Positions 1 through 64,000 of a stretch of DNA of 64,000 nt are shown piece after piece. Positions within the stretch are counted from its first letter, which is position 1. Each line of letters begins with the position of its first letter. The notes below the pieces were generated by a model. The model was not told the origin of the DNA and did not search any database. It saw only the letters and a list, made by a program, of their open reading frames with translations. Location of the stretch: contig WTCE01000082.1 of the NCBI GenBank assembly GCA_013138735.1, positions 1-64,000 of the forward strand, in the 5' to 3' direction. Origin of the DNA: Crocinitomix sp. (lineage in GTDB: Bacteria; Bacteroidota; Bacteroidia; Flavobacteriales_D; Crocinitomicaceae). The position numbers and the translations under genes are program-made.

Positions 1-2
1 AA

Positions 3-149
3 AGAAATTTCTTAGGTGTATATCACAAAATAAAAGGTAAATATTTGCAAAATTATTTGAATGAATTTTGCTACAAACTTAACCGCAGATACTTCGGGGA
101 AAGGCTCTTTGATAGATTAACATTAGCCGTGGCTAAATCTTACTGGTAA
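3..149 (+). mobile_element. 3' end of an IS1595/ISXO2-like transposase gene, cut by the window edge
   Basis: Frame 3 is open from the first bases to a TAA at 147-149. It encodes a tail with the pieces LGVYHKIKGKYLQNYLNEFC, KLNRR and ERLFDRLTLAVAKSYW. The order H-K/H-x-x-x-KYLQ-YL-EF-x-[YF]-x-NRR followed by LFDRL is what I know from the C-terminus of IS1595-family (ISXO2-like, DDE) transposases. Only about 48 residues are visible, so whether the element is intact lies outside the window. No clear terminal inverted repeat was recognised downstream. The next reading frame opens at 137, inside this tail, so the insertion may have cut the 5' end of the following gene. Family call from memory of the motif. 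Confidence 0.72.
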
Positions 150-247
150 GAAAGCGACGAATCAATTACGAAATAAAAGAATCAAAAACTTCCTATTTAA
201 TAACTAAGAAATTTCATTGGATATGGGTAATTGCAATTCTTTTAGAA

Positions 248-649
248 GTGCCCGTTTTAATTTTATGCTTAAAAGTTTTCAGTAATACATCTGAAAATTT
301 AGCTGCTGTTATATTTTTAGTGCTTTTTTTTTCGTTATCCATTATTATGTTTGTATATCTTATAATAATTGAATTATATGGTAGAATGCTAATTTCGGAA
401 ACGAAAATAATAAAAAAATGGTGCCATATTTTTGAAAAGAAGAGGACAATTTCTATTAATGATATTCAAGAATTAACCATCACAACAGATAATAAATTCA
501 TTAAAATATACGCTAAACTATCTTTTAATAAAGGCAAAGAGATAAAACTATTCGTATTTGGTAATATTGAAGAAAATGATAAATCCAAAATATACAACTT
601 CTTTGAATTACTTAGAAATGAAATAATACCATCCTCTAACAACACCTAA
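248..649 (+). CDS. Small membrane protein with a disputed start, possibly 5'-truncated
   Basis: 133 aa from a GTG at 248. The protein has two hydrophobic segments near its N-terminus (about residues 1-18 and 20-42), then a soluble tail with beta character (ISINDIQELTITTDNKFIKI) that resembles the PH-like domain of small bacterial membrane proteins. I cannot name the family. The start is doubtful. The frame stays open back to 137, and the residues just upstream (FHWIWVIAILLE) belong to the same membrane helix, so GTG 248 would cut a helix in half. No ATG exists between 137 and 248 in this frame. Either an unusual codon is used or the 5' end was replaced by the IS whose transposase stops at 149. 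Confidence 0.5.
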   Translation: MPVLILCLKVFSNTSENLAAVIFLVLFFSLSIIMFVYLIIIELYGRMLISETKIIKKWCHIFEKKRTISINDIQELTITTDNKFIKIYAKLSFNKGKEIKLFVFGNIEENDKSKIYNFFELLRNEIIPSSNNT

Positions 650-712
650 AGCAACTAGCCTTGCCTACCAAACCGTTTCTGCTTACTTTAGCTAAACATT
701 AGAGGATATAAA

Positions 713-1147
713 ATGAAAGTCATAATTTTAATATTGTTTGGATTCACCCTAATAAGCTGTAATGATAATGAAACAACTATTTCTTCTGAAGTAGATGAGC
801 ATTGTAATTCCGCTTTACAAGAAATTAACGAAACTCTTAAAATATTTGAGGTTCGAGAAACTCATGATATCTCAACAATTATGTTGGTTAAAATGAGAAT
901 GATTCATTCATCACCTCTGGACCGAACAGCTACCTTTTGCATTCGTTGCAGAGATATTGAACTCGACAAAAAAGCGGATTTTATAGAAACGTACCTTCTG
1001 CTATCCTCTGAATTGGATAATATTTTTTTCGGCATAGATGATTATGATTACCCACTAACAGCAAATGAAGCTGAAGAAATAAAGGAGTTTATTATACAAA
1101 TGCAGAAAATAATGGAAGAAATTAATAACCTTCCTCTATTAAAATAA
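713..1147 (+). CDS. Small lipoprotein, unknown function
   Basis: 144 aa starting at an ATG preceded by an AGAGGA-type purine stretch. The N-terminus MKVIILILFGFTLISC is a lipoprotein signal with lipobox LISC, so the mature protein should be lipid-anchored at Cys16. The rest is helical and acidic and carries CIRC at about residue 76. No family was recognised. It sits 63 bp after the preceding small membrane gene, and its 3' end overlaps the open frame of the next, apparently broken gene. Confidence 0.6.
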   Translation: MKVIILILFGFTLISCNDNETTISSEVDEHCNSALQEINETLKIFEVRETHDISTIMLVKMRMIHSSPLDRTATFCIRCRDIELDKKADFIETYLLLSSELDNIFFGIDDYDYPLTANEAEEIKEFIIQMQKIMEEINNLPLLK

Positions 1148-1606
1148 CCGAACAGAAAGTAAGCCTAGATTTGTTCGAGTCCACCGACTACATTCTGTAC
1201 AACAAAAATGGATTTGAAACTTCAAGAAGAAGTATTCGTTCGGGCATGCTAACTTCTTTTGATACCAACGAATATGACAAAAATAGTCGAATAGTAAGAT
1301 ATGCCCATTTAAACGCTGAAACTCTAGAACCTACTTATGAAATAATAACATCATATTCCGAAAAAAATAGAGAAATAGCCGGAATTTGTTACTTGAATGG
1401 AACTCCTTCGCATTTAAATAAAAAAATTGAACAACTAGATGAGTATGACAATCCGCTTTCTAAAATTATGATACGGGACAATGACACTTTACCTGTTTGG
1501 AACTTCAAATACACTTATGATTCCCAAAATAATTGGATAGAAAAGACTGGTTATAAAGGGAGATATAATTGGCTCAAAGTGGAAACAGGACATTGTATAT
1601 TATTAG
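1129..1606 (+). pseudogene. Broken gene remnant with a YD-type C-terminal region
   Basis: Frame 1 is open from 1129 to a stop at 1645-1647, but it has no convincing start; the first candidates are a TTG at 1171 or codons inside the preceding gene. The protein reads like the C-terminal half of hypothetical proteins with repeats such as EYDKNSRIVRY and YTYDSQNNWIEKTGYKG. After NWLK the main frame continues into an unlikely tail. If one A is removed from the AAA run at 1576-1578, the frame becomes LKWKQDIVYY and stops at TAG 1604-1606. That ending resembles the usual E-R-x-I-x-YY end of such proteins. I infer a 5' truncation plus a single-base frameshift. Confidence 0.45.
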
Positions 1607-1742
1607 AAAACTGCTCGTTACACAAAATGAAAATCACTGCCCTGTAATTCGCCATAAATGCGTATTTTTATTCAAGTGTTATATGTCCTTGAAGTAAGAC
1701 TCAAATAAAATTGGATAAAGAACGAAATAAAAACATAAAATA

Positions 1743-2264
1743 ATGATTCAAAACGATTTAACTAAGAAGTTCAGCAAAACTACAAGAGTTACACACGGAA
1801 TAACTGCTTTACTCATTCTAGCACTTTTTCCATTGGGTAAGTATATGGAAGGACTAGAAATCTCTGAAAAAATGGGATTGGTGAAGATTCACGCAGTTTT
1901 AGGAATTTTAGTATTTATCCTTACTATTATTAGAACAATTTCCTTTTTTAGACACAAAAGACCTGTCCATTTAAAAACAGGTTCAAAATTCAATGATAAA
2001 TTAACAGTTTGGATACATAATATTTTTTATTTCTTGCTTTTTGGTATTGCTATTTCAGGTATTGCAACAATGATTTTAGGAGGTTATGGAGAAGCACTAC
2101 AAACAGGAAATATAGATGTTATTAAATCACATAGTGAAATAGCTTCTTTAAAACCACACGGAATTATGGCACTCATTATGATGATATTATTAATTCTGCA
2201 CGTAGTAGGTGTTGTTAAACATTTAATCTTAAAGAAAGAAAACACACTAAAAAGGATTATTTAA
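1743..2264 (+). CDS. Cytochrome b561-like membrane protein
   Basis: 173 aa with four predicted membrane helices (about residues 18-34, 48-68, 90-112 and 140-160). Histidines sit in the helices or at their ends: H18 (RVTHGITALL), H50 (VKIHAVLGIL), H92 (VWIHNIFYFL) and H153 (LILHVVGVV). This is the pattern of bacterial cytochrome b561 / CybB-type di-heme proteins, which carry electrons between quinone and periplasmic acceptors in the inner membrane. Length matches the family (about 170-190 aa). It stands alone in the accessory patch with 95 bp upstream and 174 bp downstream, so its redox partner is not visible. The exact electron donor is unknown. Confidence 0.8.
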   Translation: MIQNDLTKKFSKTTRVTHGITALLILALFPLGKYMEGLEISEKMGLVKIHAVLGILVFILTIIRTISFFRHKRPVHLKTGSKFNDKLTVWIHNIFYFLLFGIAISGIATMILGGYGEALQTGNIDVIKSHSEIASLKPHGIMALIMMILLILHVVGVVKHLILKKENTLKRII

Positions 2265-2438
2265 GAAATAAAAACGTATAGAAATAATAAGGATTAAGTT
2301 CTAAACACCAAAGTTGGTGCGTATTAACAAAGTCCGCCAAATTTACAATTTGACTAAGTGCTAATCTGAATAGTAAGTGCGTTTCAATCCCCTACTGCTC
2401 TTAATTAGACTGTTAACGGTAAATGGAAACCAAAATAA

Positions 2439-3095
2439 ATGAGATCAAGAAAAGAAACTGCCTGGAAGAAAAGTAGGAAGTTTGGTGACATTATGGGAGG
2501 TCGAAAATATAATAAATGGCTTAACTCAACATTTGATCGCTTTCACAACTTAGAACCATTGTTAGAGTATGATGATACTCCTGTATTTATTGTTGATAAC
2601 CCATCAAGAGACTTCTTCTTTCCAGTAACAAAAGAGGACATTCAAGAGCAGCTTAAAAATCTCCCAGATTATCAGATAAAATGGCTATCCTATATTTGGT
2701 TAAAAAAACAGAGTCAAAAAGAATTTGACAACGAAAATAGTCTTCAAGGATGTTATATCTGGGGTGGCGGTATTCAATTGATTACCTTGTATTCCTTTCC
2801 GAATGATTTAAAGATGAATTTCGGTAAAAAAAGACCTAAACAAAGCACGTTAAATTGGTATAAAGCATTTTGTTCCAGACTTGTTGAGGAGAAACAAAAT
2901 TGGTATTTACAATGGACTAAAGAAGAAATAAAGAATTATTATTTGAATGGGTTACTTCTCCATGAAATTGGTCATCATATCGACAATCAGTATAAATACA
3001 GCATAGCCTCGATAACTAAGGCTGAAAAATGGGCGGATAACTATGCTTTATACTGGTCCAATAAAATCAGGGAGAACATAGAACCTATTAAATAA
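2439..3095 (+). CDS. Orphan HExxH (zincin-like) protein
   Basis: 218 aa, no signal peptide. The C-terminal part carries LLLHEIGHHID, a zinc-protease signature with H175, E176 and H179, followed by AEKWADNYA with E196 and D200. The spacing and the E-x-x-AD motif resemble the gluzincin-like sites of IrrE/ImmA or SprT-like proteins. The N-terminal ~170 residues are rich in W, Y and K and match no family I recall. Possible roles are a cytosolic protease or an element-encoded regulator cleaving a repressor, but no repressor gene lies next to it. It sits in the accessory patch downstream of a transposase tail, which suggests horizontal origin. Zinc site reasonably sure, function unknown. Confidence 0.65.
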   Translation: MRSRKETAWKKSRKFGDIMGGRKYNKWLNSTFDRFHNLEPLLEYDDTPVFIVDNPSRDFFFPVTKEDIQEQLKNLPDYQIKWLSYIWLKKQSQKEFDNENSLQGCYIWGGGIQLITLYSFPNDLKMNFGKKRPKQSTLNWYKAFCSRLVEEKQNWYLQWTKEEIKNYYLNGLLLHEIGHHIDNQYKYSIASITKAEKWADNYALYWSNKIRENIEPIK

Positions 3096-3385
3096 AGTGT
3101 TACAGGCACTCTATTAAAACATATTTTATACTTAATGCTATTGCTAATTCCCAAACAAGAAAATAATTTGAATAAGATCTATTTTGACACTCAGAAGCAG
3201 TTTTTTGACAATATTGCTTGTCATAACCTGCTGATTCTAGGAATCCAATTAGACGAAGAGCTATGAAGGAATCTAACTTGAAAAAAATGATGCTTCAATT
3301 AAAGAAAGAGACAAAATATTTCGTCTTTTATCTAATAGCTGCAATATTGGAGAGAAATAAAAGCCTTGATTTTTTTAAGGATTCA
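3096..3385. other. Gene-poor stretch with two short overlapping ORFs
   Basis: No convincing gene. Two short plus-strand frames lie here: 3135-3266 (43 codons from an ATG, including DTQKQFFDNIACHNLLIL) and 3263-3454 (63 codons), overlapping as ATGA. The second runs into the end of the convergent coiled-coil gene. They could be pieces of one decayed gene or chance ORFs; I do not recognise either. The base composition is as AT-rich as the rest of the accessory patch. Confidence 0.35.
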
Positions 3386-3829
3386 CTATTTAGGTGCCGA
3401 CAATTGCAAAGAGCTAATAACACCATGCATTTCTTCAAAAATGAAGCCCTTTAATATTTGTTCTCCTTTCTTAAATTTGACAATGTCATCCTCTAGTTCC
3501 GAGTTCTCATTTCTAAATGCTTTTTCGTCGGTTGAAGCGGCATTTTCGGTCAAGAGCATAGCCTTTTCCATTTGAGCTTTTATTCGGGTGCTAAATTCAT
3601 TACAAACACCCAGTTCATTATTGATCTTATTTAAAAGATCATTAATCATCTCAATGGGGTCATTTTTTGTTAGAAGGATAAAATGTTCTTCAATTAGTTT
3701 TTTCAAAAAATCTAATTCTATTTTATAGAAGTTGATGTCGGATTTCCATTTCTGAATAAGCGTATATAAATCACTAATGCTCGCTTCATGCAGATAATTG
3801 GAGCTAGGTCTTAATCTAAATTTTGTCAT
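3386..3829 (-). CDS. Coiled-coil protein, unknown function
   Basis: 147 aa, no signal peptide or membrane segment. Nearly all residues after 15 look helical with heptad-like patterns (SDLYTLIQKWKSDINFYKIE, LDFLKKLIEEHFILL), so a cytosolic coiled-coil protein is likely. Small proteins of this type, beginning with a short basic stretch then long helices, are common hypothetical proteins in Flavobacteriales. It lies upstream of and on the same strand as the cotransporter gene region but is separated from it by about 130 bp on its 5' side. No catalytic motif is visible. Confidence 0.6.
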   Translation of the reverse strand: MTKFRLRPSSNYLHEASISDLYTLIQKWKSDINFYKIELDFLKKLIEEHFILLTKNDPIEMINDLLNKINNELGVCNEFSTRIKAQMEKAMLLTENAASTDEKAFRNENSELEDDIVKFKKGEQILKGFIFEEMHGVISSLQLSAPK

Positions 3830-3957
3830 AATAATTCAGTTAAAAGGTTTAATTCAAAATTACATCAATTACAAGAAATACAAGCAGAAAATTTTAGTAG
3901 TGAGGTGTTTTATTTTTTTAACCTCAGTTCAATTATTCCATATAGCTCGTTTTATTC

Positions 3958-5646
3958 TCAATTTGAACTTAACTCTGGAATTGTATTAAAATTTTCAGCC
4001 TCTTGTTTTCTTAAAATAGCGTCTTTTACAGCAAGAATAAATGCGCGATTCGAATTGTGAATTTCGCGATTAATGGTGAGCAATGTTGAGATTTCAACAT
4101 CTGATAATCTATCTTGATCAATTTGTTGATAGACACTTTTTAAGAACTGACTGTAGGTTCTTTGATTGTGCTGTAATAAATCTACAAGTTGTTCAAAATG
4201 CGCGGCGTTATTCTTGGACTGAAAGACACTAAATAGCTTCAAATAAAAGGACTCTTGTTCGGATTTAAGTTTTTCAAAAGGCTCTCTTTCCCCCTTGTTT
4301 GTAGAGTTGTCTAATTCACGGAGATTATGTTCAATGTCCTTTATTTGCTTAACAGCAGACATTGCATTTCGAATTGATTGTGTACATAGATTTAACTGTG
4401 CGGCGTCTTCAGGTTCCAAATTTTCGCGATAAACCGACAAGTAATATTCAACCATTTCTCCTTCTAGTTGTTTGATAATATTGTAATTCTCACGGTAATC
4501 ATTTCCTTTTAGGAATCCCGTTTCAATTTTTTTCAAAGAATGTTCAAATGCATAGCTTTTAGCATTCAAGTGAAGGGCTCCAAGATTTAAGCGAAATGAA
4601 CTTTCAATTAAGTTTTGCAATTCTTTTTGAAGATTGACAATTGACGCTTCGGGTGCGTGCTTGGACGTTTTTATCAAATAAAGTGCAACAGAGGCATCCT
4701 CTTGTTTAAACCGACTTTCAAGAAATTTAGCAAATGGCTTAATAAAGGGCAGTACAATTAATATTCCCAATAAGTTGAACGTGCTGTGAAAGACTACAAG
4801 ACCAAATAAGGGATCTTCAATCGCCCAATAATCAAAAATCATATAGAGCAAGGGGTAGAGTAGTGATAGTGCTAATACCGCAGTAATAACATTTACTAAA
4901 ACATGACTTAATGCGACTCTTTTCTTAATTGGAGATCCTTTGATTGATCCGATAATCGTAGTAACAGTTGTTCCTAAATCACTACCAACAACCATAACGG
5001 CCGCCGCTTCAATTGAAATAATTCCCGATCCTAATGCGCTTAAAGTAATAACCATTGCACCCGAACTGGATTGAATAATTGCGGTCATGAATAAGCCAAT
5101 TGGAAAAAAGACAAAGACACTCCAACCTTCAAAAAGCGATAAATCATAGGTTTCGGCCAATGTTCCAATACTCACTTTCATGAATTGAAGACCGAGAAAT
5201 AACAAGCCAAAACCCATTAAAAAACGACCTGTTTCATACACCTTTTCAATGTTTGAAAATAGAATGAGACTCAATGCACCTACTGCGATTAATGGTAATG
5301 CAAACGATTCAATATCTACACCAAATCCTAGCCAAACAACAAGCCAACCTGTAAAAGTGGTTCCTAAATTGGTTCCAAAAATAATTGAAATAGCATTTTT
5401 TAGTTTGATGATTCCTGCACCAGCAAAAGCCAACACCATTAAAGAGACAATAGAACTGCTTTGTAATATGGCCGTTATCCCAACCCCGGCTAAAATTCCT
5501 TTTAATGGTGTGCTTGTAAAATGTCTCAAAAATCTTTTGAGTCCTCTACCAACAAGCTTTTTTATTGATTCTTCTATGAATAACATTCCGAATAGGAAAA
5601 TCCCTAGGCCTGCTAAAAATTTCCATAAATCGAACTGAATTTCCAT
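3958..5646 (-). CDS. Na+/phosphate cotransporter family protein (NptA-like) with PhoU-like tail
   Basis: 562 aa. The first ~310 residues form the membrane part, with two inverted-repeat halves carrying the family signature QSSS at residues 62-65 (TAILQSSSIVSLM) and 192-195 (TAIIQSSSGAMV), plus GTNLGTT near 91 and GSDLGTT in the second half. The remaining ~230 residues are helical and polar and fit the cytoplasmic PhoU-like regulatory domain typical of this family. Predicted role: sodium-driven phosphate uptake or export in the inner membrane. It follows thioredoxin by 7 bp on the same strand, so the two are probably co-transcribed. Substrate direction cannot be read from the sequence. Confidence 0.88.
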   Translation of the reverse strand: MEIQFDLWKFLAGLGIFLFGMLFIEESIKKLVGRGLKRFLRHFTSTPLKGILAGVGITAILQSSSIVSLMVLAFAGAGIIKLKNAISIIFGTNLGTTFTGWLVVWLGFGVDIESFALPLIAVGALSLILFSNIEKVYETGRFLMGFGLLFLGLQFMKVSIGTLAETYDLSLFEGWSVFVFFPIGLFMTAIIQSSSGAMVITLSALGSGIISIEAAAVMVVGSDLGTTVTTIIGSIKGSPIKKRVALSHVLVNVITAVLALSLLYPLLYMIFDYWAIEDPLFGLVVFHSTFNLLGILIVLPFIKPFAKFLESRFKQEDASVALYLIKTSKHAPEASIVNLQKELQNLIESSFRLNLGALHLNAKSYAFEHSLKKIETGFLKGNDYRENYNIIKQLEGEMVEYYLSVYRENLEPEDAAQLNLCTQSIRNAMSAVKQIKDIEHNLRELDNSTNKGEREPFEKLKSEQESFYLKLFSVFQSKNNAAHFEQLVDLLQHNQRTYSQFLKSVYQQIDQDRLSDVEISTLLTINREIHNSNRAFILAVKDAILRKQEAENFNTIPELSSN

Positions 5647-5653
5647 AGTTTTG

Positions 5654-5953
5654 TTAATCGATATGTTGTTTTATTATTGCCGTTAATTGGCTCGCAGGGA
5701 TGACGCCAGATTGTCGCCATAGTTGTTTTCCATTTTGGTACAATACCAACGTTGGAACACCTTTGATTCCTAATTTGGATGCAATACTTTGATTTTTATC
5801 AATATCCACTTTTAAAATGGTGAGCTTTTCTCCAAAATTCCCCTTCACTTCCTTAATGATTGGCGCCAATGTTTTGCACGGGCCACACCATACGGCATGA
5901 AAATCAATTAATACTGGAGTTTCACTGTTTATAATATTCTCGAATTTTGACAT
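5654..5953 (-). CDS. trxA: Thioredoxin
   Basis: 99 aa, the normal size for a cytosolic thioredoxin. The redox motif WCGPCK lies at residues 22-27, the cis-proline at P67 in GVPTL, and the buried Asp region is present (LIDFHAVW). It reduces protein disulfides using thioredoxin reductase, which is not in this window. No signal peptide. It is the first gene of a two-gene unit with the phosphate cotransporter and is divergent from the gene starting at 6148. Its function is very likely as named; whether it is the main housekeeping thioredoxin cannot be told. Confidence 0.93.
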   Translation of the reverse strand: MSKFENIINSETPVLIDFHAVWCGPCKTLAPIIKEVKGNFGEKLTILKVDIDKNQSIASKLGIKGVPTLVLYQNGKQLWRQSGVIPASQLTAIIKQHID

Positions 5954-6147
5954 AAGTTGAAAAATAATAGATTACAAAAGTAATGCGATTCAGTTTAATT
6001 TACACCTGAGTTTATCACTAATTCAATTGACTTAAATCATCTTGACAACAGCCTGATTTGTCCATACCTTTGAGCAATATAGCAAACGAGTTCTACAAAT
6101 TACGCATTGACGCGTTTTATTATATAATAACCCTAAATAAAAAATAT

Positions 6148-7401
6148 ATGATAACCCCAAAGTTGATTGGAAACATTAAATCCAAAGAATTTCATAAGTC
6201 TAGTTGCCATTGGTCAAAGATTATTGACAAGGCAAATATCGTTTACCTGAATAGCATGAAACATGCCATTGATCACGATTTTGATCCTTGTGGTCATTGT
6301 TTAAGTTCCAAAGCAGAAATAGTTGCAGGTTTAAGTAAAAAAAACGAAGTAACAAAAAGCAGTAGTGACTATTATTTTGGATCTTTTTATGGTGTTTTCA
6401 ATGGGGTTTCAACCAATGATTATAGTGGTGTAGAGGTGAATGTAGCTGATGAAATTGAATTATTTGCAACCATTCATAAATGTGCTTTTGAAAATGGTGA
6501 ATGGCGAATTACACCAGTTCAAAACCATGCGATTGACATTTCATGTGATTCTATTAATTTTCCAACACAGCAAACAAATGCGGTTGGGCTTGCCAATTGG
6601 ACTTATACAATACCCCAAGGTTTTGAGCCAGGGGATACCAATATGAGTGCAGATTTTCATGTCAGCGGAAAGCTTGAATTGTCAAGCGGGAATTTTTTAT
6701 CTTTTTTTGTTCCTATTGGGATAAGTAATATTAGAATTATTCCAAATTCGTTTGATCAAGAGACTAGAATATATTTCAAATTAAGTTCTGACAAAAAAAT
6801 AAAAGCCGACATTTATAAGAATACTTATTTTCAAAACCCAAGTTCACATATAAAAAACCTCAGAAATTTTGATGACGGCACAATGACTGAAGATGATGAT
6901 GATGCCTACTTGGATTGGGATGGAACGATTGATCATGGTTTTCGAAAAGGGAAGCCAGTTATGCAAGGTAATTATGTTGTAAAGATTGAAGGAGAGTTTG
7001 GAGAATCTGATTATGATTACGCGGTAGGATTAAAAAAGCTAGGGGGAATAGCTGGTGGGACTGATCCAGATCCAGATGTGCCAACAGAGTATATAACTAA
7101 TATCAGTTTTTCACCAAACCCATTCAGTATAAAAACAAAAGTAAAGTTGAATTTTTCTTTAGAAAAAGATGCCAAAGTAAGCATACATATCCAACATATA
7201 AGTTGGAGATTTAAAGGAGAATGTGTTATGGAAATCATTAATGATTTGCCCTTAAAAAAAGGTCCGCATTCTTATACATGGGATGGTAAAAATAATAATA
7301 CAAATTCAGTAGCTCTGGGGTATTATAAAGTGCGAATTTTAGCAAATGGAATTCCTTTTGTCAGAGGCGGATTACATAAGAAACTTCATAGAAATCTTTA
7401 A
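6148..7401 (+). CDS. Multidomain protein: Cys/His N-terminal motif and FlgD-like C-terminal domain
   Basis: 417 aa from ATG 6148. The frame extends to a TTG at 6058, but the added residues show no similarity to anything and the ATG precedes the conserved part. N-terminal: IGNIKSKEFHKSSCHWSKI then FDPCGHCLSS, a Cys/His pattern (H, C-H, C-x2-C) known from small Ada-like or nuclease-associated modules that read G-N-x-x-S-K-x-F-H-x-x-C. Middle: a beta-rich region of ~200 residues, unknown. C-terminal (about 330-417): a FlgD-type Ig-like fold (SFSPNPFSIKTKVKLNFSL, then SYTWDGKNNNTNSVALGYYKVRI). There is no signal peptide, although the C-terminal fold is typical of exported proteins. Function unknown. 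Confidence 0.6.
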   Translation: MITPKLIGNIKSKEFHKSSCHWSKIIDKANIVYLNSMKHAIDHDFDPCGHCLSSKAEIVAGLSKKNEVTKSSSDYYFGSFYGVFNGVSTNDYSGVEVNVADEIELFATIHKCAFENGEWRITPVQNHAIDISCDSINFPTQQTNAVGLANWTYTIPQGFEPGDTNMSADFHVSGKLELSSGNFLSFFVPIGISNIRIIPNSFDQETRIYFKLSSDKKIKADIYKNTYFQNPSSHIKNLRNFDDGTMTEDDDDAYLDWDGTIDHGFRKGKPVMQGNYVVKIEGEFGESDYDYAVGLKKLGGIAGGTDPDPDVPTEYITNISFSPNPFSIKTKVKLNFSLEKDAKVSIHIQHISWRFKGECVMEIINDLPLKKGPHSYTWDGKNNNTNSVALGYYKVRILANGIPFVRGGLHKKLHRNL

Positions 7402-7710
7402 AATAAAAGAAGCTGTGATTCAGTAAAGTGCGACTAGGTTTGAGTGGCCTTGGATTCGAAGAGCCTACATCAATCGGTATCTGTTAGGATGATATTATGG
7501 ATTTCGCAGATCAGTTGGAATTAATCAGATTTTATTAACGAAATTTGGTTTTATTCAGATTTAATCAAAGCGATTAACTGACTGAATACATACGTTTTAA
7601 GTTGAAACACTTATATTGATGGCAATTAGGATGAAAATGAGAAAGTAAAACTAGTTGGAAATCTCAACCATTTAGAGTGCAGAAACGTTTATTCTATTAA
7701 ACCAACCTCT
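7402..7710. other. Intergenic region, no gene seen
   Basis: 309 bp with stops in all frames. It contains degenerate repeats of the type CGCAGATCAG...AATCAGATTTTATT...TTATTCAGATTTAATC around 7505-7585, which look like decayed short intergenic repeats. The promoter of the 816-aa T9SS protein should lie in its 3' part, but no full TTG-TAnnTTTG pair was seen. Confidence 0.5.
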
Positions 7711-10161
7711 ATGAAGAAATTTTTATTGATTTTTTTTTCCTTACAAACCATTATTTCATTTACGCAAAATGATAATGTTGATTGGCAAGTTGAACCTTTT
7801 TCTAATATTGGGTTTGCTGAAAATTTAGATAGATACGACGGTTTATTAAACGAAGAAGTTCAATTCTTTGCCGATTACGGGCCATGTAAAATTTACTTAT
7901 CTGATGACGCTTTTATTTTTGGTAAACCAGAAGATTTTACAAAAGAAGAAGTACATGAACGTTATGAAAAAATAGAACACAATGAAGAATTGACGCCCGC
8001 CAAGTGGAGTTATTTTAAAATTGAATTTCAAAATACAAATGCCTTATCGACTATTGAGGCAACGGAGATAAACCGTCATACACTTCATTTTCAGGATCCC
8101 GAAAATTCAGAGAAAACGTTAATGGCAAAAACGTATAAAGCGCTGATTTATAAAAATATTTACCCAAATATTGACATGAAATTGGAATTGCCAGAAGAAG
8201 GTGGTTTGAAATACAGCTTTTATGTTCATCCAGGCGGAGATTATACTTCTATTCGAATGAAATATTCCGGTGCAGAAGTTAAGCTCTTAGAATCGGGTGA
8301 ATTGAAGATTAATGCTAGTGATTTTGGCTTTAAGGATGCTAAACCAGTTTCTGAAGTGGATGGAAATAGGCTGAATAGCAATTATCGCCTTGAAAATAAT
8401 GAAGTTACATTTGATGTTGAAAATTATGATGTTACACAAACATTAGTGATAGACCCTTGGTTGGTCACAGATGTACCTTTCGACTTGTCAGCCTGGGACA
8501 AAAAGCGTGATGTTGCTTATGATGACGCTGGACGCTGCGTAATATCTGGAGGTTCTTCAATTGCTTCTTTCGAGCGAAAAGTTGCTCAATATAATAGTGA
8601 GGGCGAATTAAATTGGCTTTATGATGAGCTTTACGGAGGAGAAGTTGACATTACAACTATACCATCAACTGGTTATATTTACGCCTTGGCTTATTGGTAT
8701 CCTGGACGTATTGACAAGCTTAACATGTTCGGTGTCTTATTTGCTGGCTATGAATTTCATGTGACAGAATTGGCGCTCTCTCCTGTTGAAAGCAGAGCAA
8801 TAAAATATAATGACGTTTATAATAAACTTTGTATTGGACATGGTGGGCTCTATGGAGATTCAATTCCACTAATAGGAAATATGGATCCCGACTTGCTAAC
8901 TTGGGATACTCATGAGGTACTGATAGAAGACGAATCAATTGCAAAAGATCCCATTATGTTCGACATTGATCCAGACGGTGAATCAATTTATTTTGCTGTA
9001 GCGAATACTTATGGTGGTTGGCATAGCTTTAGTAATAAAATTTATAAAGTTGATTTTAATGACCCGGATTTAATTTATTGGGAGAATAATTCGGGCTATA
9101 TATTAGACGAAGCTTATAACTTCAACGGAATGGCTTGCGGTAAGGATTTTCTCTTTACAGTGCACGGAGACAAATTGAAAAGATGGGATAAAGAAACAGG
9201 GTTACAGCTAGATTCTCTTGTCTTTGATGATCCTTATTCGGCAGGAATAGATACAGACGATTGTGGTAATGTTTATGTCGGTTTTAAAGATAGCATTGTG
9301 ATGTACAATAGTGATTTGACACAAATTACCATGTTTGAAATTCCTGATAGTTGTACCGATATATCGATTAATAAAAATCTCATGTACGCCTGTGGCCCAA
9401 GTTTTTTAACCAAAATTAATTTGGCTGAATTTAATATTGAGCTGACCGCAACAGCTGACAATTGTGAATCGTGCAATGGAACTGCAACTATTGACACTAC
9501 AAATGATTGTCATGGCTATGAAGTTGAGAGTATACTATGGAGTCCTGGAGGGCAAACAACCTTTACAGCAACTGGTTTATGTGCAGGATGGTATGAGACT
9601 TCAATACTGTGGGTGTCTGAATTGGGTGATTCTGTCATAAAAGTTGATTCAATAGAGGTGATCTTGAATGAGGAAAGTGTTTTTACGCTGGATTTGGGAG
9701 ATGACACAACAATTTGTAAAGAAGCCATTTTTATGTTAGATGCAGGTTCGGATAATAGCAGCTTTAGTTGGCAAGACGGAAGTACTGAACAATTCTACAC
9801 TGTTGATACTTCTGGTACTTATTGGGTTGAAGCTGAGGATCAATATGGCTGTATATTGGGTGACTCCATTGAAATTAATGTCATAAGTTGTTTAAGTATC
9901 AATGAATTTGATCCAAGTTTAGTGGAAGTGTTTCCAAATCCATTTGATGATTTTACAACAATTAATTTTGGTCAAGAAATGCTGGATAAGCATATTGTTG
10001 TCTATGATTCCTCGGGTAAAATTGTTTATCGAAAAGAAATTTTATCTAAAAAAACAGTGAGAATAGAAAAAGAACGATTGGCTGTAGGTATTTATGTACT
10101 TTCTATCATTAACAATTCGAATAAGGAAGAAGTATTTACTGTAAAGTTATTAGTGGAATAA
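7711..10161 (+). CDS. T9SS-secreted protein with N-terminal DUF7948-like domain
   Basis: 816 aa. Signal peptide MKKFLLIFFSLQTIISFTQ. Residues ~20-250 (FSNIGFAENLDRYDG, FFADYGPCKIYLSDDAFIF, ending LVIDPWLV) match the N-terminal domain that precedes SBBP-type repeats in many Bacteroidota surface proteins (DUF7948, from memory). Residues ~250-580 look like a beta-propeller (repeats such as DDCGNVYVGF, DPDGESIYFAV). A Cys-rich segment and a PKD/Ig-like segment (DLGDDTTICKEAIFML) follow. The end (~745-816) is a type A T9SS sorting domain: VEVFPNPFDDFTTINFG, YDSSGKIVYRK, GIYVLSI, KLLVE. The protein should be exported by Sec, cross the outer membrane by T9SS and be cell-surface bound or released. 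Its 3' end faces the next giant gene with a 50-bp gap. Confidence 0.85.
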   Translation: MKKFLLIFFSLQTIISFTQNDNVDWQVEPFSNIGFAENLDRYDGLLNEEVQFFADYGPCKIYLSDDAFIFGKPEDFTKEEVHERYEKIEHNEELTPAKWSYFKIEFQNTNALSTIEATEINRHTLHFQDPENSEKTLMAKTYKALIYKNIYPNIDMKLELPEEGGLKYSFYVHPGGDYTSIRMKYSGAEVKLLESGELKINASDFGFKDAKPVSEVDGNRLNSNYRLENNEVTFDVENYDVTQTLVIDPWLVTDVPFDLSAWDKKRDVAYDDAGRCVISGGSSIASFERKVAQYNSEGELNWLYDELYGGEVDITTIPSTGYIYALAYWYPGRIDKLNMFGVLFAGYEFHVTELALSPVESRAIKYNDVYNKLCIGHGGLYGDSIPLIGNMDPDLLTWDTHEVLIEDESIAKDPIMFDIDPDGESIYFAVANTYGGWHSFSNKIYKVDFNDPDLIYWENNSGYILDEAYNFNGMACGKDFLFTVHGDKLKRWDKETGLQLDSLVFDDPYSAGIDTDDCGNVYVGFKDSIVMYNSDLTQITMFEIPDSCTDISINKNLMYACGPSFLTKINLAEFNIELTATADNCESCNGTATIDTTNDCHGYEVESILWSPGGQTTFTATGLCAGWYETSILWVSELGDSVIKVDSIEVILNEESVFTLDLGDDTTICKEAIFMLDAGSDNSSFSWQDGSTEQFYTVDTSGTYWVEAEDQYGCILGDSIEINVISCLSINEFDPSLVEVFPNPFDDFTTINFGQEMLDKHIVVYDSSGKIVYRKEILSKKTVRIEKERLAVGIYVLSIINNSNKEEVFTVKLLVE

Positions 10162-10211
10162 ATCTTAGTTTTAAGTATATACCTCAAGTCAGTATTGATT
10201 CTCGTTTTACC

Positions 10212-13200
10212 CTAATCTAAAATCAATTTTTCATGATAGACTTCTTTTTTCGAGGTCCTTTCATAAAGGATTAGTAGATACATGCCACTTTCAAAAAGGC
10301 CTAAATCTATGAGATAAGTTTCACCGGTTAATTGGTCATCTTGAAAGATGATTTTACCTGCACTATTACGTACAATTAATAGATAGTCGCCACTTAAAGC
10401 AGTTCCAAAAGTAAGGGTTGTTTTACCAGTTGTCGGGTTCGGATGAATCGACATGTTTTTAATATTAGATTCGTTTAATGATAAGCAATCAACAACCTGG
10501 ATGATCGACGAATCGGTTGCTGAACAACCATCTTCAGAATATGTGTAATACACCGTAAATGTTCCTTCGCCACTTATGGCAGGGTCAAAATCACTTCCCG
10601 TCACGCCGGTTCCACTAAATACACCACCAGAAGGGAATCCATTTAATTCAACTGATTCTTCCCCAATACACAAAAGCGGATCATCTAGATCGTCAAAAAA
10701 TGCTGCGAGTTCAAAAACTTCTAGCGTGATGTACAGGATAGAATCACATCCCTCAATCGAGGTAAGAGCGTCGGTGTAATCGCCAGCGTCATGTTCATAT
10801 ATTCCGTCAATTAGAATACTATCGCTATCACAAATTCCTATTTCAACGTCAGTAGTTATTAAAGTGTTTACATCAAGGTCATATCCAACAATACTATCGC
10901 AACCATCAATTGAGGTTAAGGTATCTCGATATAAACCGTCCTCATCTTCATAATTGTCTATAATCAAAATGCTATCTCCATAGCATATTTCGATTGGGAC
11001 AATGTGAACAGGGAAAACATATTCATACGTTTCGGTGAGTGAATTGTCGTCTATATAACTATCTGTTTCGCCATTTGGATTAGACAGCGTAATGATATAT
11101 TCACAAGGCAAATCAAGAATTGGAGTTGTGAAAACAAAGTAATTTGAATCTACTTCTAAGGAAGCTAAGGTGCCCGACCATGTCTCAGATAGTGCGGCTA
11201 CTCCTGCGCCACTTAGTGCTATGTCAAAATCATTTATGGTTACTATTCCACTATTTTTAAACGTCATAAAAATGGATAAACTGTCGTAGCAAAAATTGGG
11301 TTCGGCAGTAATTTCAAGTAAGGAAATATTATTATCGAAATCATCAATCTCATAAGCTCCTATGTCGTAAAGCACACCGCGTTCGTTTCCTAAAATATCG
11401 CCAACAACACTTTCAAGATTCGCTCCTTTATCTACATTTACAAAAAAGGTAGAGATCAAGGTACTGTCATTTAAATATTCTGGGTTTCCAAAAACGGAGT
11501 TAGAATCAAGGCCAAGAAGGGTTTGAGAGGCTGCAATGTCTTCTAGAGCAAAGCCGCCATTCGTCCCAATGTCGCCCCAACAGAAATAATTATTATAATC
11601 AAAATAATTCGAATCAGTTGACGAGAAACAAATTCCATCATCTTCAACAATAAATTGGTTATTGATGATTTTAAAGTCGGTGGAAGAACTCGTTATGTTC
11701 AGAATAAAAGCGTCAGATTCTTCAGAATTAGTTCTGAATGAATTATTTGCAATTAAGCCACCAGTTGCATCTCTTATCACGATTGACCGACCCGAGTTAT
11801 CGTATTCGGCAAATTCATTGTTGACAATCTTCATATATTGGTTGTCTACTTCTAGTAAACCCTGCTCAAGGTAGATGGTTTCCCAAAATTGATTGTTGTA
11901 AATAGAATTATTCGTAATTAGTAGTGTGTCAGAATAGCCATTTCCAATAATTGCTCGGCCACGATCACTTTTCATGAGATTATTTGAAATTTCTAGATTT
12001 TTTATATTACCAAAATCAACAATGGGTTCTTCCCCTTCACCAAAATCTAAGTAGTTATATGTAGTGAAAATGTTATCTTTTATGCAAATTGATTCCGTGG
12101 TGAATATCTCAGCTTCTGTGTTGATTTGACCTTGGGACCACACGCAAGTTGCCAGGTCGGTTTCAAATCGGTTATTCAGAATATCAAAATTATTCATTTC
12201 TGAATCACGATAATCGACAGAACCACCACTGATTTTAATAATACCTGTATATGGTCCTGTATCATAGGCTGATAAAAACCGATTATTATTGATCATGATA
12301 TTGGACGATCTATAACGCATACCAATAGAGCTAATGTTACCAACTCCGCCTAAGCTAACTCGTAAAACTGTGAGGTGCCTAATTTGAAGATATTGTGTAG
12401 AGTCCATTCCAAATTGAAAGTCACCGGAACTAGGTTCCCCATTCATTATAACAAGGCTTGAATCCAAATCTTCTGACTGAATAACAACCCAAGAAGTGTC
12501 TGTTGAACCATTAATATATCCAATGTCAATATTTTCTTCGTAAGTACCTGAGCGGATATTTAAAAATACCGAGTCACAGATACCATAGCGCTCTAAAGAA
12601 TCTACCGCCGATTGTAAATTTAAAAAATCAGCAGAATCGCCATAAACAGTATAGTGTCCATTAAATTTTACTGTAATTTCTGTGCGGCTGGTATCAAAAA
12701 GTGTGAACGGATCAACAACACCATTAGGCAGGGTAGGCCATGCACGCATTATTTCGTGGTTTGTGGCTTCTATATGAACGCCTAAATAAACTTCTGTTGT
12801 GTCATAAGTTGCCAATGATCCTGTCCATGCAACAGCTGGTAAGGATTCATCTGCAATTTCCCATTCAAGCGTAGCCGAAGTCAATAATTCGGTTCCAGTA
12901 TTGACTAATAAAGCCCAAACATTTTTGCTTGAATCACAAACGGTTGGTACATTAAATCCTACAACTTTCGCATTATTTGGGTGCGGTAAAAACTCATCTG
13001 CTCCAATTACTGGAGAAACTGCATCTCGCAATTCATAATCAATATCATCAAGCACTTCAGCAGGAGTAATTTCAGAAAGAAAGGGATAAACATTATCTTG
13101 ATTTAAATGCAGATTCGTTTCAGAAATGAATAGGGGATCGCCCCAAACCGAATTCTCATCAAAACCCGTATTCTCAATCCATTCTTCCAAGGACCAATCT

Positions 13201-16200
13201 GCACCAGTAGGGTTGTCAAAGAATTCGTAATCTATTCTTGAATCATGATAAGGCAAAATGGGATTAGCGTAATAAACATTATAATCCCAATTAATGGCAG
13301 CAACTTCTTCAAACATATCAGGACTTCCAAAGTCTAAAATGCGATCGCATTCTTTTACAAAAAAGATATTGTTATAACCGTCGAAATTTGTGACTATTCC
13401 ATCTAAAATAACTGTGCTAGTTGGACAGCCTGAAGTTAAAATATTGGCTATGGTATTGTGGTTAAAGTTGATGTACGTAACGTCGTCAAAATCAATTTGA
13501 CCAATTATATTATTATTGACGAGTATACGGTCCTCTTCAGAACCATCCGCATTATGCAATATAATTCCTTTACGGCCTAAATCATTATTTATTATTTTGA
13601 CAATTCCAGTAATTTCGTTGAAGGTTGCCATTATTTGACCTCCATTAGTACGCCTGTTAAAGTTATTTTCGAAGATCAAATCTTCACAATATTTTAAGGT
13701 AAGCCCGCCTTGCGTTATCGATCCAAAGTCATTGTCTTTAATGACAATATTTCGCTTTTCTCCTATATCATCTCCCTCAATAAAAAGCCTATCGCAGTTC
13801 AGAATATGATTCCCAATAATATTAATATCTGTAAAATCCCCATCCTCGGCAAAAACGATTGCGTCATAACCAGTAATGTCGTCATAGCCAAATATGTTGT
13901 CTAAAAAAGAGAGGTTGGCGCAGGTATCTTCTATTTCAATACTTGCCCAAAAATAAACAGGGTTGTCTTCTGCAAAGGTTAAATTCTGTAGGGTTATATT
14001 CTCAATTTTGTTAAAAGTCCACCTGCTTAGAACCACAACGCTGTCTGGACTGCCTTCTATGGCTTGCACGGTTAAATGCGTTGTATCTAAGCCTGGAATA
14101 TCTGTAAACGTAATCAACTCAGGATAAATTCCATTTTGCAGGTTTAGTGTAACATCACCGCACATACCAGATGTTTTTAAAGCCTCTACTGCCGCAAGCA
14201 CGTTTAAATAATCAGCGTCATATTCACCAACAGTAAAAGTTCCTTTTAGATAAGGCCCTGAAACACTTGTTGATGCCGTGTCATTGGAAGGGTCCATATC
14301 TATATGCCAATTCTCATTGGCTGTCCAAACATCAATATCATAAGCTACTTCAGCATCAAAGGTGAATGGCGATAAATGTAAGTTGAAAACGGTATCTCCA
14401 GCTGGTAAATTTCCCTCCCAATAAAAGGAGTCAACTTCTGCATTTATATCGTAAAACAAATATGCATTCTGCAAAGTGTCAGGTCCGTGGTTTGTGAAAT
14501 TGACAGTTAAACCAACCAAGCTATCGCAAGATAAAGGAGCTAGAATTTCAATTAATTCTAAATCAATGCTGTCAACCCCAATTTTATAAGCTCCTAATGA
14601 GGGAGGGATATCTCTAAATTTGGATTCGAGATCAGTTCCAATGAAATAAATGCCATTTGCTTGACCAAAAAGTGTCACATTTTCCTGAATTCTTAGGTTT
14701 TGATCGGAAAAGAATAGGGGAGCGGTAGAAAATGAGTTCAGCCCAATTCCATCTGCCTGCCAATCCACTAAAGTTAAATGAGAGGGAGAAAACACGCCAC
14801 CACTTAAAAAGATGTCATTATAATCAAAAAATGAACTTATGGCCAGCTCACTCAAAAAGTCACCAGGTGTACTATTTTTAAATATGGTGTTTTCGCAATT
14901 AAAATTCGACACTGCTGTAAAATCAATCAAATCATAGAGGTCGGCATCATCTTCATCCTGCATCAAATGGATGCTGTTAAATTTGAAGTTGGCGTTTTCG
15001 ACGGTATCTAAAGTGATTGTGTGGGCAATCGAATTTACAATGGCATTGTTCCAAATTTCATTCTCAGAAAAAGTACAATTGAGTGCACCAAAGGCTATGC
15101 CGTGTTCAATTTTTATATAATTATTGGAGATTTCCATTTTGTTATTCGAATTTTCATATCGAACTCCATATAATTGTTCGATATAATCAGGGGGCAAAGC
15201 AGTAATTAATTCATTGTGGTTGATTCGGATGCTGTCTGAGTTAAAACAATTGATTCCGCAAATTGTGAAATCTTTCATTAAATTATTTTCAAAAAGACAA
15301 TTCGCGCTGGTTTTTACGTAAATGGAAGCTTTGCCATCAGATATTTCGCAATTTGATATGGTGATATTTTCGGAGGCAGAAATATAAACAACCGCTTCGG
15401 AACCAATTAAAGCATTAAAATCTGGCCCAAAAGAATTATTTCCCTCCAATGTATTCAAAATGCAGTTATCGATTAAAATATTGTCGCTACCAGCGATAAT
15501 GAAAATTTTGTGTGCTGAGCCATCTTTTAAGAAATTCAAATCTTGAAAGATTACGTTTTTACTGGCTCCAACCAAAAACGTATAGGAGTCTGAAGAATTA
15601 ACATTGTATAGATAATTATTGTCAGTTTCGCCTTTAAAAGTAACCGTGTCCGTTTCGGAGGATGTACGATAGTTATCTAAATATCCACCACCATCATAGG
15701 TGCCTTCTCGTACAATAAATTGTACATTACCGCAAGTTCCAAACTCATTTAACGCTGCAACAGCTTCTGTTACTTCATCATAATTTGGATAAATACCGCC
15801 GATATAAATATTCCCTGTTAGGCCTACTTTAAGGTCTGGTAACTCATAAATATTATTAAAGCTATGCGCGTCAATGTCGTCGTTAACGCCAATTGCTTCA
15901 ACGCTAAGATCGATACTTAGGCCTCCTTCAAGATCTATCCATGCAATGGTTTCGTTCAAAACGGATTCACCACTTGAAAAATCCCCAACCCAATCTACAA
16001 TTGAATAGAGTTCGTCATTAACAAGAATTTTGAACCGAATATCGGTAATGGCATCTGTACCTAAATTAAGTAATGAAACTTCAATTGGATTGGAACCTGG
16101 ACAAGCATAATTTGCTCCAGATAGTGAAACTTCCGTCAAAGCTAACTCAACAGGAGAGAGTTCAAATTCGTCTGCACCAATATCTGGAGGAGTATCTCTA

Positions 16201-17486
16201 CTTTCCAGGTCAATATCATCCGAAAGCTCTGCCAAATCGATTCCAGATTGATCTAAGAAATAATCATCAGTAGTATGTGCATTTGGTACCCCAGCAATTA
16301 AGACTGTATGATAGAATGAATTAAGATCTGTTCCCAAAGCCGTTCGAAATTCTTCGAAATCGTAAATGGTAACACCTTCTAATTTAAAATATTCGCCATT
16401 GTAGCAATTGTAATCCGAATCAAAGCCTGTGCATCCTTCAAGGTCAACGCATCCCCATCCAGTAACATTGAAAACATTATTGAAAACATCAAAATCATGG
16501 CAATCATCAAAACGATAACCAGCAGATAGGGCGTAATTAAAGGTGTTGTGGGCGACAAAACCACTATTGATTCCTGTCAGATTCAAACCGAAATCTCCTG
16601 TGTTATTGGCAGACTTAAAGTAGTTATTTACTAAATATAAACTGTCAAGGCCGTCAACGTCATGTCCGGTTATTTTTAATCCGCTACCATCTTCTAAATC
16701 AAGGCTGTTGTAACTGATGTTTACCCAGCCTGATGCACTTTGCAATACAATGGCATCCATTTCGGTTGCGGTATGTATAAAAACATTATTCTCAATGGTG
16801 CAATTATTTGCCTCAGTTAAGTTGATCCCCTTCGCTTTGCCAATATTCAGGAAACTATTCTCCACAATCAATCCGGTTATTGGCGCTATAGTTACTCCCG
16901 AAATTAAAGCGGCAGTTCGGTCGAAGTGGCAGGCATCAAAATGTAAGTCGGTAGAAACGGCTGTACTGTGCAATCTAATTAGTGCATTATCAGCTTCAGA
17001 CCAACCATTATATAATCCGTCAAAAAATACATTGTAAAAAAGTGTAGATTCAGTGGTGTCTGTAAATCGAATAGATGTCGAATAATCTATTTGATAATTG
17101 GCAAAACTGAGGTTCTTAAATTGAATAAAATCGACCCCATCTAATTTGGCAACATAATTATCTGATGCCCCAAGTGGGTCAAATGAAATGACAACACTAT
17201 CACGGTGCACATCTTCGGACTGAAAAATAATTGGATTCAATTCAGAGGCGCCTTCAATTTCCGGTATTTCAAGTTGTTCCTCATAATCGTCTGATCGAAT
17301 ATTAAAGGTTACTGTTCCAGAGATCCCGAATTCAATTAAATCGTCAACGGCATCATTGATTGTGACATAATCTGGCGCATCTCCGCCAATGGTATATTCT
17401 CCATCTAATTCTTGTCCAAATGCTTGCTGTCCTAATAACAGGACAGCAATTGTTACAAAAATAAATTTTAGATGCTTTTGGATCAT
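10212..17486 (-). CDS. Giant T9SS-secreted protein with four parallel beta-helix modules
   Basis: 2424 aa, one of the largest genes here. Signal peptide MIQKHLKFIFVTIAVLLLGQ ending QQAFGQ. Four homologous modules begin near residues 28, 559, 1077 and 1606. Each opens with a G-x-Y-x-[IV]-G-x-x-x-x-[DN]-Y-x-x-[IV] motif and A-[VL]-x-x-L-x-x-x-G-[IMT]-C/S-G-x-V, has right-handed beta-helix coils rich in N-N-x-F/I, then a D-x-x-P-x-[IL]-GA-[DY] motif and a CARDB-like beta domain. After ~2110 come two copies of a C-x-[GD]-DS...GCDSI repeat, a PKD-like segment and a type A sorting domain (MSIHPNPTTGKTTLTFG ... GMYLLIL ... EKLILD). Likely a surface adhesin or polysaccharide-binding or cleaving protein; no catalytic residues identified. 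Confidence 0.85.
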   Translation of the reverse strand: MIQKHLKFIFVTIAVLLLGQQAFGQELDGEYTIGGDAPDYVTINDAVDDLIEFGISGTVTFNIRSDDYEEQLEIPEIEGASELNPIIFQSEDVHRDSVVISFDPLGASDNYVAKLDGVDFIQFKNLSFANYQIDYSTSIRFTDTTESTLFYNVFFDGLYNGWSEADNALIRLHSTAVSTDLHFDACHFDRTAALISGVTIAPITGLIVENSFLNIGKAKGINLTEANNCTIENNVFIHTATEMDAIVLQSASGWVNISYNSLDLEDGSGLKITGHDVDGLDSLYLVNNYFKSANNTGDFGLNLTGINSGFVAHNTFNYALSAGYRFDDCHDFDVFNNVFNVTGWGCVDLEGCTGFDSDYNCYNGEYFKLEGVTIYDFEEFRTALGTDLNSFYHTVLIAGVPNAHTTDDYFLDQSGIDLAELSDDIDLESRDTPPDIGADEFELSPVELALTEVSLSGANYACPGSNPIEVSLLNLGTDAITDIRFKILVNDELYSIVDWVGDFSSGESVLNETIAWIDLEGGLSIDLSVEAIGVNDDIDAHSFNNIYELPDLKVGLTGNIYIGGIYPNYDEVTEAVAALNEFGTCGNVQFIVREGTYDGGGYLDNYRTSSETDTVTFKGETDNNYLYNVNSSDSYTFLVGASKNVIFQDLNFLKDGSAHKIFIIAGSDNILIDNCILNTLEGNNSFGPDFNALIGSEAVVYISASENITISNCEISDGKASIYVKTSANCLFENNLMKDFTICGINCFNSDSIRINHNELITALPPDYIEQLYGVRYENSNNKMEISNNYIKIEHGIAFGALNCTFSENEIWNNAIVNSIAHTITLDTVENANFKFNSIHLMQDEDDADLYDLIDFTAVSNFNCENTIFKNSTPGDFLSELAISSFFDYNDIFLSGGVFSPSHLTLVDWQADGIGLNSFSTAPLFFSDQNLRIQENVTLFGQANGIYFIGTDLESKFRDIPPSLGAYKIGVDSIDLELIEILAPLSCDSLVGLTVNFTNHGPDTLQNAYLFYDINAEVDSFYWEGNLPAGDTVFNLHLSPFTFDAEVAYDIDVWTANENWHIDMDPSNDTASTSVSGPYLKGTFTVGEYDADYLNVLAAVEALKTSGMCGDVTLNLQNGIYPELITFTDIPGLDTTHLTVQAIEGSPDSVVVLSRWTFNKIENITLQNLTFAEDNPVYFWASIEIEDTCANLSFLDNIFGYDDITGYDAIVFAEDGDFTDINIIGNHILNCDRLFIEGDDIGEKRNIVIKDNDFGSITQGGLTLKYCEDLIFENNFNRRTNGGQIMATFNEITGIVKIINNDLGRKGIILHNADGSEEDRILVNNNIIGQIDFDDVTYINFNHNTIANILTSGCPTSTVILDGIVTNFDGYNNIFFVKECDRILDFGSPDMFEEVAAINWDYNVYYANPILPYHDSRIDYEFFDNPTGADWSLEEWIENTGFDENSVWGDPLFISETNLHLNQDNVYPFLSEITPAEVLDDIDYELRDAVSPVIGADEFLPHPNNAKVVGFNVPTVCDSSKNVWALLVNTGTELLTSATLEWEIADESLPAVAWTGSLATYDTTEVYLGVHIEATNHEIMRAWPTLPNGVVDPFTLFDTSRTEITVKFNGHYTVYGDSADFLNLQSAVDSLERYGICDSVFLNIRSGTYEENIDIGYINGSTDTSWVVIQSEDLDSSLVIMNGEPSSGDFQFGMDSTQYLQIRHLTVLRVSLGGVGNISSIGMRYRSSNIMINNNRFLSAYDTGPYTGIIKISGGSVDYRDSEMNNFDILNNRFETDLATCVWSQGQINTEAEIFTTESICIKDNIFTTYNYLDFGEGEEPIVDFGNIKNLEISNNLMKSDRGRAIIGNGYSDTLLITNNSIYNNQFWETIYLEQGLLEVDNQYMKIVNNEFAEYDNSGRSIVIRDATGGLIANNSFRTNSEESDAFILNITSSSTDFKIINNQFIVEDDGICFSSTDSNYFDYNNYFCWGDIGTNGGFALEDIAASQTLLGLDSNSVFGNPEYLNDSTLISTFFVNVDKGANLESVVGDILGNERGVLYDIGAYEIDDFDNNISLLEITAEPNFCYDSLSIFMTFKNSGIVTINDFDIALSGAGVAALSETWSGTLASLEVDSNYFVFTTPILDLPCEYIITLSNPNGETDSYIDDNSLTETYEYVFPVHIVPIEICYGDSILIIDNYEDEDGLYRDTLTSIDGCDSIVGYDLDVNTLITTDVEIGICDSDSILIDGIYEHDAGDYTDALTSIEGCDSILYITLEVFELAAFFDDLDDPLLCIGEESVELNGFPSGGVFSGTGVTGSDFDPAISGEGTFTVYYTYSEDGCSATDSSIIQVVDCLSLNESNIKNMSIHPNPTTGKTTLTFGTALSGDYLLIVRNSAGKIIFQDDQLTGETYLIDLGLFESGMYLLILYERTSKKEVYHEKLILD

Positions 17487-17719
17487 TCAGAACAAAGATA
17501 AAATTATTTCTTGACCAAGAAAAAGCTGTGTGAGTTGTTTTTGGAATGGAAATCAACTCTAAATATTTGAATAATAACTACAGATTTTGTCATGAAACAA
17601 TAAAAGAGAATTTCTGAACTGTAAATAGTTGTTAATGTGTTAGTAATAGCGCGAAATGGATGCTTACCGTTAAAGATAGAGCAAAACAAAATTGACCCGA
17701 AAAAACTGAAAATAATGCT

Positions 17720-17727
17720 TACATTTG
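17720..17727 (+). promoter_or_regulatory. Candidate -7 box of the amine-catabolism operon
   Basis: TACATTTG matches the Bacteroidota -7 consensus TAnnTTTG exactly. A TTG at 17692-17694 lies 25 bp upstream, slightly beyond the 17-23 bp spacing reported for flavobacterial promoters. If used, the operon has a leader of about 235 nt, long enough to hold regulatory structure. The 483-bp region between the giant gene and 17970 shows no other gene. Confidence 0.4.
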
Positions 17728-17969
17728 CCCTCTCTAATTCCTGTCGATTGATTCGAAGATATAAGATGATTTTTATAGTGTGTTAGGGTTGTGCGAGGCA
17801 TTGTTGAGAGTTGTTATTTTCCAATATTTTTGTTGTGTAGACTGCATAAAAAAAGAGATAATTACGTACGAAATTTCTGAAAATGGAATTAGCAACAAAG
17901 TTTTGCTTAAACGGAATTGAATTGAAAATAAAAATGGGGGGAATATTTAAAATTAAACAAATTTAAATT

Positions 17970-19277
17970 ATGTCTGTATATACTAAATCAGAACAACTTC
18001 TCGAAAGGAGAAAAAATACAGTGGCAAATGGCGTTGGTGTTTTCAATACCGCTACTGTTCAAGACGCTAAAGGAGCGACAATTATTGATGTTGACGGCAA
18101 TGAATTGATTGATTTTGCTGGAGGAATTGGCGTTGTAAACGCAGGTCATTGTCCAGAACCGGTTGTGAAAGCCATTCAGGAACAAGCCGCAAAGTACATT
18201 CACACCAGCTTTAATGTTGTGACGTATGAGCCGTATATCGCCTTATGTGAAAAATTAGCAGAGATTTTGCCGCATGGTGAAAAAACAAAGTCAATGCTTG
18301 TGAGCACAGGTGCTGAAGCGGTTGAAAATGCGATTAAAATCGCGAGACAAGCTACGGGGAAACAAGCTGTTTTGTGTTATACAGGTGCTTATCATGGAAG
18401 AACAATGATGGCCATGACGTTGACTAGCAAGATTGATTATAAAATTGGTTGTGGTCCTTTTTCTCCAGAGGTGTATCGTCTTCCTTTTCCAAATTTTTAT
18501 CGTTATGGGATGGGTAGAGATATGGATGAATTCGTAGATTGGGAATTAAAACGCTTACGCGAAAGTGGGCGTAATTTGGTTGACCCAAATAGTCTTGCGG
18601 CTATAATCATTGAACCTGTTCAAGGTGAAGGCGGATTTAATCCAACCCCAAAAAAATACATGGAGGGCTTGCGCGATTTTTGTGATGAATATGGTATTAT
18701 GCTTATTGTGGATGAAGTACAAAGTGGATTCGCAAGAACGGGTAAATGGTCAAGTTGGCAACATTACGATATTGTACCAGATATTAGTACATATGCCAAA
18801 TCAATGGGTTCTGGAATGCCAATAGCAGCAGTTGTTGGAAAAGCAGATATAATGGATGCCGCTGCAGCTGGAACTATTGGAGGAACCTATATTGGTAGCC
18901 CATTGAGTTGTGTTGCATCATTGGCAACCATTAAATATATGGAGGATATTGATCTCAATTCAAGAGGGACAGAAGTTGGAAATATTATTCGTGATCGCTT
19001 CCTTAAAATGCAAGCTAATCATCCCGGAATTGGAGATATTAGAGGCATTGGAGCAATGATTGGCGTTGAATTTGTTAAAAATGGTGATCCAAGACAGCCT
19101 AATACCGAATTATGCTCAGCAATTGTGAAAAATTGTTCTAAAAAAGGATTGATCCTCTTAAGTGCTGGGACTTATAAAAATGTAATTCGGGTTTTATGCC
19201 CACTTGTAATTACAGACGAGCTGTTGAATCAAGGTTTAGATATTATTGAAGAAGAAATCAAAACATTAACGAAATAA
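17970..19277 (+). CDS. Class III (GabT-like) omega-aminotransferase
   Basis: 435 aa, typical of 4-aminobutyrate aminotransferases. Visible motifs: STGAEAVENAIKIAR (phosphate cup), YHGRT, IIEPVQGEGGFNPTP, IVDEVQSGFARTGKW (Asp binding the pyridine N) and TYAKSMGSGMPIAAVVG with PLP lysine K277. The reaction moves an amino group from an omega-amine (GABA, putrescine or a protected diamine) to 2-oxoglutarate, giving an aldehyde. It is the first of six genes on the plus strand with gaps of 4, 12, 3, 10 and 63 bp, and the last gene is an aldehyde dehydrogenase that would consume its product. GABA specificity is assumed from similarity; the other genes make a diamine derivative equally possible. Confidence 0.85.
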   Translation: MSVYTKSEQLLERRKNTVANGVGVFNTATVQDAKGATIIDVDGNELIDFAGGIGVVNAGHCPEPVVKAIQEQAAKYIHTSFNVVTYEPYIALCEKLAEILPHGEKTKSMLVSTGAEAVENAIKIARQATGKQAVLCYTGAYHGRTMMAMTLTSKIDYKIGCGPFSPEVYRLPFPNFYRYGMGRDMDEFVDWELKRLRESGRNLVDPNSLAAIIIEPVQGEGGFNPTPKKYMEGLRDFCDEYGIMLIVDEVQSGFARTGKWSSWQHYDIVPDISTYAKSMGSGMPIAAVVGKADIMDAAAAGTIGGTYIGSPLSCVASLATIKYMEDIDLNSRGTEVGNIIRDRFLKMQANHPGIGDIRGIGAMIGVEFVKNGDPRQPNTELCSAIVKNCSKKGLILLSAGTYKNVIRVLCPLVITDELLNQGLDIIEEEIKTLTK

Positions 19278-19281
19278 ATAT

Positions 19282-20220
19282 ATGAAGCCATTTGCAATTG
19301 CAGGAATACAAATGAAAATCTCGGCTGTTGTGCCGAACATTAAGCTCATGAAATTGAAGCTGGATATTACTATGAACCTTTACCCATGGGTAGAGATGGT
19401 AGTGTTTAGTGAATTGTGTGCCTACGGCCCTCTAACTTATGCCGCACAAGAACTACCTTGCGACTTTGAAAAAGAAATGCAGGAGGCGGCAAAAAAACAT
19501 AAAGTTTGGATCATACCAGGTTCTGTTTTCGAAAAAAGAGATGGCAAGATATTCAATACGGCTAGTGTCATTAATCCCCAAGGAGAAGTGATTAAACGCT
19601 ATAGTAAAATGTTTCCTTTTTATCCTTATGAGGCTGGAGTTACGCCTGGCCATGATTTTTGTACATTTGATGTTCCTGGTGTAGCACGCTTTGGTTTATC
19701 AATCTGCTATGATATGTGGTTTCCAGAAACCATAAGAACACTGGCTGTAATGGGAGCAGAAGTTATTCTGCACCCAACTATGACAGGGACAATTGATCGC
19801 GATATTGAACTTTCAATTTCTCGAGCAATGGCAGCAGTAAACCAATGTTATTTCTTTGATGTGAACGGATTAGATACCGGCGGAAGTGGGCGATCTATTG
19901 TTTGTGGTCCTGATGGAAGAGTGCTACATCAAGCAGGAGAAGCAGAAGAGATTTTTCCGATAGAATTGGATATCGAACGGGTAAGAAGAAGTCGCGAATT
20001 AGGAGTGTTGCGTTTAGGTCAACCGTTGAAGAGTTTTAGAGATCATTTAGGTGATTTTTCAATCTATCATCCAGATGCAAAACTTCCTTATTTGGAATCT
20101 CTCGGATCATTAATTAAACCAGCTCGATTAGACACATTGGCGGAGCTTAAGATAGAAGAAGAAAAACTCCACACTCCTTCTCCGGCTTTTCCAACTACAT
20201 TTAAGGGTGGCGAATTATAA
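19282..20220 (+). CDS. Carbon-nitrogen hydrolase (nitrilase superfamily amidase)
   Basis: 312 aa. The Glu-Lys-Cys triad of the nitrilase superfamily is in place: E44 (MVVFSELCAYGP), K109 (RYSKMFPFYPYE) and C142 (LSICYDMWFPET). The third motif, AVMGAEVILHPT, follows. Enzymes with this set split amides with ammonia or amine release; closest in feel are aliphatic amidases and formamidases, but N-carbamoylputrescine amidohydrolase and omega-amidase belong to the same superfamily. The start is 4 bp after the aminotransferase stop, so translation may be coupled. In the operon it would hydrolyse the amide of a protected intermediate. The substrate is inferred only from neighbours. Confidence 0.85.
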   Translation: MKPFAIAGIQMKISAVVPNIKLMKLKLDITMNLYPWVEMVVFSELCAYGPLTYAAQELPCDFEKEMQEAAKKHKVWIIPGSVFEKRDGKIFNTASVINPQGEVIKRYSKMFPFYPYEAGVTPGHDFCTFDVPGVARFGLSICYDMWFPETIRTLAVMGAEVILHPTMTGTIDRDIELSISRAMAAVNQCYFFDVNGLDTGGSGRSIVCGPDGRVLHQAGEAEEIFPIELDIERVRRSRELGVLRLGQPLKSFRDHLGDFSIYHPDAKLPYLESLGSLIKPARLDTLAELKIEEEKLHTPSPAFPTTFKGGEL

Positions 20221-20232
20221 TAAAAATCAATT

Positions 20233-20637
20233 ATGGGATCAAATACAAGCAAAAAAAGAAAGCAAACCAATTTGAAGGATTTTGTTAGTTGGTTTGAAAT
20301 TCCAGCAATTAATATTGAACAAGCGGTGCGTTTTTACAATCATATTTATTCAATTGATATGGAAACTTATGCCAGTAACCAACATACCATGGCCATTTTT
20401 CCGGCTAATGGTGGAATTGGAGGAGCGATTGTTGCAGGCCCAGGTTCTGTACCAAACGAAAACGGACCATTAGTTTACCTAAACGGTGGTGCTGATCTGA
20501 ATAATGTTCTCAATAAAGTTGAGGATGCTGGTGGACGAGTCATTATGCAAAAAACGTTAATTAACGAAAATGATGGTTATTTTGGTATTTTCATTGATTC
20601 TGAAGGAAATAAACTAGCTATTCATTCAAAAACATAA
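20233..20637 (+). CDS. VOC-superfamily (glyoxalase-like) protein
   Basis: 134 aa. The fold signature is a beta-alpha-beta-beta-beta pair: WFEIPAINIEQAVRFYNHIY at the N-terminus and VEDAGGRVIMQKTLI ... GYFGIFIDSEGNKLAIH at the C-terminus. This is the common small VOC type with the E/H-type metal ligands partly present (E at about residue 18, the C-terminal metal ligand uncertain), similar to YdeN/PhnB-like cytosolic proteins. No defined reaction for this subtype. It lies between the amidase and the decarboxylase with 12 and 3 bp gaps, so it is part of the operon. It might handle a reactive aldehyde or serve as a binding protein. Confidence 0.75.
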   Translation: MGSNTSKKRKQTNLKDFVSWFEIPAINIEQAVRFYNHIYSIDMETYASNQHTMAIFPANGGIGGAIVAGPGSVPNENGPLVYLNGGADLNNVLNKVEDAGGRVIMQKTLINENDGYFGIFIDSEGNKLAIHSKT

Positions 20638-20640
20638 AGT

Positions 20641-23394
20641 GTGCCAGTAAAAAAGCAAATTAGTACTCCGTATTATAACATTGGTCAACTCAGGGTTGAT
20701 TATTGGAATGAATTGAAAGATCGAACAGGTGAATTATCGCGATCAGATAAAGGGACTTCAGTAGAAAAAAACTGTATTCATTCAATCAATAATCTCCTAC
20801 AAGATTTGGAAAGTGTGGAGTGCTTTTTCGCTTTTCCAGGCATATCTCGTTTGGCAAAACTGAAAAAGGCATTAGATAGAGATGAATTTACAGCATTAGC
20901 TAATTGCACGGCTGATACCACGCGCGAATTAGTGAGCGATACTTATCGCAGTCATCCCGATTTTTTGGAAGAGGATGTGAATAGTATGGAGTTGGTTGAG
21001 GAGCAAGAGCGAAAAGATAGTGTACGCAAAAATTATTTTGAAGTGCTTTTTGTTGAAGACATGTCTGATCATGAAGAACGTCATTTGAAACGGAAAATTA
21101 GTGAAATTAGAGAGCCCAATGAACAGTTCACCTATGGTATCGTGGTTCAACGATCAGTACAGGATGCTTTAATAGCACTTTCATTTAATCACAATATTCA
21201 AGCTGTTATCATTCGCTATGCGCCGCCGTATCGGTCAAATGCAATTTCTCCATTAATAGAGCCTTACGTAGAGGATTTATTAAATTTAGATTTAACAGAA
21301 CAGCCAGACAAATTTTTAGGACCGATATTAGGCCGATTAGCGCATGAATTTAGACCAGAATTGGATACTTATTATGTAACTGATACAGCGCTTTCTGATT
21401 TAAAGGATAGTACAATAAAATCCTTTAAACGAATTTTTTACCGAAGCGAAGATTTGCAAGAAATACACCTCACTATTATGCGTGGAATTTCTGAACGATA
21501 TGAAACACCATTTTTCTCGGCATTAAAAGATTATAGTAAAAAACCAACTGGCGTCTTTCATGCTATGCCAATTTCAAGAGGTAACTCTGTATTCAAGTCA
21601 AGATGGATTAATGATTTTGGTGAATTTTACGGGCGAAACATGTTTCTTGCCGAAACTTCTGCCACAACTGGTGGATTGGATTCCTTGCTGCAGCCAACAG
21701 GGCCGCTTAAAAAAGCACAGGAAATGGCACGTGATGCCTATGGATCACAACATACTTTTTTTGTAACAAACGGTACATCAACTTCAAACAAAATAGTAAT
21801 GCAAGCCTTGGTAAAACCTGGCGACGTTGTGTTAATTGACCGTGACTGTCATAAATCGCATCATTACGGTATTGTCTTGTCGGGTGCTTATCCGGTTTAC
21901 TTGGATTCTTACCCGATTGAAAAATACTCAATGTATGGTGCAGTGCCAATTGAACAAATTAAGGAAAAACTAATCGATTTAAAGACAGCAGGAAGATTAG
22001 ATAAAGTTAAAATGTTGCTCCTTACCAACTGTACCTTTGACGGAATGGTTTATAACGTTGAGCGCGTCATGCAAGAGGTTTTAGCCATTAAACCAGACAT
22101 GGTTTTCTTGTGGGATGAGGCTTGGTTTGCCTTTGCAGGATTCACTTATACGTATAAGCAACGAACTGGAATGTTTTGCGCTAAAAAACTATTAGAACGC
22201 TATCAAAGTGATGCTTATCGAGCAGAATATGAGAAACATATCAAGGCATTAAAGGCGAATGAAATATCAACTTTACCTGATCCCGATTTGGTGAGAATTC
22301 GCGTTTATTCAACGCAAAGCACGCATAAAACATTGAGTAGTTTCAGACAAGGTTCTATGATTCATATTTTTGATGAAGACTTTCGTAGAAAAAGTGAAAG
22401 CACCTTCCTTGAAGCCTATATGACGCATACATCAACCTCTCCAAATTACCAAATGTTAGCTTCATTGGATGTGGGACGAAGACAAGTGCAATTTGAAGGC
22501 TTTGAATTGGTTGAAAAAAGTATTGAGTTGGCAATGATTTTACGCGCCAAGATAAATGATAACCCACAATTGAATAAATATTTTGACGTGCTAACGGTGC
22601 ACGATTTTATCCCAGATGAATATCGCGAAACGGGCTTGGCAGAATACTATGACAAAAAAGAGGGGTGGAATCGGATGGATGACGCTTGGGAAAAAGATGA
22701 GTTTGTACTTGATCCAACAAAAATTACCTTGCACATTGGTCGTACCGGAATAGATGGGGATATGTTTAAGAATAAATTTTTAATGGATAAATTCAACATC
22801 CAAATCAATAAAACGTCTCGTAATTCTGTTCTTTTCATGACTAACATAGGAACAACACGAGGAAGTATTACTTATTTGACCAATGCGTTACTCCAAATTG
22901 CAGACGAGTTGGATGAAAAGTTAAAATCGTTGAATCAACACGAAACTGAAATTCATAAAAAACGAATTCATTCATTAACTAAAGATGTGCCACCATTGCC
23001 AGACTTTAGTCATTTCCATCATTCATTTCAAGCAGTTCCAGGTGTGCCCGGGGGAGATATGCGCGAAGCTTATTTCTTGGCTTATAATGAGGATAATTAT
23101 GAATACATTCCGCTATTGGATTGCCATAAAGTAATGAAAAAGGGGAAAGTATTGGTTGCCTCATCCTTTGTGATTCCTTATCCACCAGGATTTCCAGTTC
23201 TTGTGCCAGGTCAAGTTGTGAGTAAAGAAATTATTGCCTTTATGCTCGCTCTTGATGTTTCCGAAATTCATGGATACAGATCAGATCTTGGATTGCGCGT
23301 TTTTAAAGAAAGCGTATTGGATCGTCAAAAAACAATGACCTCAATGGGAGCTATGAGCGCTGGAGCAAAAAAAATAGACTTAAATAAAAATTAA
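20641..23394 (+). CDS. Orn/Lys/Arg-type PLP decarboxylase, long form
   Basis: 917 aa from a GTG 3 bp after the previous stop. Residues ~1-310 are an N-terminal region whose part around FEVLFVEDMSDHEERHLKRK and ALIALSFNHNIQAVIIR resembles the receiver-like wing domain of AdiA/CadA decarboxylases. The PLP domain follows: TNGTSTSNKIV, DRDCHKSHHYG with H404 stacking on PLP, FLWDEAWFAFAGF with D492, and STQSTHKTLSSFRQGS with Schiff-base lysine K563. The C-terminal region has VPGGDMREAYF and a PYPPGFPVLVPGQ motif, typical of the family. It is longer than the usual ~715-755 aa. The expected reaction is decarboxylation of a basic amino acid to a diamine or agmatine; lysine, ornithine or arginine cannot be chosen from sequence. 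Confidence 0.85.
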   Translation: MPVKKQISTPYYNIGQLRVDYWNELKDRTGELSRSDKGTSVEKNCIHSINNLLQDLESVECFFAFPGISRLAKLKKALDRDEFTALANCTADTTRELVSDTYRSHPDFLEEDVNSMELVEEQERKDSVRKNYFEVLFVEDMSDHEERHLKRKISEIREPNEQFTYGIVVQRSVQDALIALSFNHNIQAVIIRYAPPYRSNAISPLIEPYVEDLLNLDLTEQPDKFLGPILGRLAHEFRPELDTYYVTDTALSDLKDSTIKSFKRIFYRSEDLQEIHLTIMRGISERYETPFFSALKDYSKKPTGVFHAMPISRGNSVFKSRWINDFGEFYGRNMFLAETSATTGGLDSLLQPTGPLKKAQEMARDAYGSQHTFFVTNGTSTSNKIVMQALVKPGDVVLIDRDCHKSHHYGIVLSGAYPVYLDSYPIEKYSMYGAVPIEQIKEKLIDLKTAGRLDKVKMLLLTNCTFDGMVYNVERVMQEVLAIKPDMVFLWDEAWFAFAGFTYTYKQRTGMFCAKKLLERYQSDAYRAEYEKHIKALKANEISTLPDPDLVRIRVYSTQSTHKTLSSFRQGSMIHIFDEDFRRKSESTFLEAYMTHTSTSPNYQMLASLDVGRRQVQFEGFELVEKSIELAMILRAKINDNPQLNKYFDVLTVHDFIPDEYRETGLAEYYDKKEGWNRMDDAWEKDEFVLDPTKITLHIGRTGIDGDMFKNKFLMDKFNIQINKTSRNSVLFMTNIGTTRGSITYLTNALLQIADELDEKLKSLNQHETEIHKKRIHSLTKDVPPLPDFSHFHHSFQAVPGVPGGDMREAYFLAYNEDNYEYIPLLDCHKVMKKGKVLVASSFVIPYPPGFPVLVPGQVVSKEIIAFMLALDVSEIHGYRSDLGLRVFKESVLDRQKTMTSMGAMSAGAKKIDLNKN

Positions 23395-23404
23395 AACCTA
23401 ACAC

Positions 23405-24880
23405 ATGACAAAGAAGAAAAATAAAAAATTTGAATTAAACGGTATCGCTGATATTAGAAGATTTTTCTATAAAAATGAAATGCCGATTTACTTTATTAGT
23501 GCTACAAATTTTAACCTTTTAGGAGCGGATGAGTGGATAAAGGGTTTTAAATATATCAGTTATATTGAATGTTTTGATGGATTGCATCCCAATGTGTTTT
23601 CTCCGCAAGAAGAAATTCCACATGATGAATTCGAAAGCATTGAGGACATCAATAATTACCTTTTACAGCATCCCGAAGTGCAAGCCTATTTAAAAACACG
23701 TTCAAAAGGGAAGAAAGCTGGTAAAGTAATGTTTTTGATGTTTGATGAGAAAACAGAAAAATTAGCTAAAAAAGCTGGATTAGAAGTCATGTTTCCATCC
23801 GCTAAAATGCGGACTTACATGGATAATAAAGTTAATACGAATCGCATTGCTGAAAAAGCAGGTGTAGCTTGTGTTCCATATGTACTTACTCCAGTAAAAA
23901 ATTATGCGCATCTCTGCAAAGTTTCAAAAGAATTGGGAACTGATTTAGTGATTCAAACACCTTATGGTGATTCGGGTCATACAACATTTTTTATTACAAA
24001 TGAAGAAGAATTCCAAAAGTATGAAGCGGAGATTGTAAAGGAGAAGGAAGTTAAAGTAATGAAACGAATCAATTGTAAAGGTTCAGCAGTTGAGGCTTGT
24101 GTAACACGCCACGGAACAATTGTAGCACCTTTAATGACTGAATTGGTTGGTTTTAAAGAAATGACGCCTTACAAAGGTGGTTGGTGTGGAAATGAAATCT
24201 ATCCAGATGCATTTACGCCTTCAATACGCAAGAAAGCGGCAAAATATACGCAGCTATTTGGAAATCAATTGAGAGAAGAAGGTTATAAAGGTTATTTCGA
24301 ATTGGATTTCTTGATTGATCAAGACAATGGAGAAATTTATTTAGGAGAATTAAATCCGCGTGTAACAGGAGCTAGTTCTATTACAAACCATGCTGTTTTT
24401 GCCTTGGCAGATGCGCCTTTATTCATGTTCCACATTTTAGAATGGATGGATGTGGATTATAAATTGAATATAAACGCACTAAACAAACGCTGGGCGAGAC
24501 AAGAAAATATTGATAGTTGGAGTCAATTGATCGTAAAACATACGGCTGATACAGTAGAGTTTGTAACACAAGCACCAAAATCAGGGATTTGGAAAATGTT
24601 TGATAATGGACATATCCAATTTGACCGTATGGATACGCACAGAAGAGCTGTTGAAACTGAAAATGAAGCTTTCTTCCTTCGTATTACAAGTGAAGGTGAT
24701 CACCTTTATGAAGGAGCTGACATGGGGATTATAGTATCTCGTGGAAGAATGATGACAGATGATTTTGAGTTAACCGATCGTGCAAGAAATTGGATTAAAG
24801 GAATTCAGACTAATTACACGTCCCATATCATCCAAGACAAACGTGAAAAAATTGTCTTGTCAGCAAGTTTAATGAAGTAG
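23405..24880 (+). CDS. ATP-grasp ligase (biotin-carboxylase-like fold)
   Basis: 491 aa. The ATP-grasp core is visible: VIQTPYGDSGHTTFFI (glycine-rich loop), VKVMKRINCKGSAVEACV, and FELDFLIDQDNGEIYLGELN followed by PRVTGASSITNH with the metal-binding E...N. Databases would probably call it biotin carboxylase, but there is no biotin carrier or carboxyltransferase nearby and the N-terminal ~130 residues differ. ATP-grasp enzymes join a carboxylate to an amine through an acyl phosphate, so the natural inference is an amide bond between a carboxylate donor and an amine made by the decarboxylase. It starts 10 bp after that gene. Family clear, reaction inferred. Confidence 0.8.
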   Translation: MTKKKNKKFELNGIADIRRFFYKNEMPIYFISATNFNLLGADEWIKGFKYISYIECFDGLHPNVFSPQEEIPHDEFESIEDINNYLLQHPEVQAYLKTRSKGKKAGKVMFLMFDEKTEKLAKKAGLEVMFPSAKMRTYMDNKVNTNRIAEKAGVACVPYVLTPVKNYAHLCKVSKELGTDLVIQTPYGDSGHTTFFITNEEEFQKYEAEIVKEKEVKVMKRINCKGSAVEACVTRHGTIVAPLMTELVGFKEMTPYKGGWCGNEIYPDAFTPSIRKKAAKYTQLFGNQLREEGYKGYFELDFLIDQDNGEIYLGELNPRVTGASSITNHAVFALADAPLFMFHILEWMDVDYKLNINALNKRWARQENIDSWSQLIVKHTADTVEFVTQAPKSGIWKMFDNGHIQFDRMDTHRRAVETENEAFFLRITSEGDHLYEGADMGIIVSRGRMMTDDFELTDRARNWIKGIQTNYTSHIIQDKREKIVLSASLMK

Positions 24881-24943
24881 TTTAAACGGGGGGAATAATA
24901 AAAAAAAGATGTGCTGCTCATAAGGGTAGCCTTAAAATATCAT

Positions 24944-26299
24944 ATGGAATTTAAAAGTATCAATCCTTATAACGGAGAAGAAGTTGGGAACTATTCGGGC
25001 ATTAGTACTGCTGAATTAGATTCTAAATTAGCATTGGCAAATAGCAGTTTTCAAACTTGGAAGAAAGTGCCATTAGAGGAGCGCGCGCAACTCATGATAA
25101 AAGCAGGTCAAGTATTGCGTGACAATGTGGAGGAATATGCCAACATGATTACGCTGGAAATGGGGAAACCTTTAAGCGAATCACGCGGTGAGGTAAATAA
25201 ATGTGCCTGGGTTTGTGATTATTATGCTGAAAATGCTGCAGCGTTTCTGAGCAATGAAGTCATTAAAACAGATGCGCAACAAAGTTTTGTGCGGCATGAT
25301 CCTATTGGAGCAGTATTGGCAATTATGCCTTGGAATTATCCTTTTTGGCAAGTGTTTAGATATGCCGCCCCAACTTTACTTTCGGGTAATACAGGATTAT
25401 TGAAACATGCGCCGAATGTTTTTGGCTGTGCCGAATTAATGGAAGAAGTTTTTCTTAAAGCCGGTTTTCCAAAAGGCGTATTTCAAAACCTCATTGTGCA
25501 TCACGACACAACAGAGCATATTATTGCGCATGATGCCGTGCAAGCCGTTACATTAACGGGGAGCGAACGAGCAGGTTCTGCAGTAGCAGCAATTGCAGGT
25601 AAATATATTAAAAAAGCCGTGCTAGAATTGGGCGGAAATAATGCCTTTATTGTTTGGGCAGATGCTGATATTGACGCAGCAGTGAAAATTGCCATAGTGT
25701 CGCGAATGGGGAATTGTGGACAAAGTTGTATTGCTGCAAAACGATTCATTTTGGTAGAAGAAATTTATGATGAGTTTGTTGAAAAATTCACCAATGCTGT
25801 ACGTCAGTTAAATGATGGTAACCCTTTGGAAGACGGTACACAAGTTGGACCAATGGCAAGAAAAGATTTAGCAGATGAATTACACCGTCAAGTGCATGAA
25901 TCAGTTGATCAAGGAGCCGAATTATTATTGGGTGGTCAACAAAGAAACTGCTATCATGAGCCTACCGTTTTGGGTAATGTGACAGCAAATATGCCTGCTT
26001 TTAAAGAAGAAACTTTTGGTCCTTTAGCCGCAATGATAAAAGTGAAAGATGAAGCAGAAGCGTTCCGTCTTTCAGAACAATCGCGCTATGGTTTGGGAGT
26101 AACTGTGTGTACTACTAATACTGAAAAAGCTTTAGAAATGGCTACTGAGGTAAGTGATGGTGCCTACTTTATCAATGAATTAGTAAAGTCGGATCCTAGA
26201 TTACCTTTTGGCGGAACCAAATATTCAGGTTATGGACGTGAACTTTCTAAGGATGGAATGATGGAGTTCGTAAATCGCAAGACGGTTTATTTAAAATAG
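24944..26299 (+). CDS. NAD(P)-dependent aldehyde dehydrogenase, succinate-semialdehyde type (GabD-like)
   Basis: 451 aa from ATG 24944; a GTG at 24911 would add 11 residues without support. Motifs: PWNYPFWQVFR, LTGSERAGSAVA, LELGGNNAFIVW with E228 and GNCGQSCIAAKRF with catalytic C262, and EETFGPLAAMI. Length fits the short succinate-semialdehyde dehydrogenase group. It oxidises the aldehyde formed by the aminotransferase to the acid. The 63-bp gap from the ligase gene carries a GGGGGGAATA box, also found before the aminotransferase gene at the other end of the operon. Succinate semialdehyde is the default substrate; an acylated aminobutyraldehyde is also possible. Confidence 0.85.
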   Translation: MEFKSINPYNGEEVGNYSGISTAELDSKLALANSSFQTWKKVPLEERAQLMIKAGQVLRDNVEEYANMITLEMGKPLSESRGEVNKCAWVCDYYAENAAAFLSNEVIKTDAQQSFVRHDPIGAVLAIMPWNYPFWQVFRYAAPTLLSGNTGLLKHAPNVFGCAELMEEVFLKAGFPKGVFQNLIVHHDTTEHIIAHDAVQAVTLTGSERAGSAVAAIAGKYIKKAVLELGGNNAFIVWADADIDAAVKIAIVSRMGNCGQSCIAAKRFILVEEIYDEFVEKFTNAVRQLNDGNPLEDGTQVGPMARKDLADELHRQVHESVDQGAELLLGGQQRNCYHEPTVLGNVTANMPAFKEETFGPLAAMIKVKDEAEAFRLSEQSRYGLGVTVCTTNTEKALEMATEVSDGAYFINELVKSDPRLPFGGTKYSGYGRELSKDGMMEFVNRKTVYLK

Positions 26300-26390
26300 T
26301 TGCTATTAAGAGTAGTACTTACTTGGCATTCAGATAACAAAAACGCAACGTAACGTGCGGAAATTGCTGATAAATTTTAGCAATACGAAC

Positions 26391-26418
26391 TTGATTCCTG
26401 TAAAAACAGCTATTTTTA
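26391..26418 (+). promoter_or_regulatory. Candidate promoter of the lipoprotein gene
   Basis: TTG at 26391-26393, 17 bp spacer, then TATTTTTA at 26411-26418, one base from the TAnnTTTG consensus. The ATG follows at 26451. Confidence 0.35.
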
Positions 26419-26450
26419 TGATTCGCCCAATCAAGTTAAATACCTGCGTC

Positions 26451-28181
26451 ATGAATCGAGCAATTTCTGTGTGCCTTTTTATTCTTTTATTTGTTAGCTG
26501 TCAAGAGACTTCTAATAATGATGCGATTGAAGATATTCCTGTGACATTACCTGATCCTATAAAGGACGGTCCTTTTGACTTGTCAACAATAGCGCAAAAT
26601 TGGGTGCAATTAACGGTGTTATATGGTGACTCAGTTCTTCTAACAGCTGGAGACGAGGTCTTTACATACCGTTTTGAGCCATTGGCTGGTGGTTGGAAAT
26701 TAGTTGAACAATCGGAGTATGAGGCATCTGACATGTTTGTAAAGTCAGCTGAATTGAAGGATGGCAATCTTTTACTTGATTTAGATGCAAGTGCAATGGG
26801 GTATGATGCTGACGAAGAATTTATCATGAGTCTTCTAAATTATAGTAACGAAGCCACTACAATTGTTTGGCAATGCGCGGACTATGAACCCCGTATTTTT
26901 GTCAACGAAAAAGGAGCGGCCAATTACAAAGAATATAAGAACCATTGCTACGATCATAATGTTTATTGCCCATTGGAAAATCCAAATTTTGGAAAAACGC
27001 AAGATATCCCAAAAGAGCAACTCATTCTACCAGGTAGGAGTGTCGGAAAGATTACTTATTTAACGGATAAAGAGGCGTTGAATTCAATTTTTAAAGGTAA
27101 TCGATTTGAATTTGATGCTTCTAATCGCGATTGGCCTATCACGCATGTTATAAAGGACAATGATGTTGATATCGCAGTTACATGGAACGAAAACAAGCAA
27201 TTGCCTTATTCAATCACTATCTCTGGAGAAAATTCTAACTATAAAACCAAGGAGGGAATTGGTATTGGAAGTAGCATAGAGGATGTAGAAACTGCATTTT
27301 GGTCCTTATTTTATATCAGTGGTTTTGAAATTGATAACGAAATTCAAGGAAAACTTGGGAAATGGAACAATCCTGATCATGACCAAATTTCTTTCAAATT
27401 CAAGATGACAGAGGATTTGCCACAAGAAGAATATGAAGAAATAATGGGGAGTGAGTTGATTGCTTCAAATCATTATTTGCTTCGGAAAGCAGGTTTGGTT
27501 GTTGAGGCAATAACCATATACTTTACCGATCCTCAAAACATTGGCGAAAAAATATATGACAAAAAGGAACTGCTAATTTTTGACAATAAAGCTTTTTATA
27601 AGGGCGAAAAACTATATGACGGAACTGAAGATTTGTTAGCATTGATTGAGGCCGAGTATTCAGAAGATTGTCCCGTCGATTATATGTATGACTATAATCC
27701 TTTATCACTGGTTGGTGATTTTTTGAGTTATGAATTAAATGAATATGGATCAATCGCGTGCGGCTATTCAGGGCAATCGGTCGCGGTGAACACGATTAAT
27801 TATAAAACAAAAAAAGCAGTCGCAATTGATGACGTTTTTACAACTGAGTCAATATTAACTGCTCTAAAAAATGATTCTTGGATTCTAGGTCAGGCAGAGA
27901 TGTATGAAGAGGATTTGGGTTCTTATGATTCAATTGATGAATTGCTCTCCTTTGTAGAAGATTTGCATGTTGATATCGAAAAAGAAAATTTTACGATTAA
28001 AAAGTTTAAAGATGGTGGCAACCTTGTAGAGGTTCAATTAGTTGGTTTTAAAACGAATCCATCAATGCCCATTGAAAAAGTAGTTTTGGGTTTAACATTA
28101 GAGCCATTAGATAAGGATTTAGCTAAACGTTCATCATTTCTATTAGGAACCTTCAATAGTTTTATTTACAAAAAACATTAA
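26451..28181 (+). CDS. Lipoprotein, unknown function
   Basis: 576 aa from ATG 26451. The open frame reaches back to 26355, but the extra 32 residues would bury the signal sequence, so the internal ATG is preferred. MNRAISVCLFILLFVSC is a lipoprotein signal with lipobox FVSC. The mature protein is acidic and mostly beta. It includes a segment with repeated sensor-like pieces (GIGIGSSIEDVETAFW, ITIYFTDPQ) that resemble domains in DUF-type Bacteroidota lipoproteins measuring or binding something outside the membrane. It is followed after 1 bp by the DUF3592-like membrane protein, so the two are probably translated together. No family was named with confidence. Confidence 0.7.
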   Translation: MNRAISVCLFILLFVSCQETSNNDAIEDIPVTLPDPIKDGPFDLSTIAQNWVQLTVLYGDSVLLTAGDEVFTYRFEPLAGGWKLVEQSEYEASDMFVKSAELKDGNLLLDLDASAMGYDADEEFIMSLLNYSNEATTIVWQCADYEPRIFVNEKGAANYKEYKNHCYDHNVYCPLENPNFGKTQDIPKEQLILPGRSVGKITYLTDKEALNSIFKGNRFEFDASNRDWPITHVIKDNDVDIAVTWNENKQLPYSITISGENSNYKTKEGIGIGSSIEDVETAFWSLFYISGFEIDNEIQGKLGKWNNPDHDQISFKFKMTEDLPQEEYEEIMGSELIASNHYLLRKAGLVVEAITIYFTDPQNIGEKIYDKKELLIFDNKAFYKGEKLYDGTEDLLALIEAEYSEDCPVDYMYDYNPLSLVGDFLSYELNEYGSIACGYSGQSVAVNTINYKTKKAVAIDDVFTTESILTALKNDSWILGQAEMYEEDLGSYDSIDELLSFVEDLHVDIEKENFTIKKFKDGGNLVEVQLVGFKTNPSMPIEKVVLGLTLEPLDKDLAKRSSFLLGTFNSFIYKKH

Positions 28182-28182
28182 T

Positions 28183-28626
28183 ATGAGTTTTTTGCAGAAA
28201 TACGGTCGTTACATACCTATGATTGGTATTGCTATTGCACTTATCAGTGTTGGCTATATGTTTTTTTTCGCAAATAGTTCTTTAAATATTTTTTCAAGTG
28301 ATTGGGTAGAAACGGAGGCCGAAGTGGTTTTGATTGAAAATTCTTGGGATTACTCAATAGATGAAAGTGTTGATAGAGCAACCGTTAAATTTGAAGCTGA
28401 GGATGGTGAAACCTATGAAGTAAGAATGAATGGTGATGTGGGATTCTTTAATTCTATAAAAAAGGAGATCACCATTAAGTACGATAAAAATAATCCGCAT
28501 ACAGCTGAATTAGCCAGTAATAGTACATATATTTATATAATAGTCATTGGCATTATTCTGCTGATAATCGCTTTCCGAATCCCCTTCTTGAAAAAACACT
28601 TGGTTCGATTGTTAAATAAAATTTAG
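28183..28626 (+). CDS. DUF3592-like membrane protein
   Basis: 147 aa with membrane helices at about residues 9-28 and 113-133 and a beta domain between them. The domain reads WVETEAEVVLIENSW ... ATVKFEAEDGETYEVRMN ... ITIKYDKNNPHTAEL, the pattern of DUF3592 (V-x-T-x-G-x-V, Y-D-P-x-N-P). These proteins place a small domain outside the inner membrane; their function is unknown. It starts next to the stop of the lipoprotein gene at 26451, suggesting the two work together at the envelope. Confidence 0.75.
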   Translation: MSFLQKYGRYIPMIGIAIALISVGYMFFFANSSLNIFSSDWVETEAEVVLIENSWDYSIDESVDRATVKFEAEDGETYEVRMNGDVGFFNSIKKEITIKYDKNNPHTAELASNSTYIYIIVIGIILLIIAFRIPFLKKHLVRLLNKI

Positions 28627-28819
28627 GGGTTAAATTGGATAATGTTGGGGCTTTTTTCTTTTTTGAGAGTGTAGTATTGAGACGTAAATCACTCCTTATG
28701 CAAAGATTTATAATAAGTTAAAGCACACATTTTCCCAATCAATAAATAGACTTTACAGATAAAAGTATTTTTACATTCGGTTTTCCATAAATCTTGTGCT
28801 TTGGTGAAAATCAAAACTT

Positions 28820-29755
28820 ATGAAGTCTTTCGTTTTAATATTTGCGTTTCTATTTTCAGCTGTTGGATTTGGACAAGTTTGGATTGACTCAAACGCCGTT
28901 TGGAATTATAAAATTTTGCATGATGGAAATCCTGGACATTATGAATATAACTATTCAGAAGACACACTTATAATGGGCGAGTTGTATCAAAAGATAACAC
29001 GCGAACAAAGCATTTGGTATTGGGACGATACAAATTGGTCACCCATTGGTCCATGGACATTGTCTGAAAAATACACTTATGTGAGTGGGGATACTGTTTT
29101 TTATTTATTCAATGATCAGTTCTTTGTCTTATTCGATTTTGGAGCTAGCATAGGTGATCAATGGATGATTGCAGACACCAATGCTATAAGTCCATCCAAT
29201 TGGGGTACCGATACTTCTGTTGTTGAGGTAATTGATACGGGAACAATATTAATTGATACGGAAACGTATCGCACAATAACGCTTCAAACATTGGATAGTG
29301 CTTCCTATGCTTTAAACGGTTTATTTGTAGAACGTTTCGGTCTTATAACAGATAGTTCTCTATTTCATTTGTTTCCAATTGGGCAAAGCTATAATCCCTC
29401 TTATATCGTTGAACCGTGGACCATATCATTTGCATGTTTTCATGATGATTCCTTTCCATTATATAATCCTTCGGGTGAAGAGTGCCAATACACCCCAAGT
29501 AATGTTGGGCTAAGAGAAGAAGACAAACAACTCTTTTCGCTTTATCCTAATCCAGCTGTGAATCAACTGAATATCGCAACGGCACTAAGTGGTACTATTC
29601 AAGTTTTTGATTCATCAGGAAGGAAACTAAAAAAAGTGGAAATTCAAGGAGATGAAATAATTGATATTTCTGATTTGTCAAAGGGCAGATACTTTATTCT
29701 TTTTTCTAATGGTTCTAAATTAGTAGAAGTGCAACCATTTGTGGTGCTTAGATAG
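28820..29755 (+). CDS. T9SS-secreted protein
   Basis: 311 aa. Signal peptide MKSFVLIFAFLFSAVGFGQ. Middle ~200 residues are rich in W, Y, D and T with no known domain. The end is a type A T9SS sorting domain: LFSLYPNPAVNQLNIA, VFDSSGRKLKKVEI, LSKGRYFILFSNG, ending QPFVVLR. It should leave the cell through T9SS. It has its own upstream region of ~190 bp and converges on the membrane gene that ends at 29764. Confidence 0.8.
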   Translation: MKSFVLIFAFLFSAVGFGQVWIDSNAVWNYKILHDGNPGHYEYNYSEDTLIMGELYQKITREQSIWYWDDTNWSPIGPWTLSEKYTYVSGDTVFYLFNDQFFVLFDFGASIGDQWMIADTNAISPSNWGTDTSVVEVIDTGTILIDTETYRTITLQTLDSASYALNGLFVERFGLITDSSLFHLFPIGQSYNPSYIVEPWTISFACFHDDSFPLYNPSGEECQYTPSNVGLREEDKQLFSLYPNPAVNQLNIATALSGTIQVFDSSGRKLKKVEIQGDEIIDISDLSKGRYFILFSNGSKLVEVQPFVVLR

Positions 29756-29763
29756 TTCTGCGA

Positions 29764-30243
29764 CTAAAAAGATTCAACGGACTCCTCATCTGCTTTGACC
29801 ACAGGTTCTTGTTCAATTTCTTCTGTTTTTTCCCAACCAGTTCTGAACTCATAATACCAAAAGAGCATCCCAATTCCTGTATAAGTACAGAAAAAAACAG
29901 CAACTGCAGGTATTACTTCACTTGAACCAATGAAGGACCAAAGAAATATAAAAGTAGCCAAACTACAACCTAGATGAGTCCACATTAATGTGCGTTCCTT
30001 TTGTTTGTTATGGATGTTTTTATCATATTGATACGTTAAAACAACGTAGAATACCAAAATAGCCGGTAAAGATGCAATGAAGCTTATGATTACAGAGATG
30101 AGCATGATTCCGAAAATGTCATTAAGCCCACCAAAGCCAATAGAAAGAATTATTGGCGCTAAAAAACTTCCAATTAACACAGTCGAAATCCAATAGGTCA
30201 ATAATCTAGCAACAGTCATATTAGTTGCTTGTATTATGTTCAC
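29764..30243 (-). CDS. Four-helix membrane protein, unknown function
   Basis: 159 aa with hydrophobic segments at about residues 14-38, 43-68, 90-108 and 110-128, then a charged, glutamate-rich tail (EEIEQEPVVKADEESVESF). Its start overlaps the end of the TrmH-type methyltransferase gene by 23 bp on the same strand, so translation is likely coupled. No family was recognised. Confidence 0.65.
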   Translation of the reverse strand: MNIIQATNMTVARLLTYWISTVLIGSFLAPIILSIGFGGLNDIFGIMLISVIISFIASLPAILVFYVVLTYQYDKNIHNKQKERTLMWTHLGCSLATFIFLWSFIGSSEVIPAVAVFFCTYTGIGMLFWYYEFRTGWEKTEEIEQEPVVKADEESVESF

Positions 30244-30976
30244 TTTTATAATGTGAAAGAATTATTCCGCTGGCCATGGCTACATTTAAAGATTCTGTTT
30301 CACCAAATTGGGGGATAAGAATCATTTTTGAAATATAGGGTACTAATTCAGGTGAAATTCCGTGCGATTCGCTTCCCATAACCAGCGCGGTCTTTTTTTG
30401 AAAAGAGTTTTGATATAAATTTTCACCGCCCAATGCCGCTCCAACCACCTCAAATCCACTCGCTTTTAATTCTTGCACGGCAGTAGTTAAATTGGTGCGA
30501 TAAAAACGAACGCGATATACAGCTCCCATAGATGCTTGGATCACTTTTGGATTAAACAGATCCACAGTAGCAACTGATGCAATAATTTGCTGCACTCCAA
30601 ACCAATCAGCCGTGCGAATAATTGTACCTAAGTTTCCAGGGTCGTTAACGTTATCCAATACTAAAACCAAGTTGTTTTCCGCAAAGTCCACAGGTGCCTC
30701 TGCAGGATATTTTACAACGGCCAACACAGCATTCGGGCTTTTTAGTCCTGAAATTCGCTCCAATTCACTCTCGTTAATTTCAAAGGAATGAATGTTGTTT
30801 GGAATGGTTTCTTTAAAATCTTTCGTGTAAAAAACGCCATCAATTTTAAAATGCGTTTGTTCCAATAATTCGCGCACCAATTTTACGCCTTCTACAACAA
30901 AAAGACGGTTCAAATCTCTATACTTCTTAATCTGTAAGGATTTAACTAATTTTATTTCGTTTTTGGATAAAGACAT
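30221..30976 (-). CDS. TrmH/SpoU-family RNA 2'-O-ribose methyltransferase
   Basis: 251 aa. The N-terminal ~90 residues form an L30e-like RNA-binding domain (RDLNRLFVVEGVKLVRELL). The SPOUT domain follows: LVLDNVNDPGNLGTIIRTAD (motif 1), ALVMGSESHGIS (motif 2) and LIPQFGETESLNVAMASGI (motif 3, the trefoil knot that binds AdoMet). It methylates a ribose in rRNA or tRNA; the exact site is not predictable. It is divergent from tamL1 with only 39 bp between the start codons, so the regulatory DNA of both is shared and overlaps its first codons. That same 5' segment is copied upstream of the second tamL. Confidence 0.88.
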   Translation of the reverse strand: MSLSKNEIKLVKSLQIKKYRDLNRLFVVEGVKLVRELLEQTHFKIDGVFYTKDFKETIPNNIHSFEINESELERISGLKSPNAVLAVVKYPAEAPVDFAENNLVLVLDNVNDPGNLGTIIRTADWFGVQQIIASVATVDLFNPKVIQASMGAVYRVRFYRTNLTTAVQELKASGFEVVGAALGGENLYQNSFQKKTALVMGSESHGISPELVPYISKMILIPQFGETESLNVAMASGIILSHYKSEHNTSN

Positions 30977-31015
30977 TATCTTGCATTAATCTTTTGTGTA
31001 AAGTTAAATTTTTTA

Positions 31016-33766
31016 ATGAATAGATACATAATATTCCGGCTCTCTATCGTATTCTTACTGCTACTGTTTGTTAGCTGTAAGCAAACGAAGTATGTTAGCG
31101 ACGGGGACTATTTATTAAAAAAGAATAAAGTACACTTTGTTGAAATTAATGGTTCAGATACGCTTTTGGTAAAGCGGCATGAAAACATTGATGCGGCAAT
31201 AGTGGCGGCATTAATTAAACCGCACCCCAATTCTCCGCTTAAACTTTTTATGTACAATCGTATTGATACGACGAAACATAAACTGCAATTCGCAGAAAAG
31301 GAAGACAAATACCGCGAAAAGGAAAAACGTCGTCTAAAAAAGGAAAAGGAAATTAACCTGCGTCGCATTACTAAAGGCGAGAATAAGGGAGATTCCTTAT
31401 ACCGACATAAAGTTATTCGGAAAAAAGAAGCGCATTTTGGATGGCGAGATAAGTACTTAAATATTTTTGGTCAGGCCCCCATTTTATTGGATACATCTCG
31501 TACCGAAAAGTCACAAAAGCAAATTGAAATTTATTTACTCCAAAAAGGATTTTATAACGCACAAGTTGCGGATACAATTATTTATGACGATAAAAAGGCA
31601 GAGCTTCATTTTCATGTCATTTCAGGGCAACCTTATCGAATTAGGAATATTACATTGGATAGCAACTCATTTGTGAAAAACATATCTAAAGGATACAATG
31701 AGGTTGTTTTAAAGGAAGGAGAAATTATTCATACAGGAGATTTATTAGATCAAAATTTGCTAAATCAAGAGCGAGAGCGTCTGGCTAAGTATTACAGAAA
31801 TGCTATTGCAATGTTTGGTTTCAGCAAAAACCAAATAGGGTTTTTGGTAGATACTACTGTTGGGTATTTACAAGCGGATATAACCTATTTTGTCAAGCCT
31901 AAATTAGTCAATGAGTTGGATGTTGATAGTGTTAAAACGCTGGTTGAAATTCCATATCATGCCTATAGGATTCGAAGTGTTCAGTTCAATATTTACAATT
32001 CCAACGAGGCTTCATTTAAAAATTTTGAGGGCTATAAAATGCGCTGTGATTCGCTTGCGGCGACAGGTTTTTTCATGCCTGACACTCTTGGGATTGACTA
32101 TCGCATAGATGGGAGGTATCCACTTTTGGACACCTTAAATTTAGAAGCAACTGGCGAAGGATTGTTCCTTTATAATGAGTTCCCAGGTGTTAATCCTCAT
32201 CTTTTAGATAAGCAAAATTTTTTAGAAATGGACATGCGTCATGCGGGCGGAAAGAAACGTTTTTATAAAGATCGATACGTTGAGATGAGTTATGCCGCGC
32301 TTTTTAATCTAGGCGTTTTTTCAAATATTGCAGTCCATATAAATATTGATCCCGCAAATAAATCAGGAAATTTTGTGGTGGTTGAGTATGACTTGTTTCC
32401 CAGTAAGGCACAATCCTTTTTAGCCGCACCTCGCGTTACAAATACAAACGGCGTTTTTGGTATTGAAGGACAGCTCAGTTATTTGCATAAGAATATTTTC
32501 AAAAAAGCACAGCGTGTTGAATTTAGTATTATTGGAGGAGTAGAATCTCAGCCATTAATTGTGGGAGAACAAGGGGATGAGCACCGCATTTGGAAATTGA
32601 ATACTTTTGAGGTTGGTATAAAGGCCTCCTTAACTGTTCCTAAAATAATGCCTTTTGGTTGGTTAATTAGTAAGGGGAATTCAAAAAGAGCCTATCCCAA
32701 AACAACAATAGAAATAAGTCCTAATTATCAGATACGATCTGAATTTAGCAGGGTGTCTTTCAAGGCTGAACTAAACTGGAACTTTAAGATTCCGAAGACT
32801 TGGGCAATAGATTTAAGTGGAATAGGAATTAACTTTATTAATCTAAATAAAACCGATCTTTTTCAAACACAACTTGAAAATTTAAATAATCCATTTTTAT
32901 TAAATGCCTATGCAGATCATTTTGCAGTAATGACAAGTGGAACGATTCATTATAGTAATTTGAATGCAAATAGAAGGAAGAATAAACACTTGCATGATGT
33001 GAAATTGGGCGCTATAATGTCAGGTAAGGCATTAACGCCATTAATTTATAACAAATTATCTCAAAATAATAATTCTAGCGTGGGCGTTAATGCTGCTGGG
33101 TTGAAAACTGTTTTTGGCGTACCGTACAGTGAGTTTTTTAAAATTACTGGTCAGTATATAGCGAAACAACATATTAGCACTAAACACCAAATAGCTTATC
33201 GGGCATTTGCAGGGTTAGGCCTTGCTAAAGGAAATTCACTCGTATTGCCTTATGAATATGCTTTTTTTGCTGGAGGTTCAAATGATATTCGAGCATTTGC
33301 AGCAAGAAGTATGGCCCCAGGTTCGTATAAAACATATGCAGAAGAAAACGCATCAATAACTCAAATTGGCGACATCAAGTTTGAAGCGAATATTGAATGG
33401 CGTTTTGATATGAATGATTTATTGGAAGGCGCACTTTTTATAGATGCAGGTAATATATGGAACCACCGTCAAACTGGAATTTCAGCGGATGATCCAACCG
33501 TTTTGAAATCAAGTTCATGGAGAGAAGTTGCCGTAGGATTTGGATATGGAATTCGTGCCGATTTTGATTTTTTAATTGTTAGAATTGATTTAGCAATTGC
33601 CTTACATAATCCACATTTACCAGCTACAGAACGCTGGATTTGGGAGAAAAAGACTACCTATAAAAGCACCGCTTATTTTGAGTATAATACAGACACTAAA
33701 GAATATATTAATTATGAATCTCCGCATAAACTAGTTGTAAATTTCGGAATCGGTTATCCTTTCTGA
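31016..33766 (+). CDS. tamL: TamL-like outer-membrane assembly protein, copy 1
   Basis: 916 aa. Lipoprotein signal with lipobox FVSC (FLLLLFVSCKQTKYVSDGDY), so unlike classical TamA it should be lipid-anchored, as in Bacteroidota TamL. Residues ~25-420 hold POTRA-like domains (YRIRNITLDSN). The C-terminal ~450 residues form the 16-strand barrel of the Omp85 superfamily, with FAGGSNDIRAFAARSMAPGS in place of the usual GGxxxVRGF lock and a last residue Phe (GIGYPF). Role: insertion or assembly of outer-membrane or surface proteins with TamB. No tamB lies next to it here. A second, diverged copy follows at 34010. Confidence 0.85.
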   Translation: MNRYIIFRLSIVFLLLLFVSCKQTKYVSDGDYLLKKNKVHFVEINGSDTLLVKRHENIDAAIVAALIKPHPNSPLKLFMYNRIDTTKHKLQFAEKEDKYREKEKRRLKKEKEINLRRITKGENKGDSLYRHKVIRKKEAHFGWRDKYLNIFGQAPILLDTSRTEKSQKQIEIYLLQKGFYNAQVADTIIYDDKKAELHFHVISGQPYRIRNITLDSNSFVKNISKGYNEVVLKEGEIIHTGDLLDQNLLNQERERLAKYYRNAIAMFGFSKNQIGFLVDTTVGYLQADITYFVKPKLVNELDVDSVKTLVEIPYHAYRIRSVQFNIYNSNEASFKNFEGYKMRCDSLAATGFFMPDTLGIDYRIDGRYPLLDTLNLEATGEGLFLYNEFPGVNPHLLDKQNFLEMDMRHAGGKKRFYKDRYVEMSYAALFNLGVFSNIAVHINIDPANKSGNFVVVEYDLFPSKAQSFLAAPRVTNTNGVFGIEGQLSYLHKNIFKKAQRVEFSIIGGVESQPLIVGEQGDEHRIWKLNTFEVGIKASLTVPKIMPFGWLISKGNSKRAYPKTTIEISPNYQIRSEFSRVSFKAELNWNFKIPKTWAIDLSGIGINFINLNKTDLFQTQLENLNNPFLLNAYADHFAVMTSGTIHYSNLNANRRKNKHLHDVKLGAIMSGKALTPLIYNKLSQNNNSSVGVNAAGLKTVFGVPYSEFFKITGQYIAKQHISTKHQIAYRAFAGLGLAKGNSLVLPYEYAFFAGGSNDIRAFAARSMAPGSYKTYAEENASITQIGDIKFEANIEWRFDMNDLLEGALFIDAGNIWNHRQTGISADDPTVLKSSSWREVAVGFGYGIRADFDFLIVRIDLAIALHNPHLPATERWIWEKKTTYKSTAYFEYNTDTKEYINYESPHKLVVNFGIGYPF

Positions 33767-33767
33767 A

Positions 33768-33919
33768 TAGTGGCTGGTCAGAAATATAGCAAAATCAATT
33801 TTGGCGCTAACGTTTGGTCTTCAAAAGCTTCGCTTTTTCTTCTCGTATAGAAATGAAAAAAAACTATTTCTCAATATTTAACCTTTTGTGAAAATTTGTC
33901 TATTTCCGACCAACCACTA
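33768..33919. repeat. MITE-like element with 19-bp terminal inverted repeats, copy A
   Basis: The ends are inverted repeats: the left end reads TAGTGGCTGGTCAGAAATA and the right end, reverse-complemented, reads TAGTGGTTGGTCGGAAATA. The core at 33806-33844 (39 bp) is identical, in reverse complement, to 54754-54792 of copy B. The inside holds two hairpins (AAAAGC-TTC-GCTTTT and AGAAAT...ATTTCT) and no ORF. It starts right after the stop codon of tamL1, separating the tandem pair. Confidence 0.75.
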
Positions 33920-33937
33920 AATAACTAAAGGCAATGG

Positions 33938-33971
33938 AACTAATTTTATTTCGTTTTTTGATAAAGACATT
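33938..33971 (-). repeat. Fossil of the first codons of the TrmH gene
   Basis: 34 bp that match 30944-30977 with one mismatch; there they encode the first ~11 codons of the TrmH-type methyltransferase (MSLSKNEIKLV, minus strand). Here there is no gene behind them. The piece was carried along when tamL duplicated. Confidence 0.8.
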
Positions 33972-33991
33972 CCGCTATTAGATTATTTTTG
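33958..33991 (+). promoter_or_regulatory. Candidate promoter of tamL copy 2
   Basis: TTG at 33958-33960, 23-bp spacer, TATTTTTG at 33984-33991 (exact TAnnTTTG). The ATG is at 34010, so the leader would be about 12 nt. The TTG lies inside the copied trmH fragment. The corresponding TTG before tamL1 is at 30963-30965, where the downstream -7 box is degenerate. Confidence 0.55.
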
Positions 33992-34009
33992 TAGTGTTAC
34001 ATTTAATTA

Positions 34010-36727
34010 ATGAAAACAAGCGGGATTCCATATCTACTATTCGGATGCTTAATGCTAGTGCTAGCAGGATGCAGTCAATCTAAATATGTAGCGGATGGAA
34101 GCTATCTTTTAAAAAAGAATCAAGTCCAATTTGAAGAAGAGAAAAACGGTGAAACCAAGTTAACCGGAGATCATCCGAACCTTAATGCTGGTGAAATGGA
34201 AGAATTCATTCGTCCAGCGCCGAATCTTAGACTTAAATTATTCTCTTACAATCGCATTGACACCAATAAATATAACGCACAGGTTGAACGCAAGAGAGAA
34301 AAGTATCGCAAAAAAAATGAAAAGCGAAAAACCAAAGAGAACAAAATTAACAATGAGCGGATAGATAAGGCTGAAGCCAATGGAGATTCACTTTATCGAC
34401 ACAAAGTAATTAACATGAAAACTGAACGGCTGGGTTGGCGTGAATGGGTGCGAAATAACATGGGGCAGCCGCCCGTTTTGCTAGATACGGCAAAAGTTAG
34501 AAAAGCAGATAAACAAATTGAAATTTACCTACGTAAAAGAGGCTTTCATTTTGCAATTGTAAATGACTCTATGATTTATAATGAAAAACGAAAGAAGGCG
34601 GAGGTTCATTTTACGATTAAATCGGGTGAACCATATACAATCCGCGATCTTAAATTTGATAAATCGGTAGATGCAACCATGTTAATTCAATACACCGAAA
34701 TGATTTCTGCGAAAGGGAGTTTGATTGAGTTGGGGAACCTATTGGATCAAGATGTATTGGATCTTGAACGAAATCGATTTTCTCAATATTTGAGAGATGA
34801 AGCGGCGAAGTTCGGTTTCAATAAAAACTATATTGGTTTTTTGGTTGATACAACAGTTGGCGGTTTAATGGCAGATGTGACCATGTTTGTTAAACCTAGA
34901 ATTATTAAAGATCCCTATGACACTTCAGATGTTAAACGAAGTATAGAGGTTGGGCATTTTGGTTTTAGAATTAGGGCGGTCACGTTTTATTTAAGAAATC
35001 CCGACAAAGCTTCTTTTAAAAATTATACCCTTTACCAAAGACGTTGTGCGGCATTGAAAATTAATGAAACTGATTACCTTGGAAGATTTCAATTATTAGA
35101 CACCTTGCATATTGAAGGTAAAGGAACCTTTGTCTACAATGAAAAACCATTCATTGATCCAGTTTTGTTGGATAAGCAAAACTTTTTAGAAATAGATAAA
35201 GTGCAGTTGGGTGGGAAAGACAAGAAGTTTTATAAAGAATATTACGTGGAACGCAGTTACCGAACAATGTCAAATTTGGGCGTTTTCGCCAATATTACGC
35301 CAAAAGTAATTGTTGATCCAGATGCCCCACTTAGTAATTGGGTACTTGTTTTTTACGATTTAATGCCCATTAAAAAGCAATCATTTTTATTTGAACCACG
35401 TGTTTTAAATACCAATGGTAATTTAGGAGTTTTGGGCGGCGTTAGTTATAGCAATAAAAATTTATTTGGCGGTGCTCAAAAATTAGAAATTAGTTTTGTT
35501 GGTGGATTTGAAGGACGGCCAGAAATTGTTGCGGATTCGACAGGTGGACAAGCTTCGCCGTTTAATACCGTAGAATGGGGACCGAAAATGGCCTTGTCAT
35601 TCCCAAAACTAGTGCCGTTTCCCAAAAAATTCACTTCTGACTTTTCTAAACGATCTTATCCGAAAACAACGATTAATCTCAATGTCAATTATCAACAACG
35701 TCAAGAGTTTAAACGAACATTGACGGAGTTAGGATATAGCTGGAGTTTTCAGCAGGATAAAGTACAAAAATGGGATATTGAATTAATAAAAATCAGTTAT
35801 GTAAAACTGGCAAAAGAGGATATCTTCATTCAAAGTTTGATCAATCAAAATGATCCTGCAAGAACAAATTCTTATGCAGATCACTTAACCACAATTTTTA
35901 GTCCGGTATACACGTATAATAATACAATGTCTAACCGTAGAAAAAATAATAATTTACACAATATTATTGCCAGTTTAGACATTTCTGGAAAAATGCTTAC
36001 GCCGCTCATTTTTGGTGGTTTACAAGCTGTTGGGTTTGGCAAGGCAACGGTGGATTCAGCTGGATTAAAGAATATTTATGGGGTTCCCTATACTGAATTT
36101 ATTAAAGTTGATATTCAATATGTGGCCAGCTGGTATATTAATAAAAACCATAAAGTTGTATTTAGAACAATGGCAGGAATGGGATTTGCAAACGGTAATT
36201 CAACTTCATTGCCTTATGAACAAGCATTTTTTGCTGGAGGTTCCAATGATATTCGCGCATTTAATTCACAAGAAATGGCACCTGGTTCTGTTAAAACTTA
36301 TAACGACGCCAATGCAACTGTTACTCAAATTGGCGATACGAGATTTGAAGGAAATGTAGAATGGCGTTTTGCAATGACATCATTGCTTGAAGGTGCTCTT
36401 TTTGTAGATGCTGGAAATATTTGGAATTTAACCAGCGCTACTTATCCGTCAGATCATCCATCTGTACTGAAAAACTCTTCCTATAAAGAAATTGCGGTTG
36501 GTTTGGGTTACGGAATTCGTGCAGATTTTGATTTCTTAATTGTGCGGATAGATGCCTCTTTTGCATTGCATAATCCGCACTTACCCGTTGGTGAAAGATG
36601 GTTTTTAAGTCCTAAGACTACGTATTATTCTGATTATCCCCTTATTTACGATTCAAATGACGTAATATTGAAAAGCGCAAAACCACATAGATTAAACTTT
36701 AATTTTGGAATCGGTTATCCGTTCTAA
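34010..36727 (+). CDS. TamL-like outer-membrane assembly protein, copy 2
   Basis: 905 aa, paralogue of the preceding gene over its full length. Lipobox LAGC (LMLVLAGCSQSKYVADGSYL). Same order of parts: lysine- and glutamate-rich segment around residues 90-130, POTRA-like domains, barrel with FFAGGSNDIRAFNSQEMAPGS, and a C-terminal GIGYPF. The sequences have diverged clearly (more than the flanking fossil of trmH), so the duplication is old and both copies look intact. Both may serve different clients of outer-membrane assembly. It ends 60 bp before the BNR-repeat gene. Confidence 0.82.
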   Translation: MKTSGIPYLLFGCLMLVLAGCSQSKYVADGSYLLKKNQVQFEEEKNGETKLTGDHPNLNAGEMEEFIRPAPNLRLKLFSYNRIDTNKYNAQVERKREKYRKKNEKRKTKENKINNERIDKAEANGDSLYRHKVINMKTERLGWREWVRNNMGQPPVLLDTAKVRKADKQIEIYLRKRGFHFAIVNDSMIYNEKRKKAEVHFTIKSGEPYTIRDLKFDKSVDATMLIQYTEMISAKGSLIELGNLLDQDVLDLERNRFSQYLRDEAAKFGFNKNYIGFLVDTTVGGLMADVTMFVKPRIIKDPYDTSDVKRSIEVGHFGFRIRAVTFYLRNPDKASFKNYTLYQRRCAALKINETDYLGRFQLLDTLHIEGKGTFVYNEKPFIDPVLLDKQNFLEIDKVQLGGKDKKFYKEYYVERSYRTMSNLGVFANITPKVIVDPDAPLSNWVLVFYDLMPIKKQSFLFEPRVLNTNGNLGVLGGVSYSNKNLFGGAQKLEISFVGGFEGRPEIVADSTGGQASPFNTVEWGPKMALSFPKLVPFPKKFTSDFSKRSYPKTTINLNVNYQQRQEFKRTLTELGYSWSFQQDKVQKWDIELIKISYVKLAKEDIFIQSLINQNDPARTNSYADHLTTIFSPVYTYNNTMSNRRKNNNLHNIIASLDISGKMLTPLIFGGLQAVGFGKATVDSAGLKNIYGVPYTEFIKVDIQYVASWYINKNHKVVFRTMAGMGFANGNSTSLPYEQAFFAGGSNDIRAFNSQEMAPGSVKTYNDANATVTQIGDTRFEGNVEWRFAMTSLLEGALFVDAGNIWNLTSATYPSDHPSVLKNSSYKEIAVGLGYGIRADFDFLIVRIDASFALHNPHLPVGERWFLSPKTTYYSDYPLIYDSNDVILKSAKPHRLNFNFGIGYPF

Positions 36728-36787
36728 TCAGCAAATAATTCGAACAATGATAATCTCCGCAAGCTAGACCAAAAGCGTTTATAAAAG

Positions 36788-38074
36788 ATGAAACTAAGCA
36801 TACAACTCCTCCTACTTATCACATTGGTTATGTCTGACGCATTTGGACAGTTTGAAAACGTCCTGTTGCCACGACCTAAAAAAGCAACGTATCCGTATTC
36901 ACAGGTTGAACCATCCATTTTTATTAATCCAAAAAACACGAATGAAATAATTGCGGGCTCTGTTATGAACGATTATTATTATTCGAAAGATGGGGGAGCA
37001 ACTTGGAAGTCAAAATCAATAAAATCGAAATGGGGGGTGAATGGCGATCCCTGCATGTTGATAGATACTTTAGGACGTTATTATTATTTTCATCTTTCTA
37101 ATATTGGCGGCAAACCTTTAGTAGGAGGAATGGTTTGCCAACGCTCTAAAAAATTAAAGGGCAAGTTTAGAAAAGAGGGGCATACCATAAATAACGGTAA
37201 GTTTCACGACAAGCAATGGGTTTCTTTGGATCCTCGAACCAACCATATTTATATGACTTGGACACAGTTTGACGGGTATGATTCAGACAAACCTGAAGAT
37301 TTTAGTCACATTGTTTTTTCTAAAACAGAAGATGGTGGTCTAACGTGGAGCAGTCCCGTTCAAATTTCTAATACTCCTGGAGATTGTAAGGATAATGATC
37401 TAACTGCAGAGGGTGCAGTTCCCGCTGTAGGACCAAACGGCGAAATTTACGTGGCTTGGTCGCGCAATGATTCTCTTTGGTTTAACCGCTCAATGGATGA
37501 TGGGAAAACGTGGTTTGAGCAAGAAATTTATTTGGCAGCACAGCCCAATGGTTGGGTGATTGACATCCCAGGAATTTATAGATGTAATGGTTTGCCAGTA
37601 ACTGTTTGTGATTTAAGTCCAGGGAACACGAATGGAACTATTTATGTGAACTGGGCCGACCAACGAAACGGAGATGATAATACTGATATTTGGATTTCAA
37701 AATCAACCGACCAAGGAAATAATTGGTCGGAACCGAAAAGAATAAACAACGATAATTCGAAAAAGCATCAATTTTTAACCTGGTTAACAATTGATCAAAG
37801 CAACGGTTATTTATACAGTGTGTTTTATGATCGTCGAAATCATGACGACCGCAAAACTGATGTATACCTAGCGGTTTCGAAAGATGGCGGCGAAAATTTT
37901 GAGAATTATAAAATCAGTGAAAGCCCATTTTTACCGAATCCAAAAATATTTTTTGGAGATTATACAAACATTTCTGTGCATAATGGCGTAATAAGACCTA
38001 TTTGGACACGTTTACATAAAGGAAAAATTTCATTGCACACAGCACTGATTAACCAAAAAGAACTAAAGCAATAA
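36788..38074 (+). CDS. Secreted BNR/sialidase-repeat protein
   Basis: 428 aa. Signal peptide MKLSIQLLLLITLVMSDAFG. At least five Asp-box (BNR) repeats of form S-x-D-x-G-x-[TN]-W: SKDGGATWK, KTEDGGLTWS, SMDDGKTWFE, STDQGNNWSE and SKDGGENF. They build a six-blade beta-propeller. Family members include exo-sialidases, but the Arg triad and nucleophile Tyr were not identified, so a glycan-binding or non-enzymatic role is possible. No T9SS sorting domain, so it should be periplasmic or outer-membrane associated. It precedes the glycosyltransferase fusion by 7 bp, which suggests co-transcription. Confidence 0.75.
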   Translation: MKLSIQLLLLITLVMSDAFGQFENVLLPRPKKATYPYSQVEPSIFINPKNTNEIIAGSVMNDYYYSKDGGATWKSKSIKSKWGVNGDPCMLIDTLGRYYYFHLSNIGGKPLVGGMVCQRSKKLKGKFRKEGHTINNGKFHDKQWVSLDPRTNHIYMTWTQFDGYDSDKPEDFSHIVFSKTEDGGLTWSSPVQISNTPGDCKDNDLTAEGAVPAVGPNGEIYVAWSRNDSLWFNRSMDDGKTWFEQEIYLAAQPNGWVIDIPGIYRCNGLPVTVCDLSPGNTNGTIYVNWADQRNGDDNTDIWISKSTDQGNNWSEPKRINNDNSKKHQFLTWLTIDQSNGYLYSVFYDRRNHDDRKTDVYLAVSKDGGENFENYKISESPFLPNPKIFFGDYTNISVHNGVIRPIWTRLHKGKISLHTALINQKELKQ

Positions 38075-38081
38075 TTGCTAA

Positions 38082-40031
38082 ATGAAATTATCTGTCATAA
38101 TCGTTAACTATAATGTTGAGTTCTTCTTAGAACAATGCCTTAACTCGGCTTACGAGGCTTTAAAGCACGTAGATGGAGAAGTTTTTGTGGTGGACAACAA
38201 TTCCATTGACGGTTCTTTAGAGATGGTGGCAGAGAAATTCCCTCAGGTTCATTTAATCGCGAATAAAGACAATGTAGGTTTTTCAAAAGCCAATAATCAA
38301 GCCTTGCTAATTGCAAAAGGAGAATATCATTTATTGTTGAATCCGGACACAATTGTTGAAGAAGACACTTTTTTAAAAGTTGTTGAATTCATGGATGAGC
38401 ATCCAGATGCGGGTGGACTTGGTGTTAAAATGATTGATGGTAAAGGGAATTTTTTACCAGAATCTAAACGCGGGTTGCCAACACCAAAGGATGCCTTTTA
38501 CAAGATCTTTGGACTCTCGCGAATTTTCCCAAAATCAAAACGTTTCGGACGCTATCATTTGTCTTATTTGGACAAAGAAGAAACGCACGAAATTGAAATA
38601 TTGTCAGGTGCTTTTATGCTCATGCGTAAAGAAGCCTTGGATAAAGTAGGTTTGTTAGATGAAGCTTTTTTCATGTATGGTGAAGATATTGACTTGAGTT
38701 ATAGAATTGTTTTAGGCGGTTATAAAAATTATTATTACCCCAAAACGCGCATCATTCATTACAAAGGTGAAAGCACAAAAAAGAGTAGCGTAAACTATGT
38801 TTTTGTGTTTTACAATGCCATGATCATTTTTGCGAAGAAGCATTTTTCAAGCAAAAACGCTCGAATTTATTCCTTTTTAATCAATTTGGCCATTTATTTT
38901 AGAGCAGGCGTTGCCTTGTTAAATAGAGCGGTAAAGCGATTAACGATTCCTTTTATAGATTATGGACTTATTCTTTTGGGACTATTCCTTATAGGTTCTC
39001 AATATCAAACCTTCGAGGACATTATTATTCCAGCAAGTTTATTGAATTACGGCTTACCTATTTATGGTTTAGTTTGGTTTTTGGTTCAAATTTTTTCGGG
39101 TGGCTATGACAAACCGGTCAAACTATGGAAGAATTTAGTTGGTGGAATAATAGGCACGGGGCTCATTTTAATGATTTACGCTTTATTGTCAAAAGAATAT
39201 CAATTTTCACGCTTAATAATTTTGCTCGGTGGTGCTTGGGTCATTGCTTATTATTTGCTTTCACGCTTATTATTGCATTTTGCGGCAGGCGAAGCCTGTC
39301 GGATTGGCGGATCTAAGAATAAACGCTTTGTTATTGTGGGAGACAAGCAGGAAGCAGAGCGCGTAAGCCAATTGTTGCAGCAGACCAATAGCAAAGTGTT
39401 ATCAGTTGTTTTTTTATCGCATACGGACACTAAGGACGAAGAAGGTTTTGTGGGTACAATCAATCAATTGGATCAGGTCATAGACATTCAGAAAATTGAT
39501 GAGGTCATTTTTTGTGCAAAGAATATTTCTGCTGCTACAATTATTTCAAAAATGCTGCAGTTAGAAGGGGCTAATTTAGATTTTAAAATTGCTCAGCCAG
39601 AAACTTCATTTTTAATAGGTAGTAATTCCATTGATTCGCAAGGCGACTTGTATGTAATGGACATCAATAAGATTAATAAGCCTGCAAATCGCCGTAACAA
39701 AAGAATGGTGGATGGAATTGTTGCTTTCTTCGCAATTCTGCTCAGTCCGCTTTTAATGTGGGCCTATAAAAATAAGAAGCAATTTTTTGCAAATATGTTT
39801 AGCGTACTTTTCGGTAAGCTTTCATTTATTGGTTATGCACCAATTCAACATCAATCCAATTTGAAATTACCAAAAATAAAGCGCGGTATCTTATCTGCTG
39901 AGCTAATGGTAAATGGTAATAATTTAGATGATGATGCTATTTCTAGGTTGAATTTAATCTATGCGAAGAACCATTCTTATTTGACAGATTTAAAATTGAT
40001 CTTCAAGCATATCATGCGTTGGGATCAGTAG
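38082..40031 (+). CDS. GT2 glycosyltransferase fused to a phosphoglycosyltransferase-like tail
   Basis: 649 aa. Residues 1-~260 are a GT2 rhamnosyl-type glycosyltransferase: VIIVNYN, VFVVDNNSIDGS, VGFSKANNQAL, LLNPDT (DxD-like), EILSGAFMLMRKEAL and FFMYGEDIDLSYR. Residues ~285-405 hold four or more membrane helices. Residues ~415-520 look like the CoA-binding-3 domain of polyprenyl glycosylphosphotransferases (RFVIVGDKQEAERVSQLL). The end has KRMVDGIVAFFAILLSP followed soon by FGKLSFIGYAPI, the two landmarks of the bacterial sugar transferase domain. The ~90 residues between them that normally carry the catalytic Asp-Glu are missing. So the second unit cannot be active. Probably a surface-polysaccharide enzyme. 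Confidence 0.78.
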   Translation: MKLSVIIVNYNVEFFLEQCLNSAYEALKHVDGEVFVVDNNSIDGSLEMVAEKFPQVHLIANKDNVGFSKANNQALLIAKGEYHLLLNPDTIVEEDTFLKVVEFMDEHPDAGGLGVKMIDGKGNFLPESKRGLPTPKDAFYKIFGLSRIFPKSKRFGRYHLSYLDKEETHEIEILSGAFMLMRKEALDKVGLLDEAFFMYGEDIDLSYRIVLGGYKNYYYPKTRIIHYKGESTKKSSVNYVFVFYNAMIIFAKKHFSSKNARIYSFLINLAIYFRAGVALLNRAVKRLTIPFIDYGLILLGLFLIGSQYQTFEDIIIPASLLNYGLPIYGLVWFLVQIFSGGYDKPVKLWKNLVGGIIGTGLILMIYALLSKEYQFSRLIILLGGAWVIAYYLLSRLLLHFAAGEACRIGGSKNKRFVIVGDKQEAERVSQLLQQTNSKVLSVVFLSHTDTKDEEGFVGTINQLDQVIDIQKIDEVIFCAKNISAATIISKMLQLEGANLDFKIAQPETSFLIGSNSIDSQGDLYVMDINKINKPANRRNKRMVDGIVAFFAILLSPLLMWAYKNKKQFFANMFSVLFGKLSFIGYAPIQHQSNLKLPKIKRGILSAELMVNGNNLDDDAISRLNLIYAKNHSYLTDLKLIFKHIMRWDQ

Positions 40032-40110
40032 TTCGCTTCGCTCACAGTATTTAGACCGCTGCGCTGTTAGTCCTTAGACCGTTTGCTTTGTTCTCTGTTA
40101 GTAGATTCTG
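40032..40110. repeat. Degenerate short intergenic repeats
   Basis: A cluster of imperfect units of type CGCT-x-CGCT...TTAGACCG...GTTAG: TTCGCTTCGCTCACAG, TTAGACCGCTGCGCTGTTAG and TTAGACCGTTTGCTTTG. GTTCGCTTCGCTC occurs again in reverse complement at about 50349-50361. No coding potential. Confidence 0.5.
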
Positions 40111-40204
40111 TGACACGTGCTATTCGTTTTATTATCACAACTATTTATAGTACTAATGACTTGAGACTAACAACTAGTAGCTATTTCCCAATTTAAAAGC
40201 ACAA

Positions 40205-40252
40205 AAAAACCTGAAGTACATTGCGGTTCTCGAAATGCACTCCAGGTTTTTA
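40205..40252. terminator. Bidirectional terminator hairpin
   Basis: Inverted repeat 40205-40222 / 40234-40251 (AAAAACCTGAAGTACATT against AATGCACTCCAGGTTTTT, two mismatches) with A- and T-runs on both sides. It sits between two convergent genes and can end both transcripts. Confidence 0.8.
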
Positions 40253-40278
40253 AAGTATTGTCTAGTTAAAAAACTCTT

Positions 40279-40695
40279 CTACAAGAACTCTTCTAACATT
40301 GTTTCAGTGTCTTCACCTCTTTGGATTAATGCCAAAATAGTTTCAACATCAACATCATCTAAATCTTTAAACCCAATTCCGACAGCTACGCGCTCTAATG
40401 TTTCCATTTCACTATCATCCACTTGACCGTCTATTTGCATCATTTGAATTAATTCAATGATCTGCTCGTAGCGATCTTCTCGGCTGTAAGGAGGAGTAAT
40501 TGCTATTGATTTGTGATCTTTTATGATCTCAGCAACTTGCTCTTCACTTAAGCTAATTTTTTGACCCATTTTGTGTAATAAAGCTATTTCTTTTTCAGAA
40601 ATAACACCATCAGCTTTTGCAATCAACACCATATTTCTAAAATGGCTTCTGTCTTGCATTCTTTCTCCTGTTTCAAATAATCGTTCGATTGACAT
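40279..40695 (-). CDS. TerB-like tellurite-resistance family protein
   Basis: 138 aa from the ATG at 40695; the open frame continues 33 codons upstream, but that part is unlike the family. All-helical, acidic sequence with two DG(x)VS/D-type EF-like loops: IAKADGVISEKEIALLHKM and MMQIDGQVDDSEMETLER. This matches the TerB/TerB-C helical fold (calcium- or metal-linked) found in many Bacteroidota as a standalone cytosolic protein. Specific role not established. A -7 box (TACTTTTG) lies 18 bp upstream of the start. Confidence 0.8.
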   Translation of the reverse strand: MSIERLFETGERMQDRSHFRNMVLIAKADGVISEKEIALLHKMGQKISLSEEQVAEIIKDHKSIAITPPYSREDRYEQIIELIQMMQIDGQVDDSEMETLERVAVGIGFKDLDDVDVETILALIQRGEDTETMLEEFL

Positions 40696-40712
40696 TTCTA
40701 TTCTTTTTTTGG

Positions 40713-40720
40713 CAAAAGTA
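40713..40720 (-). promoter_or_regulatory. Candidate -7 box of the TerB-like gene
   Basis: CAAAAGTA on the plus strand is TACTTTTG on the minus strand, an exact TAnnTTTG match. Transcription would start near 40706, about 11 nt before the ATG at 40695. No TTG at the ideal distance was seen. Confidence 0.4.
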
Positions 40721-40797
40721 AGATTAAAATTCCATTCATAAAAAAACGCAAGCGAATAATTATGCACATTACGTCTTTTATTGCGATATATCAATCG

Positions 40798-42177
40798 TTA
40801 ATGCTGCACAACAATGCGTTGTGTTTCAAAATGAGCTTCTTTATATACTTGAACTAAGTAAACGCCATTTGGCCAATCGCTGGTATTAATAGCAACTGAT
40901 TTGTTTAAACCAGTTTGTGAATAAACTGTTTGTCCTAATAAATTAGTTATCACCAAATCTGCGACTGCATCAATTCCAATATGAATATAATTATTTGCAG
41001 GGTTAGGGTAGGACTGAATGTTAAATTTCGTGTTTTTATTCACGCTTACATCATCATATACAAATCGCAAGTTATCATAGAACATCACACCATCCGCTAT
41101 TGCACCACTAAACAGTACAGTTAAGACCGAGTCAGGTGTGAAATCAAGATCAATGGCTATGCTAAACTCTTCCCAATCATCTCCTGGCGATAAGGTTTCC
41201 TCATATTCAATAAAGTCACCAGCATCATTCCAAAAGCGCATAAAAATATTGGCTTCATCAGTTGCGTCAGACAAGAATTTAAAATCACCTTTAAAAAGAA
41301 TAGGGGCACTTGTAAATTCACTACCACCAATAAAATTCTCTTCTTCAAAATCAAACTCACCGTTTGAGATAAAAGGAATGATTTCTTCGTCAATATTTTC
41401 ATCAAAAACTTCAATTTTCATTGAATATGCACCATCAGTAGCGTCCGTAGAACGAGTAATATTGTTAAATCCTAAAATAGAATAGAGAACAGGATCTAGC
41501 GTATACCAATCTTCTGCTACTTCTAATTCAACTGGCGACCAGTCTTCAAAACTAAAATTGGGTAAAGCAGCTGGACTAGGCCCGTCATTTCCAAAAAAGA
41601 CATTATCTACCTCTAACCACGATCCTTCAATACCTTCACTATCGTCAAATCCACTGCTAAAAAAAGCGATTGTTACGGCATCTGGTGTAATTACAGCGCC
41701 TTCAATTTCCCAACTAAATAAGTCCCATTCATCCTGCTCTCCAAAAATTGGAAATTGGGCAAAAGCAAAGGGTGCTCCATCTAATTCAAGAATTACAAGT
41801 ACAAAACCAGTATCACCTACGGCAATATTATATCTTAAATGTGCATTCAAGTTATCAACGTCAGAATCATAAGTATAACCAATAGGGAAAGCCTCACCCA
41901 ATTCACTTGCGAGTATAATTCCTGCTGAAGCAACTTCGTCACCCTCTGGTGTAAGTACAGTTTCTAAATGAACCGCATTTCCTGTAACACCATCAGTGCT
42001 TGTTACATTTGATTCGAAAGGAAAATAAGAGGACGTCGTTGTAAACCAGTTGTCGAGTGAATCCTTAATAACCACATCATCCCAATTTTCAAAACTTCCA
42101 TTATCCAATTGATCTTGCGCAAAGCTTATGCTTGCGGTCAAAGTCAAAATACCTAAATAAGTAAAAATTCTTTTCAT
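40798..42177 (-). CDS. T9SS-secreted protein with two choice-of-anchor-like domains
   Basis: 459 aa. Signal peptide MKRIFTYLGILTLTASISFA. Two similar domains begin with LDNGSFENWDDV (after residue 22) and LPNFSFEDWSPVE (about residue 205); each is a ~170-residue jellyroll, as in carbohydrate-binding or choice-of-anchor domains. The type A sorting domain ends the protein: FNIQSYPNPANNYIHIGI, VITNLLGQTVYSQ, NGVYLVQVYKE, RIVVQH. The two domains probably arose by internal duplication. Exported to the cell surface; ligand unknown. Confidence 0.82.
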   Translation of the reverse strand: MKRIFTYLGILTLTASISFAQDQLDNGSFENWDDVVIKDSLDNWFTTTSSYFPFESNVTSTDGVTGNAVHLETVLTPEGDEVASAGIILASELGEAFPIGYTYDSDVDNLNAHLRYNIAVGDTGFVLVILELDGAPFAFAQFPIFGEQDEWDLFSWEIEGAVITPDAVTIAFFSSGFDDSEGIEGSWLEVDNVFFGNDGPSPAALPNFSFEDWSPVELEVAEDWYTLDPVLYSILGFNNITRSTDATDGAYSMKIEVFDENIDEEIIPFISNGEFDFEEENFIGGSEFTSAPILFKGDFKFLSDATDEANIFMRFWNDAGDFIEYEETLSPGDDWEEFSIAIDLDFTPDSVLTVLFSGAIADGVMFYDNLRFVYDDVSVNKNTKFNIQSYPNPANNYIHIGIDAVADLVITNLLGQTVYSQTGLNKSVAINTSDWPNGVYLVQVYKEAHFETQRIVVQH

Positions 42178-42464
42178 GTTTTAATTTTAAAGTTTGCTGT
42201 ATAGTCGGGAGTGTAAATCAATACCCCTATTGGGGAATTGGCAAGAGGGGAAAGGTTTTAGGCAAAAGGACAAAAGAGCTTATGCAAGGGGGAGAGCGAA
42301 GTACGAAGTACTCACGTAACACTTAAAATATCACACTTTGCCATTTAAATTTGATTGAATTCGAATACTTTTAACTCCAGTGTTTAGCAATTCATTAATT
42401 TTGTGAGAATAGCTAAAAACGACCTTTCTATTATGATATTCAGTATGATACTAAAACTAAAGAC

Positions 42465-43268
42465 ATGAGAGACTCAGACTATAAGCCATATATTTTACTC
42501 TCGATTAACGCTATAAATGAGGGAGATTATGTGTTAGGTATTTTACCCAATAATCAAGATGAGAATTATTATTATGAAATCCATATTTCTACAACTTCAC
42601 TAGAAATAAACAATTTAAAAAATTCAATAGGAGATTACATATTTGTAGAAATTATTTCATCAAGTATTTTAGACATATGGAACGGAGATTCTATCAATGA
42701 ATGCTTCAGTGACGGCGTATTTGAATATACCTCTTATGACCTTATAAAAACAGAAAAGACAAATCGAATTGAATGGAAACCGAAATTTGAAAAATTGACG
42801 GCTGTTTTTAAAGAAGATTTTAAAAAGAAGTCAAAACCTTACAGATTAAATAGAATGGAGTTTATCCATACGTATAAAAGGATCTACAGAAAAGAAAGGC
42901 CAGATCTTATTGGAGAAAATCGAGGTAAACAAAAGGCAACTGTTTTTTTTGAATTTATCTATCTTATGTTTCAACACATCTATCCTGAGTATCATTTTCA
43001 CAAGTTCATTGATCCAGCGTTTAGCTATCTTCCTGAATCACCAAAAGACTGGAAGGAAGCATATATTAAGCTAGAACAAAAGTGCACTATCTTGGCTAAT
43101 TTAGATGTAGATAACTATGAATTGATTAAAAATCACATGCTCGTTATGAGCAAGGAGGCTTTTGAGTCTCACGTACCTAATTATTTGTTAGATGATCCAA
43201 GACCTGATATAAAAGAAAAGCGTGATTCGTTTAATGCTCTAATTGAAAAAATAAAAAATAGTGCTTAG
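42465..43268 (+). CDS. Unrecognised protein
   Basis: 267 aa, no signal peptide or membrane segment. The N-terminal ~90 residues look beta-rich, the C-terminal ~170 helical and basic (KAYIKLEQK and similar). No motif recognised. It stands alone between two minus-strand genes with 280 bp of AT-rich DNA upstream that contains no other gene. The lone plus-strand position and A/T-rich codons resemble the accessory patch at the left end, so acquisition is possible. Confidence 0.6.
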   Translation: MRDSDYKPYILLSINAINEGDYVLGILPNNQDENYYYEIHISTTSLEINNLKNSIGDYIFVEIISSSILDIWNGDSINECFSDGVFEYTSYDLIKTEKTNRIEWKPKFEKLTAVFKEDFKKKSKPYRLNRMEFIHTYKRIYRKERPDLIGENRGKQKATVFFEFIYLMFQHIYPEYHFHKFIDPAFSYLPESPKDWKEAYIKLEQKCTILANLDVDNYELIKNHMLVMSKEAFESHVPNYLLDDPRPDIKEKRDSFNALIEKIKNSA

Positions 43269-43377
43269 CTCTCGAAAAATGAAATCATACAACATCTTAA
43301 TTCTAGTGCGTCAAACAAAATCTGCTCCGTTTAAAAAAGTCAAGGGTATTTAGACGCCATTAAGTAATAATTATAAC

Positions 43378-43429
43378 GGGTTCCAGCAAGACGCTACATA
43401 CTTCTGCGTTTTGCTGGAACCCAATTTTT
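43378..43429. terminator. Strong terminator hairpin
   Basis: 17-bp stem: GGGTTCCAGCAAGACGC at 43378-43394 pairs with GCGTTTTGCTGGAACCC at 43406-43422 (one mismatch), 11-base loop, then a run of T. It lies between convergent genes and probably ends both. Confidence 0.88.
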
Positions 43430-43462
43430 CGTTTTGCGTATATTTTACTTAACACTATCAGA

Positions 43463-43963
43463 TTAAAACCGAAACCCCAACCCAACTTGTACCGCCTCGT
43501 ACCAGCCCAAACCTCCTTTAAAGAATAAACGACCATTGGATTTTTCATAACGATATCCAAGAAAAGTATTTGGTAAAGATGCGATATACGCTAAAGTTTG
43601 CCCTTTCAGTCCTTTTGCAAAATGACTTGTTATTCCAACTCCAATTTCCAACTTATGTGGTTTTCCACCAAATAAATACGTCACATTGGAATTAAATTGA
43701 GTACCAACGGTTGAATTATAGAGCCGTGCATGCCAAAGGCCGCCGTTTACTGCTAATCGAAATTGATGTTTATCACCCAACTGTAATAATGTGGGACTTT
43801 CATAACCAATACTTAAGGTCCGATAAACATGTAATGTTCCAGCGTTTAATTGAATTGATCCAAATCTCTGTGAGTGATTTGTCTTGTCCGAATCAGATTG
43901 ATCCTGCGCATTGCTATATGTGGCAAAGAGGATACTAAAAAGAAGAATGATGAAACGCTGCAT
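43463..43963 (-). CDS. Small outer-membrane beta-barrel-like protein
   Basis: 166 aa with signal peptide MQRFIILLFSILFATYSNAQ. After it come alternating strands ending in GGLGWYEAVQVGLGFRF, with C-terminal Phe, typical of small outer-membrane beta-barrels. No known family. Its ATG overlaps the stop codon of the upstream gene by one base (TAATG), so translation is coupled with the lipoprotein that precedes it. Confidence 0.65.
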   Translation of the reverse strand: MQRFIILLFSILFATYSNAQDQSDSDKTNHSQRFGSIQLNAGTLHVYRTLSIGYESPTLLQLGDKHQFRLAVNGGLWHARLYNSTVGTQFNSNVTYLFGGKPHKLEIGVGITSHFAKGLKGQTLAYIASLPNTFLGYRYEKSNGRLFFKGGLGWYEAVQVGLGFRF

Positions 43964-44916
43964 TATTTACCTGTTATTGCTTTACCAATGCGTTTATGCT
44001 CGCTTAAAACATTCGACGGTAAACCACGTGCTCCTATAGCGCTCGCAAAATCAAATCCGCTTGGCCAATGATACCCAATCATTCCAACAACATCCGTTTC
44101 AGCATTCGCTAACTTATAATAATTGCGGGCAACAACGTCCATGTCTAATTTAGATATACCAGAACTGCCATGTGCAAAAGGAATATAATGTGCATCCAAA
44201 ACAAGAATCAAATCTTGATGGTCTAATTTTTTTGATTTTAGATCCGTCAATTCAGCTTGAAAGTCTGAATTTGTGGCAGGATCTGCAAGGAAATAATGAT
44301 CAAAACCAATCCAATCAACAGAAGCGGGAACTTCTAATGCTTCAACTGCTGGGTAGGCTTCTACCAATAGAATAGGGATTGAAGGAATAGTGGCCTTGAT
44401 ATAATCACTTGCAGCCGTAAAGTCTTCAGTCGAAATTGAATTCCATGTCGGTTCTTCTCCAAGATAAAAGCAACCTAAGGCGCTAATGTCAGTATCAAAT
44501 TCATTGGTGCTTATAAAAGTGTCCCAGCGTTCCTTATAGTCTGTACGCAAATCATAATCCGAGCCGCTCATGGATTCGGTAGTGCCAACCAATTCAAAAA
44601 ACAATTCGTGTAAATGTAAAACACCTTTTACATCATAGGATTGCATCAACGTCAGCCGCTCACGGATATCATCTTCTGGCGATATCACTAATAAATCTGC
44701 TATATTAGAGAACGGCGCAACTTCATCAATATAATTGATCTTATCTGTATCATCCGTAGGATCATCCCAATAAACATCTACCAAAGTATAACCAAAATGC
44801 ACCAAATTAGGATTTGTTTTTTCAGGAAAAGCTTCTTGTATTTCTTCTTCTGTTTTCTTTTTACAGCTAATTAGTGCAAAACAAAGGAATAGGAATACTA
44901 TTGATGTGGATTTCAT
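43963..44916 (-). CDS. Lipoprotein with a glycoside-hydrolase-like (TIM-barrel) domain
   Basis: 317 aa from ATG 44916; the frame begins further up at 44967, but the lipoprotein signal MKSTSIVFLFLCFALISC starts at this ATG (lipobox LISC). The mature part has the alternation of a TIM-barrel hydrolase: VHFGYTLVDVYWDD, GVLHLHELFFEL, CFYLGEEPTW (possible acid Glu), PILLVEAYPA (possible second Glu), WIGFDHYF, LILVLDAHY, GMIGYHWP. It resembles periplasmic GH-like lipoproteins; catalytic residues cannot be confirmed. It precedes the small barrel protein and follows the META lipoprotein by 51 bp; all three sit on the minus strand. Confidence 0.65.
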   Translation of the reverse strand: MKSTSIVFLFLCFALISCKKKTEEEIQEAFPEKTNPNLVHFGYTLVDVYWDDPTDDTDKINYIDEVAPFSNIADLLVISPEDDIRERLTLMQSYDVKGVLHLHELFFELVGTTESMSGSDYDLRTDYKERWDTFISTNEFDTDISALGCFYLGEEPTWNSISTEDFTAASDYIKATIPSIPILLVEAYPAVEALEVPASVDWIGFDHYFLADPATNSDFQAELTDLKSKKLDHQDLILVLDAHYIPFAHGSSGISKLDMDVVARNYYKLANAETDVVGMIGYHWPSGFDFASAIGARGLPSNVLSEHKRIGKAITGK

Positions 44917-44967
44917 GATTGGTTCGTTTGCTATAAGTCGAATTGAAGTTTGAATTCCCCCATTCAA

Positions 44968-45675
44968 CTAATCTACTTTTTGAAAACGTAAGACTTCTTT
45001 TTCGTCCGCATTGTAAAAGTAAAGCGTCATGCTTTTGATTTTGAAGGAAATAGTTTCTTGTAAAAGCGATAAGAAAAGCGTTTCTTGTTTAATATCAGGG
45101 CACATCATTTTAGTTCCTGCAATCGGCCCAAATTGAATAGATGAAGGACTGTACTGAATGATTTTTCCAAAATATTGATTACACATACCTTTCCCCATCA
45201 CTTTCATGGTTGTAAGGTTAATCTCCATATTTGGTCTAGTTGAAGTAATCTCTAAAACTTCACCATTGACGTGAGTTGCTGCCCAAATGTCATAAATTCT
45301 AAAATAGTTAGGATCTCTTTCTTTCGAAATTATTTTGCTCAAAGCGATCGCGGGCTTTCCTTCCGTCATGACTTTTGACACTTCTAATTGATAGATATAG
45401 CCAGGTTCAAATTCAAAACCTTGAATTTCCTCATAAATGCAATCCCAATTTCCTTCTGGCTGCATTGTTCCTTCTTGCGTTTGATAAAAATAAATTATCG
45501 GTACAGTGCCAGAACAATCCTTTTTGGAACTATTCACCCAAATAACATCCGCATCTGCGTCAACAGGTATGACGACTTCGCCGGGTTGTTCTTTTTTTTC
45601 TTCCACTTGTTTCGTTGTTCCGCAAGCTGCGAGTGAAATTGTAGCTATTGCAAAAAGTAATTTATTTAAGGCCAT
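44968..45675 (-). CDS. Lipoprotein with DUF4377 and META (HslJ-like) domains
   Basis: 235 aa. Signal MALNKLLFAIATISLAAC with lipobox LAAC. Residues ~40-130 (VIWVNSSKKDC, GFEFEPGYIYQLEV) fit DUF4377. Residues ~130-235 are a META domain: IWAATHVNG, RPNMEINLTTMKVMGKGMCN, YFGKIIQ, IQFGPIAGTKMMCPD. The two domains often occur together in Gram-negative lipoproteins linked to heat-shock protein HslJ. Exact role not known; members affect drug tolerance or surface stability in some bacteria. Confidence 0.8.
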   Translation of the reverse strand: MALNKLLFAIATISLAACGTTKQVEEKKEQPGEVVIPVDADADVIWVNSSKKDCSGTVPIIYFYQTQEGTMQPEGNWDCIYEEIQGFEFEPGYIYQLEVSKVMTEGKPAIALSKIISKERDPNYFRIYDIWAATHVNGEVLEITSTRPNMEINLTTMKVMGKGMCNQYFGKIIQYSPSSIQFGPIAGTKMMCPDIKQETLFLSLLQETISFKIKSMTLYFYNADEKEVLRFQKVD

Positions 45676-45773
45676 GTTGCTTATTTTGATCTAAGATAGA
45701 AAAAATCGTGCCTGAAAAGCGATTGTATTAACGCAAAGTAAGGAGCAGGGAGTAATTGTAAGAACATGGCGGA

Positions 45774-46307
45774 TCAATCAGCTTTATTTTCGAATTGAAC
45801 TTCCCATTCGTCTAAACTGTACACTTTTGTTCCAAATACCAATGTGACAGCACCAGCAGTTAGCAGTGCGCCCCCCACAAGCATGCCGCCGTTTGCTAAG
45901 AAAGAAGATCCAGCGGCCACTAATCCACTCGTATTAGACGTTGCGATCTTCAGCTGAATGCCGGCCATCAGGAGGGGTCCACCAGCAGCAATTAGTACTA
46001 TTCCTATTACTCTCCCAGCTGGTGGGGTAATCCTAATTTTCTCAATATCATTGATGTTTATCGCTTCATCATTTAGTAATAAGGTGCTATCGTTATAGTA
46101 TTTGATATGACCTATAATGGGCTTTTCAACTTCTTTAAACCAAACTTTAACTTCATCCGATTCATCCACAGTTTTGGAGGTAATGTCATTGGTCTTGTTC
46201 TTAAAAAAAATATTTTTATCCAATTGCGTTGAATCTGTTTGCGCATAGCTGCCATTCAGCAAGAAAAAGAATAGAAAATATTTAAAAAATTCAAGGGCCA
46301 TATGCAA
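45774..46307 (-). CDS. Exported protein of a tandem paralogous pair, copy 1
   Basis: 177 aa with a hydrophobic N-terminus ending SYAQ. Shares with its upstream neighbour the order KNIFFKNKT, W-x-K-E-V-[ED]-KPI-x-G, S/N-DSTL, INDIEKIRITPPAG, then two glycine-rich hydrophobic stretches (IGIVLIAAGGPLL and GGALLTAGAVTLV) and a conserved end YSLDEWEVQFENK. The hydrophobic stretches may be membrane helices. No known family. The paralogue starts 5 bp away, so they form one transcript. Confidence 0.65.
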   Translation of the reverse strand: MHMALEFFKYFLFFFLLNGSYAQTDSTQLDKNIFFKNKTNDITSKTVDESDEVKVWFKEVEKPIIGHIKYYNDSTLLLNDEAININDIEKIRITPPAGRVIGIVLIAAGGPLLMAGIQLKIATSNTSGLVAAGSSFLANGGMLVGGALLTAGAVTLVFGTKVYSLDEWEVQFENKAD

Positions 46308-46312
46308 TAAAG

Positions 46313-46840
46313 CTAGTGTTTTTTATTTTCGAATTGAATTTCCCATTCGTCTAAATCGTACTTTTTTGAATCAAGAACCAACAATACAACTCCTGCGCTT
46401 GCTATTGGCACGCCCACAATAACTCCAGCTGCACCCATTAAAAATAAAAAAACACCTCCGGATCCGTATGCACCCTCAGCTTCCGACATTATGTAGAGAC
46501 CACCAACTGCAGCGGTTCCTCCAAGAGTGATCAACACTGTTCCTATGAACTTTCCACCAGGTGGCGTTATCCGAATTTCTTCAATATCCTTAATCGCTAT
46601 CACTTCTTCATTAATTGAAAGGGTCGTATCGCTTAAGTAGGTGACATACCCTTTGATAGGTTTGTCAACCTCTTTTAGCCAAATTTTGACTTGATCCCAT
46701 TTGCTAATGCAATTTGAATTGATTTCTTTGGTTTTGTTTTTTAGAAAGATTCGCTTTTCAGTATTTGTTGAATCCGTTTGTCCAAATACCACAAAATTGA
46801 GTGCTAGAATTGCAATAATCAATACATTTTTCAACAGCAT
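46313..46840 (-). CDS. Exported protein of a tandem paralogous pair, copy 2
   Basis: 175 aa, paralogue of the following gene on this strand. Signal-like start MLLKNVLIIAILALNFVVFG. Shared blocks: KRIFLKNKTKEI, WLKEVDKPIKGYVTYLSDTT, IKDIEEIRITPPGGKFIG, then GGTAAVGGLYIM and GVPIASAGVVLLVL as possible helices, ending YDLDEWEIQFENKKH. The pair lies at the end of a run of minus-strand envelope genes and is divergent from the flippase. Function unknown. Confidence 0.65.
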   Translation of the reverse strand: MLLKNVLIIAILALNFVVFGQTDSTNTEKRIFLKNKTKEINSNCISKWDQVKIWLKEVDKPIKGYVTYLSDTTLSINEEVIAIKDIEEIRITPPGGKFIGTVLITLGGTAAVGGLYIMSEAEGAYGSGGVFLFLMGAAGVIVGVPIASAGVVLLVLDSKKYDLDEWEIQFENKKH

Positions 46841-46954
46841 ATTTTTGGGATTTAGATCTTGCTTACATTAACGAAAGAGATCCTAAATTGGTTGGCGACT
46901 TCCATTTTAAAACAAAATCCCATATTTTCCGTATGTAGAACTGTAGTTAACATC

Positions 46955-48400
46955 ATGCAAAAAAAGTTTTTATCTAATCTGCTCTTAATAGTGGTTTTAA
47001 ACCTATTGGTTAAACCATTTTATATTCTAGGAATAGATGCTGAGGTGCAGAATAGAGTGGGTGAAGCGGTCTATGGAAATTATTTTTCTCTTTTAAATTT
47101 TTCTTTTTTATTGAACATCCTTCTAGATTTAGGGCTGACTAATTATAATGCCCGAAACATAGCACAGCATCCGCAGCAAATTAGCAATCATTTTGGTAAA
47201 ATATTGGCCATTCGATTCTCCTTATTTTTTCTGTATGCCGTAGCAACTATTATTTTTGCAGGAATTATAGGCTATACAGGGCAAGAGTTTTATTTGTTGG
47301 GCTTATTGATGGTGAACCAATTTTTGGTGGCCATAGTACAGTTCTCACGGTCTAATTTTGCTGGGCTTCATTTATTTAAAACAGATGCTATAATTTCCAT
47401 TCTTGATCGTACCTTATTAATAGGTATTTGTAGTGCCTTGCTTTGGACAGATTGGTTTGGCGGTGAAATGAAAATAGAATGGTTCATATATGCACAAACC
47501 GTCGCTTATGGAACCTCTGCTTTAATTGCGGTGGTCTTATTGCTTATCAAAATTGGCAAGGTGCGGCTATCCATCAAAAAACCATTTACGCTTTACATAT
47601 TGCGACAAAGTTTCCCCTATGCGTTATTGATTCTGTTAATGATGATGTACAATAGGATTGATGCCGTAATGCTAGAACGTTTATTGCCTAATGGTGATGC
47701 CGCTGCAGGAATATATGCGCAAGGCTTTCGTTTATTGGATGCGGTAAATATGTTTGCCCTACTTTTCGCAGGTTTATTGCTTCCTATATTTGCACGGCTT
47801 TTAAGAAAAAAAGAATCTATTGATCAAATGACTGCGCTAGCGTTTAGAATGTTATTTGGCATTAGTATTATTGTTGGAACTACCTGTTTCTTCTTCCAAA
47901 CAGAATTGATTGAACTGCGCTATGAAGGTAGTTCCACAGAATCTGCTGTCTCTTTTGGGTTTTTAATTCTAAGCTTTATTCCAGTTGCCATAACCTATGT
48001 TTTTGGAACTTTATTAACTGCGAATGGAAGCTTACGTTATTTAAATCAAATGGCCTTTGCTGGGGTGATTATGAACGTACTAATGAACTACTTTTTCATA
48101 CAATCAATGGGTGTGGTTGGGGCGGCACTCGCGACATTAATCACGCAAGGTGTAACGGCTATTGTGCAAATGGTAGTAGCATATCGTTTGTTCAAATTTA
48201 AATTTAGTTTTAAATATTACGCATCCTTTATAGGTTTGGTTGGTGGATTATTAGGTGCTTATTATTTCTTGAATGTGACCTTTACCAATAGATTGGAACT
48301 TATAATTCCGTACTTTATATTTGGAGTTGTACTTGGGTTTTTACTCGGGATTTTCAGAATCAGTGATTTGAAAACCATTGTGGTGAAGGAAGAGACTTAG
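46955..48400 (+). CDS. Oligosaccharide flippase family (Wzx/MVF-like) protein
   Basis: 481 aa from ATG 46955; the frame opens at 46859, but the added 32 residues are not typical and the internal ATG starts the first helix. About 13 hydrophobic helices run through the protein, with the polysaccharide biosynthesis pattern: VYGNYFSLLNFSFLLNILLD and LTNYNARNIAQHP after helix 2, and a ADGYIA-like segment AGIYAQGFRLLDAVNMF in the middle. Predicted to flip lipid-linked sugar units across the inner membrane. It overlaps the end of the convergent lipoprotein gene by 41 bp. Confidence 0.82.
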   Translation: MQKKFLSNLLLIVVLNLLVKPFYILGIDAEVQNRVGEAVYGNYFSLLNFSFLLNILLDLGLTNYNARNIAQHPQQISNHFGKILAIRFSLFFLYAVATIIFAGIIGYTGQEFYLLGLLMVNQFLVAIVQFSRSNFAGLHLFKTDAIISILDRTLLIGICSALLWTDWFGGEMKIEWFIYAQTVAYGTSALIAVVLLLIKIGKVRLSIKKPFTLYILRQSFPYALLILLMMMYNRIDAVMLERLLPNGDAAAGIYAQGFRLLDAVNMFALLFAGLLLPIFARLLRKKESIDQMTALAFRMLFGISIIVGTTCFFFQTELIELRYEGSSTESAVSFGFLILSFIPVAITYVFGTLLTANGSLRYLNQMAFAGVIMNVLMNYFFIQSMGVVGAALATLITQGVTAIVQMVVAYRLFKFKFSFKYYASFIGLVGGLLGAYYFLNVTFTNRLELIIPYFIFGVVLGFLLGIFRISDLKTIVVKEET

Positions 48401-48956
48401 ATTTTAGGTAATAAAGTTGCGTTCCAGGATGATAAAGATCTTTAAAAATTTTATCCATTCCCGTAGAGCCGATTGGATTTATTTCTGATGTAATCAAAAC
48501 ACTTGCAGGATTGCCAAGTCCAATGCCACCAACATGTTTCCTCAGGTTAATGCTGTCTGGAACGAAAATGTTTATTGGGGTGGTATCCTGAAAAAGGGGA
48601 AAAGTTGTTTTATAAACTTCCAATTCATCTCTTTCATTTATATGCACGGATCCTCCAGTAGTTGGGTTTATCCAATCAATGTATTTATCAGTTGGTCGTA
48701 AATTATAAATGTCGATTCTTTTTTTCTCCGCTTCGGCATAACTGTAAGTACCTGAATTAGGTCTTGGAAGCTTAATGACTTCCATATAATTGGTGTCAAT
48801 AGTTAAGTCGGCAGGAAAGTGAACAATCTCATTTTCTGAATGGGCCACTGCCGAATTCGATTGACTGATTTCGGTTAAATCCAACCTGTCAGGTTCGCTA
48901 GAGGACGAGTTCTCACAACTAAAAAAGAGTAAGCAGGTTATTGTATTAAGAATCAT
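48360..48956 (-). CDS. Lipoprotein, unknown function
   Basis: 198 aa from the ATG at 48956 (the frame starts 21 bp earlier, but this ATG begins the lipoprotein signal MILNTITCLLFFSC). After the Cys there is a serine-rich spacer (ENSSSSEPD) and a mixed alpha/beta domain containing VHINERDELEVYKT and INIFVPDSINLRKHV. No family recognised. Its 3' end overlaps the flippase 3' end on the other strand. Confidence 0.6.
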   Translation of the reverse strand: MILNTITCLLFFSCENSSSSEPDRLDLTEISQSNSAVAHSENEIVHFPADLTIDTNYMEVIKLPRPNSGTYSYAEAEKKRIDIYNLRPTDKYIDWINPTTGGSVHINERDELEVYKTTFPLFQDTTPINIFVPDSINLRKHVGGIGLGNPASVLITSEINPIGSTGMDKIFKDLYHPGTQLYYLKSKSLPSPQWFSNH

Positions 48957-48977
48957 ATAGGACCTATAGAAGATCAC

Positions 48978-49286
48978 CTAGAAAACTGTTAAAAGCACCA
49001 ACATCAATCCAAGTAAGATTGTAACGGCAACTAAACCTTTGGTGAATTCCAATAAATTCCATCTAAAATTGGTGAAATAAAATAAAAACATGTTTGGTAG
49101 CATGGAAAAGATGAAAATATCTTGTTGCTCATGTCCATGAATTGCACGGGCGATATAACCCGAAAAGTCAACATCAGTACCAATGGTTTTAACAAAATAC
49201 GAGATGATAAAACCAAGCACTGGTAAAAACGCTCCCAATAGCACACCAATTAAGGCTTTATCCATTTTCTTTAATTTCTCCTTCAT
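48978..49286 (-). CDS. Small membrane protein downstream of surE
   Basis: 102 aa with hydrophobic segments at about residues 12-32, 58-75 and 82-102. It starts 1 bp after the stop of surE on the same strand, so both are co-translated. Small membrane proteins of this type follow surE in several flavobacteria, as far as I recall; no function is assigned. Confidence 0.65.
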   Translation of the reverse strand: MKEKLKKMDKALIGVLLGAFLPVLGFIISYFVKTIGTDVDFSGYIARAIHGHEQQDIFIFSMLPNMFLFYFTNFRWNLLEFTKGLVAVTILLGLMLVLLTVF

Positions 49287-49287
49287 A

Positions 49288-50061
49288 TTATTTCTTTAAA
49301 TCCCATTCATTTAAACTAGAAATGAGGTGGTGTGCTGTCATATCAAATTGTGTTGGAACAATGGAAATATAGTTGTTTTCCAATGCCCAAATATCCGTAT
49401 CTTCTCCCTTGTCTGTCGTTGTGAATTTGCCCGTGAGCCAAAAATATTCACCACCAAAAGGATCATTTCGTTTATCGAAAGAATCTTCCCAAAACGCTCT
49501 ACCTTGCCGGCAAATTTTAGTTCCTTTTAACGCCTTCTTTTTACCTTTAGGGATGTTTACGTTCAAACATACGCCAGACTGCAAACCATTTTCTAGCACA
49601 CTTTTAGCAATTATAGTGGCATAATGACCCGCAGCTTCAAAATCTGCATCTGAACTGTGATCTAATAATGAAAACCCAATTGAAGGAATACCTTCAATTG
49701 CCCCTTCAACCGCAGCAGACATAGTACCCGAATAAAGTACATTAGTAGCCGCATTAGAGCCATGATTAATACCAGAGACAAGGAGCGTAGGACGCTTTTT
49801 TATAATCTCATAAATCGCCAATTTCACACAATCAACTGGTGTGCCTGAGCAAGTATAAGCTTCTATTCCTGGAAATTGATTTGATTTTTTTAAACGTAGT
49901 GGGTCATGAATTGTAATCGCATGTCCCATTCCGCTTTGGGGTTTGTCTGGAGCAACGATCACAATATCTCCTAATGGTTGCATTGATTTTACCAGTTGTG
50001 CTATTCCCTTGGCGGATATGCTGTCGTCATTGGTAATTAAGATAAGTGGTTTTTCCTCCAT
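49288..50061 (-). CDS. surE: 5'-nucleotidase SurE
   Basis: 257 aa, normal length. The N-terminal metal site is present: LILITNDDSISAKGI (N11, D12, D13), followed by IVAPDKPQSGMGHA (Ser of the active site), VKLAIYEI and LVSGINHGSNAATNVLYSGT. SurE is a Mg/Mn-dependent phosphatase acting on nucleoside monophosphates and linked to stationary-phase survival. It heads a small minus-strand unit with the membrane protein behind it. High confidence. Confidence 0.95.
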   Translation of the reverse strand: MEEKPLILITNDDSISAKGIAQLVKSMQPLGDIVIVAPDKPQSGMGHAITIHDPLRLKKSNQFPGIEAYTCSGTPVDCVKLAIYEIIKKRPTLLVSGINHGSNAATNVLYSGTMSAAVEGAIEGIPSIGFSLLDHSSDADFEAAGHYATIIAKSVLENGLQSGVCLNVNIPKGKKKALKGTKICRQGRAFWEDSFDKRNDPFGGEYFWLTGKFTTTDKGEDTDIWALENNYISIVPTQFDMTAHHLISSLNEWDLKK

Positions 50062-50359
50062 AATTTGGTTTCTGGAACAAAGTTAGTGATTTCGAAGATC
50101 AATGATCAATTAACAATGTTCAATTATCAATTCAGTTGACTTTTTTTAACCGAAAGGAACAGGCAAAAGGGATTAGATAAAAGTCATTAGCTAATATGCA
50201 AGAGGCAACAAAAGGCAAGAAGCAGAAGGCATTCGTTCGTCAAATTTCAAAGCTGGATGTATAACTATCAATCTTTCAATTAACATTGGAGATATTATCG
50301 AGAAGAAGCACCTTAACACTTAATAATTAACACAAATCACTGATAAAGAGCGAAGCGAA
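50062..50359. other. Intergenic region with degenerate repeats
   Basis: 298 bp, no gene. It holds simple alternating repeats (ATCAATGATCAATTAACAATG..., TTCAATTATCAATTCAG), a purine-rich stretch (GGCAAAAGGGATTAG...CAAGAGGCAAC) similar to one at 42255-42295, and GAGCGAAGCGAAC, the reverse complement of a unit at 40031. These look like remains of several short repeat families. Confidence 0.45.
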
Positions 50360-50878
50360 CTAATACCTTCTTAAGTAAAGCAAAAGCCCATTATAGGGAA
50401 TCAAAACACGCCCATCTGATAATTGACCAATACCGTAACAGTCCAAATTATCTGTTTTATGTACCCAAATGTTCGGGGGTAAATCGGCTGGAATGTTTTC
50501 AGGAACTTCACCAAAAATGCGGAATAAATAATCTTCCGTATTCATGATTTCACTATCGTTTATTTTATATGAAATCGTATCAATGTCAGTTCCTGCAATA
50601 ATTGTATCACTAATTTCAATGGCTGTGCCTACTGCTTTAATAGCTTTTTTAGCATCCGAAGAATTGATTTGTAAGGAATATTGTTCAATGATAAATTTAC
50701 CTTCAATGTCTGGTTTAGAAGCCTCTTGGCCAAGTTTTTTGAATGATATATTTGGTAAACTCTGTGCACCAGTTGTGGTAACACGTTGTGCACCCATTTT
50801 TGGAGCTGTTTTCGTGCTGTCCTGTCCATAAGAAAGGGACACTAATCCGAATAGGATAAAACTCAATACAATTTTCAT
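50360..50878 (-). CDS. Exported protein, unknown function
   Basis: 172 aa. Signal peptide MKIVLSFILFGLVSLSYGQ. The mature part is mixed: a polar linker, then VGTAIEISDTIIAGTDIDTI and IWVHKTDNLDCYGIGQL near the end. No T9SS sorting domain, no lipobox. No family recognised. Confidence 0.6.
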   Translation of the reverse strand: MKIVLSFILFGLVSLSYGQDSTKTAPKMGAQRVTTTGAQSLPNISFKKLGQEASKPDIEGKFIIEQYSLQINSSDAKKAIKAVGTAIEISDTIIAGTDIDTISYKINDSEIMNTEDYLFRIFGEVPENIPADLPPNIWVHKTDNLDCYGIGQLSDGRVLIPYNGLLLYLRRY

Positions 50879-51009
50879 AATTTGATTTTCTAACGAACAA
50901 ATTTAGTAAGAAAACTATTTCCAAACCGGCAGTAAATAGCCTTTGTTCTTAATTCATATAATATTACTCCAGTCAAGTCAATTTTTATGCCAGAATCTTT
51001 AGAAGGCAA

Positions 51010-52347
51010 TTACCAACCACTTCCAGCGCCTCCGCCTCCTGAACTACCTCCGCCAAACGATCCGCCTCCACCTGAGAAACCGCCACCACCGCCACCGCCG
51101 AATGATCCACCGCCGCTATAATAACCGCCTGATCTAGTTTTTTGCTTTCGCGGAATGGTATAGGTTTTGATTTTGGTATGCTTGCAATTTTTACATTCAA
51201 ATTTCTTTTCTCCTTTACCTGAGCGTGAATAAGTAGCCGCCTTTATAGTCCTATCGTAGAGTTTGATATAGGTTTTATACTTACAATTATCGCATTTATT
51301 ATAGGGGGTAAACCAGTTTTTATAAGGTAATACCACCAAGTCCGTTCCAGCTTCATTAATCCAAACATCATAATCAACAGAGCTTACAATTTCTTCAGCA
51401 ATTTGCCCTTTATTTAAATAGACGTCTTCTTCTTTCTCGCTCAATTTATGCAATAATTCACCTGATTTGAATCCAACTCGATCCATATTTCGCCAACGGT
51501 GCATATTTTTCCGTGTATAAATAACTAAAAAGATAAATGGAATAGGGGCAATGAAGTAAAAAACATACATGCTCCAAAACTTCATGAATCGGTAGCGCTT
51601 GTGTAAGTCGTTGGTGCGATAAACAATAAATAAAAAGATGAAATAAACAAGTGTCAAAAGCAAACAAAACCCAACGTAAAACAGGAATACTGGATGCCTA
51701 TAAAAAGGCCTTGATTGTGTGATTGATCGATCACCATTATCGGCATCAATTGTGTCGGAATCGTACAATACTTCTTTGCCATTTAATACATCATTAACCG
51801 CCTCAACTCCACGAATTACACCCGTTGCATAATCATTCTTTTTGAAATACGGAACCATATGTTCTTGCTGAATTTTATAACTTTCAGCATCAGTCAAAAC
51901 GGTTTCCATTCCATATCCCGTAATAAATTCAACGCGGTGGATATCATTAACAACTAGTATTAATAGACCATTTTTCGTTTCATCATCACCGATTCCCCAA
52001 TAGTTAAAGAGTTCCGTTCCCCATAAATGTGGATCGGGATTACCTATTGAATTGAGGCAAACGACCATGATTTCATAATCTTTCTCAGCTTTCAATTTGT
52101 CAACTATGCTTTGGATTTTATCTTCGGCAAAATCGGGCAGCATAAAATGTGGATCTGAAACATTTTTATCGTCAGAAACCTTAGTATTAGGAACGTCCTT
52201 TACATCCGTATAAAAACCGCTGGTATTTATGCCATCATAGTTTTTGTTTATATCACGTGTTGATAGGCCGCTATAGTAATCGTCAATAGAAAAGGACGTA
52301 AAACTAGTACAGGCAATGAAAAGAAATAGGAGCCAATTAGTCCTCAT
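51010..52347 (-). CDS. TPM-domain protein (YgcG-like) with zinc ribbon and Gly-rich tail
   Basis: 445 aa from ATG 52347; the frame opens 36 bp earlier, but this ATG starts the signal segment MRTNWLLFLFIACTSF. Residues ~55-190 form the TPM fold (DYEIMVVCLNSIG, WGTELFNYWGIGDDETKNG, GMETVLTDAES). Two membrane helices follow (~215-270). A Cys-pair ribbon comes next: CDNCKYKTYIK ... CKNCKHTKIKTYTIP. The last ~45 residues are Gly/Ser repeats (GGGSFGGGGGGG) ending GW. Its start codon overlaps the stop region of the TPR-LemA gene by 11 bp. TPM proteins paired with LemA occur widely; their joint role is unknown. Confidence 0.82.
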   Translation of the reverse strand: MRTNWLLFLFIACTSFTSFSIDDYYSGLSTRDINKNYDGINTSGFYTDVKDVPNTKVSDDKNVSDPHFMLPDFAEDKIQSIVDKLKAEKDYEIMVVCLNSIGNPDPHLWGTELFNYWGIGDDETKNGLLILVVNDIHRVEFITGYGMETVLTDAESYKIQQEHMVPYFKKNDYATGVIRGVEAVNDVLNGKEVLYDSDTIDADNGDRSITQSRPFYRHPVFLFYVGFCLLLTLVYFIFLFIVYRTNDLHKRYRFMKFWSMYVFYFIAPIPFIFLVIYTRKNMHRWRNMDRVGFKSGELLHKLSEKEEDVYLNKGQIAEEIVSSVDYDVWINEAGTDLVVLPYKNWFTPYNKCDNCKYKTYIKLYDRTIKAATYSRSGKGEKKFECKNCKHTKIKTYTIPRKQKTRSGGYYSGGGSFGGGGGGGFSGGGGSFGGGSSGGGGAGSGW

Positions 52348-53332
52348 TATAATAGGATTGTAGTTCATAATCAGAGAATTCACCTTTGCTCATTTTAACC
52401 AATTTATTGTATTCTTTAACGGCATCATTATAGGCTTTTTTCTCGAAGTTAATGCGATTCTCAGCACCTTCAATTTGTACCAATAAGGTTTCAACATTAT
52501 CCTTATCACCGTAAGCTTGAACCAATTTTTTAGCATCCGCTATTTTTTGATCCAGTTCACCTTCAATTTTGCTACGTTTTGAACCCTTAGCGTCATCCAG
52601 CTGTCCCGTTAATTTATCGATTTGTGAATTTAGTGTATTCAAATCATTATGCGAACCATTAACAGCGCCGAACAAATCAGGTAACATGTTATTTCTTCTG
52701 TCAATCGCACTTTCAACTAAATCAAGTTGCGAAATCATGTCTTCCTCTGCGCTAATTAATTGCATTTCTGCATTATTTGTGCTGTCAGTTGAGTTATTAG
52801 ATGAAACGACCGCATATCCTATTAAAATAACAGCTAAAATCACGGCACCAATGATGATATAAGTTTTCTTTGACTTTTCATCCTTACCGCCTACTTTTTT
52901 CTTTTTATTAATGGCACTTAGCACATTAATTGCAATCGTATCATCAGGGTCGGTCAATAGTTCTTTTCGCGCATAGTACTCTGCTTTGTCTCTTGCGCTT
53001 GCAAAGTCATCCTCTAACCATAACATATGATAAGCTTTGGCTAAAACCGAATTCCCATTAGGAAGATAAGGATTAATAGAGGTAGCTTTTTCAGCATCCT
53101 CAATTGCTTGCTCAAAATTTCGGGCTTTCAAATGATCTTCGGCCAATTTTAAATGAACATGTGCTTTGTTTTGAAGTGCGTCCCATTCTTCATCAGACAT
53201 TCCCATGCTTATAGCTAACTCCCTCAACTCGTCCAACGTTAATGGACGTTCTGTTAGGGAATCGCCTTCGGCCTCTGAGACTACTGTTCTTATGTGTTGT
53301 TTAAATTTTTCTTCGTTATATGCTGCTGCCAT
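52337..53332 (-). CDS. TPR-transmembrane-LemA fusion protein
   Basis: 331 aa. Order of parts: an N-terminal helical region (residues 1-55); two TPR units (about 56-145: KLAEDHLKARNFEQAIEDAEK, YARKELLTDPDDTIAINVLS); one membrane helix (about 163-183); and a C-terminal LemA-like bundle (about 205-320) with LDLVESAIDRRNNMLPDLFG, then VETLLVQIEGAENRINFEKK and YNDAVKEYNKLV. The last motifs are the standard LemA signature (Q/L-x-R-R-x-x-L-I-P-N-L, then E-N-R-I...YN-x-x-V). Most LemA proteins are ~190 aa with an N-terminal helix; here a TPR cytosolic part is fused in front. Directly linked to the TPM gene. Confidence 0.78.
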   Translation of the reverse strand: MAAAYNEEKFKQHIRTVVSEAEGDSLTERPLTLDELRELAISMGMSDEEWDALQNKAHVHLKLAEDHLKARNFEQAIEDAEKATSINPYLPNGNSVLAKAYHMLWLEDDFASARDKAEYYARKELLTDPDDTIAINVLSAINKKKKVGGKDEKSKKTYIIIGAVILAVILIGYAVVSSNNSTDSTNNAEMQLISAEEDMISQLDLVESAIDRRNNMLPDLFGAVNGSHNDLNTLNSQIDKLTGQLDDAKGSKRSKIEGELDQKIADAKKLVQAYGDKDNVETLLVQIEGAENRINFEKKAYNDAVKEYNKLVKMSKGEFSDYELQSYYNED

Positions 53333-53418
53333 AGTTACTTTTTCAATGTTTCAATGTTCAATTAGCAATGTAGAATTGTCAATTTTTAATATCAGACTAA
53401 AGACTAATTACAAAATAA

Positions 53419-53637
53419 TTAAACAATTTCTATTTCTATCCCTTCAAGTGAAATAAGATCGCCTTTCCGCATTTTTCTCCTGATTCTGGATTCAATTTCT
53501 CCATTAACACTCACCAATCGATCTTCAATTAATAATTTAGCGTGACCACCCGTTTGAGCAATTTGCTTTATTTTTAGAATTTTATTAAGAGCAACGAATT
53601 CCTCATTGTTTCTTAATTCAAATGTTTGTTTTTCCAT
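53419..53637 (-). CDS. S4-domain RNA-binding protein
   Basis: 72 aa, essentially one S4 domain: LNKILKIKQIAQTGGHAKLL then VNGEIESRIRRKMRKGDLI. This matches the small YaaA/RlbA-type S4 proteins of Firmicutes and Bacteroidota that bind structured RNA. Its start overlaps the end of the MeaB gene by 20 bp, so expression is coupled. Function not known beyond RNA binding. Confidence 0.85.
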   Translation of the reverse strand: MEKQTFELRNNEEFVALNKILKIKQIAQTGGHAKLLIEDRLVSVNGEIESRIRRKMRKGDLISLEGIEIEIV

Positions 53638-54679
53638 TTTTATAATATGCTAAAATTTGATTTGCGGCTTGGTATGAAGTAATTGTACCCGCTTTTAATT
53701 GTTTAGTTATTGATTCAATTTCATTTTGGATGCCATCTGTTTTACTAAAATCCGCTAAAAGTTGTGCCTTTACCGATTCATTCATCCAATATACTTGTTG
53801 GTTTTCTCTTTCTTTCGCCTTCCATCCATTACTCACCACTAACTGGTCAAAGGATTGAATGATCCTCCAAACCTTATCAATTCCCCTATTTTCAGTTGAA
53901 CTAACAGTTTCTACTTTTGGTATCCATTCGTTTGGACTAGCAGGGAATAAGTGAAGTGCATTTTTATACTCGGCGCGCGCTAAGTTTGCCTTTTTAATGT
54001 TTTCTCCATCCGTTTTAGTAATTACAATGGTATCAGCCATTTCCATAATACCGCGTTTAATGCCTTGCAATTCATCACCAGCTCCGGCAAGCATGAGCAG
54101 TAAAAAAAAGTCAGTCATGGAGTGGACTTCCGTTTCCGATTGTCCAACACCAACAGTTTCAATTAATATAATTTCATAGCCTGCGGCCTCACATAATAAT
54201 ATCGTTTCTCTGGTCTTTCTCGCTACACCGCCCAATGAACCGCTTGTTGCTGTTGGGCGAATAAAGGCATTTTGATGAACAGCCAAATTATTCATGCGTG
54301 TTTTATCTCCTAAAATACTGCCTTTAGATACTTCGCTACTTGGGTCAATTGCCATTACAGCTACTTTTTTGCCCATTTCAGCTAGATATGTTCCAAGGCT
54401 TTCGATAAAAGTACTTTTACCAACCCCAGGTACGCCTGTAATTCCTACTCGAACGGATTTTCCCGATTGCGGTAAACAGGTTTTTAGAATTTCTTGACCA
54501 ATTTTATTTTGCGCTTCATTCTTGCTTTCAATTAAAGTGATGGTTTCAGATAGCGCGGCTTTATCACCTTTTAGAATACGACTTGTTAACTCGGCAGGAG
54601 TTAAACGATCCGCATGCTTTTTTTTGTTCGCAATTAAACGATCAATTTGCGCTTTATTTGGTGATTTATTTGATGACAT
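53618..54679 (-). CDS. meaB: MeaB/ArgK-type G3E GTPase
   Basis: 353 aa. P-loop at residues 81-90 (TGVPGVGKST), then MAIDPSSEVSKGSILGDKTR, ETVGVGQSETEV and VITKTDGEN (the base-recognition NKxD counterpart). This is the methylmalonyl-CoA mutase chaperone GTPase MeaB, which protects and reloads the B12 enzyme; older annotations call it ArgK kinase. The mutase subunits are not in the window. It overlaps the S4 gene downstream by 20 bp. Confidence 0.9.
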   Translation of the reverse strand: MSSNKSPNKAQIDRLIANKKKHADRLTPAELTSRILKGDKAALSETITLIESKNEAQNKIGQEILKTCLPQSGKSVRVGITGVPGVGKSTFIESLGTYLAEMGKKVAVMAIDPSSEVSKGSILGDKTRMNNLAVHQNAFIRPTATSGSLGGVARKTRETILLCEAAGYEIILIETVGVGQSETEVHSMTDFFLLLMLAGAGDELQGIKRGIMEMADTIVITKTDGENIKKANLARAEYKNALHLFPASPNEWIPKVETVSSTENRGIDKVWRIIQSFDQLVVSNGWKAKERENQQVYWMNESVKAQLLADFSKTDGIQNEIESITKQLKAGTITSYQAANQILAYYKNGKTNI

Positions 54680-54682
54680 ATA

Positions 54683-54830
54683 TAGCGTCTGGTCCGAAAT
54701 AGACGAATTTTTACAAATCTAAGAAATTTTGAGAAATAGTTTTATTTCTTTAGGAGAAGAAAAAGCGAAGCTTTTGAAGACCAAACGTTAGCACCAAAAT
54801 TAATTTTGTTGTATTTCCGATTAGACACTA
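54683..54830. repeat. MITE-like element with terminal inverted repeats, copy B
   Basis: Reverse-oriented relative to copy A at 33768-33919. The ends read TAGCGTCTGGTCCGAAATA at the left and, reverse-complemented, TAGTGTCTAATCGGAAATA at the right. The core 54754-54792 is identical (39 bp) to 33806-33844 in reverse complement. A hairpin AGAAATA-GTTT-TATTTCT lies inside. It occupies nearly all of the space between the meaB start and the next gene's stop; no ORF. Confidence 0.75.
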
Positions 54831-54836
54831 GAAAAT

Positions 54837-55418
54837 TTACGGTCCTTGTACCAAAGTATCCTTGGCCAAGGATGAATAATTGACAATCCATTCTGTTTTC
54901 CGAATATCTCGCAATAATTTGAATAGATTATCTCCGTAAATATAGTCGGTTAATAGATTTCGAATTCCATATTCCTTGAACAAATATTCCAATTGTTTTT
55001 GTGAAGGTTTATATTTTCCATGTCCCCAACCGTATAAGTCGTACTGCGTGGGATGTTCAAAAAATCTAATTTTCCAAACTTGATCAAATATTGGACAATA
55101 ATAATCCACAATTTTACCATATTCATCTTCTACTAAAAGACAGCTATCCACGTTGTTTTTATAGAATAAATTTTCTTTTTTAATATTAACGGTACCGGGC
55201 CAATGACCCATAGCGGTGTACATGAAACGTTGTTTTCTTACTATTTCTGCTCCAATGACTTTTCCATCTCGGGTAGAGACAAAGGCGTATGTAACAATCG
55301 TGGAATTGGCACCAGCGAATAAGCCAATAGCCAAATGCGTTTGCTTTCCAGTTTGGGCAAATGTTGAAGCGTTAAGCAGGCTTAAACCAATGATTAATAT
55401 GTATACAATTCTTTTAAT
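54837..55418 (-). CDS. Exported protein with an apparent ATT start
   Basis: 193 aa if translated from an ATT at 55416-55418; the first ATG/GTG/TTG in frame is TTG 55334, which would remove the signal. The upstream frame reads I-KRIVYILIIGLSLLNAS-TFAQ, a perfect Sec signal if the first codon were ATG (MKRIVYIL...). The frame is open only back to TAC after a stop, and no other start exists. I infer either initiation at ATT (known for infC) or a loss-of-start mutation. The mature part has no family I recognise. Confidence 0.5.
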   Translation of the reverse strand: MKRIVYILIIGLSLLNASTFAQTGKQTHLAIGLFAGANSTIVTYAFVSTRDGKVIGAEIVRKQRFMYTAMGHWPGTVNIKKENLFYKNNVDSCLLVEDEYGKIVDYYCPIFDQVWKIRFFEHPTQYDLYGWGHGKYKPSQKQLEYLFKEYGIRNLLTDYIYGDNLFKLLRDIRKTEWIVNYSSLAKDTLVQGP

Positions 55419-55640
55419 AGTGTTCTTTAAGGGGTATTAAATCTACGCAATTCATAATGAGTTTGCAAATATCCAAACGCCATGCCGTTATTTCCAGCCA
55501 TTTGGATTTAAAAACAATTAGGTTTAAATAATGAGCTATTAGCTGAAAAAATGACGGGTTGCAGCAAGAAAAACAGGTCTCTTGTCGTTACTTGGCACTA
55601 CAATTCATCCACTTCCCGTCATTCTGTCAGTAAAATAGCA

Positions 55641-55657
55641 TTGGCATATCTATTGAC
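55641..55657 (+). promoter_or_regulatory. Candidate sigma-54-like promoter of htpG
   Basis: TTGGCATATCTATTGAC: TGGCA at the -24 element and TTGA at the -12 element with exactly 12 bp from G to G, close to the sigma-54 consensus TGGCAC-N5-TTGC (the last C is A). Just upstream, GTCATTCTGTCAG at 55618-55630 and an inverted pair ATGACGGG / CCCGTCAT (55551-55558, 55615-55622) could be operator half-sites for an activator. The start codon of htpG is 30 bp downstream. Confidence 0.45.
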
Positions 55658-55689
55658 ATAGAAAAAGAAACTTAAAATAAGATTATACA

Positions 55690-57588
55690 ATGGCAACTAA
55701 AGGAACGGTAAACGTACAGACGGAGAATATTTTTCCACTCATCAAAAAGTTCTTATACAGTGATCACGAAATATTTTTACGCGAATTAGTATCCAATGCA
55801 ATTGATGCTACAAGCAAATTAAAAGTATTAAGTGCCGCTGGTGAAGTGAAAGGAGACTTAGGAGACCTTAAGGTAGAAGTGATTTTAGATAAAGAAGCTG
55901 GAACACTTACAATTAAGGATCGTGGATTAGGAATGACGGAGGAAGAGATTGAAAAATACATCAATCAAATTGCTTTTTCAGGGGCAGAAGAGTTCGTGAA
56001 AAAATATGAAGGTAAAGAAGGCGCTGAGCAAATCATTGGACATTTTGGACTAGGATTCTATTCGTCTTTTATGGTTTCAAGCAGGGTACAAATTAAAACA
56101 TTGTCATTTCAAGAAGGTGCTCAAGCAGCGCAATGGGAAAGTGATGGAACGCCTGAGTATGAGATTACTGATATTGATAAAGCCGATAGAGGTACTGAAA
56201 TTGTATTGCATATTGCCGAAGATTCAGTAGAATTTTTAGAAAAAGAGCGTATTAGCGGTATTTTAAATAAATATTGCAAATTCTTACCTGTTGAAATCAA
56301 ATTTGGTACAAAAACTATCAAAAAAGATGATCCATCTGGAGAGAAGGATGAAAATGATGAGGTGAAGAAAGTGGACGTTGAGGTAGATTATATCGTCAAT
56401 AATCCAAACCCATTATGGGTAAAAGCACCGGCTGATATAAGTGACGAGGAGTACAAGCTGTTTTACAGAGAATTATATCCTGCATCATTTGAAGATCCAT
56501 TATTTCATATCCATTTGAATGTTGACTATCCTTTTAATTTAACGGGAATACTTTATTTCCCTAAATTGAAGGAAACAATGGAAGTACAAAAGAATAAAAT
56601 TCAGTTGTACTCCAATCAAGTATTTATTACAGATTCTGTTGAGGAAATTGTACCTGAGTTTTTGACTTTATTACATGGTGTAATTGATTCACCAGACATT
56701 CCTTTAAATGTTTCTCGTTCATACTTACAGGCAGATGGAAATGTGAAAAAAATTGCTTCACATATCACGAAAAAAGTAGCCGATAAATTAAACGGTATGT
56801 TTAAGAATGACCGCGCTGATTTTGAGGATAAGTGGGACAGCTTAAAAGTATTTGTTGAATACGGAATGTTGACGGATGATAAATTCTATGCAAAAGCAGA
56901 AAAATTCACTTTAGTAAAAAATACAAAAGGAGAATATGCAACACTAGAAGAGTATCAAGAAAAAATCAAACCAATTCAAACTGATAAAGATGGTAAACTG
57001 ATTGTGCTTTATGCGAACAATAAAGATGCACATCACCAATTTATTACAGCAGCTGAAGATAGAGGATATGATGTGTTATTGATGGATAGTCCATTAACAC
57101 CACATTACATTTCGCAATTGGAGAGCAAATTAGAAAATGTAAGTTTTGCACGAGTAGATGCAGATACGTTGGATAACTTGATCAAACATGATGTTGAGGT
57201 TCCTTCAAAATTATCTGATGAGGAAATAGAAAAGTTAAAGCCAATTTTTGAAGGAGTAGTGAGTAAAGAAAAATTCACTGTGCAATTTGAAAATATGAGT
57301 GAAACTGATGCACCAATAGTGATTACTCAACCTGAGTTTATGCGTAGAATGCAAGAACAACAGAAAATGGGTGGGGGCGGAATGAACATGTTTGGTTCAT
57401 TTCCAGAAATGTACAACTTAACAGTGAACACTAATCACCCTACAGTTGGTTCTATTTTGAAAAAACAAAAAGACAACAAACAAAAAGTTGCGAAACAATT
57501 AACCGATTTAGCAATGCTTTCACAAGGCATGTTAACTGGGGCAGATTTAACAACTTTTATCAATAGAAGCGTAGAACTGATTAAGTAA
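55690..57588 (+). CDS. htpG: Chaperone HtpG (Hsp90)
   Basis: 632 aa, the normal length for bacterial Hsp90. The N-terminal ATPase domain carries LRELVSNAIDATSK, DRGLGMTEEEIE, GLGFYSSFMV and TPEYEI; the middle domain and C-terminal dimerisation part follow (LLMDSPLTPHYI, INRSVELI at the end). It is a cytosolic ATP-driven chaperone. The 250 bp upstream has no gene but has the sigma-54-like box. The end of this gene is found again, in decayed form, upstream of the third glycine-rich gene. Confidence 0.96.
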   Translation: MATKGTVNVQTENIFPLIKKFLYSDHEIFLRELVSNAIDATSKLKVLSAAGEVKGDLGDLKVEVILDKEAGTLTIKDRGLGMTEEEIEKYINQIAFSGAEEFVKKYEGKEGAEQIIGHFGLGFYSSFMVSSRVQIKTLSFQEGAQAAQWESDGTPEYEITDIDKADRGTEIVLHIAEDSVEFLEKERISGILNKYCKFLPVEIKFGTKTIKKDDPSGEKDENDEVKKVDVEVDYIVNNPNPLWVKAPADISDEEYKLFYRELYPASFEDPLFHIHLNVDYPFNLTGILYFPKLKETMEVQKNKIQLYSNQVFITDSVEEIVPEFLTLLHGVIDSPDIPLNVSRSYLQADGNVKKIASHITKKVADKLNGMFKNDRADFEDKWDSLKVFVEYGMLTDDKFYAKAEKFTLVKNTKGEYATLEEYQEKIKPIQTDKDGKLIVLYANNKDAHHQFITAAEDRGYDVLLMDSPLTPHYISQLESKLENVSFARVDADTLDNLIKHDVEVPSKLSDEEIEKLKPIFEGVVSKEKFTVQFENMSETDAPIVITQPEFMRRMQEQQKMGGGGMNMFGSFPEMYNLTVNTNHPTVGSILKKQKDNKQKVAKQLTDLAMLSQGMLTGADLTTFINRSVELIK

Positions 57589-57613
57589 ATCTCCAGGTCA
57601 TTTAAATTGAATT

Positions 57614-57643
57614 AAAAGGTCGCTTTATAGCGGCCTTTTTTTT
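57614..57643 (+). terminator. Terminator of htpG
   Basis: Stem AAAAGGTCGC / GCGGCCTTTT with loop TTTATA and a run of eight T's after it. Confidence 0.8.
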
Positions 57644-57765
57644 GTACAATATTTTTTATTAAACTTTACCTTCATTGGATTGCAGGGTTTTTGCAAACTG
57701 ATGAAAGTCATGTTTTGAAACGGTTTTGTGTAAATTTCGTCACATAACTTAATCTATTTAATCTG

Positions 57766-57773
57766 TAGATTTG
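57766..57773 (+). promoter_or_regulatory. Candidate -7 box of glycine-rich gene 1
   Basis: TAGATTTG, an exact TAnnTTTG match, 24 bp before the ATG at 57798. The same box occurs at the same place in all three gene copies. No TTG at the ideal distance. Confidence 0.45.
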
Positions 57774-57797
57774 GTAGTATACATTAAAACCTACATT

Positions 57798-59150
57798 ATG
57801 ATGAAAAAACTAAACTTAAAACAAGTACTCTTAGCGGGGTTTACTTTATGTGCTCCATTGGTTTGGGGACAAACAGAAGTGTTTGATTACACAGGATCAA
57901 TAGAGACATATACTGTTCCTGCAGACGTGAATCAAATTCAAATTACAACCAAAGGCGCAAGCGGTGGTGAAGGAGATAATATTGCAAGCGGTGTGCCTGG
58001 ACATGGTGCAAGTATACAAGGGAATTTTATAGTTGAACCAGGACAGGTACTCAAGATTTTGGTTGGAGAAGAAGGAGAAGGTGGAGCATTTATTGCCGGT
58101 GGGGGTGGCGGAAGCTTTGTATGGGATCAATCAACAGATGAACTTTTATCTGCAGCAGGTGGCGGCGGCGGCGGCGGTCAAGACGACATGATTGATACCT
58201 ATATAGATGGGGTGGATGCCTCAATTGACGAAAATGGTACGGATGGCGCAGGATTTGATACTGGTGGTGGAGTAGATGGAGACGGTGGAGTAACGCCGGG
58301 TGTTTCTAATTATGCTTCAGGCGGAGCTGGTTGGTTTTCAAATGGAGCGAATGGTACAACTTATGGTTGTGACAATAATTCTACTGGTGGAGAAACACCC
58401 TTGTCAGGCGGAGATGGTGGAAATGGTGGTGGAGATGACCTCGCTGCAGCTGACGGCGGATTTGGCGGCGGCGGCGGCGGAAACGGACGTTGTGGAGCAG
58501 TTGGCGGCGGCGGCGGCGGTGGCTACAGCGGCGGTGGTGCTGGAGGTGAAATACTTGCATCAAATTTTAACGGCGGCGGTGGCGGCGGATCATTTAACGG
58601 AGGTGCTTTTCCAGTAGAACTGGTATTAGGAACCACAGGCAATGGTCAAATTATTATCTCTGTTTTATGTTATGTAATTAATTTGGATGCTGACGTAGTT
58701 GATGAGTTATCAGGAAGTGATGGAGCGATAAACTTAACTGTAACAGGTGGAACTTCTCCTTATGTTTTTGATTGGGATACTGACGGAACAGGAGATTTTG
58801 ATGATGATGAGGATTTGGTTGCTTTAACTGGCGGAACTTATGCAGTAGTTGTGCAAGATGACGCTGGTTGTACTGAATCTCTAGATGTAGTAGTAGGAAG
58901 TAGTGTTAACGTTAATGAACTAGAAAAATTGGCGCTTAATATCTATCCTAATCCAACAACAGATTTATTAACAATTGAATTTGAAGGAAGTTATACATAC
59001 GAATTAATTAATGTCAATGGGGATATTCTATTCACAGGAACAGCTAAGGATAAGCATACACTTTCTTTGGAAGACCAAGCAAGTGGCGTTTACTTCATAA
59101 AAGTAACATCCAACAACATTACCAAAGTAAATAAGGTAGTAAAAGAATAG
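57798..59150 (+). CDS. Glycine-rich T9SS-secreted protein, tandem copy 1
   Basis: 450 aa from ATG 57798 (ATGATGAAA; an upstream TTG overlaps the -7 box). Signal peptide KLNLKQVLLAGFTLCAPLVW then GQ. Residues ~25-290 form a beta domain with long glycine runs (AAGGGGGGG, GGFGGGGGGNGRCGAV, GGGGGGGYSGGG), similar to the Gly-rich domain of animal ALK-type receptors and to bacterial Gly-rich surface proteins. Then an SprB-like repeat (DELSGSDGAINLTVTGGTSP ... GGTYAVVVQDDAGC) and a type A sorting domain (LNIYPNPTTDLLTIEF ... GVYFIKV). The protein should be displayed on the surface. Copies 2 and 3 have the same length. Confidence 0.85.
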   Translation: MMKKLNLKQVLLAGFTLCAPLVWGQTEVFDYTGSIETYTVPADVNQIQITTKGASGGEGDNIASGVPGHGASIQGNFIVEPGQVLKILVGEEGEGGAFIAGGGGGSFVWDQSTDELLSAAGGGGGGGQDDMIDTYIDGVDASIDENGTDGAGFDTGGGVDGDGGVTPGVSNYASGGAGWFSNGANGTTYGCDNNSTGGETPLSGGDGGNGGGDDLAAADGGFGGGGGGNGRCGAVGGGGGGGYSGGGAGGEILASNFNGGGGGGSFNGGAFPVELVLGTTGNGQIIISVLCYVINLDADVVDELSGSDGAINLTVTGGTSPYVFDWDTDGTGDFDDDEDLVALTGGTYAVVVQDDAGCTESLDVVVGSSVNVNELEKLALNIYPNPTTDLLTIEFEGSYTYELINVNGDILFTGTAKDKHTLSLEDQASGVYFIKVTSNNITKVNKVVKE

Positions 59151-59170
59151 TTCAAGCTGAAAATATAGTT

Positions 59171-59206
59171 AAAGGGTTCTGGCAATAAATGTCAGAACCC
59201 TTTTTT
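59171..59206 (+). terminator. Terminator of glycine-rich gene 1
   Basis: AAAGGGTTCTGGC pairs with GTCAGAACCCTTT, with a T-run. Nearly the same hairpin follows copies 2 and 3. Confidence 0.8.
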
Positions 59207-59283
59207 ATTTCTCCTCTTATCTGTTATAGGAAAGCGTGTATTGACATTAAAAAAAACAGATCCAACTCCAGATATTAGGCGGG

Positions 59284-59340
59284 AATCTAGGGTTGATTAA
59301 CTAAGGTTTTTAAACGATTTAAATTTAAGAGAAAGGTTCC
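59284..59340 (+). repeat. Short remnant of htpG-derived duplicated spacer
   Basis: The stretch TCTAGGGTTGATTAACTAAG then GTTTTTAAACGATTTAAATT matches 61099-61143 closely. That later copy is clearly homologous to the htpG 3' end, so this is the more eroded version of the same fossil. Confidence 0.55.
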
Positions 59341-59484
59341 CTTTTGAAACGATTAACCCCTGTAATTCAAACCTCTTAAAGGCCTGCTGTTGTTGGTTTG
59401 CGACAGGAATGAAAGCTGACGAAAATCATGCATTTATAGGGCTGGTAGGTGATTTTTGTTAGTAAATTAAACCTATCTAATCCG

Positions 59485-59492
59485 TAAATTTG
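59485..59492 (+). promoter_or_regulatory. Candidate -7 box of glycine-rich gene 2
   Basis: TAAATTTG, same position as in copies 1 and 3. Confidence 0.4.
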
Positions 59493-59516
59493 ATAGTATA
59501 TATTAAAAACTATATT

Positions 59517-60869
59517 ATGATGACAAAACTAAACTTAAAACAAGTACTCTTAGCGGGGTTTACTTTATGTGCTCCATTGGTTTGGGGACAAACAGAAGTG
59601 TTTGATTACACAGGATCAATAGAGACATATACTGTTCCTGCAGATGTGAATCAAATTCAAATTACAACCAAAGGCGCAAGTGGTGGTCAAGGAGATAATA
59701 TTGCAAGTGGTGAGGGTGGAAATGGCGCAAGTATACAAGGGAATTTTATCGTTGAACCAGGACAAGTGCTCAAGATTTTGGTTGGAGAAGAAGGAGAAGG
59801 TGGTGAATTTATTGCCGGTGGTGGTGGTGGATCATTTGTTTGGGATCAGTCAACAGATGAACTTTTATCTGCAGCAGGTGGCGGCGGTGGCGGTGGCGAA
59901 GATGTCACGGTTGATACATATATAGATGGAATAGACGCCTCACTTGACGAAAGTGGTACTCATGGAGCAGGATTTGATACTGGTGCTGGAACAGATGGAG
60001 ACGGTGGAGTTGTTCCAGTTGTTGCTGACTATGCCTCAGGCGGAGCCGGTTGGTTTTCAAATGGAGCAAATGGTACAACTTATGGGTGTGACAATAATTC
60101 TACTGGCGGAGAAACGCCCTTATCAGGTGGAGCAGGCGGAAATGGTGGAGGATCAGACGACGCTAGAGCTGATGGAGGCTTCGGCGGCGGCGGCGGCGGA
60201 AACGGACGTTGTGGAGCAGTTGGCGGCGGCGGCGGCGGTGGCTACAGCGGCGGTGGTGCTGGTGGTGAAATACTTACCTCAGACTTTAATGGCGGCGGCG
60301 GCGGCGGATCATTTAATGGAGGTACATTTCCAGTAGAACTGGTATTAGGAACTACAGGCAATGGTCAAATTATTATCTCTGTTTTATGTTATGTAATTAA
60401 TTTGGATGCTGACGTAGTTGATGAGTTGTCAGGAAGTGATGGAGCCATAAACTTAACAGTAACAGGCGGAACTGCTCCTTTTTTGTATGATTGGGATACT
60501 GACGGAACAGGAGATTTTGATGATGATGAGGATTTGGTTGCTTTAACTGGCGGAACTTATGCAGTAGTTGTGCAAGATGACGCTGGTTGTACTGAATCTT
60601 TAGATGTAGTAGTAGGAAGTAGTGTTAACGTTAATGAACTAGAAAAATTGGCGCTTAATATCTATCCTAATCCAACAACAGATCTATTAACAATTGAATT
60701 TGACGGAAGTTATAATTACGAGCTAGTTACCGTGAATGGAGATATTCTATTCACAGGAACAGCTAAGAATAAGCAGACGCTTTCTTTAGAAGACCAAGCA
60801 AGTGGCGTTTACTTCTTAAAAGTAACATCTAACAATATTACCGAAGTTATTAAGGTAGTTAAAGAATAG
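59517..60869 (+). CDS. Glycine-rich T9SS-secreted protein, tandem copy 2
   Basis: 450 aa from ATG 59517. Same parts in the same order as copy 1: signal peptide (KLNLKQVLLAGFTLCAPLVW), Gly-rich beta domain, SprB-like repeat and sorting domain. The N-terminal 300 residues are nearly identical to copy 1 apart from linker changes; the last ~50 residues (YNYELVTVNGDILFTG, KNKQTLSLEDQ, TEVIKVVKE) are those of copy 3. So it is a mosaic of the other two, probably through gene conversion. The gene keeps its own promoter box and terminator. Confidence 0.85.
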   Translation: MMTKLNLKQVLLAGFTLCAPLVWGQTEVFDYTGSIETYTVPADVNQIQITTKGASGGQGDNIASGEGGNGASIQGNFIVEPGQVLKILVGEEGEGGEFIAGGGGGSFVWDQSTDELLSAAGGGGGGGEDVTVDTYIDGIDASLDESGTHGAGFDTGAGTDGDGGVVPVVADYASGGAGWFSNGANGTTYGCDNNSTGGETPLSGGAGGNGGGSDDARADGGFGGGGGGNGRCGAVGGGGGGGYSGGGAGGEILTSDFNGGGGGGSFNGGTFPVELVLGTTGNGQIIISVLCYVINLDADVVDELSGSDGAINLTVTGGTAPFLYDWDTDGTGDFDDDEDLVALTGGTYAVVVQDDAGCTESLDVVVGSSVNVNELEKLALNIYPNPTTDLLTIEFDGSYNYELVTVNGDILFTGTAKNKQTLSLEDQASGVYFLKVTSNNITEVIKVVKE

Positions 60870-60889
60870 TTCAAGCTGAAAATATAGTT

Positions 60890-60928
60890 AAAGGGTTCTG
60901 ACGATAAATGTCAGGACCCTTTTTTTTG
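60890..60928 (+). terminator. Terminator of glycine-rich gene 2
   Basis: AAAGGGTTCTGAC / GTCAGGACCCTTT, loop GATAAAT, then a run of T. Confidence 0.8.
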
Positions 60929-61015
60929 TCATCCTAACTTGTTAGCAGAAGCGTGTATTGGAGCTTGTCATGCTACGGCAATATAAATCTGATATGAGTT
61001 TAAATGGCGTTTTTT

Positions 61016-61160
61016 AAAAGTGGCGAAGCAATTAATGAATTTAGTAATGTTTTCACAGGGCAAGTTAAAAGGAACAGAGTCAGCAAATTTATAAATAGAA
61101 GTGTAGGGTTGATTAACTTGGGTTTTTAAACGATTTAAATTTGATAGAAAGGTCGCTTCG
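61016..61160 (+). repeat. Decayed copy of the htpG 3' end
   Basis: Nucleotide pieces in order match 57484-57625: GCGAAGCAATTAA, ATTTAGTAATG, TTTCACAGGG, CAGCAAATTTATAAATAGAAG, GTGTAGGGTTGATTAA, then the GTCGCTT of the htpG terminator stem. The old frame reads like ...QLMNLVMFSQGKLKGTESANL-INRSVGLIN, compared with ...QLTDLAMLSQGMLTGADLTTF-INRSVELIK. It has indels and no function as a gene. Confidence 0.8.
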
Positions 61161-61301
61161 AAGGCAATCATTTTTTTAGGTTTTACACTTTTCCAAGCAT
61201 GGCTACTGTTGACTTATGATAGTTGTTTTGGGCTGACAAAAGTCATACAATTGTAGCTGTGTTATGTGACTTTTGTTACTAAATCAAATCTAGGTAATCT
61301 G

Positions 61302-61309
61302 TAGATTTG
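61302..61309 (+). promoter_or_regulatory. Candidate -7 box of glycine-rich gene 3
   Basis: TAGATTTG, same position as in copies 1 and 2; a TTG lies 26 bp upstream (61273-61275). Confidence 0.4.
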
Positions 61310-61333
61310 GTAGTATATATTAAAACCTACATT

Positions 61334-62686
61334 ATGATGAAAAAACTAAACTTAAAACAAGTACTCTTAGCGGGGTTTACTTTATGTACTCCATTGGTTT
61401 GGGGACAAACAGAAGTGTTTGATTACACAGGGTCATTGCAGACTTTCACAGTTCCTGCAGATGTGAATCAAATTCAGATTACGACAAAAGGCGCTAGTGG
61501 CGGCGAAGGAGGTAATGCATCAAGCGGTTTAGCTGGATTTGGAGCAAGTGTTCAAGGGAATTATATCGTTGAACCTGGTCAAGTATTAAATATTTTGGTT
61601 GGAGAACAAGGAGAAGGAGCTCAGTATGTCGGAGGCGGCGGCGGCGGAACATTCGTTTGGGATTCTTCAACGGATGAGCTTTTATCTGCGGCAGGCGGCG
61701 GCGGCGGCGGCGGATCCACTGATGGGTCTGACACTTATGTAGATGGAATTGATGCGTCTTTAGTAGAGGATGGTAACCATGGGGCAGGATTTGAAACTGG
61801 TGCTGGTACCGACGGATCGGGTGGAGTTACTCCAACGGTTGATTACTGGGCATCAGGCGGAGCTGGATGGCTTTCAAATGGAGCAAATGGTTCCGTTCAT
61901 GGTTGTGACAATAATTCAACTGGTGGTGAAACACCTTTGTCAGGCGGATCAGGCGGACAAGGTGGTGGATCAGCAGCATCTGCTGCTGATGGAGGCTACG
62001 GTGGTGGCGGTGGCGGAAACGCACGTTGTGGAGCAGTTGGCGGCGGCGGCGGCGGCGGCTACAGTGGTGGCGGTGCTGGTGGTGAAATAATCATTGGAGA
62101 TTTTAATGGCGGCGGTGGCGGCGGATCATTCAATGGTGGTACGTTTCCAGTAGAACTGGTATTAGGAACGACAGGGAATGGTCAAGCAGTTATTTCTGTT
62201 ATTTGTTATGTAATGGAGTTAGATGCTGATGTAGTTGATGAGTTAGCAGGTGCTGATGGAGCCATAAACCTAACTGTAACAGGTGGTACTTCTCCTTATC
62301 TATTTGATTGGGATACTGATGGAACTGGAGATTTTGATGATGACGAGGATTTGGTAGCCTTAACAGGAGGTACTTATGCGGTAGTTGTTCAAGATGATAT
62401 CGGTTGTACTGAATCTCTAGATGTAGTAGTAGGTAGTAGCGTAAGTGTTGATCAGTTAGAAAAGTTGGCGCTTAGTATCTACCCTAATCCAACAACAGAT
62501 CTATTAACAATTGAATTTGAAGGAAGTTATAATTACGAGCTAGTTACAGTAAATGGAGACATTCTATTCACGGGAACAGCTAAGAATAAGCAGACACTTT
62601 CTTTAGAAGATCAAGCAAGTGGTGTTTACTTCTTAAAAGTAACATCCAATAACATTACCGAGGTTATTAAGGTAGTAAAAGAATAA
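61334..62686 (+). CDS. Glycine-rich T9SS-secreted protein, tandem copy 3
   Basis: 450 aa from ATG 61334. Same layout as copies 1 and 2. The Gly-rich domain is the most diverged (GSLQTFTVPADVNQ, VGEQGEGAQYVGGGG, GGSTDGSDTYVDG), while the leader region (GATTTGGTAGTATATATT) resembles copy 1 and the C-terminus equals copy 2. Sorting domain LSIYPNPTTDLLTIEF ... GVYFLKV. Cys residues in YGCDNNST/HGCDNNST and RCGAV are kept in all three, suggesting a disulfide in the folded domain. Confidence 0.85.
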   Translation: MMKKLNLKQVLLAGFTLCTPLVWGQTEVFDYTGSLQTFTVPADVNQIQITTKGASGGEGGNASSGLAGFGASVQGNYIVEPGQVLNILVGEQGEGAQYVGGGGGGTFVWDSSTDELLSAAGGGGGGGSTDGSDTYVDGIDASLVEDGNHGAGFETGAGTDGSGGVTPTVDYWASGGAGWLSNGANGSVHGCDNNSTGGETPLSGGSGGQGGGSAASAADGGYGGGGGGNARCGAVGGGGGGGYSGGGAGGEIIIGDFNGGGGGGSFNGGTFPVELVLGTTGNGQAVISVICYVMELDADVVDELAGADGAINLTVTGGTSPYLFDWDTDGTGDFDDDEDLVALTGGTYAVVVQDDIGCTESLDVVVGSSVSVDQLEKLALSIYPNPTTDLLTIEFEGSYNYELVTVNGDILFTGTAKNKQTLSLEDQASGVYFLKVTSNNITEVIKVVKE

Positions 62687-62707
62687 TTTCGATCTAAAAA
62701 TATAATT

Positions 62708-62744
62708 AAAGGGTTCTGACGATAAATGTCAGGACCCTTTTTTA
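62708..62744 (+). terminator. Terminator of glycine-rich gene 3
   Basis: AAAGGGTTCTGAC / GTCAGGACCCTTT with loop GATAAAT and a run of T. Confidence 0.8.
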
Positions 62745-62772
62745 ATACTAGAGAATTAGTTGAAATTCTATT

Positions 62773-63174
62773 CTAAGCTTTCCGATCTGGATTCACAATT
62801 ACAACACCATAGCCATCAGGATCTAAAACTGCGATTCCATTGCGTTGCCAATAATTGTTTTTAGGACGATAGCGTTTAATGTTCGCTGTTTGAAGTCTTT
62901 CAAGAATCCCTTCATATTCGCTTGTCGAGTCCGGATAAAAAACTAAAAGATCGTCTTCATCTGGTCGGTGCAAAGGTTGTTCCCAAGAAACTGTAAACTC
63001 TAAATGCCAGCCATTTGGCGCATTGAAGGCATTTTCCAAACCAATAAATACACCGTCATAACCTTCGTGACTTTCAAATTTGCCCAACTCTTTTAGCCCA
63101 ATTATTTGCGTATAAAAGTCAATGATTGGTTTTAAAAGATTGGTATGTCTCGCTTGTCTAAATCGCATTTTCAA
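62773..63174 (-). CDS. VOC-family protein
   Basis: 133 aa. VOC fold: the first half has FRQARHTNLLKPIIDFYTQI and HLEFTVSW; the second half has RLQTANIKRYRPKNNYW and AVLDPDGYGVVIVNP. H10 and E54 could be metal ligands. These small cytosolic proteins include glyoxalase- and bleomycin-resistance-type members; no specific substrate can be given. Its start overlaps the end of the membrane-protein gene by 17 bp. Confidence 0.8.
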   Translation of the reverse strand: MKMRFRQARHTNLLKPIIDFYTQIIGLKELGKFESHEGYDGVFIGLENAFNAPNGWHLEFTVSWEQPLHRPDEDDLLVFYPDSTSEYEGILERLQTANIKRYRPKNNYWQRNGIAVLDPDGYGVVIVNPDRKA

Positions 63175-64000
63175 TCATAGTTTTAACGCTTTTTTTATCG
63201 TCTATTGACAGCACTAAATGCGTGTATTGTTTTGTCATTCCAAAAAGACCATGCAAGGTTGCCTCTTCCTTTAAATGGATGATACAGTTGTGATCGAACA
63301 AGGTGATTTTGGCGTATGCTTTCTCCTTTTTTGGATAATCTGCTGTTGTTAGTTCTACAGACTCAATGGCGCTTAATGGAATTTTAGTTTCTTGAAAAAT
63401 CCCCATCCGTAAAACCAAATGCTCTGCGGTTATGAAATGTGGTACGCGCGGAATAGATTTCATTAAACCAATTAATTGAATGACACCATAGGCACTAATA
63501 GCAGTTAAAACCCACGATAAAATGGGGTGATTCTCATAGATCAGTAAATGCACACAAAACAATTCAATCAAAGCCACTCCAAGAACGGCGCCGAGTATGC
63601 CTTGTATGCCACTTTCTTTATGGTAAGTAAACATATTAGACGCGTAATTGGGTTTTTTCCAGGTAACAAAAGTGTAATAGAACAGACCAATTTCTGTTGC
63701 TAATCCATACGCTAATTTTTGCGGCAAAATACTGGCGGCACTCTCTTTTAAGGCCGTAACAAAATCAATATCACCTGTCTTTTTTGCTTGATACGCTTTT
63801 CGAATTTTGCGAACTTTAATTATAACCAAGGTGACTACAGTAATTTCTACAAGGGGCAAGAGCCACGTTTTAATTAAATCTAAAGTTTGTTGCTTGGCTG
63901 CTGGAATAACAAAAGTGGCTACAATTAGTCCGATAACGAAAAAGGGCATAATTGTAAATTTCGAAATATTCTTTTTTCGAATAAGCCCAAAGTAAATGAG
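63158..64000 (-). CDS. Membrane protein with PH-like C-terminal domain, 5' end outside the window
   Basis: At least 280 residues to the window edge. An ATG at 63949 would start at MPFFVIGLIVATFV, but the frame stays open to position 64000 and reads LIYFGLIRKKNISKFTI before it, as if a further helix precedes. So the true start is likely beyond the window. Helices at about residues 1-18, 25-40 (from the ATG) and 105-150; the C-terminal ~95 residues (LVLRMGIFQETKIPLSAIES, KITLFDHNCIIHLKEEATL) resemble a PH-like domain of bacterial membrane proteins. Function unknown. It overlaps the VOC gene by 17 bp. Confidence 0.65.
   Translation of the reverse strand, partial: LIYFGLIRKKNISKFTIMPFFVIGLIVATFVIPAAKQQTLDLIKTWLLPLVEITVVTLVIIKVRKIRKAYQAKKTGDIDFVTALKESAASILPQKLAYGLATEIGLFYYTFVTWKKPNYASNMFTYHKESGIQGILGAVLGVALIELFCVHLLIYENHPILSWVLTAISAYGVIQLIGLMKSIPRVPHFITAEHLVLRMGIFQETKIPLSAIESVELTTADYPKKEKAYAKITLFDHNCIIHLKEEATLHGLFGMTKQYTHLVLSIDDKKSVKTMIENAI

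What the first reader, a model, noticed from the sequence alone, without database searches (positions are those of the whole stretch)
17970..26299. Six-gene operon that could be an undescribed amide-protected amine catabolism pathway
Seen: class III aminotransferase, nitrilase-type amidase, VOC protein, PLP basic-amino-acid decarboxylase, ATP-grasp ligase and aldehyde dehydrogenase, all on one strand with gaps of 3-63 bp. Known: in the Puu pathway putrescine is glutamylated by PuuA (glutamine-synthetase fold), oxidised by PuuB (flavin oxidase) and PuuC, deprotected by PuuD (class I amidotransferase-like), then GabT/GabD finish. Inference: here each step has a different family. Decarboxylase makes the diamine, ATP-grasp acylates one amine, the aminotransferase oxidises the free end, the dehydrogenase makes the acid and the C-N hydrolase removes the protecting group. 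I know of no described pathway with this set, but cannot check the literature. Simpler alternative: unlinked GABA shunt genes plus arginine decarboxylation.
Basis: partly seen in the sequence, partly recalled or inferred. Interest (0 to 1): 0.82.

Follow-up and report, generated by a model that had tools for sequence, protein, structure and literature searches.

The report
Conserved GABA-linked amide ligase operon
Six neighbouring bacterial genes form a widely shared, apparently undescribed operon that seems to make the small molecule GABA, tie it into and release it from an amide, and burn it to succinate; its unusual decarboxylase belongs to a family whose true substrate is unknown.

Summary
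The six genes are real, at the stated coordinates, and are a conserved unit. Of 80 relatives kept, 57 had enough flank: the decarboxylase (DC) lies near the ATP-grasp ligase (ATPG) in 57 of 57, aminotransferase (AT) and nitrilase (NIT) in 54 each, VOC in 47, aldehyde dehydrogenase (ALDH) in 45. A seventh gene, a C45 autoproteolytic amidohydrolase, is in 45 of 57 but missing here. AT and ALDH keep GABA-transaminase and succinate-semialdehyde-dehydrogenase substrate residues (58 of 58 and 47 of 47 rows), so the end is GABA to succinate, not a protected aldehyde. DC has Asn723 (71 of 71 rows) where the arginine and lysine decarboxylases compared have Glu, and a sister branch sits beside acidic-amino-acid antiporters: 'basic-amino-acid decarboxylase' is probably wrong. 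ATPG has an amide-ligase-like motif and lacks the biotin-carboxylase base. Best reading: DC makes GABA (probably from glutamate), ATPG conjugates it as an amide, NIT/C45 release it, AT+ALDH oxidise it. The GABA end is well supported, the DC substrate likely, the ligase substrates inferred. Six full-text searches aimed at the gene set found no description.

The parts
17970..19277 (+). AT: class III aminotransferase, GABA:2-oxoglutarate type
   Evidence: PF00202 396 bits; TIGR00700 GABAtrnsam 502.5 bits against cut-off 506.65; aligned to E. coli GabT 1sf2 with Ile50, Arg141, Glu211, Lys268, Thr297, Arg398 kept and Gln79 replaced by Asn; these columns invariant in 58 of 58 rows
19282..20220 (+). 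NIT: nitrilase-superfamily amidohydrolase
   Evidence: PF00795 106.5 bits; best NCBIfam AguB 74.6 bits, far below cut-off 410; Glu44, Lys109, Cys142 in 63, 63 and 62 of 63 rows, one gap
20233..20637 (+). VOC-like small protein, role unknown
   Evidence: no Pfam or NCBIfam match; in 47 of 57 relatives with full flanks, one of them (L100) doubtful; no tblastn match in the ten Pseudomonadota loci
20641..23394 (+). DC: PLP decarboxylase of the Orn/Lys/Arg fold, Rv2531c-type, substrate pocket changed
   Evidence: PF01276 263 bits; PDB 9n0n/9n0o 808 bits; PLP Lys563 and Asp492 kept, canonical Glu replaced by Asn723, plus Arg727, 71 of 71 rows; only copy found in the assembly
23405..24880 (+). ATPG: ATP-grasp carboxylate-amine ligase (class inferred), annotated in its family as 'biotin carboxylase'
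   Evidence: NF005096 799.9 bits over cut-off 684; AlphaFold2 model pLDDT 86.9; PylC Z 23.1 (rmsd 4.3, 321 aligned) and biotin carboxylase Z 23.0 (4.0, 384) tied; E315-x-N317-x-R319-x-x-G322-A323
24944..26299 (+). ALDH: succinate-semialdehyde dehydrogenase, Sad/GabD1 type (ORF open from GTG 24911; relative L018 starts at the equivalent of this ATG)
   Evidence: PRK09406 507.6 bits (below its cut-off 730), Sad PDB 8qms 426 bits; Trp146, Arg150, Cys273, Ser427 invariant in 47 of 47 rows of 50% identity or more

Best explanation
A conserved GABA-centred amide operon. DC, an Orn/Lys/Arg-fold enzyme re-tooled for a non-basic substrate, decarboxylates glutamate (or a close relative) to GABA [inferred from the pocket and neighbours]. 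ATPG joins GABA, or another omega-amino acid, through an ATP-driven amide bond to a partner that I cannot name [ligase class from motif and fold; substrates inferred]. NIT, accompanied or occasionally replaced in relatives by the Ntn-type C45 enzyme, reopens that amide [classes shown, substrates inferred]. AT turns GABA into succinate semialdehyde and ALDH oxidises it to succinate [strongly supported by substrate-binding residues, not assayed]. In Shinella-type operons an arginine-to-GABA route stands where DC would be while ATPG, C45 and NIT stay, which is why GABA is the most economical common node. Separate estimates: GABA/SSA end 0.8; DC not a basic-amino-acid decarboxylase 0.7; ATPG an amide ligase and not a biotin carboxylase 0.85; the whole scheme about 0.35.
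For: Cluster conservation. AT and ALDH residues. DC: profile alignment puts Asn where one arginine and two lysine decarboxylases have Glu, in 71 of 71 rows and 14 of 14 of a wider set that includes three AspT-linked members; 4 of 6 loci opened from the DC search of plasmids lie beside aspT, and the six AspT proteins of those four loci all pass the AspT equivalog cut-off. ATPG: E-x-N-x-R-x-x-G motif and Ala323 where biotin carboxylase has its base Glu296 (BC numbering and motif meaning recalled); PylC, an amide ligase, among the top folds. An intact C45 follows ATPG in 9 of 10 plasmid records opened, even where DC is not nearby (4 of 10: L103, L108, L112, L117); three of those four carry an arginine-to-GABA gene set (L112 is unannotated but 85-87% identical to L103 at DNA level). 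Roseobacter has gabT close by.
Against: No substrate was assayed or docked. AT misses the TIGR00700 cut-off by 4 bits and has Asn for Gln79. 12 of the 45 loci with an ALDH carry a different type (28-32% identity), so SSADH is not universal. In the Shinella-type operon the arginine route looks complete without ATPG/C45, so GABA as ligase substrate there is guilt by association; and the near-identical Roseateles XES5 plasmid has a DC some 550 kb away. Rv2531c shares the Asn but not Arg727. No anti-correlation with PF00282 decarboxylases (the GAD family, which holds other activities too): 15 of 41 ATPG-bearing genomes have one, the window's genome among them, against 110 of 396 overall, so DC does not simply replace GAD. 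AspT near one DC (L115) may belong to the adjacent aspD instead. The role of LdcI Glu526 rests on docking and an earlier proposal.
Confidence: 0.35

Rival explanations
1. Gamma-glutamyl handle: ATPG joins glutamate to an amine, DC decarboxylates the gamma-glutamyl amide to a GABA amide, NIT/C45 releases GABA, AT and ALDH finish. Each gene acts once in a line, as BtrJ/BtrK/BtrG do on an acyl carrier in butirosin biosynthesis (recalled, not looked up).
For: Uses every enzyme in its family role; Asn723 could hold an amide; DC is near ATPG in 57 of 57 Bacteroidota-type loci with full flanks and in 6 of 10 plasmid records opened.
Against: ATPG+C45 occur without a nearby DC in 4 of 10 plasmid records opened. 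The net reaction only does what a plain glutamate decarboxylase does, at the cost of ATP.
Confidence: 0.2
2. One reading: a basic amino acid or diamine is N-acylated by ATPG, decarboxylated, transaminated and oxidised in protected form, then deacylated by NIT/C45 to GABA.
For: Ligase plus two amidohydrolases resemble protect/deprotect logic; loss of the Glu in DC would suit a side chain whose amine is masked; the Shinella operon offers a parallel amino acid to aldehyde to acid route.
Against: AT and ALDH residues fit GABA and SSA; the Shinella route appears to run on arginine, whose guanidino group needs no protection and whose ureohydrolase keeps its metal-site motifs by eye.
Confidence: 0.15
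3. Beta-alanine version: DC makes beta-alanine from aspartate, ATPG makes beta-alanyl amides, C45/NIT hydrolyse them.
For: Aspartate:alanine-type antiporters beside the sister branch of DC; carnosine synthase (ATP-grasp) and insect Tan (C45) handle beta-alanyl amides (recalled).
Against: ALDH is SSADH-type with the SSA residues, and AT scores as GABA transaminase.
Confidence: 0.1
4. Arginine/agmatine catabolism: DC is an arginine decarboxylase and the rest takes agmatine to GABA without agmatinase.
For: Shinella-type loci carry arginine-to-GABA genes; a Roseateles XES5 DC lies within about 10 kb of arginase and an amine-type ABC transporter.
Against: Asn723/Arg727 in place of the proposed cation-binding Glu; no ureohydrolase or deiminase among the recurrent neighbours; no obvious job for ATPG. 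A deletion of the M. tuberculosis relative was not crucial for growth on arginine (heading and passage read in PMC4569260).
Confidence: 0.08
5. ATPG is a true biotin carboxylase, as its family is named, and the cluster carboxylates something.
For: NF005096 is named 'biotin carboxylase' and is passed; the fold matches biotin carboxylases.
Against: No biotin carrier or carboxyltransferase recognised among recurrent neighbours; Ala in 80 and Val in 1 of 81 rows at the position of the base Glu296.
Confidence: 0.03

Closest known systems
GABA shunt (GabT + GabD/Sad)
   Same: AT and ALDH with GABA and SSA substrate residues
   Different: in one operon with an Orn/Lys/Arg-fold decarboxylase, an ATP-grasp ligase and amidohydrolases instead of GAD
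Puu gamma-glutamyl-putrescine pathway (described from memory)
   Same: ATP-dependent amide formation and amide hydrolysis beside GABA transaminase and aldehyde dehydrogenase
   Different: ligase is ATP-grasp and not glutamine-synthetase-like; no flavin oxidase; hydrolases are nitrilase and C45 and not class I amidotransferase-like; no sign that a diamine is involved
Rv2531c-type decarboxylase (PDB 9n0n, 9n0o, 9n0p)
   Same: near full-length homology, 808 bits, Asn at the same pocket position
   Different: Rv2531c lacks Arg727; its activity is reported as not clarified (passage in PMC12910592)
Insect black-ebony-tan beta-alanine shuttle and ATP-grasp carnosine synthase (recalled)
   Same: decarboxylase makes an omega-amino acid, a ligase conjugates it, a C45-class enzyme (Tan) releases it
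   Different: no homology of the whole set was tested; ebony is not ATP-grasp; here GABA is more likely than beta-alanine
Butirosin side-chain enzymes BtrJ/BtrK/BtrG (recalled)
   Same: ATP-grasp ligase plus PLP decarboxylase plus gamma-glutamyl removal around GABA
   Different: BtrK has another PLP fold and works on a carrier protein; homology was not tested

Membership tests
Orn/Lys/Arg decarboxylase (basic-amino-acid) | PLP lysine and cofactor-site Asp | tested here: met
   Lys563 and Asp492 in 71 of 71 rows; PF01276 263 bits
Orn/Lys/Arg decarboxylase (basic-amino-acid) | Glu at the LdcI Glu526 position, put forward as substrate binder (PMC5607190, passages) | tested here: not met
   Asn723 in 71 of 71 rows; the one arginine and two lysine decarboxylases aligned have Glu (ornithine decarboxylases were not shown)
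GABA:2-oxoglutarate transaminase | GabT substrate residues (role recalled) | tested here: met
   all kept except Gln79 to Asn, invariant in 58 of 58 rows
GABA:2-oxoglutarate transaminase | TIGR00700 equivalog cut-off 506.65 bits | tested here: not met
   502.5 bits
Succinate-semialdehyde dehydrogenase | SSA carboxylate residues Trp135, Arg139, Ser419 (PMC7510979, passages) and catalytic Cys | tested here: met
   kept in the window and in 47 of 47 rows of 50% identity or more
Succinate-semialdehyde dehydrogenase | NCBIfam equivalog cut-off PRK09406 | tested here: not met
   507.6 bits against 730
Biotin carboxylase | NF005096 cut-off 684 bits (family named 'biotin carboxylase') | tested here: met
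   799.9 bits
Biotin carboxylase | catalytic base Glu296 (recalled) | tested here: not met
   Ala323 in 80 and Val in 1 of 81 rows, placed by the shared E-x-N-x-R motif
Biotin carboxylase | biotin carrier or carboxyltransferase partner nearby | tested here: not met
   none recognised among recurrent neighbours of 84 loci
ATP-grasp amide ligase (PylC/BacD-like) | ATP-grasp fold with E-x-N-x-R | tested here: met
   shared with carboxylases, so class only
ATP-grasp amide ligase (PylC/BacD-like) | amide-forming activity | not testable with these tools
   needs an assay
Puu pathway | glutamine-synthetase-type ligase and flavin oxidase | tested here: not met
   neither is in the window operon or recognised among recurrent neighbours
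N-carbamoylputrescine amidase AguB | TIGR03381 cut-off 410.25 bits | tested here: not met
   74.6 bits; nitrilase triad itself met
C45 autoproteolytic acyltransferase/hydrolase (relatives' seventh gene) | PF03417/NF040521 match and conserved nucleophile Cys | tested here: met
   PF03417 103-108 bits for three, NF040521 172.7 bits over 85 for one, Cys92 in 62 of 62 rows, the reference counted twice
C45 autoproteolytic acyltransferase/hydrolase (relatives' seventh gene) | present in the window's genome | tested here: not met
   no match by protein (without a positive control); one distant, unlinked PF03417 member at 47.5 bits; assembly 97.5% complete

The most novel reading that the evidence does not exclude
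A bacterial GABA-conjugation cycle with no described counterpart: an Orn/Lys/Arg-fold decarboxylase re-tooled into a glutamate decarboxylase (a new GAD fold class), an ATP-grasp GABA-amide ligase misnamed 'biotin carboxylase', and NIT/C45 hydrolases, in outline like the insect black-ebony-tan shuttle, present in about a tenth of sampled Bacteroidia genomes and on rhizobial and roseobacter plasmids, with an unidentified GABA-amide metabolite at its centre.
Probability: 0.3. Interest if true: 0.76.

Novelty: new variant of a known kind. Interest (0 to 1): 0.56.

Why it matters
The ligase recurs in 41 of 396 sampled Bacteroidia genomes (21 of 198 genera) and on Pseudomonadota plasmids, yet it carries a name that its own residues contradict, and the decarboxylase family, which includes a structurally solved orphan from Mycobacterium tuberculosis, has no known substrate. 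The operon gives that orphan family a metabolic context and a short list of testable substrates, and points to an unidentified amide metabolite.

Tried and rejected
Acyl-diamine reading: weakened by AT/ALDH residues. Protected-ornithine reading of the Shinella operon: I first took its racemase fusion to carry an active arginase, but that domain shows no metal-site motifs by eye while the separate ureohydrolase has them, so the route more likely runs on arginine and needs no protection. GAD replacement tested by co-occurrence: no anti-correlation (overlap of 15 counted by eye from the two lists). Phyllobacterium locus with an aminotransferase, an SSADH-named gene and DC: discounted, because those two lie beside ectoine-use genes. 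Fold search: Foldseek and VIA-align could not separate amide ligase from carboxylase; carnosine synthase and BacD are not in the rows shown, which proves nothing. C45 neighbourhoods without ATPG and NIT relatives in Arthrobacter and Deinococcus gave no clear clue; a NIT relative in Ensifer L120 again lies near a 5-guanidino-2-oxopentanoate decarboxylase. Promoter and terminator scan: near chance level (32 against 39.3, 10 against 7.9). Literature: ten searches ran. Six were aimed at the gene set and gave no listed title or abstract on it; I did not open their listed papers. PRK06524 is in no held paper. Four were aimed elsewhere: Rv2531c (10), lysine decarboxylase residues (64), rhizobial bacteroids (83; passages of PMC8305402 seen, a nodule 'biotin carboxylase' not shown to be this one) and SSADH residues (94). 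Passages of PMC8983666 were seen and not used. The library lacks most subscription papers, so this is not proof of absence.


Full report
Observation. The six ORFs exist at the stated coordinates, on one strand, with gaps of 3-30 bp, 63 bp before ALDH if its likely ATG start at 24944 is used. Pfam and NCBIfam confirm the families of five; the VOC-like protein has no match there. The genome is 6.84 Mb in 188 contigs, the window lying in contig 66; it is probably a member of the Flavobacteriales, since the same-order genomes G038 and G039 have contigs of exactly the lengths of Cryomorpha ignava and 'Flavobacteriales bacterium Ww168' contigs. None of the other 24 genomes sampled in its own family has the ligase over the family cut-off, so the operon is patchy at close range.

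Conservation. They are nearly all Bacteroidota; the records labelled Calditrichaeota, Ignavibacteria, Balneolaceae and Gemmatimonadaceae are MAGs and could be mis-binned. Among 84 loci (80, three fetched from relatives, and the window; L017 and L018 duplicate L032 and L023) only seven families recur widely: ATPG 81, DC 71, NIT 63, ALDH 62, AT 58, C45 58, VOC 56; two groups follow at 9, one of them DC fragments. With tblastn and a flank requirement (57 of 80 kept, 23 dropped), DC is in 57, AT 54, NIT 54, VOC 47 (one, L100, doubtful), C45 45, ALDH 45; the order AT-NIT-VOC-DC-ATPG-C45-ALDH holds in 55 and strand in 55 of 57, the exceptions being L061 and L100. Other genes sit between DC and ATPG in a few loci. 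NIT and C45 together in 43, NIT alone in 11, C45 alone in 2, neither in 1 (L095). The window is of the NIT-alone kind; its genome shows no C45 of this type. A sample of 396 Bacteroidia genomes has ATPG in 41.

The seventh gene. It belongs to PF03417 (103-108 bits in three members) and to NF040521 C45 family autoproteolytic acyltransferase/hydrolase (172.7 bits against 85 in one member); Cys92 is in 62 of 62 rows, the reference counted twice. So most relatives carry one enzyme class able to make, and two able to break, an amide.

The two ends. AT aligns over nearly its whole length with E. coli GabT and keeps Ile50, Arg141, Glu211, Lys268, Thr297 and Arg398; Gln79 is Asn (roles recalled). These columns, Asn included, are invariant in 58 of 58 rows. 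It falls 4 bits short of TIGR00700. ALDH aligns best with E. coli Sad and Synechococcus SSADH and keeps the equivalents of Trp135, Arg139 and Ser419, which lie near the substrate carboxylate in SSADH (PMC7510979, passages); invariant in 47 of 47 rows of at least 50% identity. It is the only such ALDH found in the assembly, the next being 30% identical. Together they read as GABA to succinate semialdehyde to succinate. A caveat: 12 of the 45 loci with an ALDH have a different type (28-32% identity); one member of that type has a lactaldehyde dehydrogenase model as best NCBIfam match, below cut-off.

The decarboxylase. DC is a relative of Mycobacterium tuberculosis Rv2531c over nearly its whole length (PDB 9n0n, 808 bits; the name Rv2531c for this entry from PMC12910592), whose activity is reported there as not clarified (the structure paper itself is not held). 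PLP lysine and aspartate are kept. In the profile alignment the Glu of 'E-K-T/S' in one arginine and two lysine decarboxylases becomes Asn: Asn723 in 71 of 71 rows, with Arg727 in 71 of 71; Rv2531c has the Asn but not the Arg. That Glu is, by the recalled numbering, LdcI Glu526, put forward as substrate-binding by docking and an earlier proposal, not proven (PMC5607190, passages). Of six DC loci opened from the plasmid DC search (38 records), four lie beside aspT (the other two, do not); the six AspT proteins of those four loci pass TIGR03802. A non-basic, probably acidic substrate follows; glutamate is my choice because the operon's own AT and ALDH take GABA and SSA.

The ligase. NF005096 'biotin carboxylase' is passed (799.9 against 684 bits), but the E-x-N-x-R motif is followed by x-x-G-A where biotin carboxylase has its base (numbering recalled), and no carboxylase partner is recognised nearby. 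The AlphaFold2 model (pLDDT 86.9) matches PylC (Z 23.1), biotin carboxylase (23.0), PurK-type (22.5) and PurD-type (21.8) structures about equally, so fold alone does not decide.

Contexts outside Bacteroidota. ATPG matched 32 plasmid records; I opened ten. NIT-DC-ATPG-C45 in Roseobacter, Pseudorhodobacter and Cupriavidus oxalaticus (L101, L109, L105); DC-ATPG-C45 in two Rhizobium leguminosarum plasmids (L104, L111); DC-ATPG with only a C45 remnant, before an IS30 element, in a third (L102), which has another C45 about 21 kb away; NIT-ATPG-C45 without DC in C. necator N-1 (L117); ATPG-C45 inside an arginine operon with divergent NIT in Shinella, Sinorhizobium RAC02 and Roseateles XES5 (L103, L112, L108). 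VOC was found in none of the ten and AT of GabT type in one. In Shinella the operon holds an ornithine-racemase-like fusion, D-amino-acid dehydrogenase, 5-guanidino-2-oxopentanoate decarboxylase (737 bits against 500), an aldehyde dehydrogenase and an agmatinase-family ureohydrolase (212 bits against 174 for TIGR01230), which by established pathways can lead from arginine to GABA. In the four other Pseudomonadota loci without AT or arginine genes (L102, L104, L105, L111) and in L117 nothing names GABA directly. GABA is thus a plausible common node, not a demonstrated one.

Judgement. The gene set is real, conserved and, within the six searches aimed at it, undescribed. Its end is GABA to succinate. 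The middle, an ATP-grasp ligase with NIT and often C45, most likely makes and breaks a GABA (or GABA-precursor) amide, but the partner and the reason are unknown.

Noticed in passing
L018:2299-2997 (-) = L023:11484-12182, L036:14891-15592, L044:11458-12159, L059:11446-12156: A 232-236 aa family with no Pfam match (two members scanned) is in five loci, two of them the same genome; in L018/L023, L044 and L059 it stands between ATPG and ALDH, where C45 otherwise sits.
   Followed up: partly
L111:7246-14471: In Rhizobium leguminosarum Vaf10 the DC-ATPG-C45 genes lie divergent from nifHDKEN, about 1 kb from nifH, followed by a peptide-type ABC transporter and an amidase.
   Followed up: no
L103:15779-17566: Shinella 'alanine racemase' is an ornithine-racemase-like protein fused to an arginase-like domain without the usual metal-binding motifs by eye.
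   Followed up: partly
L108 against L103: The plasmid of 'Roseateles sp. XES5' (flagged UNVERIFIED_ORG) has the same genes in the same order as a Shinella plasmid in this region; the organism name may be wrong.
   Followed up: no
window 10212-17486 (-): A 2424-aa protein with what read like repeated beta-helix segments and a C-terminal tail resembling a type IX secretion sorting signal (by eye).
   Followed up: no
window 26355-28181 (+): 608-aa ORF 55 bp downstream of ALDH on the same strand with no Pfam or NCBIfam match; not among the recurrent neighbours.
   Followed up: no
L036 and L044: One Eudoraea MAG carries two copies of the operon on different scaffolds.
   Followed up: no
L073:8387-9829, L074:8384-9868, L096:6892-8337: In three Cyclobacteriaceae/Flammeovirgaceae MAGs an APC-type amino acid permease (L073 scanned, the others alike in sequence) is inserted between DC and ATPG.
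   Followed up: partly
G354:C78:37415-38845: An ATPG homologue with one in-frame TAG stop.
   Followed up: no
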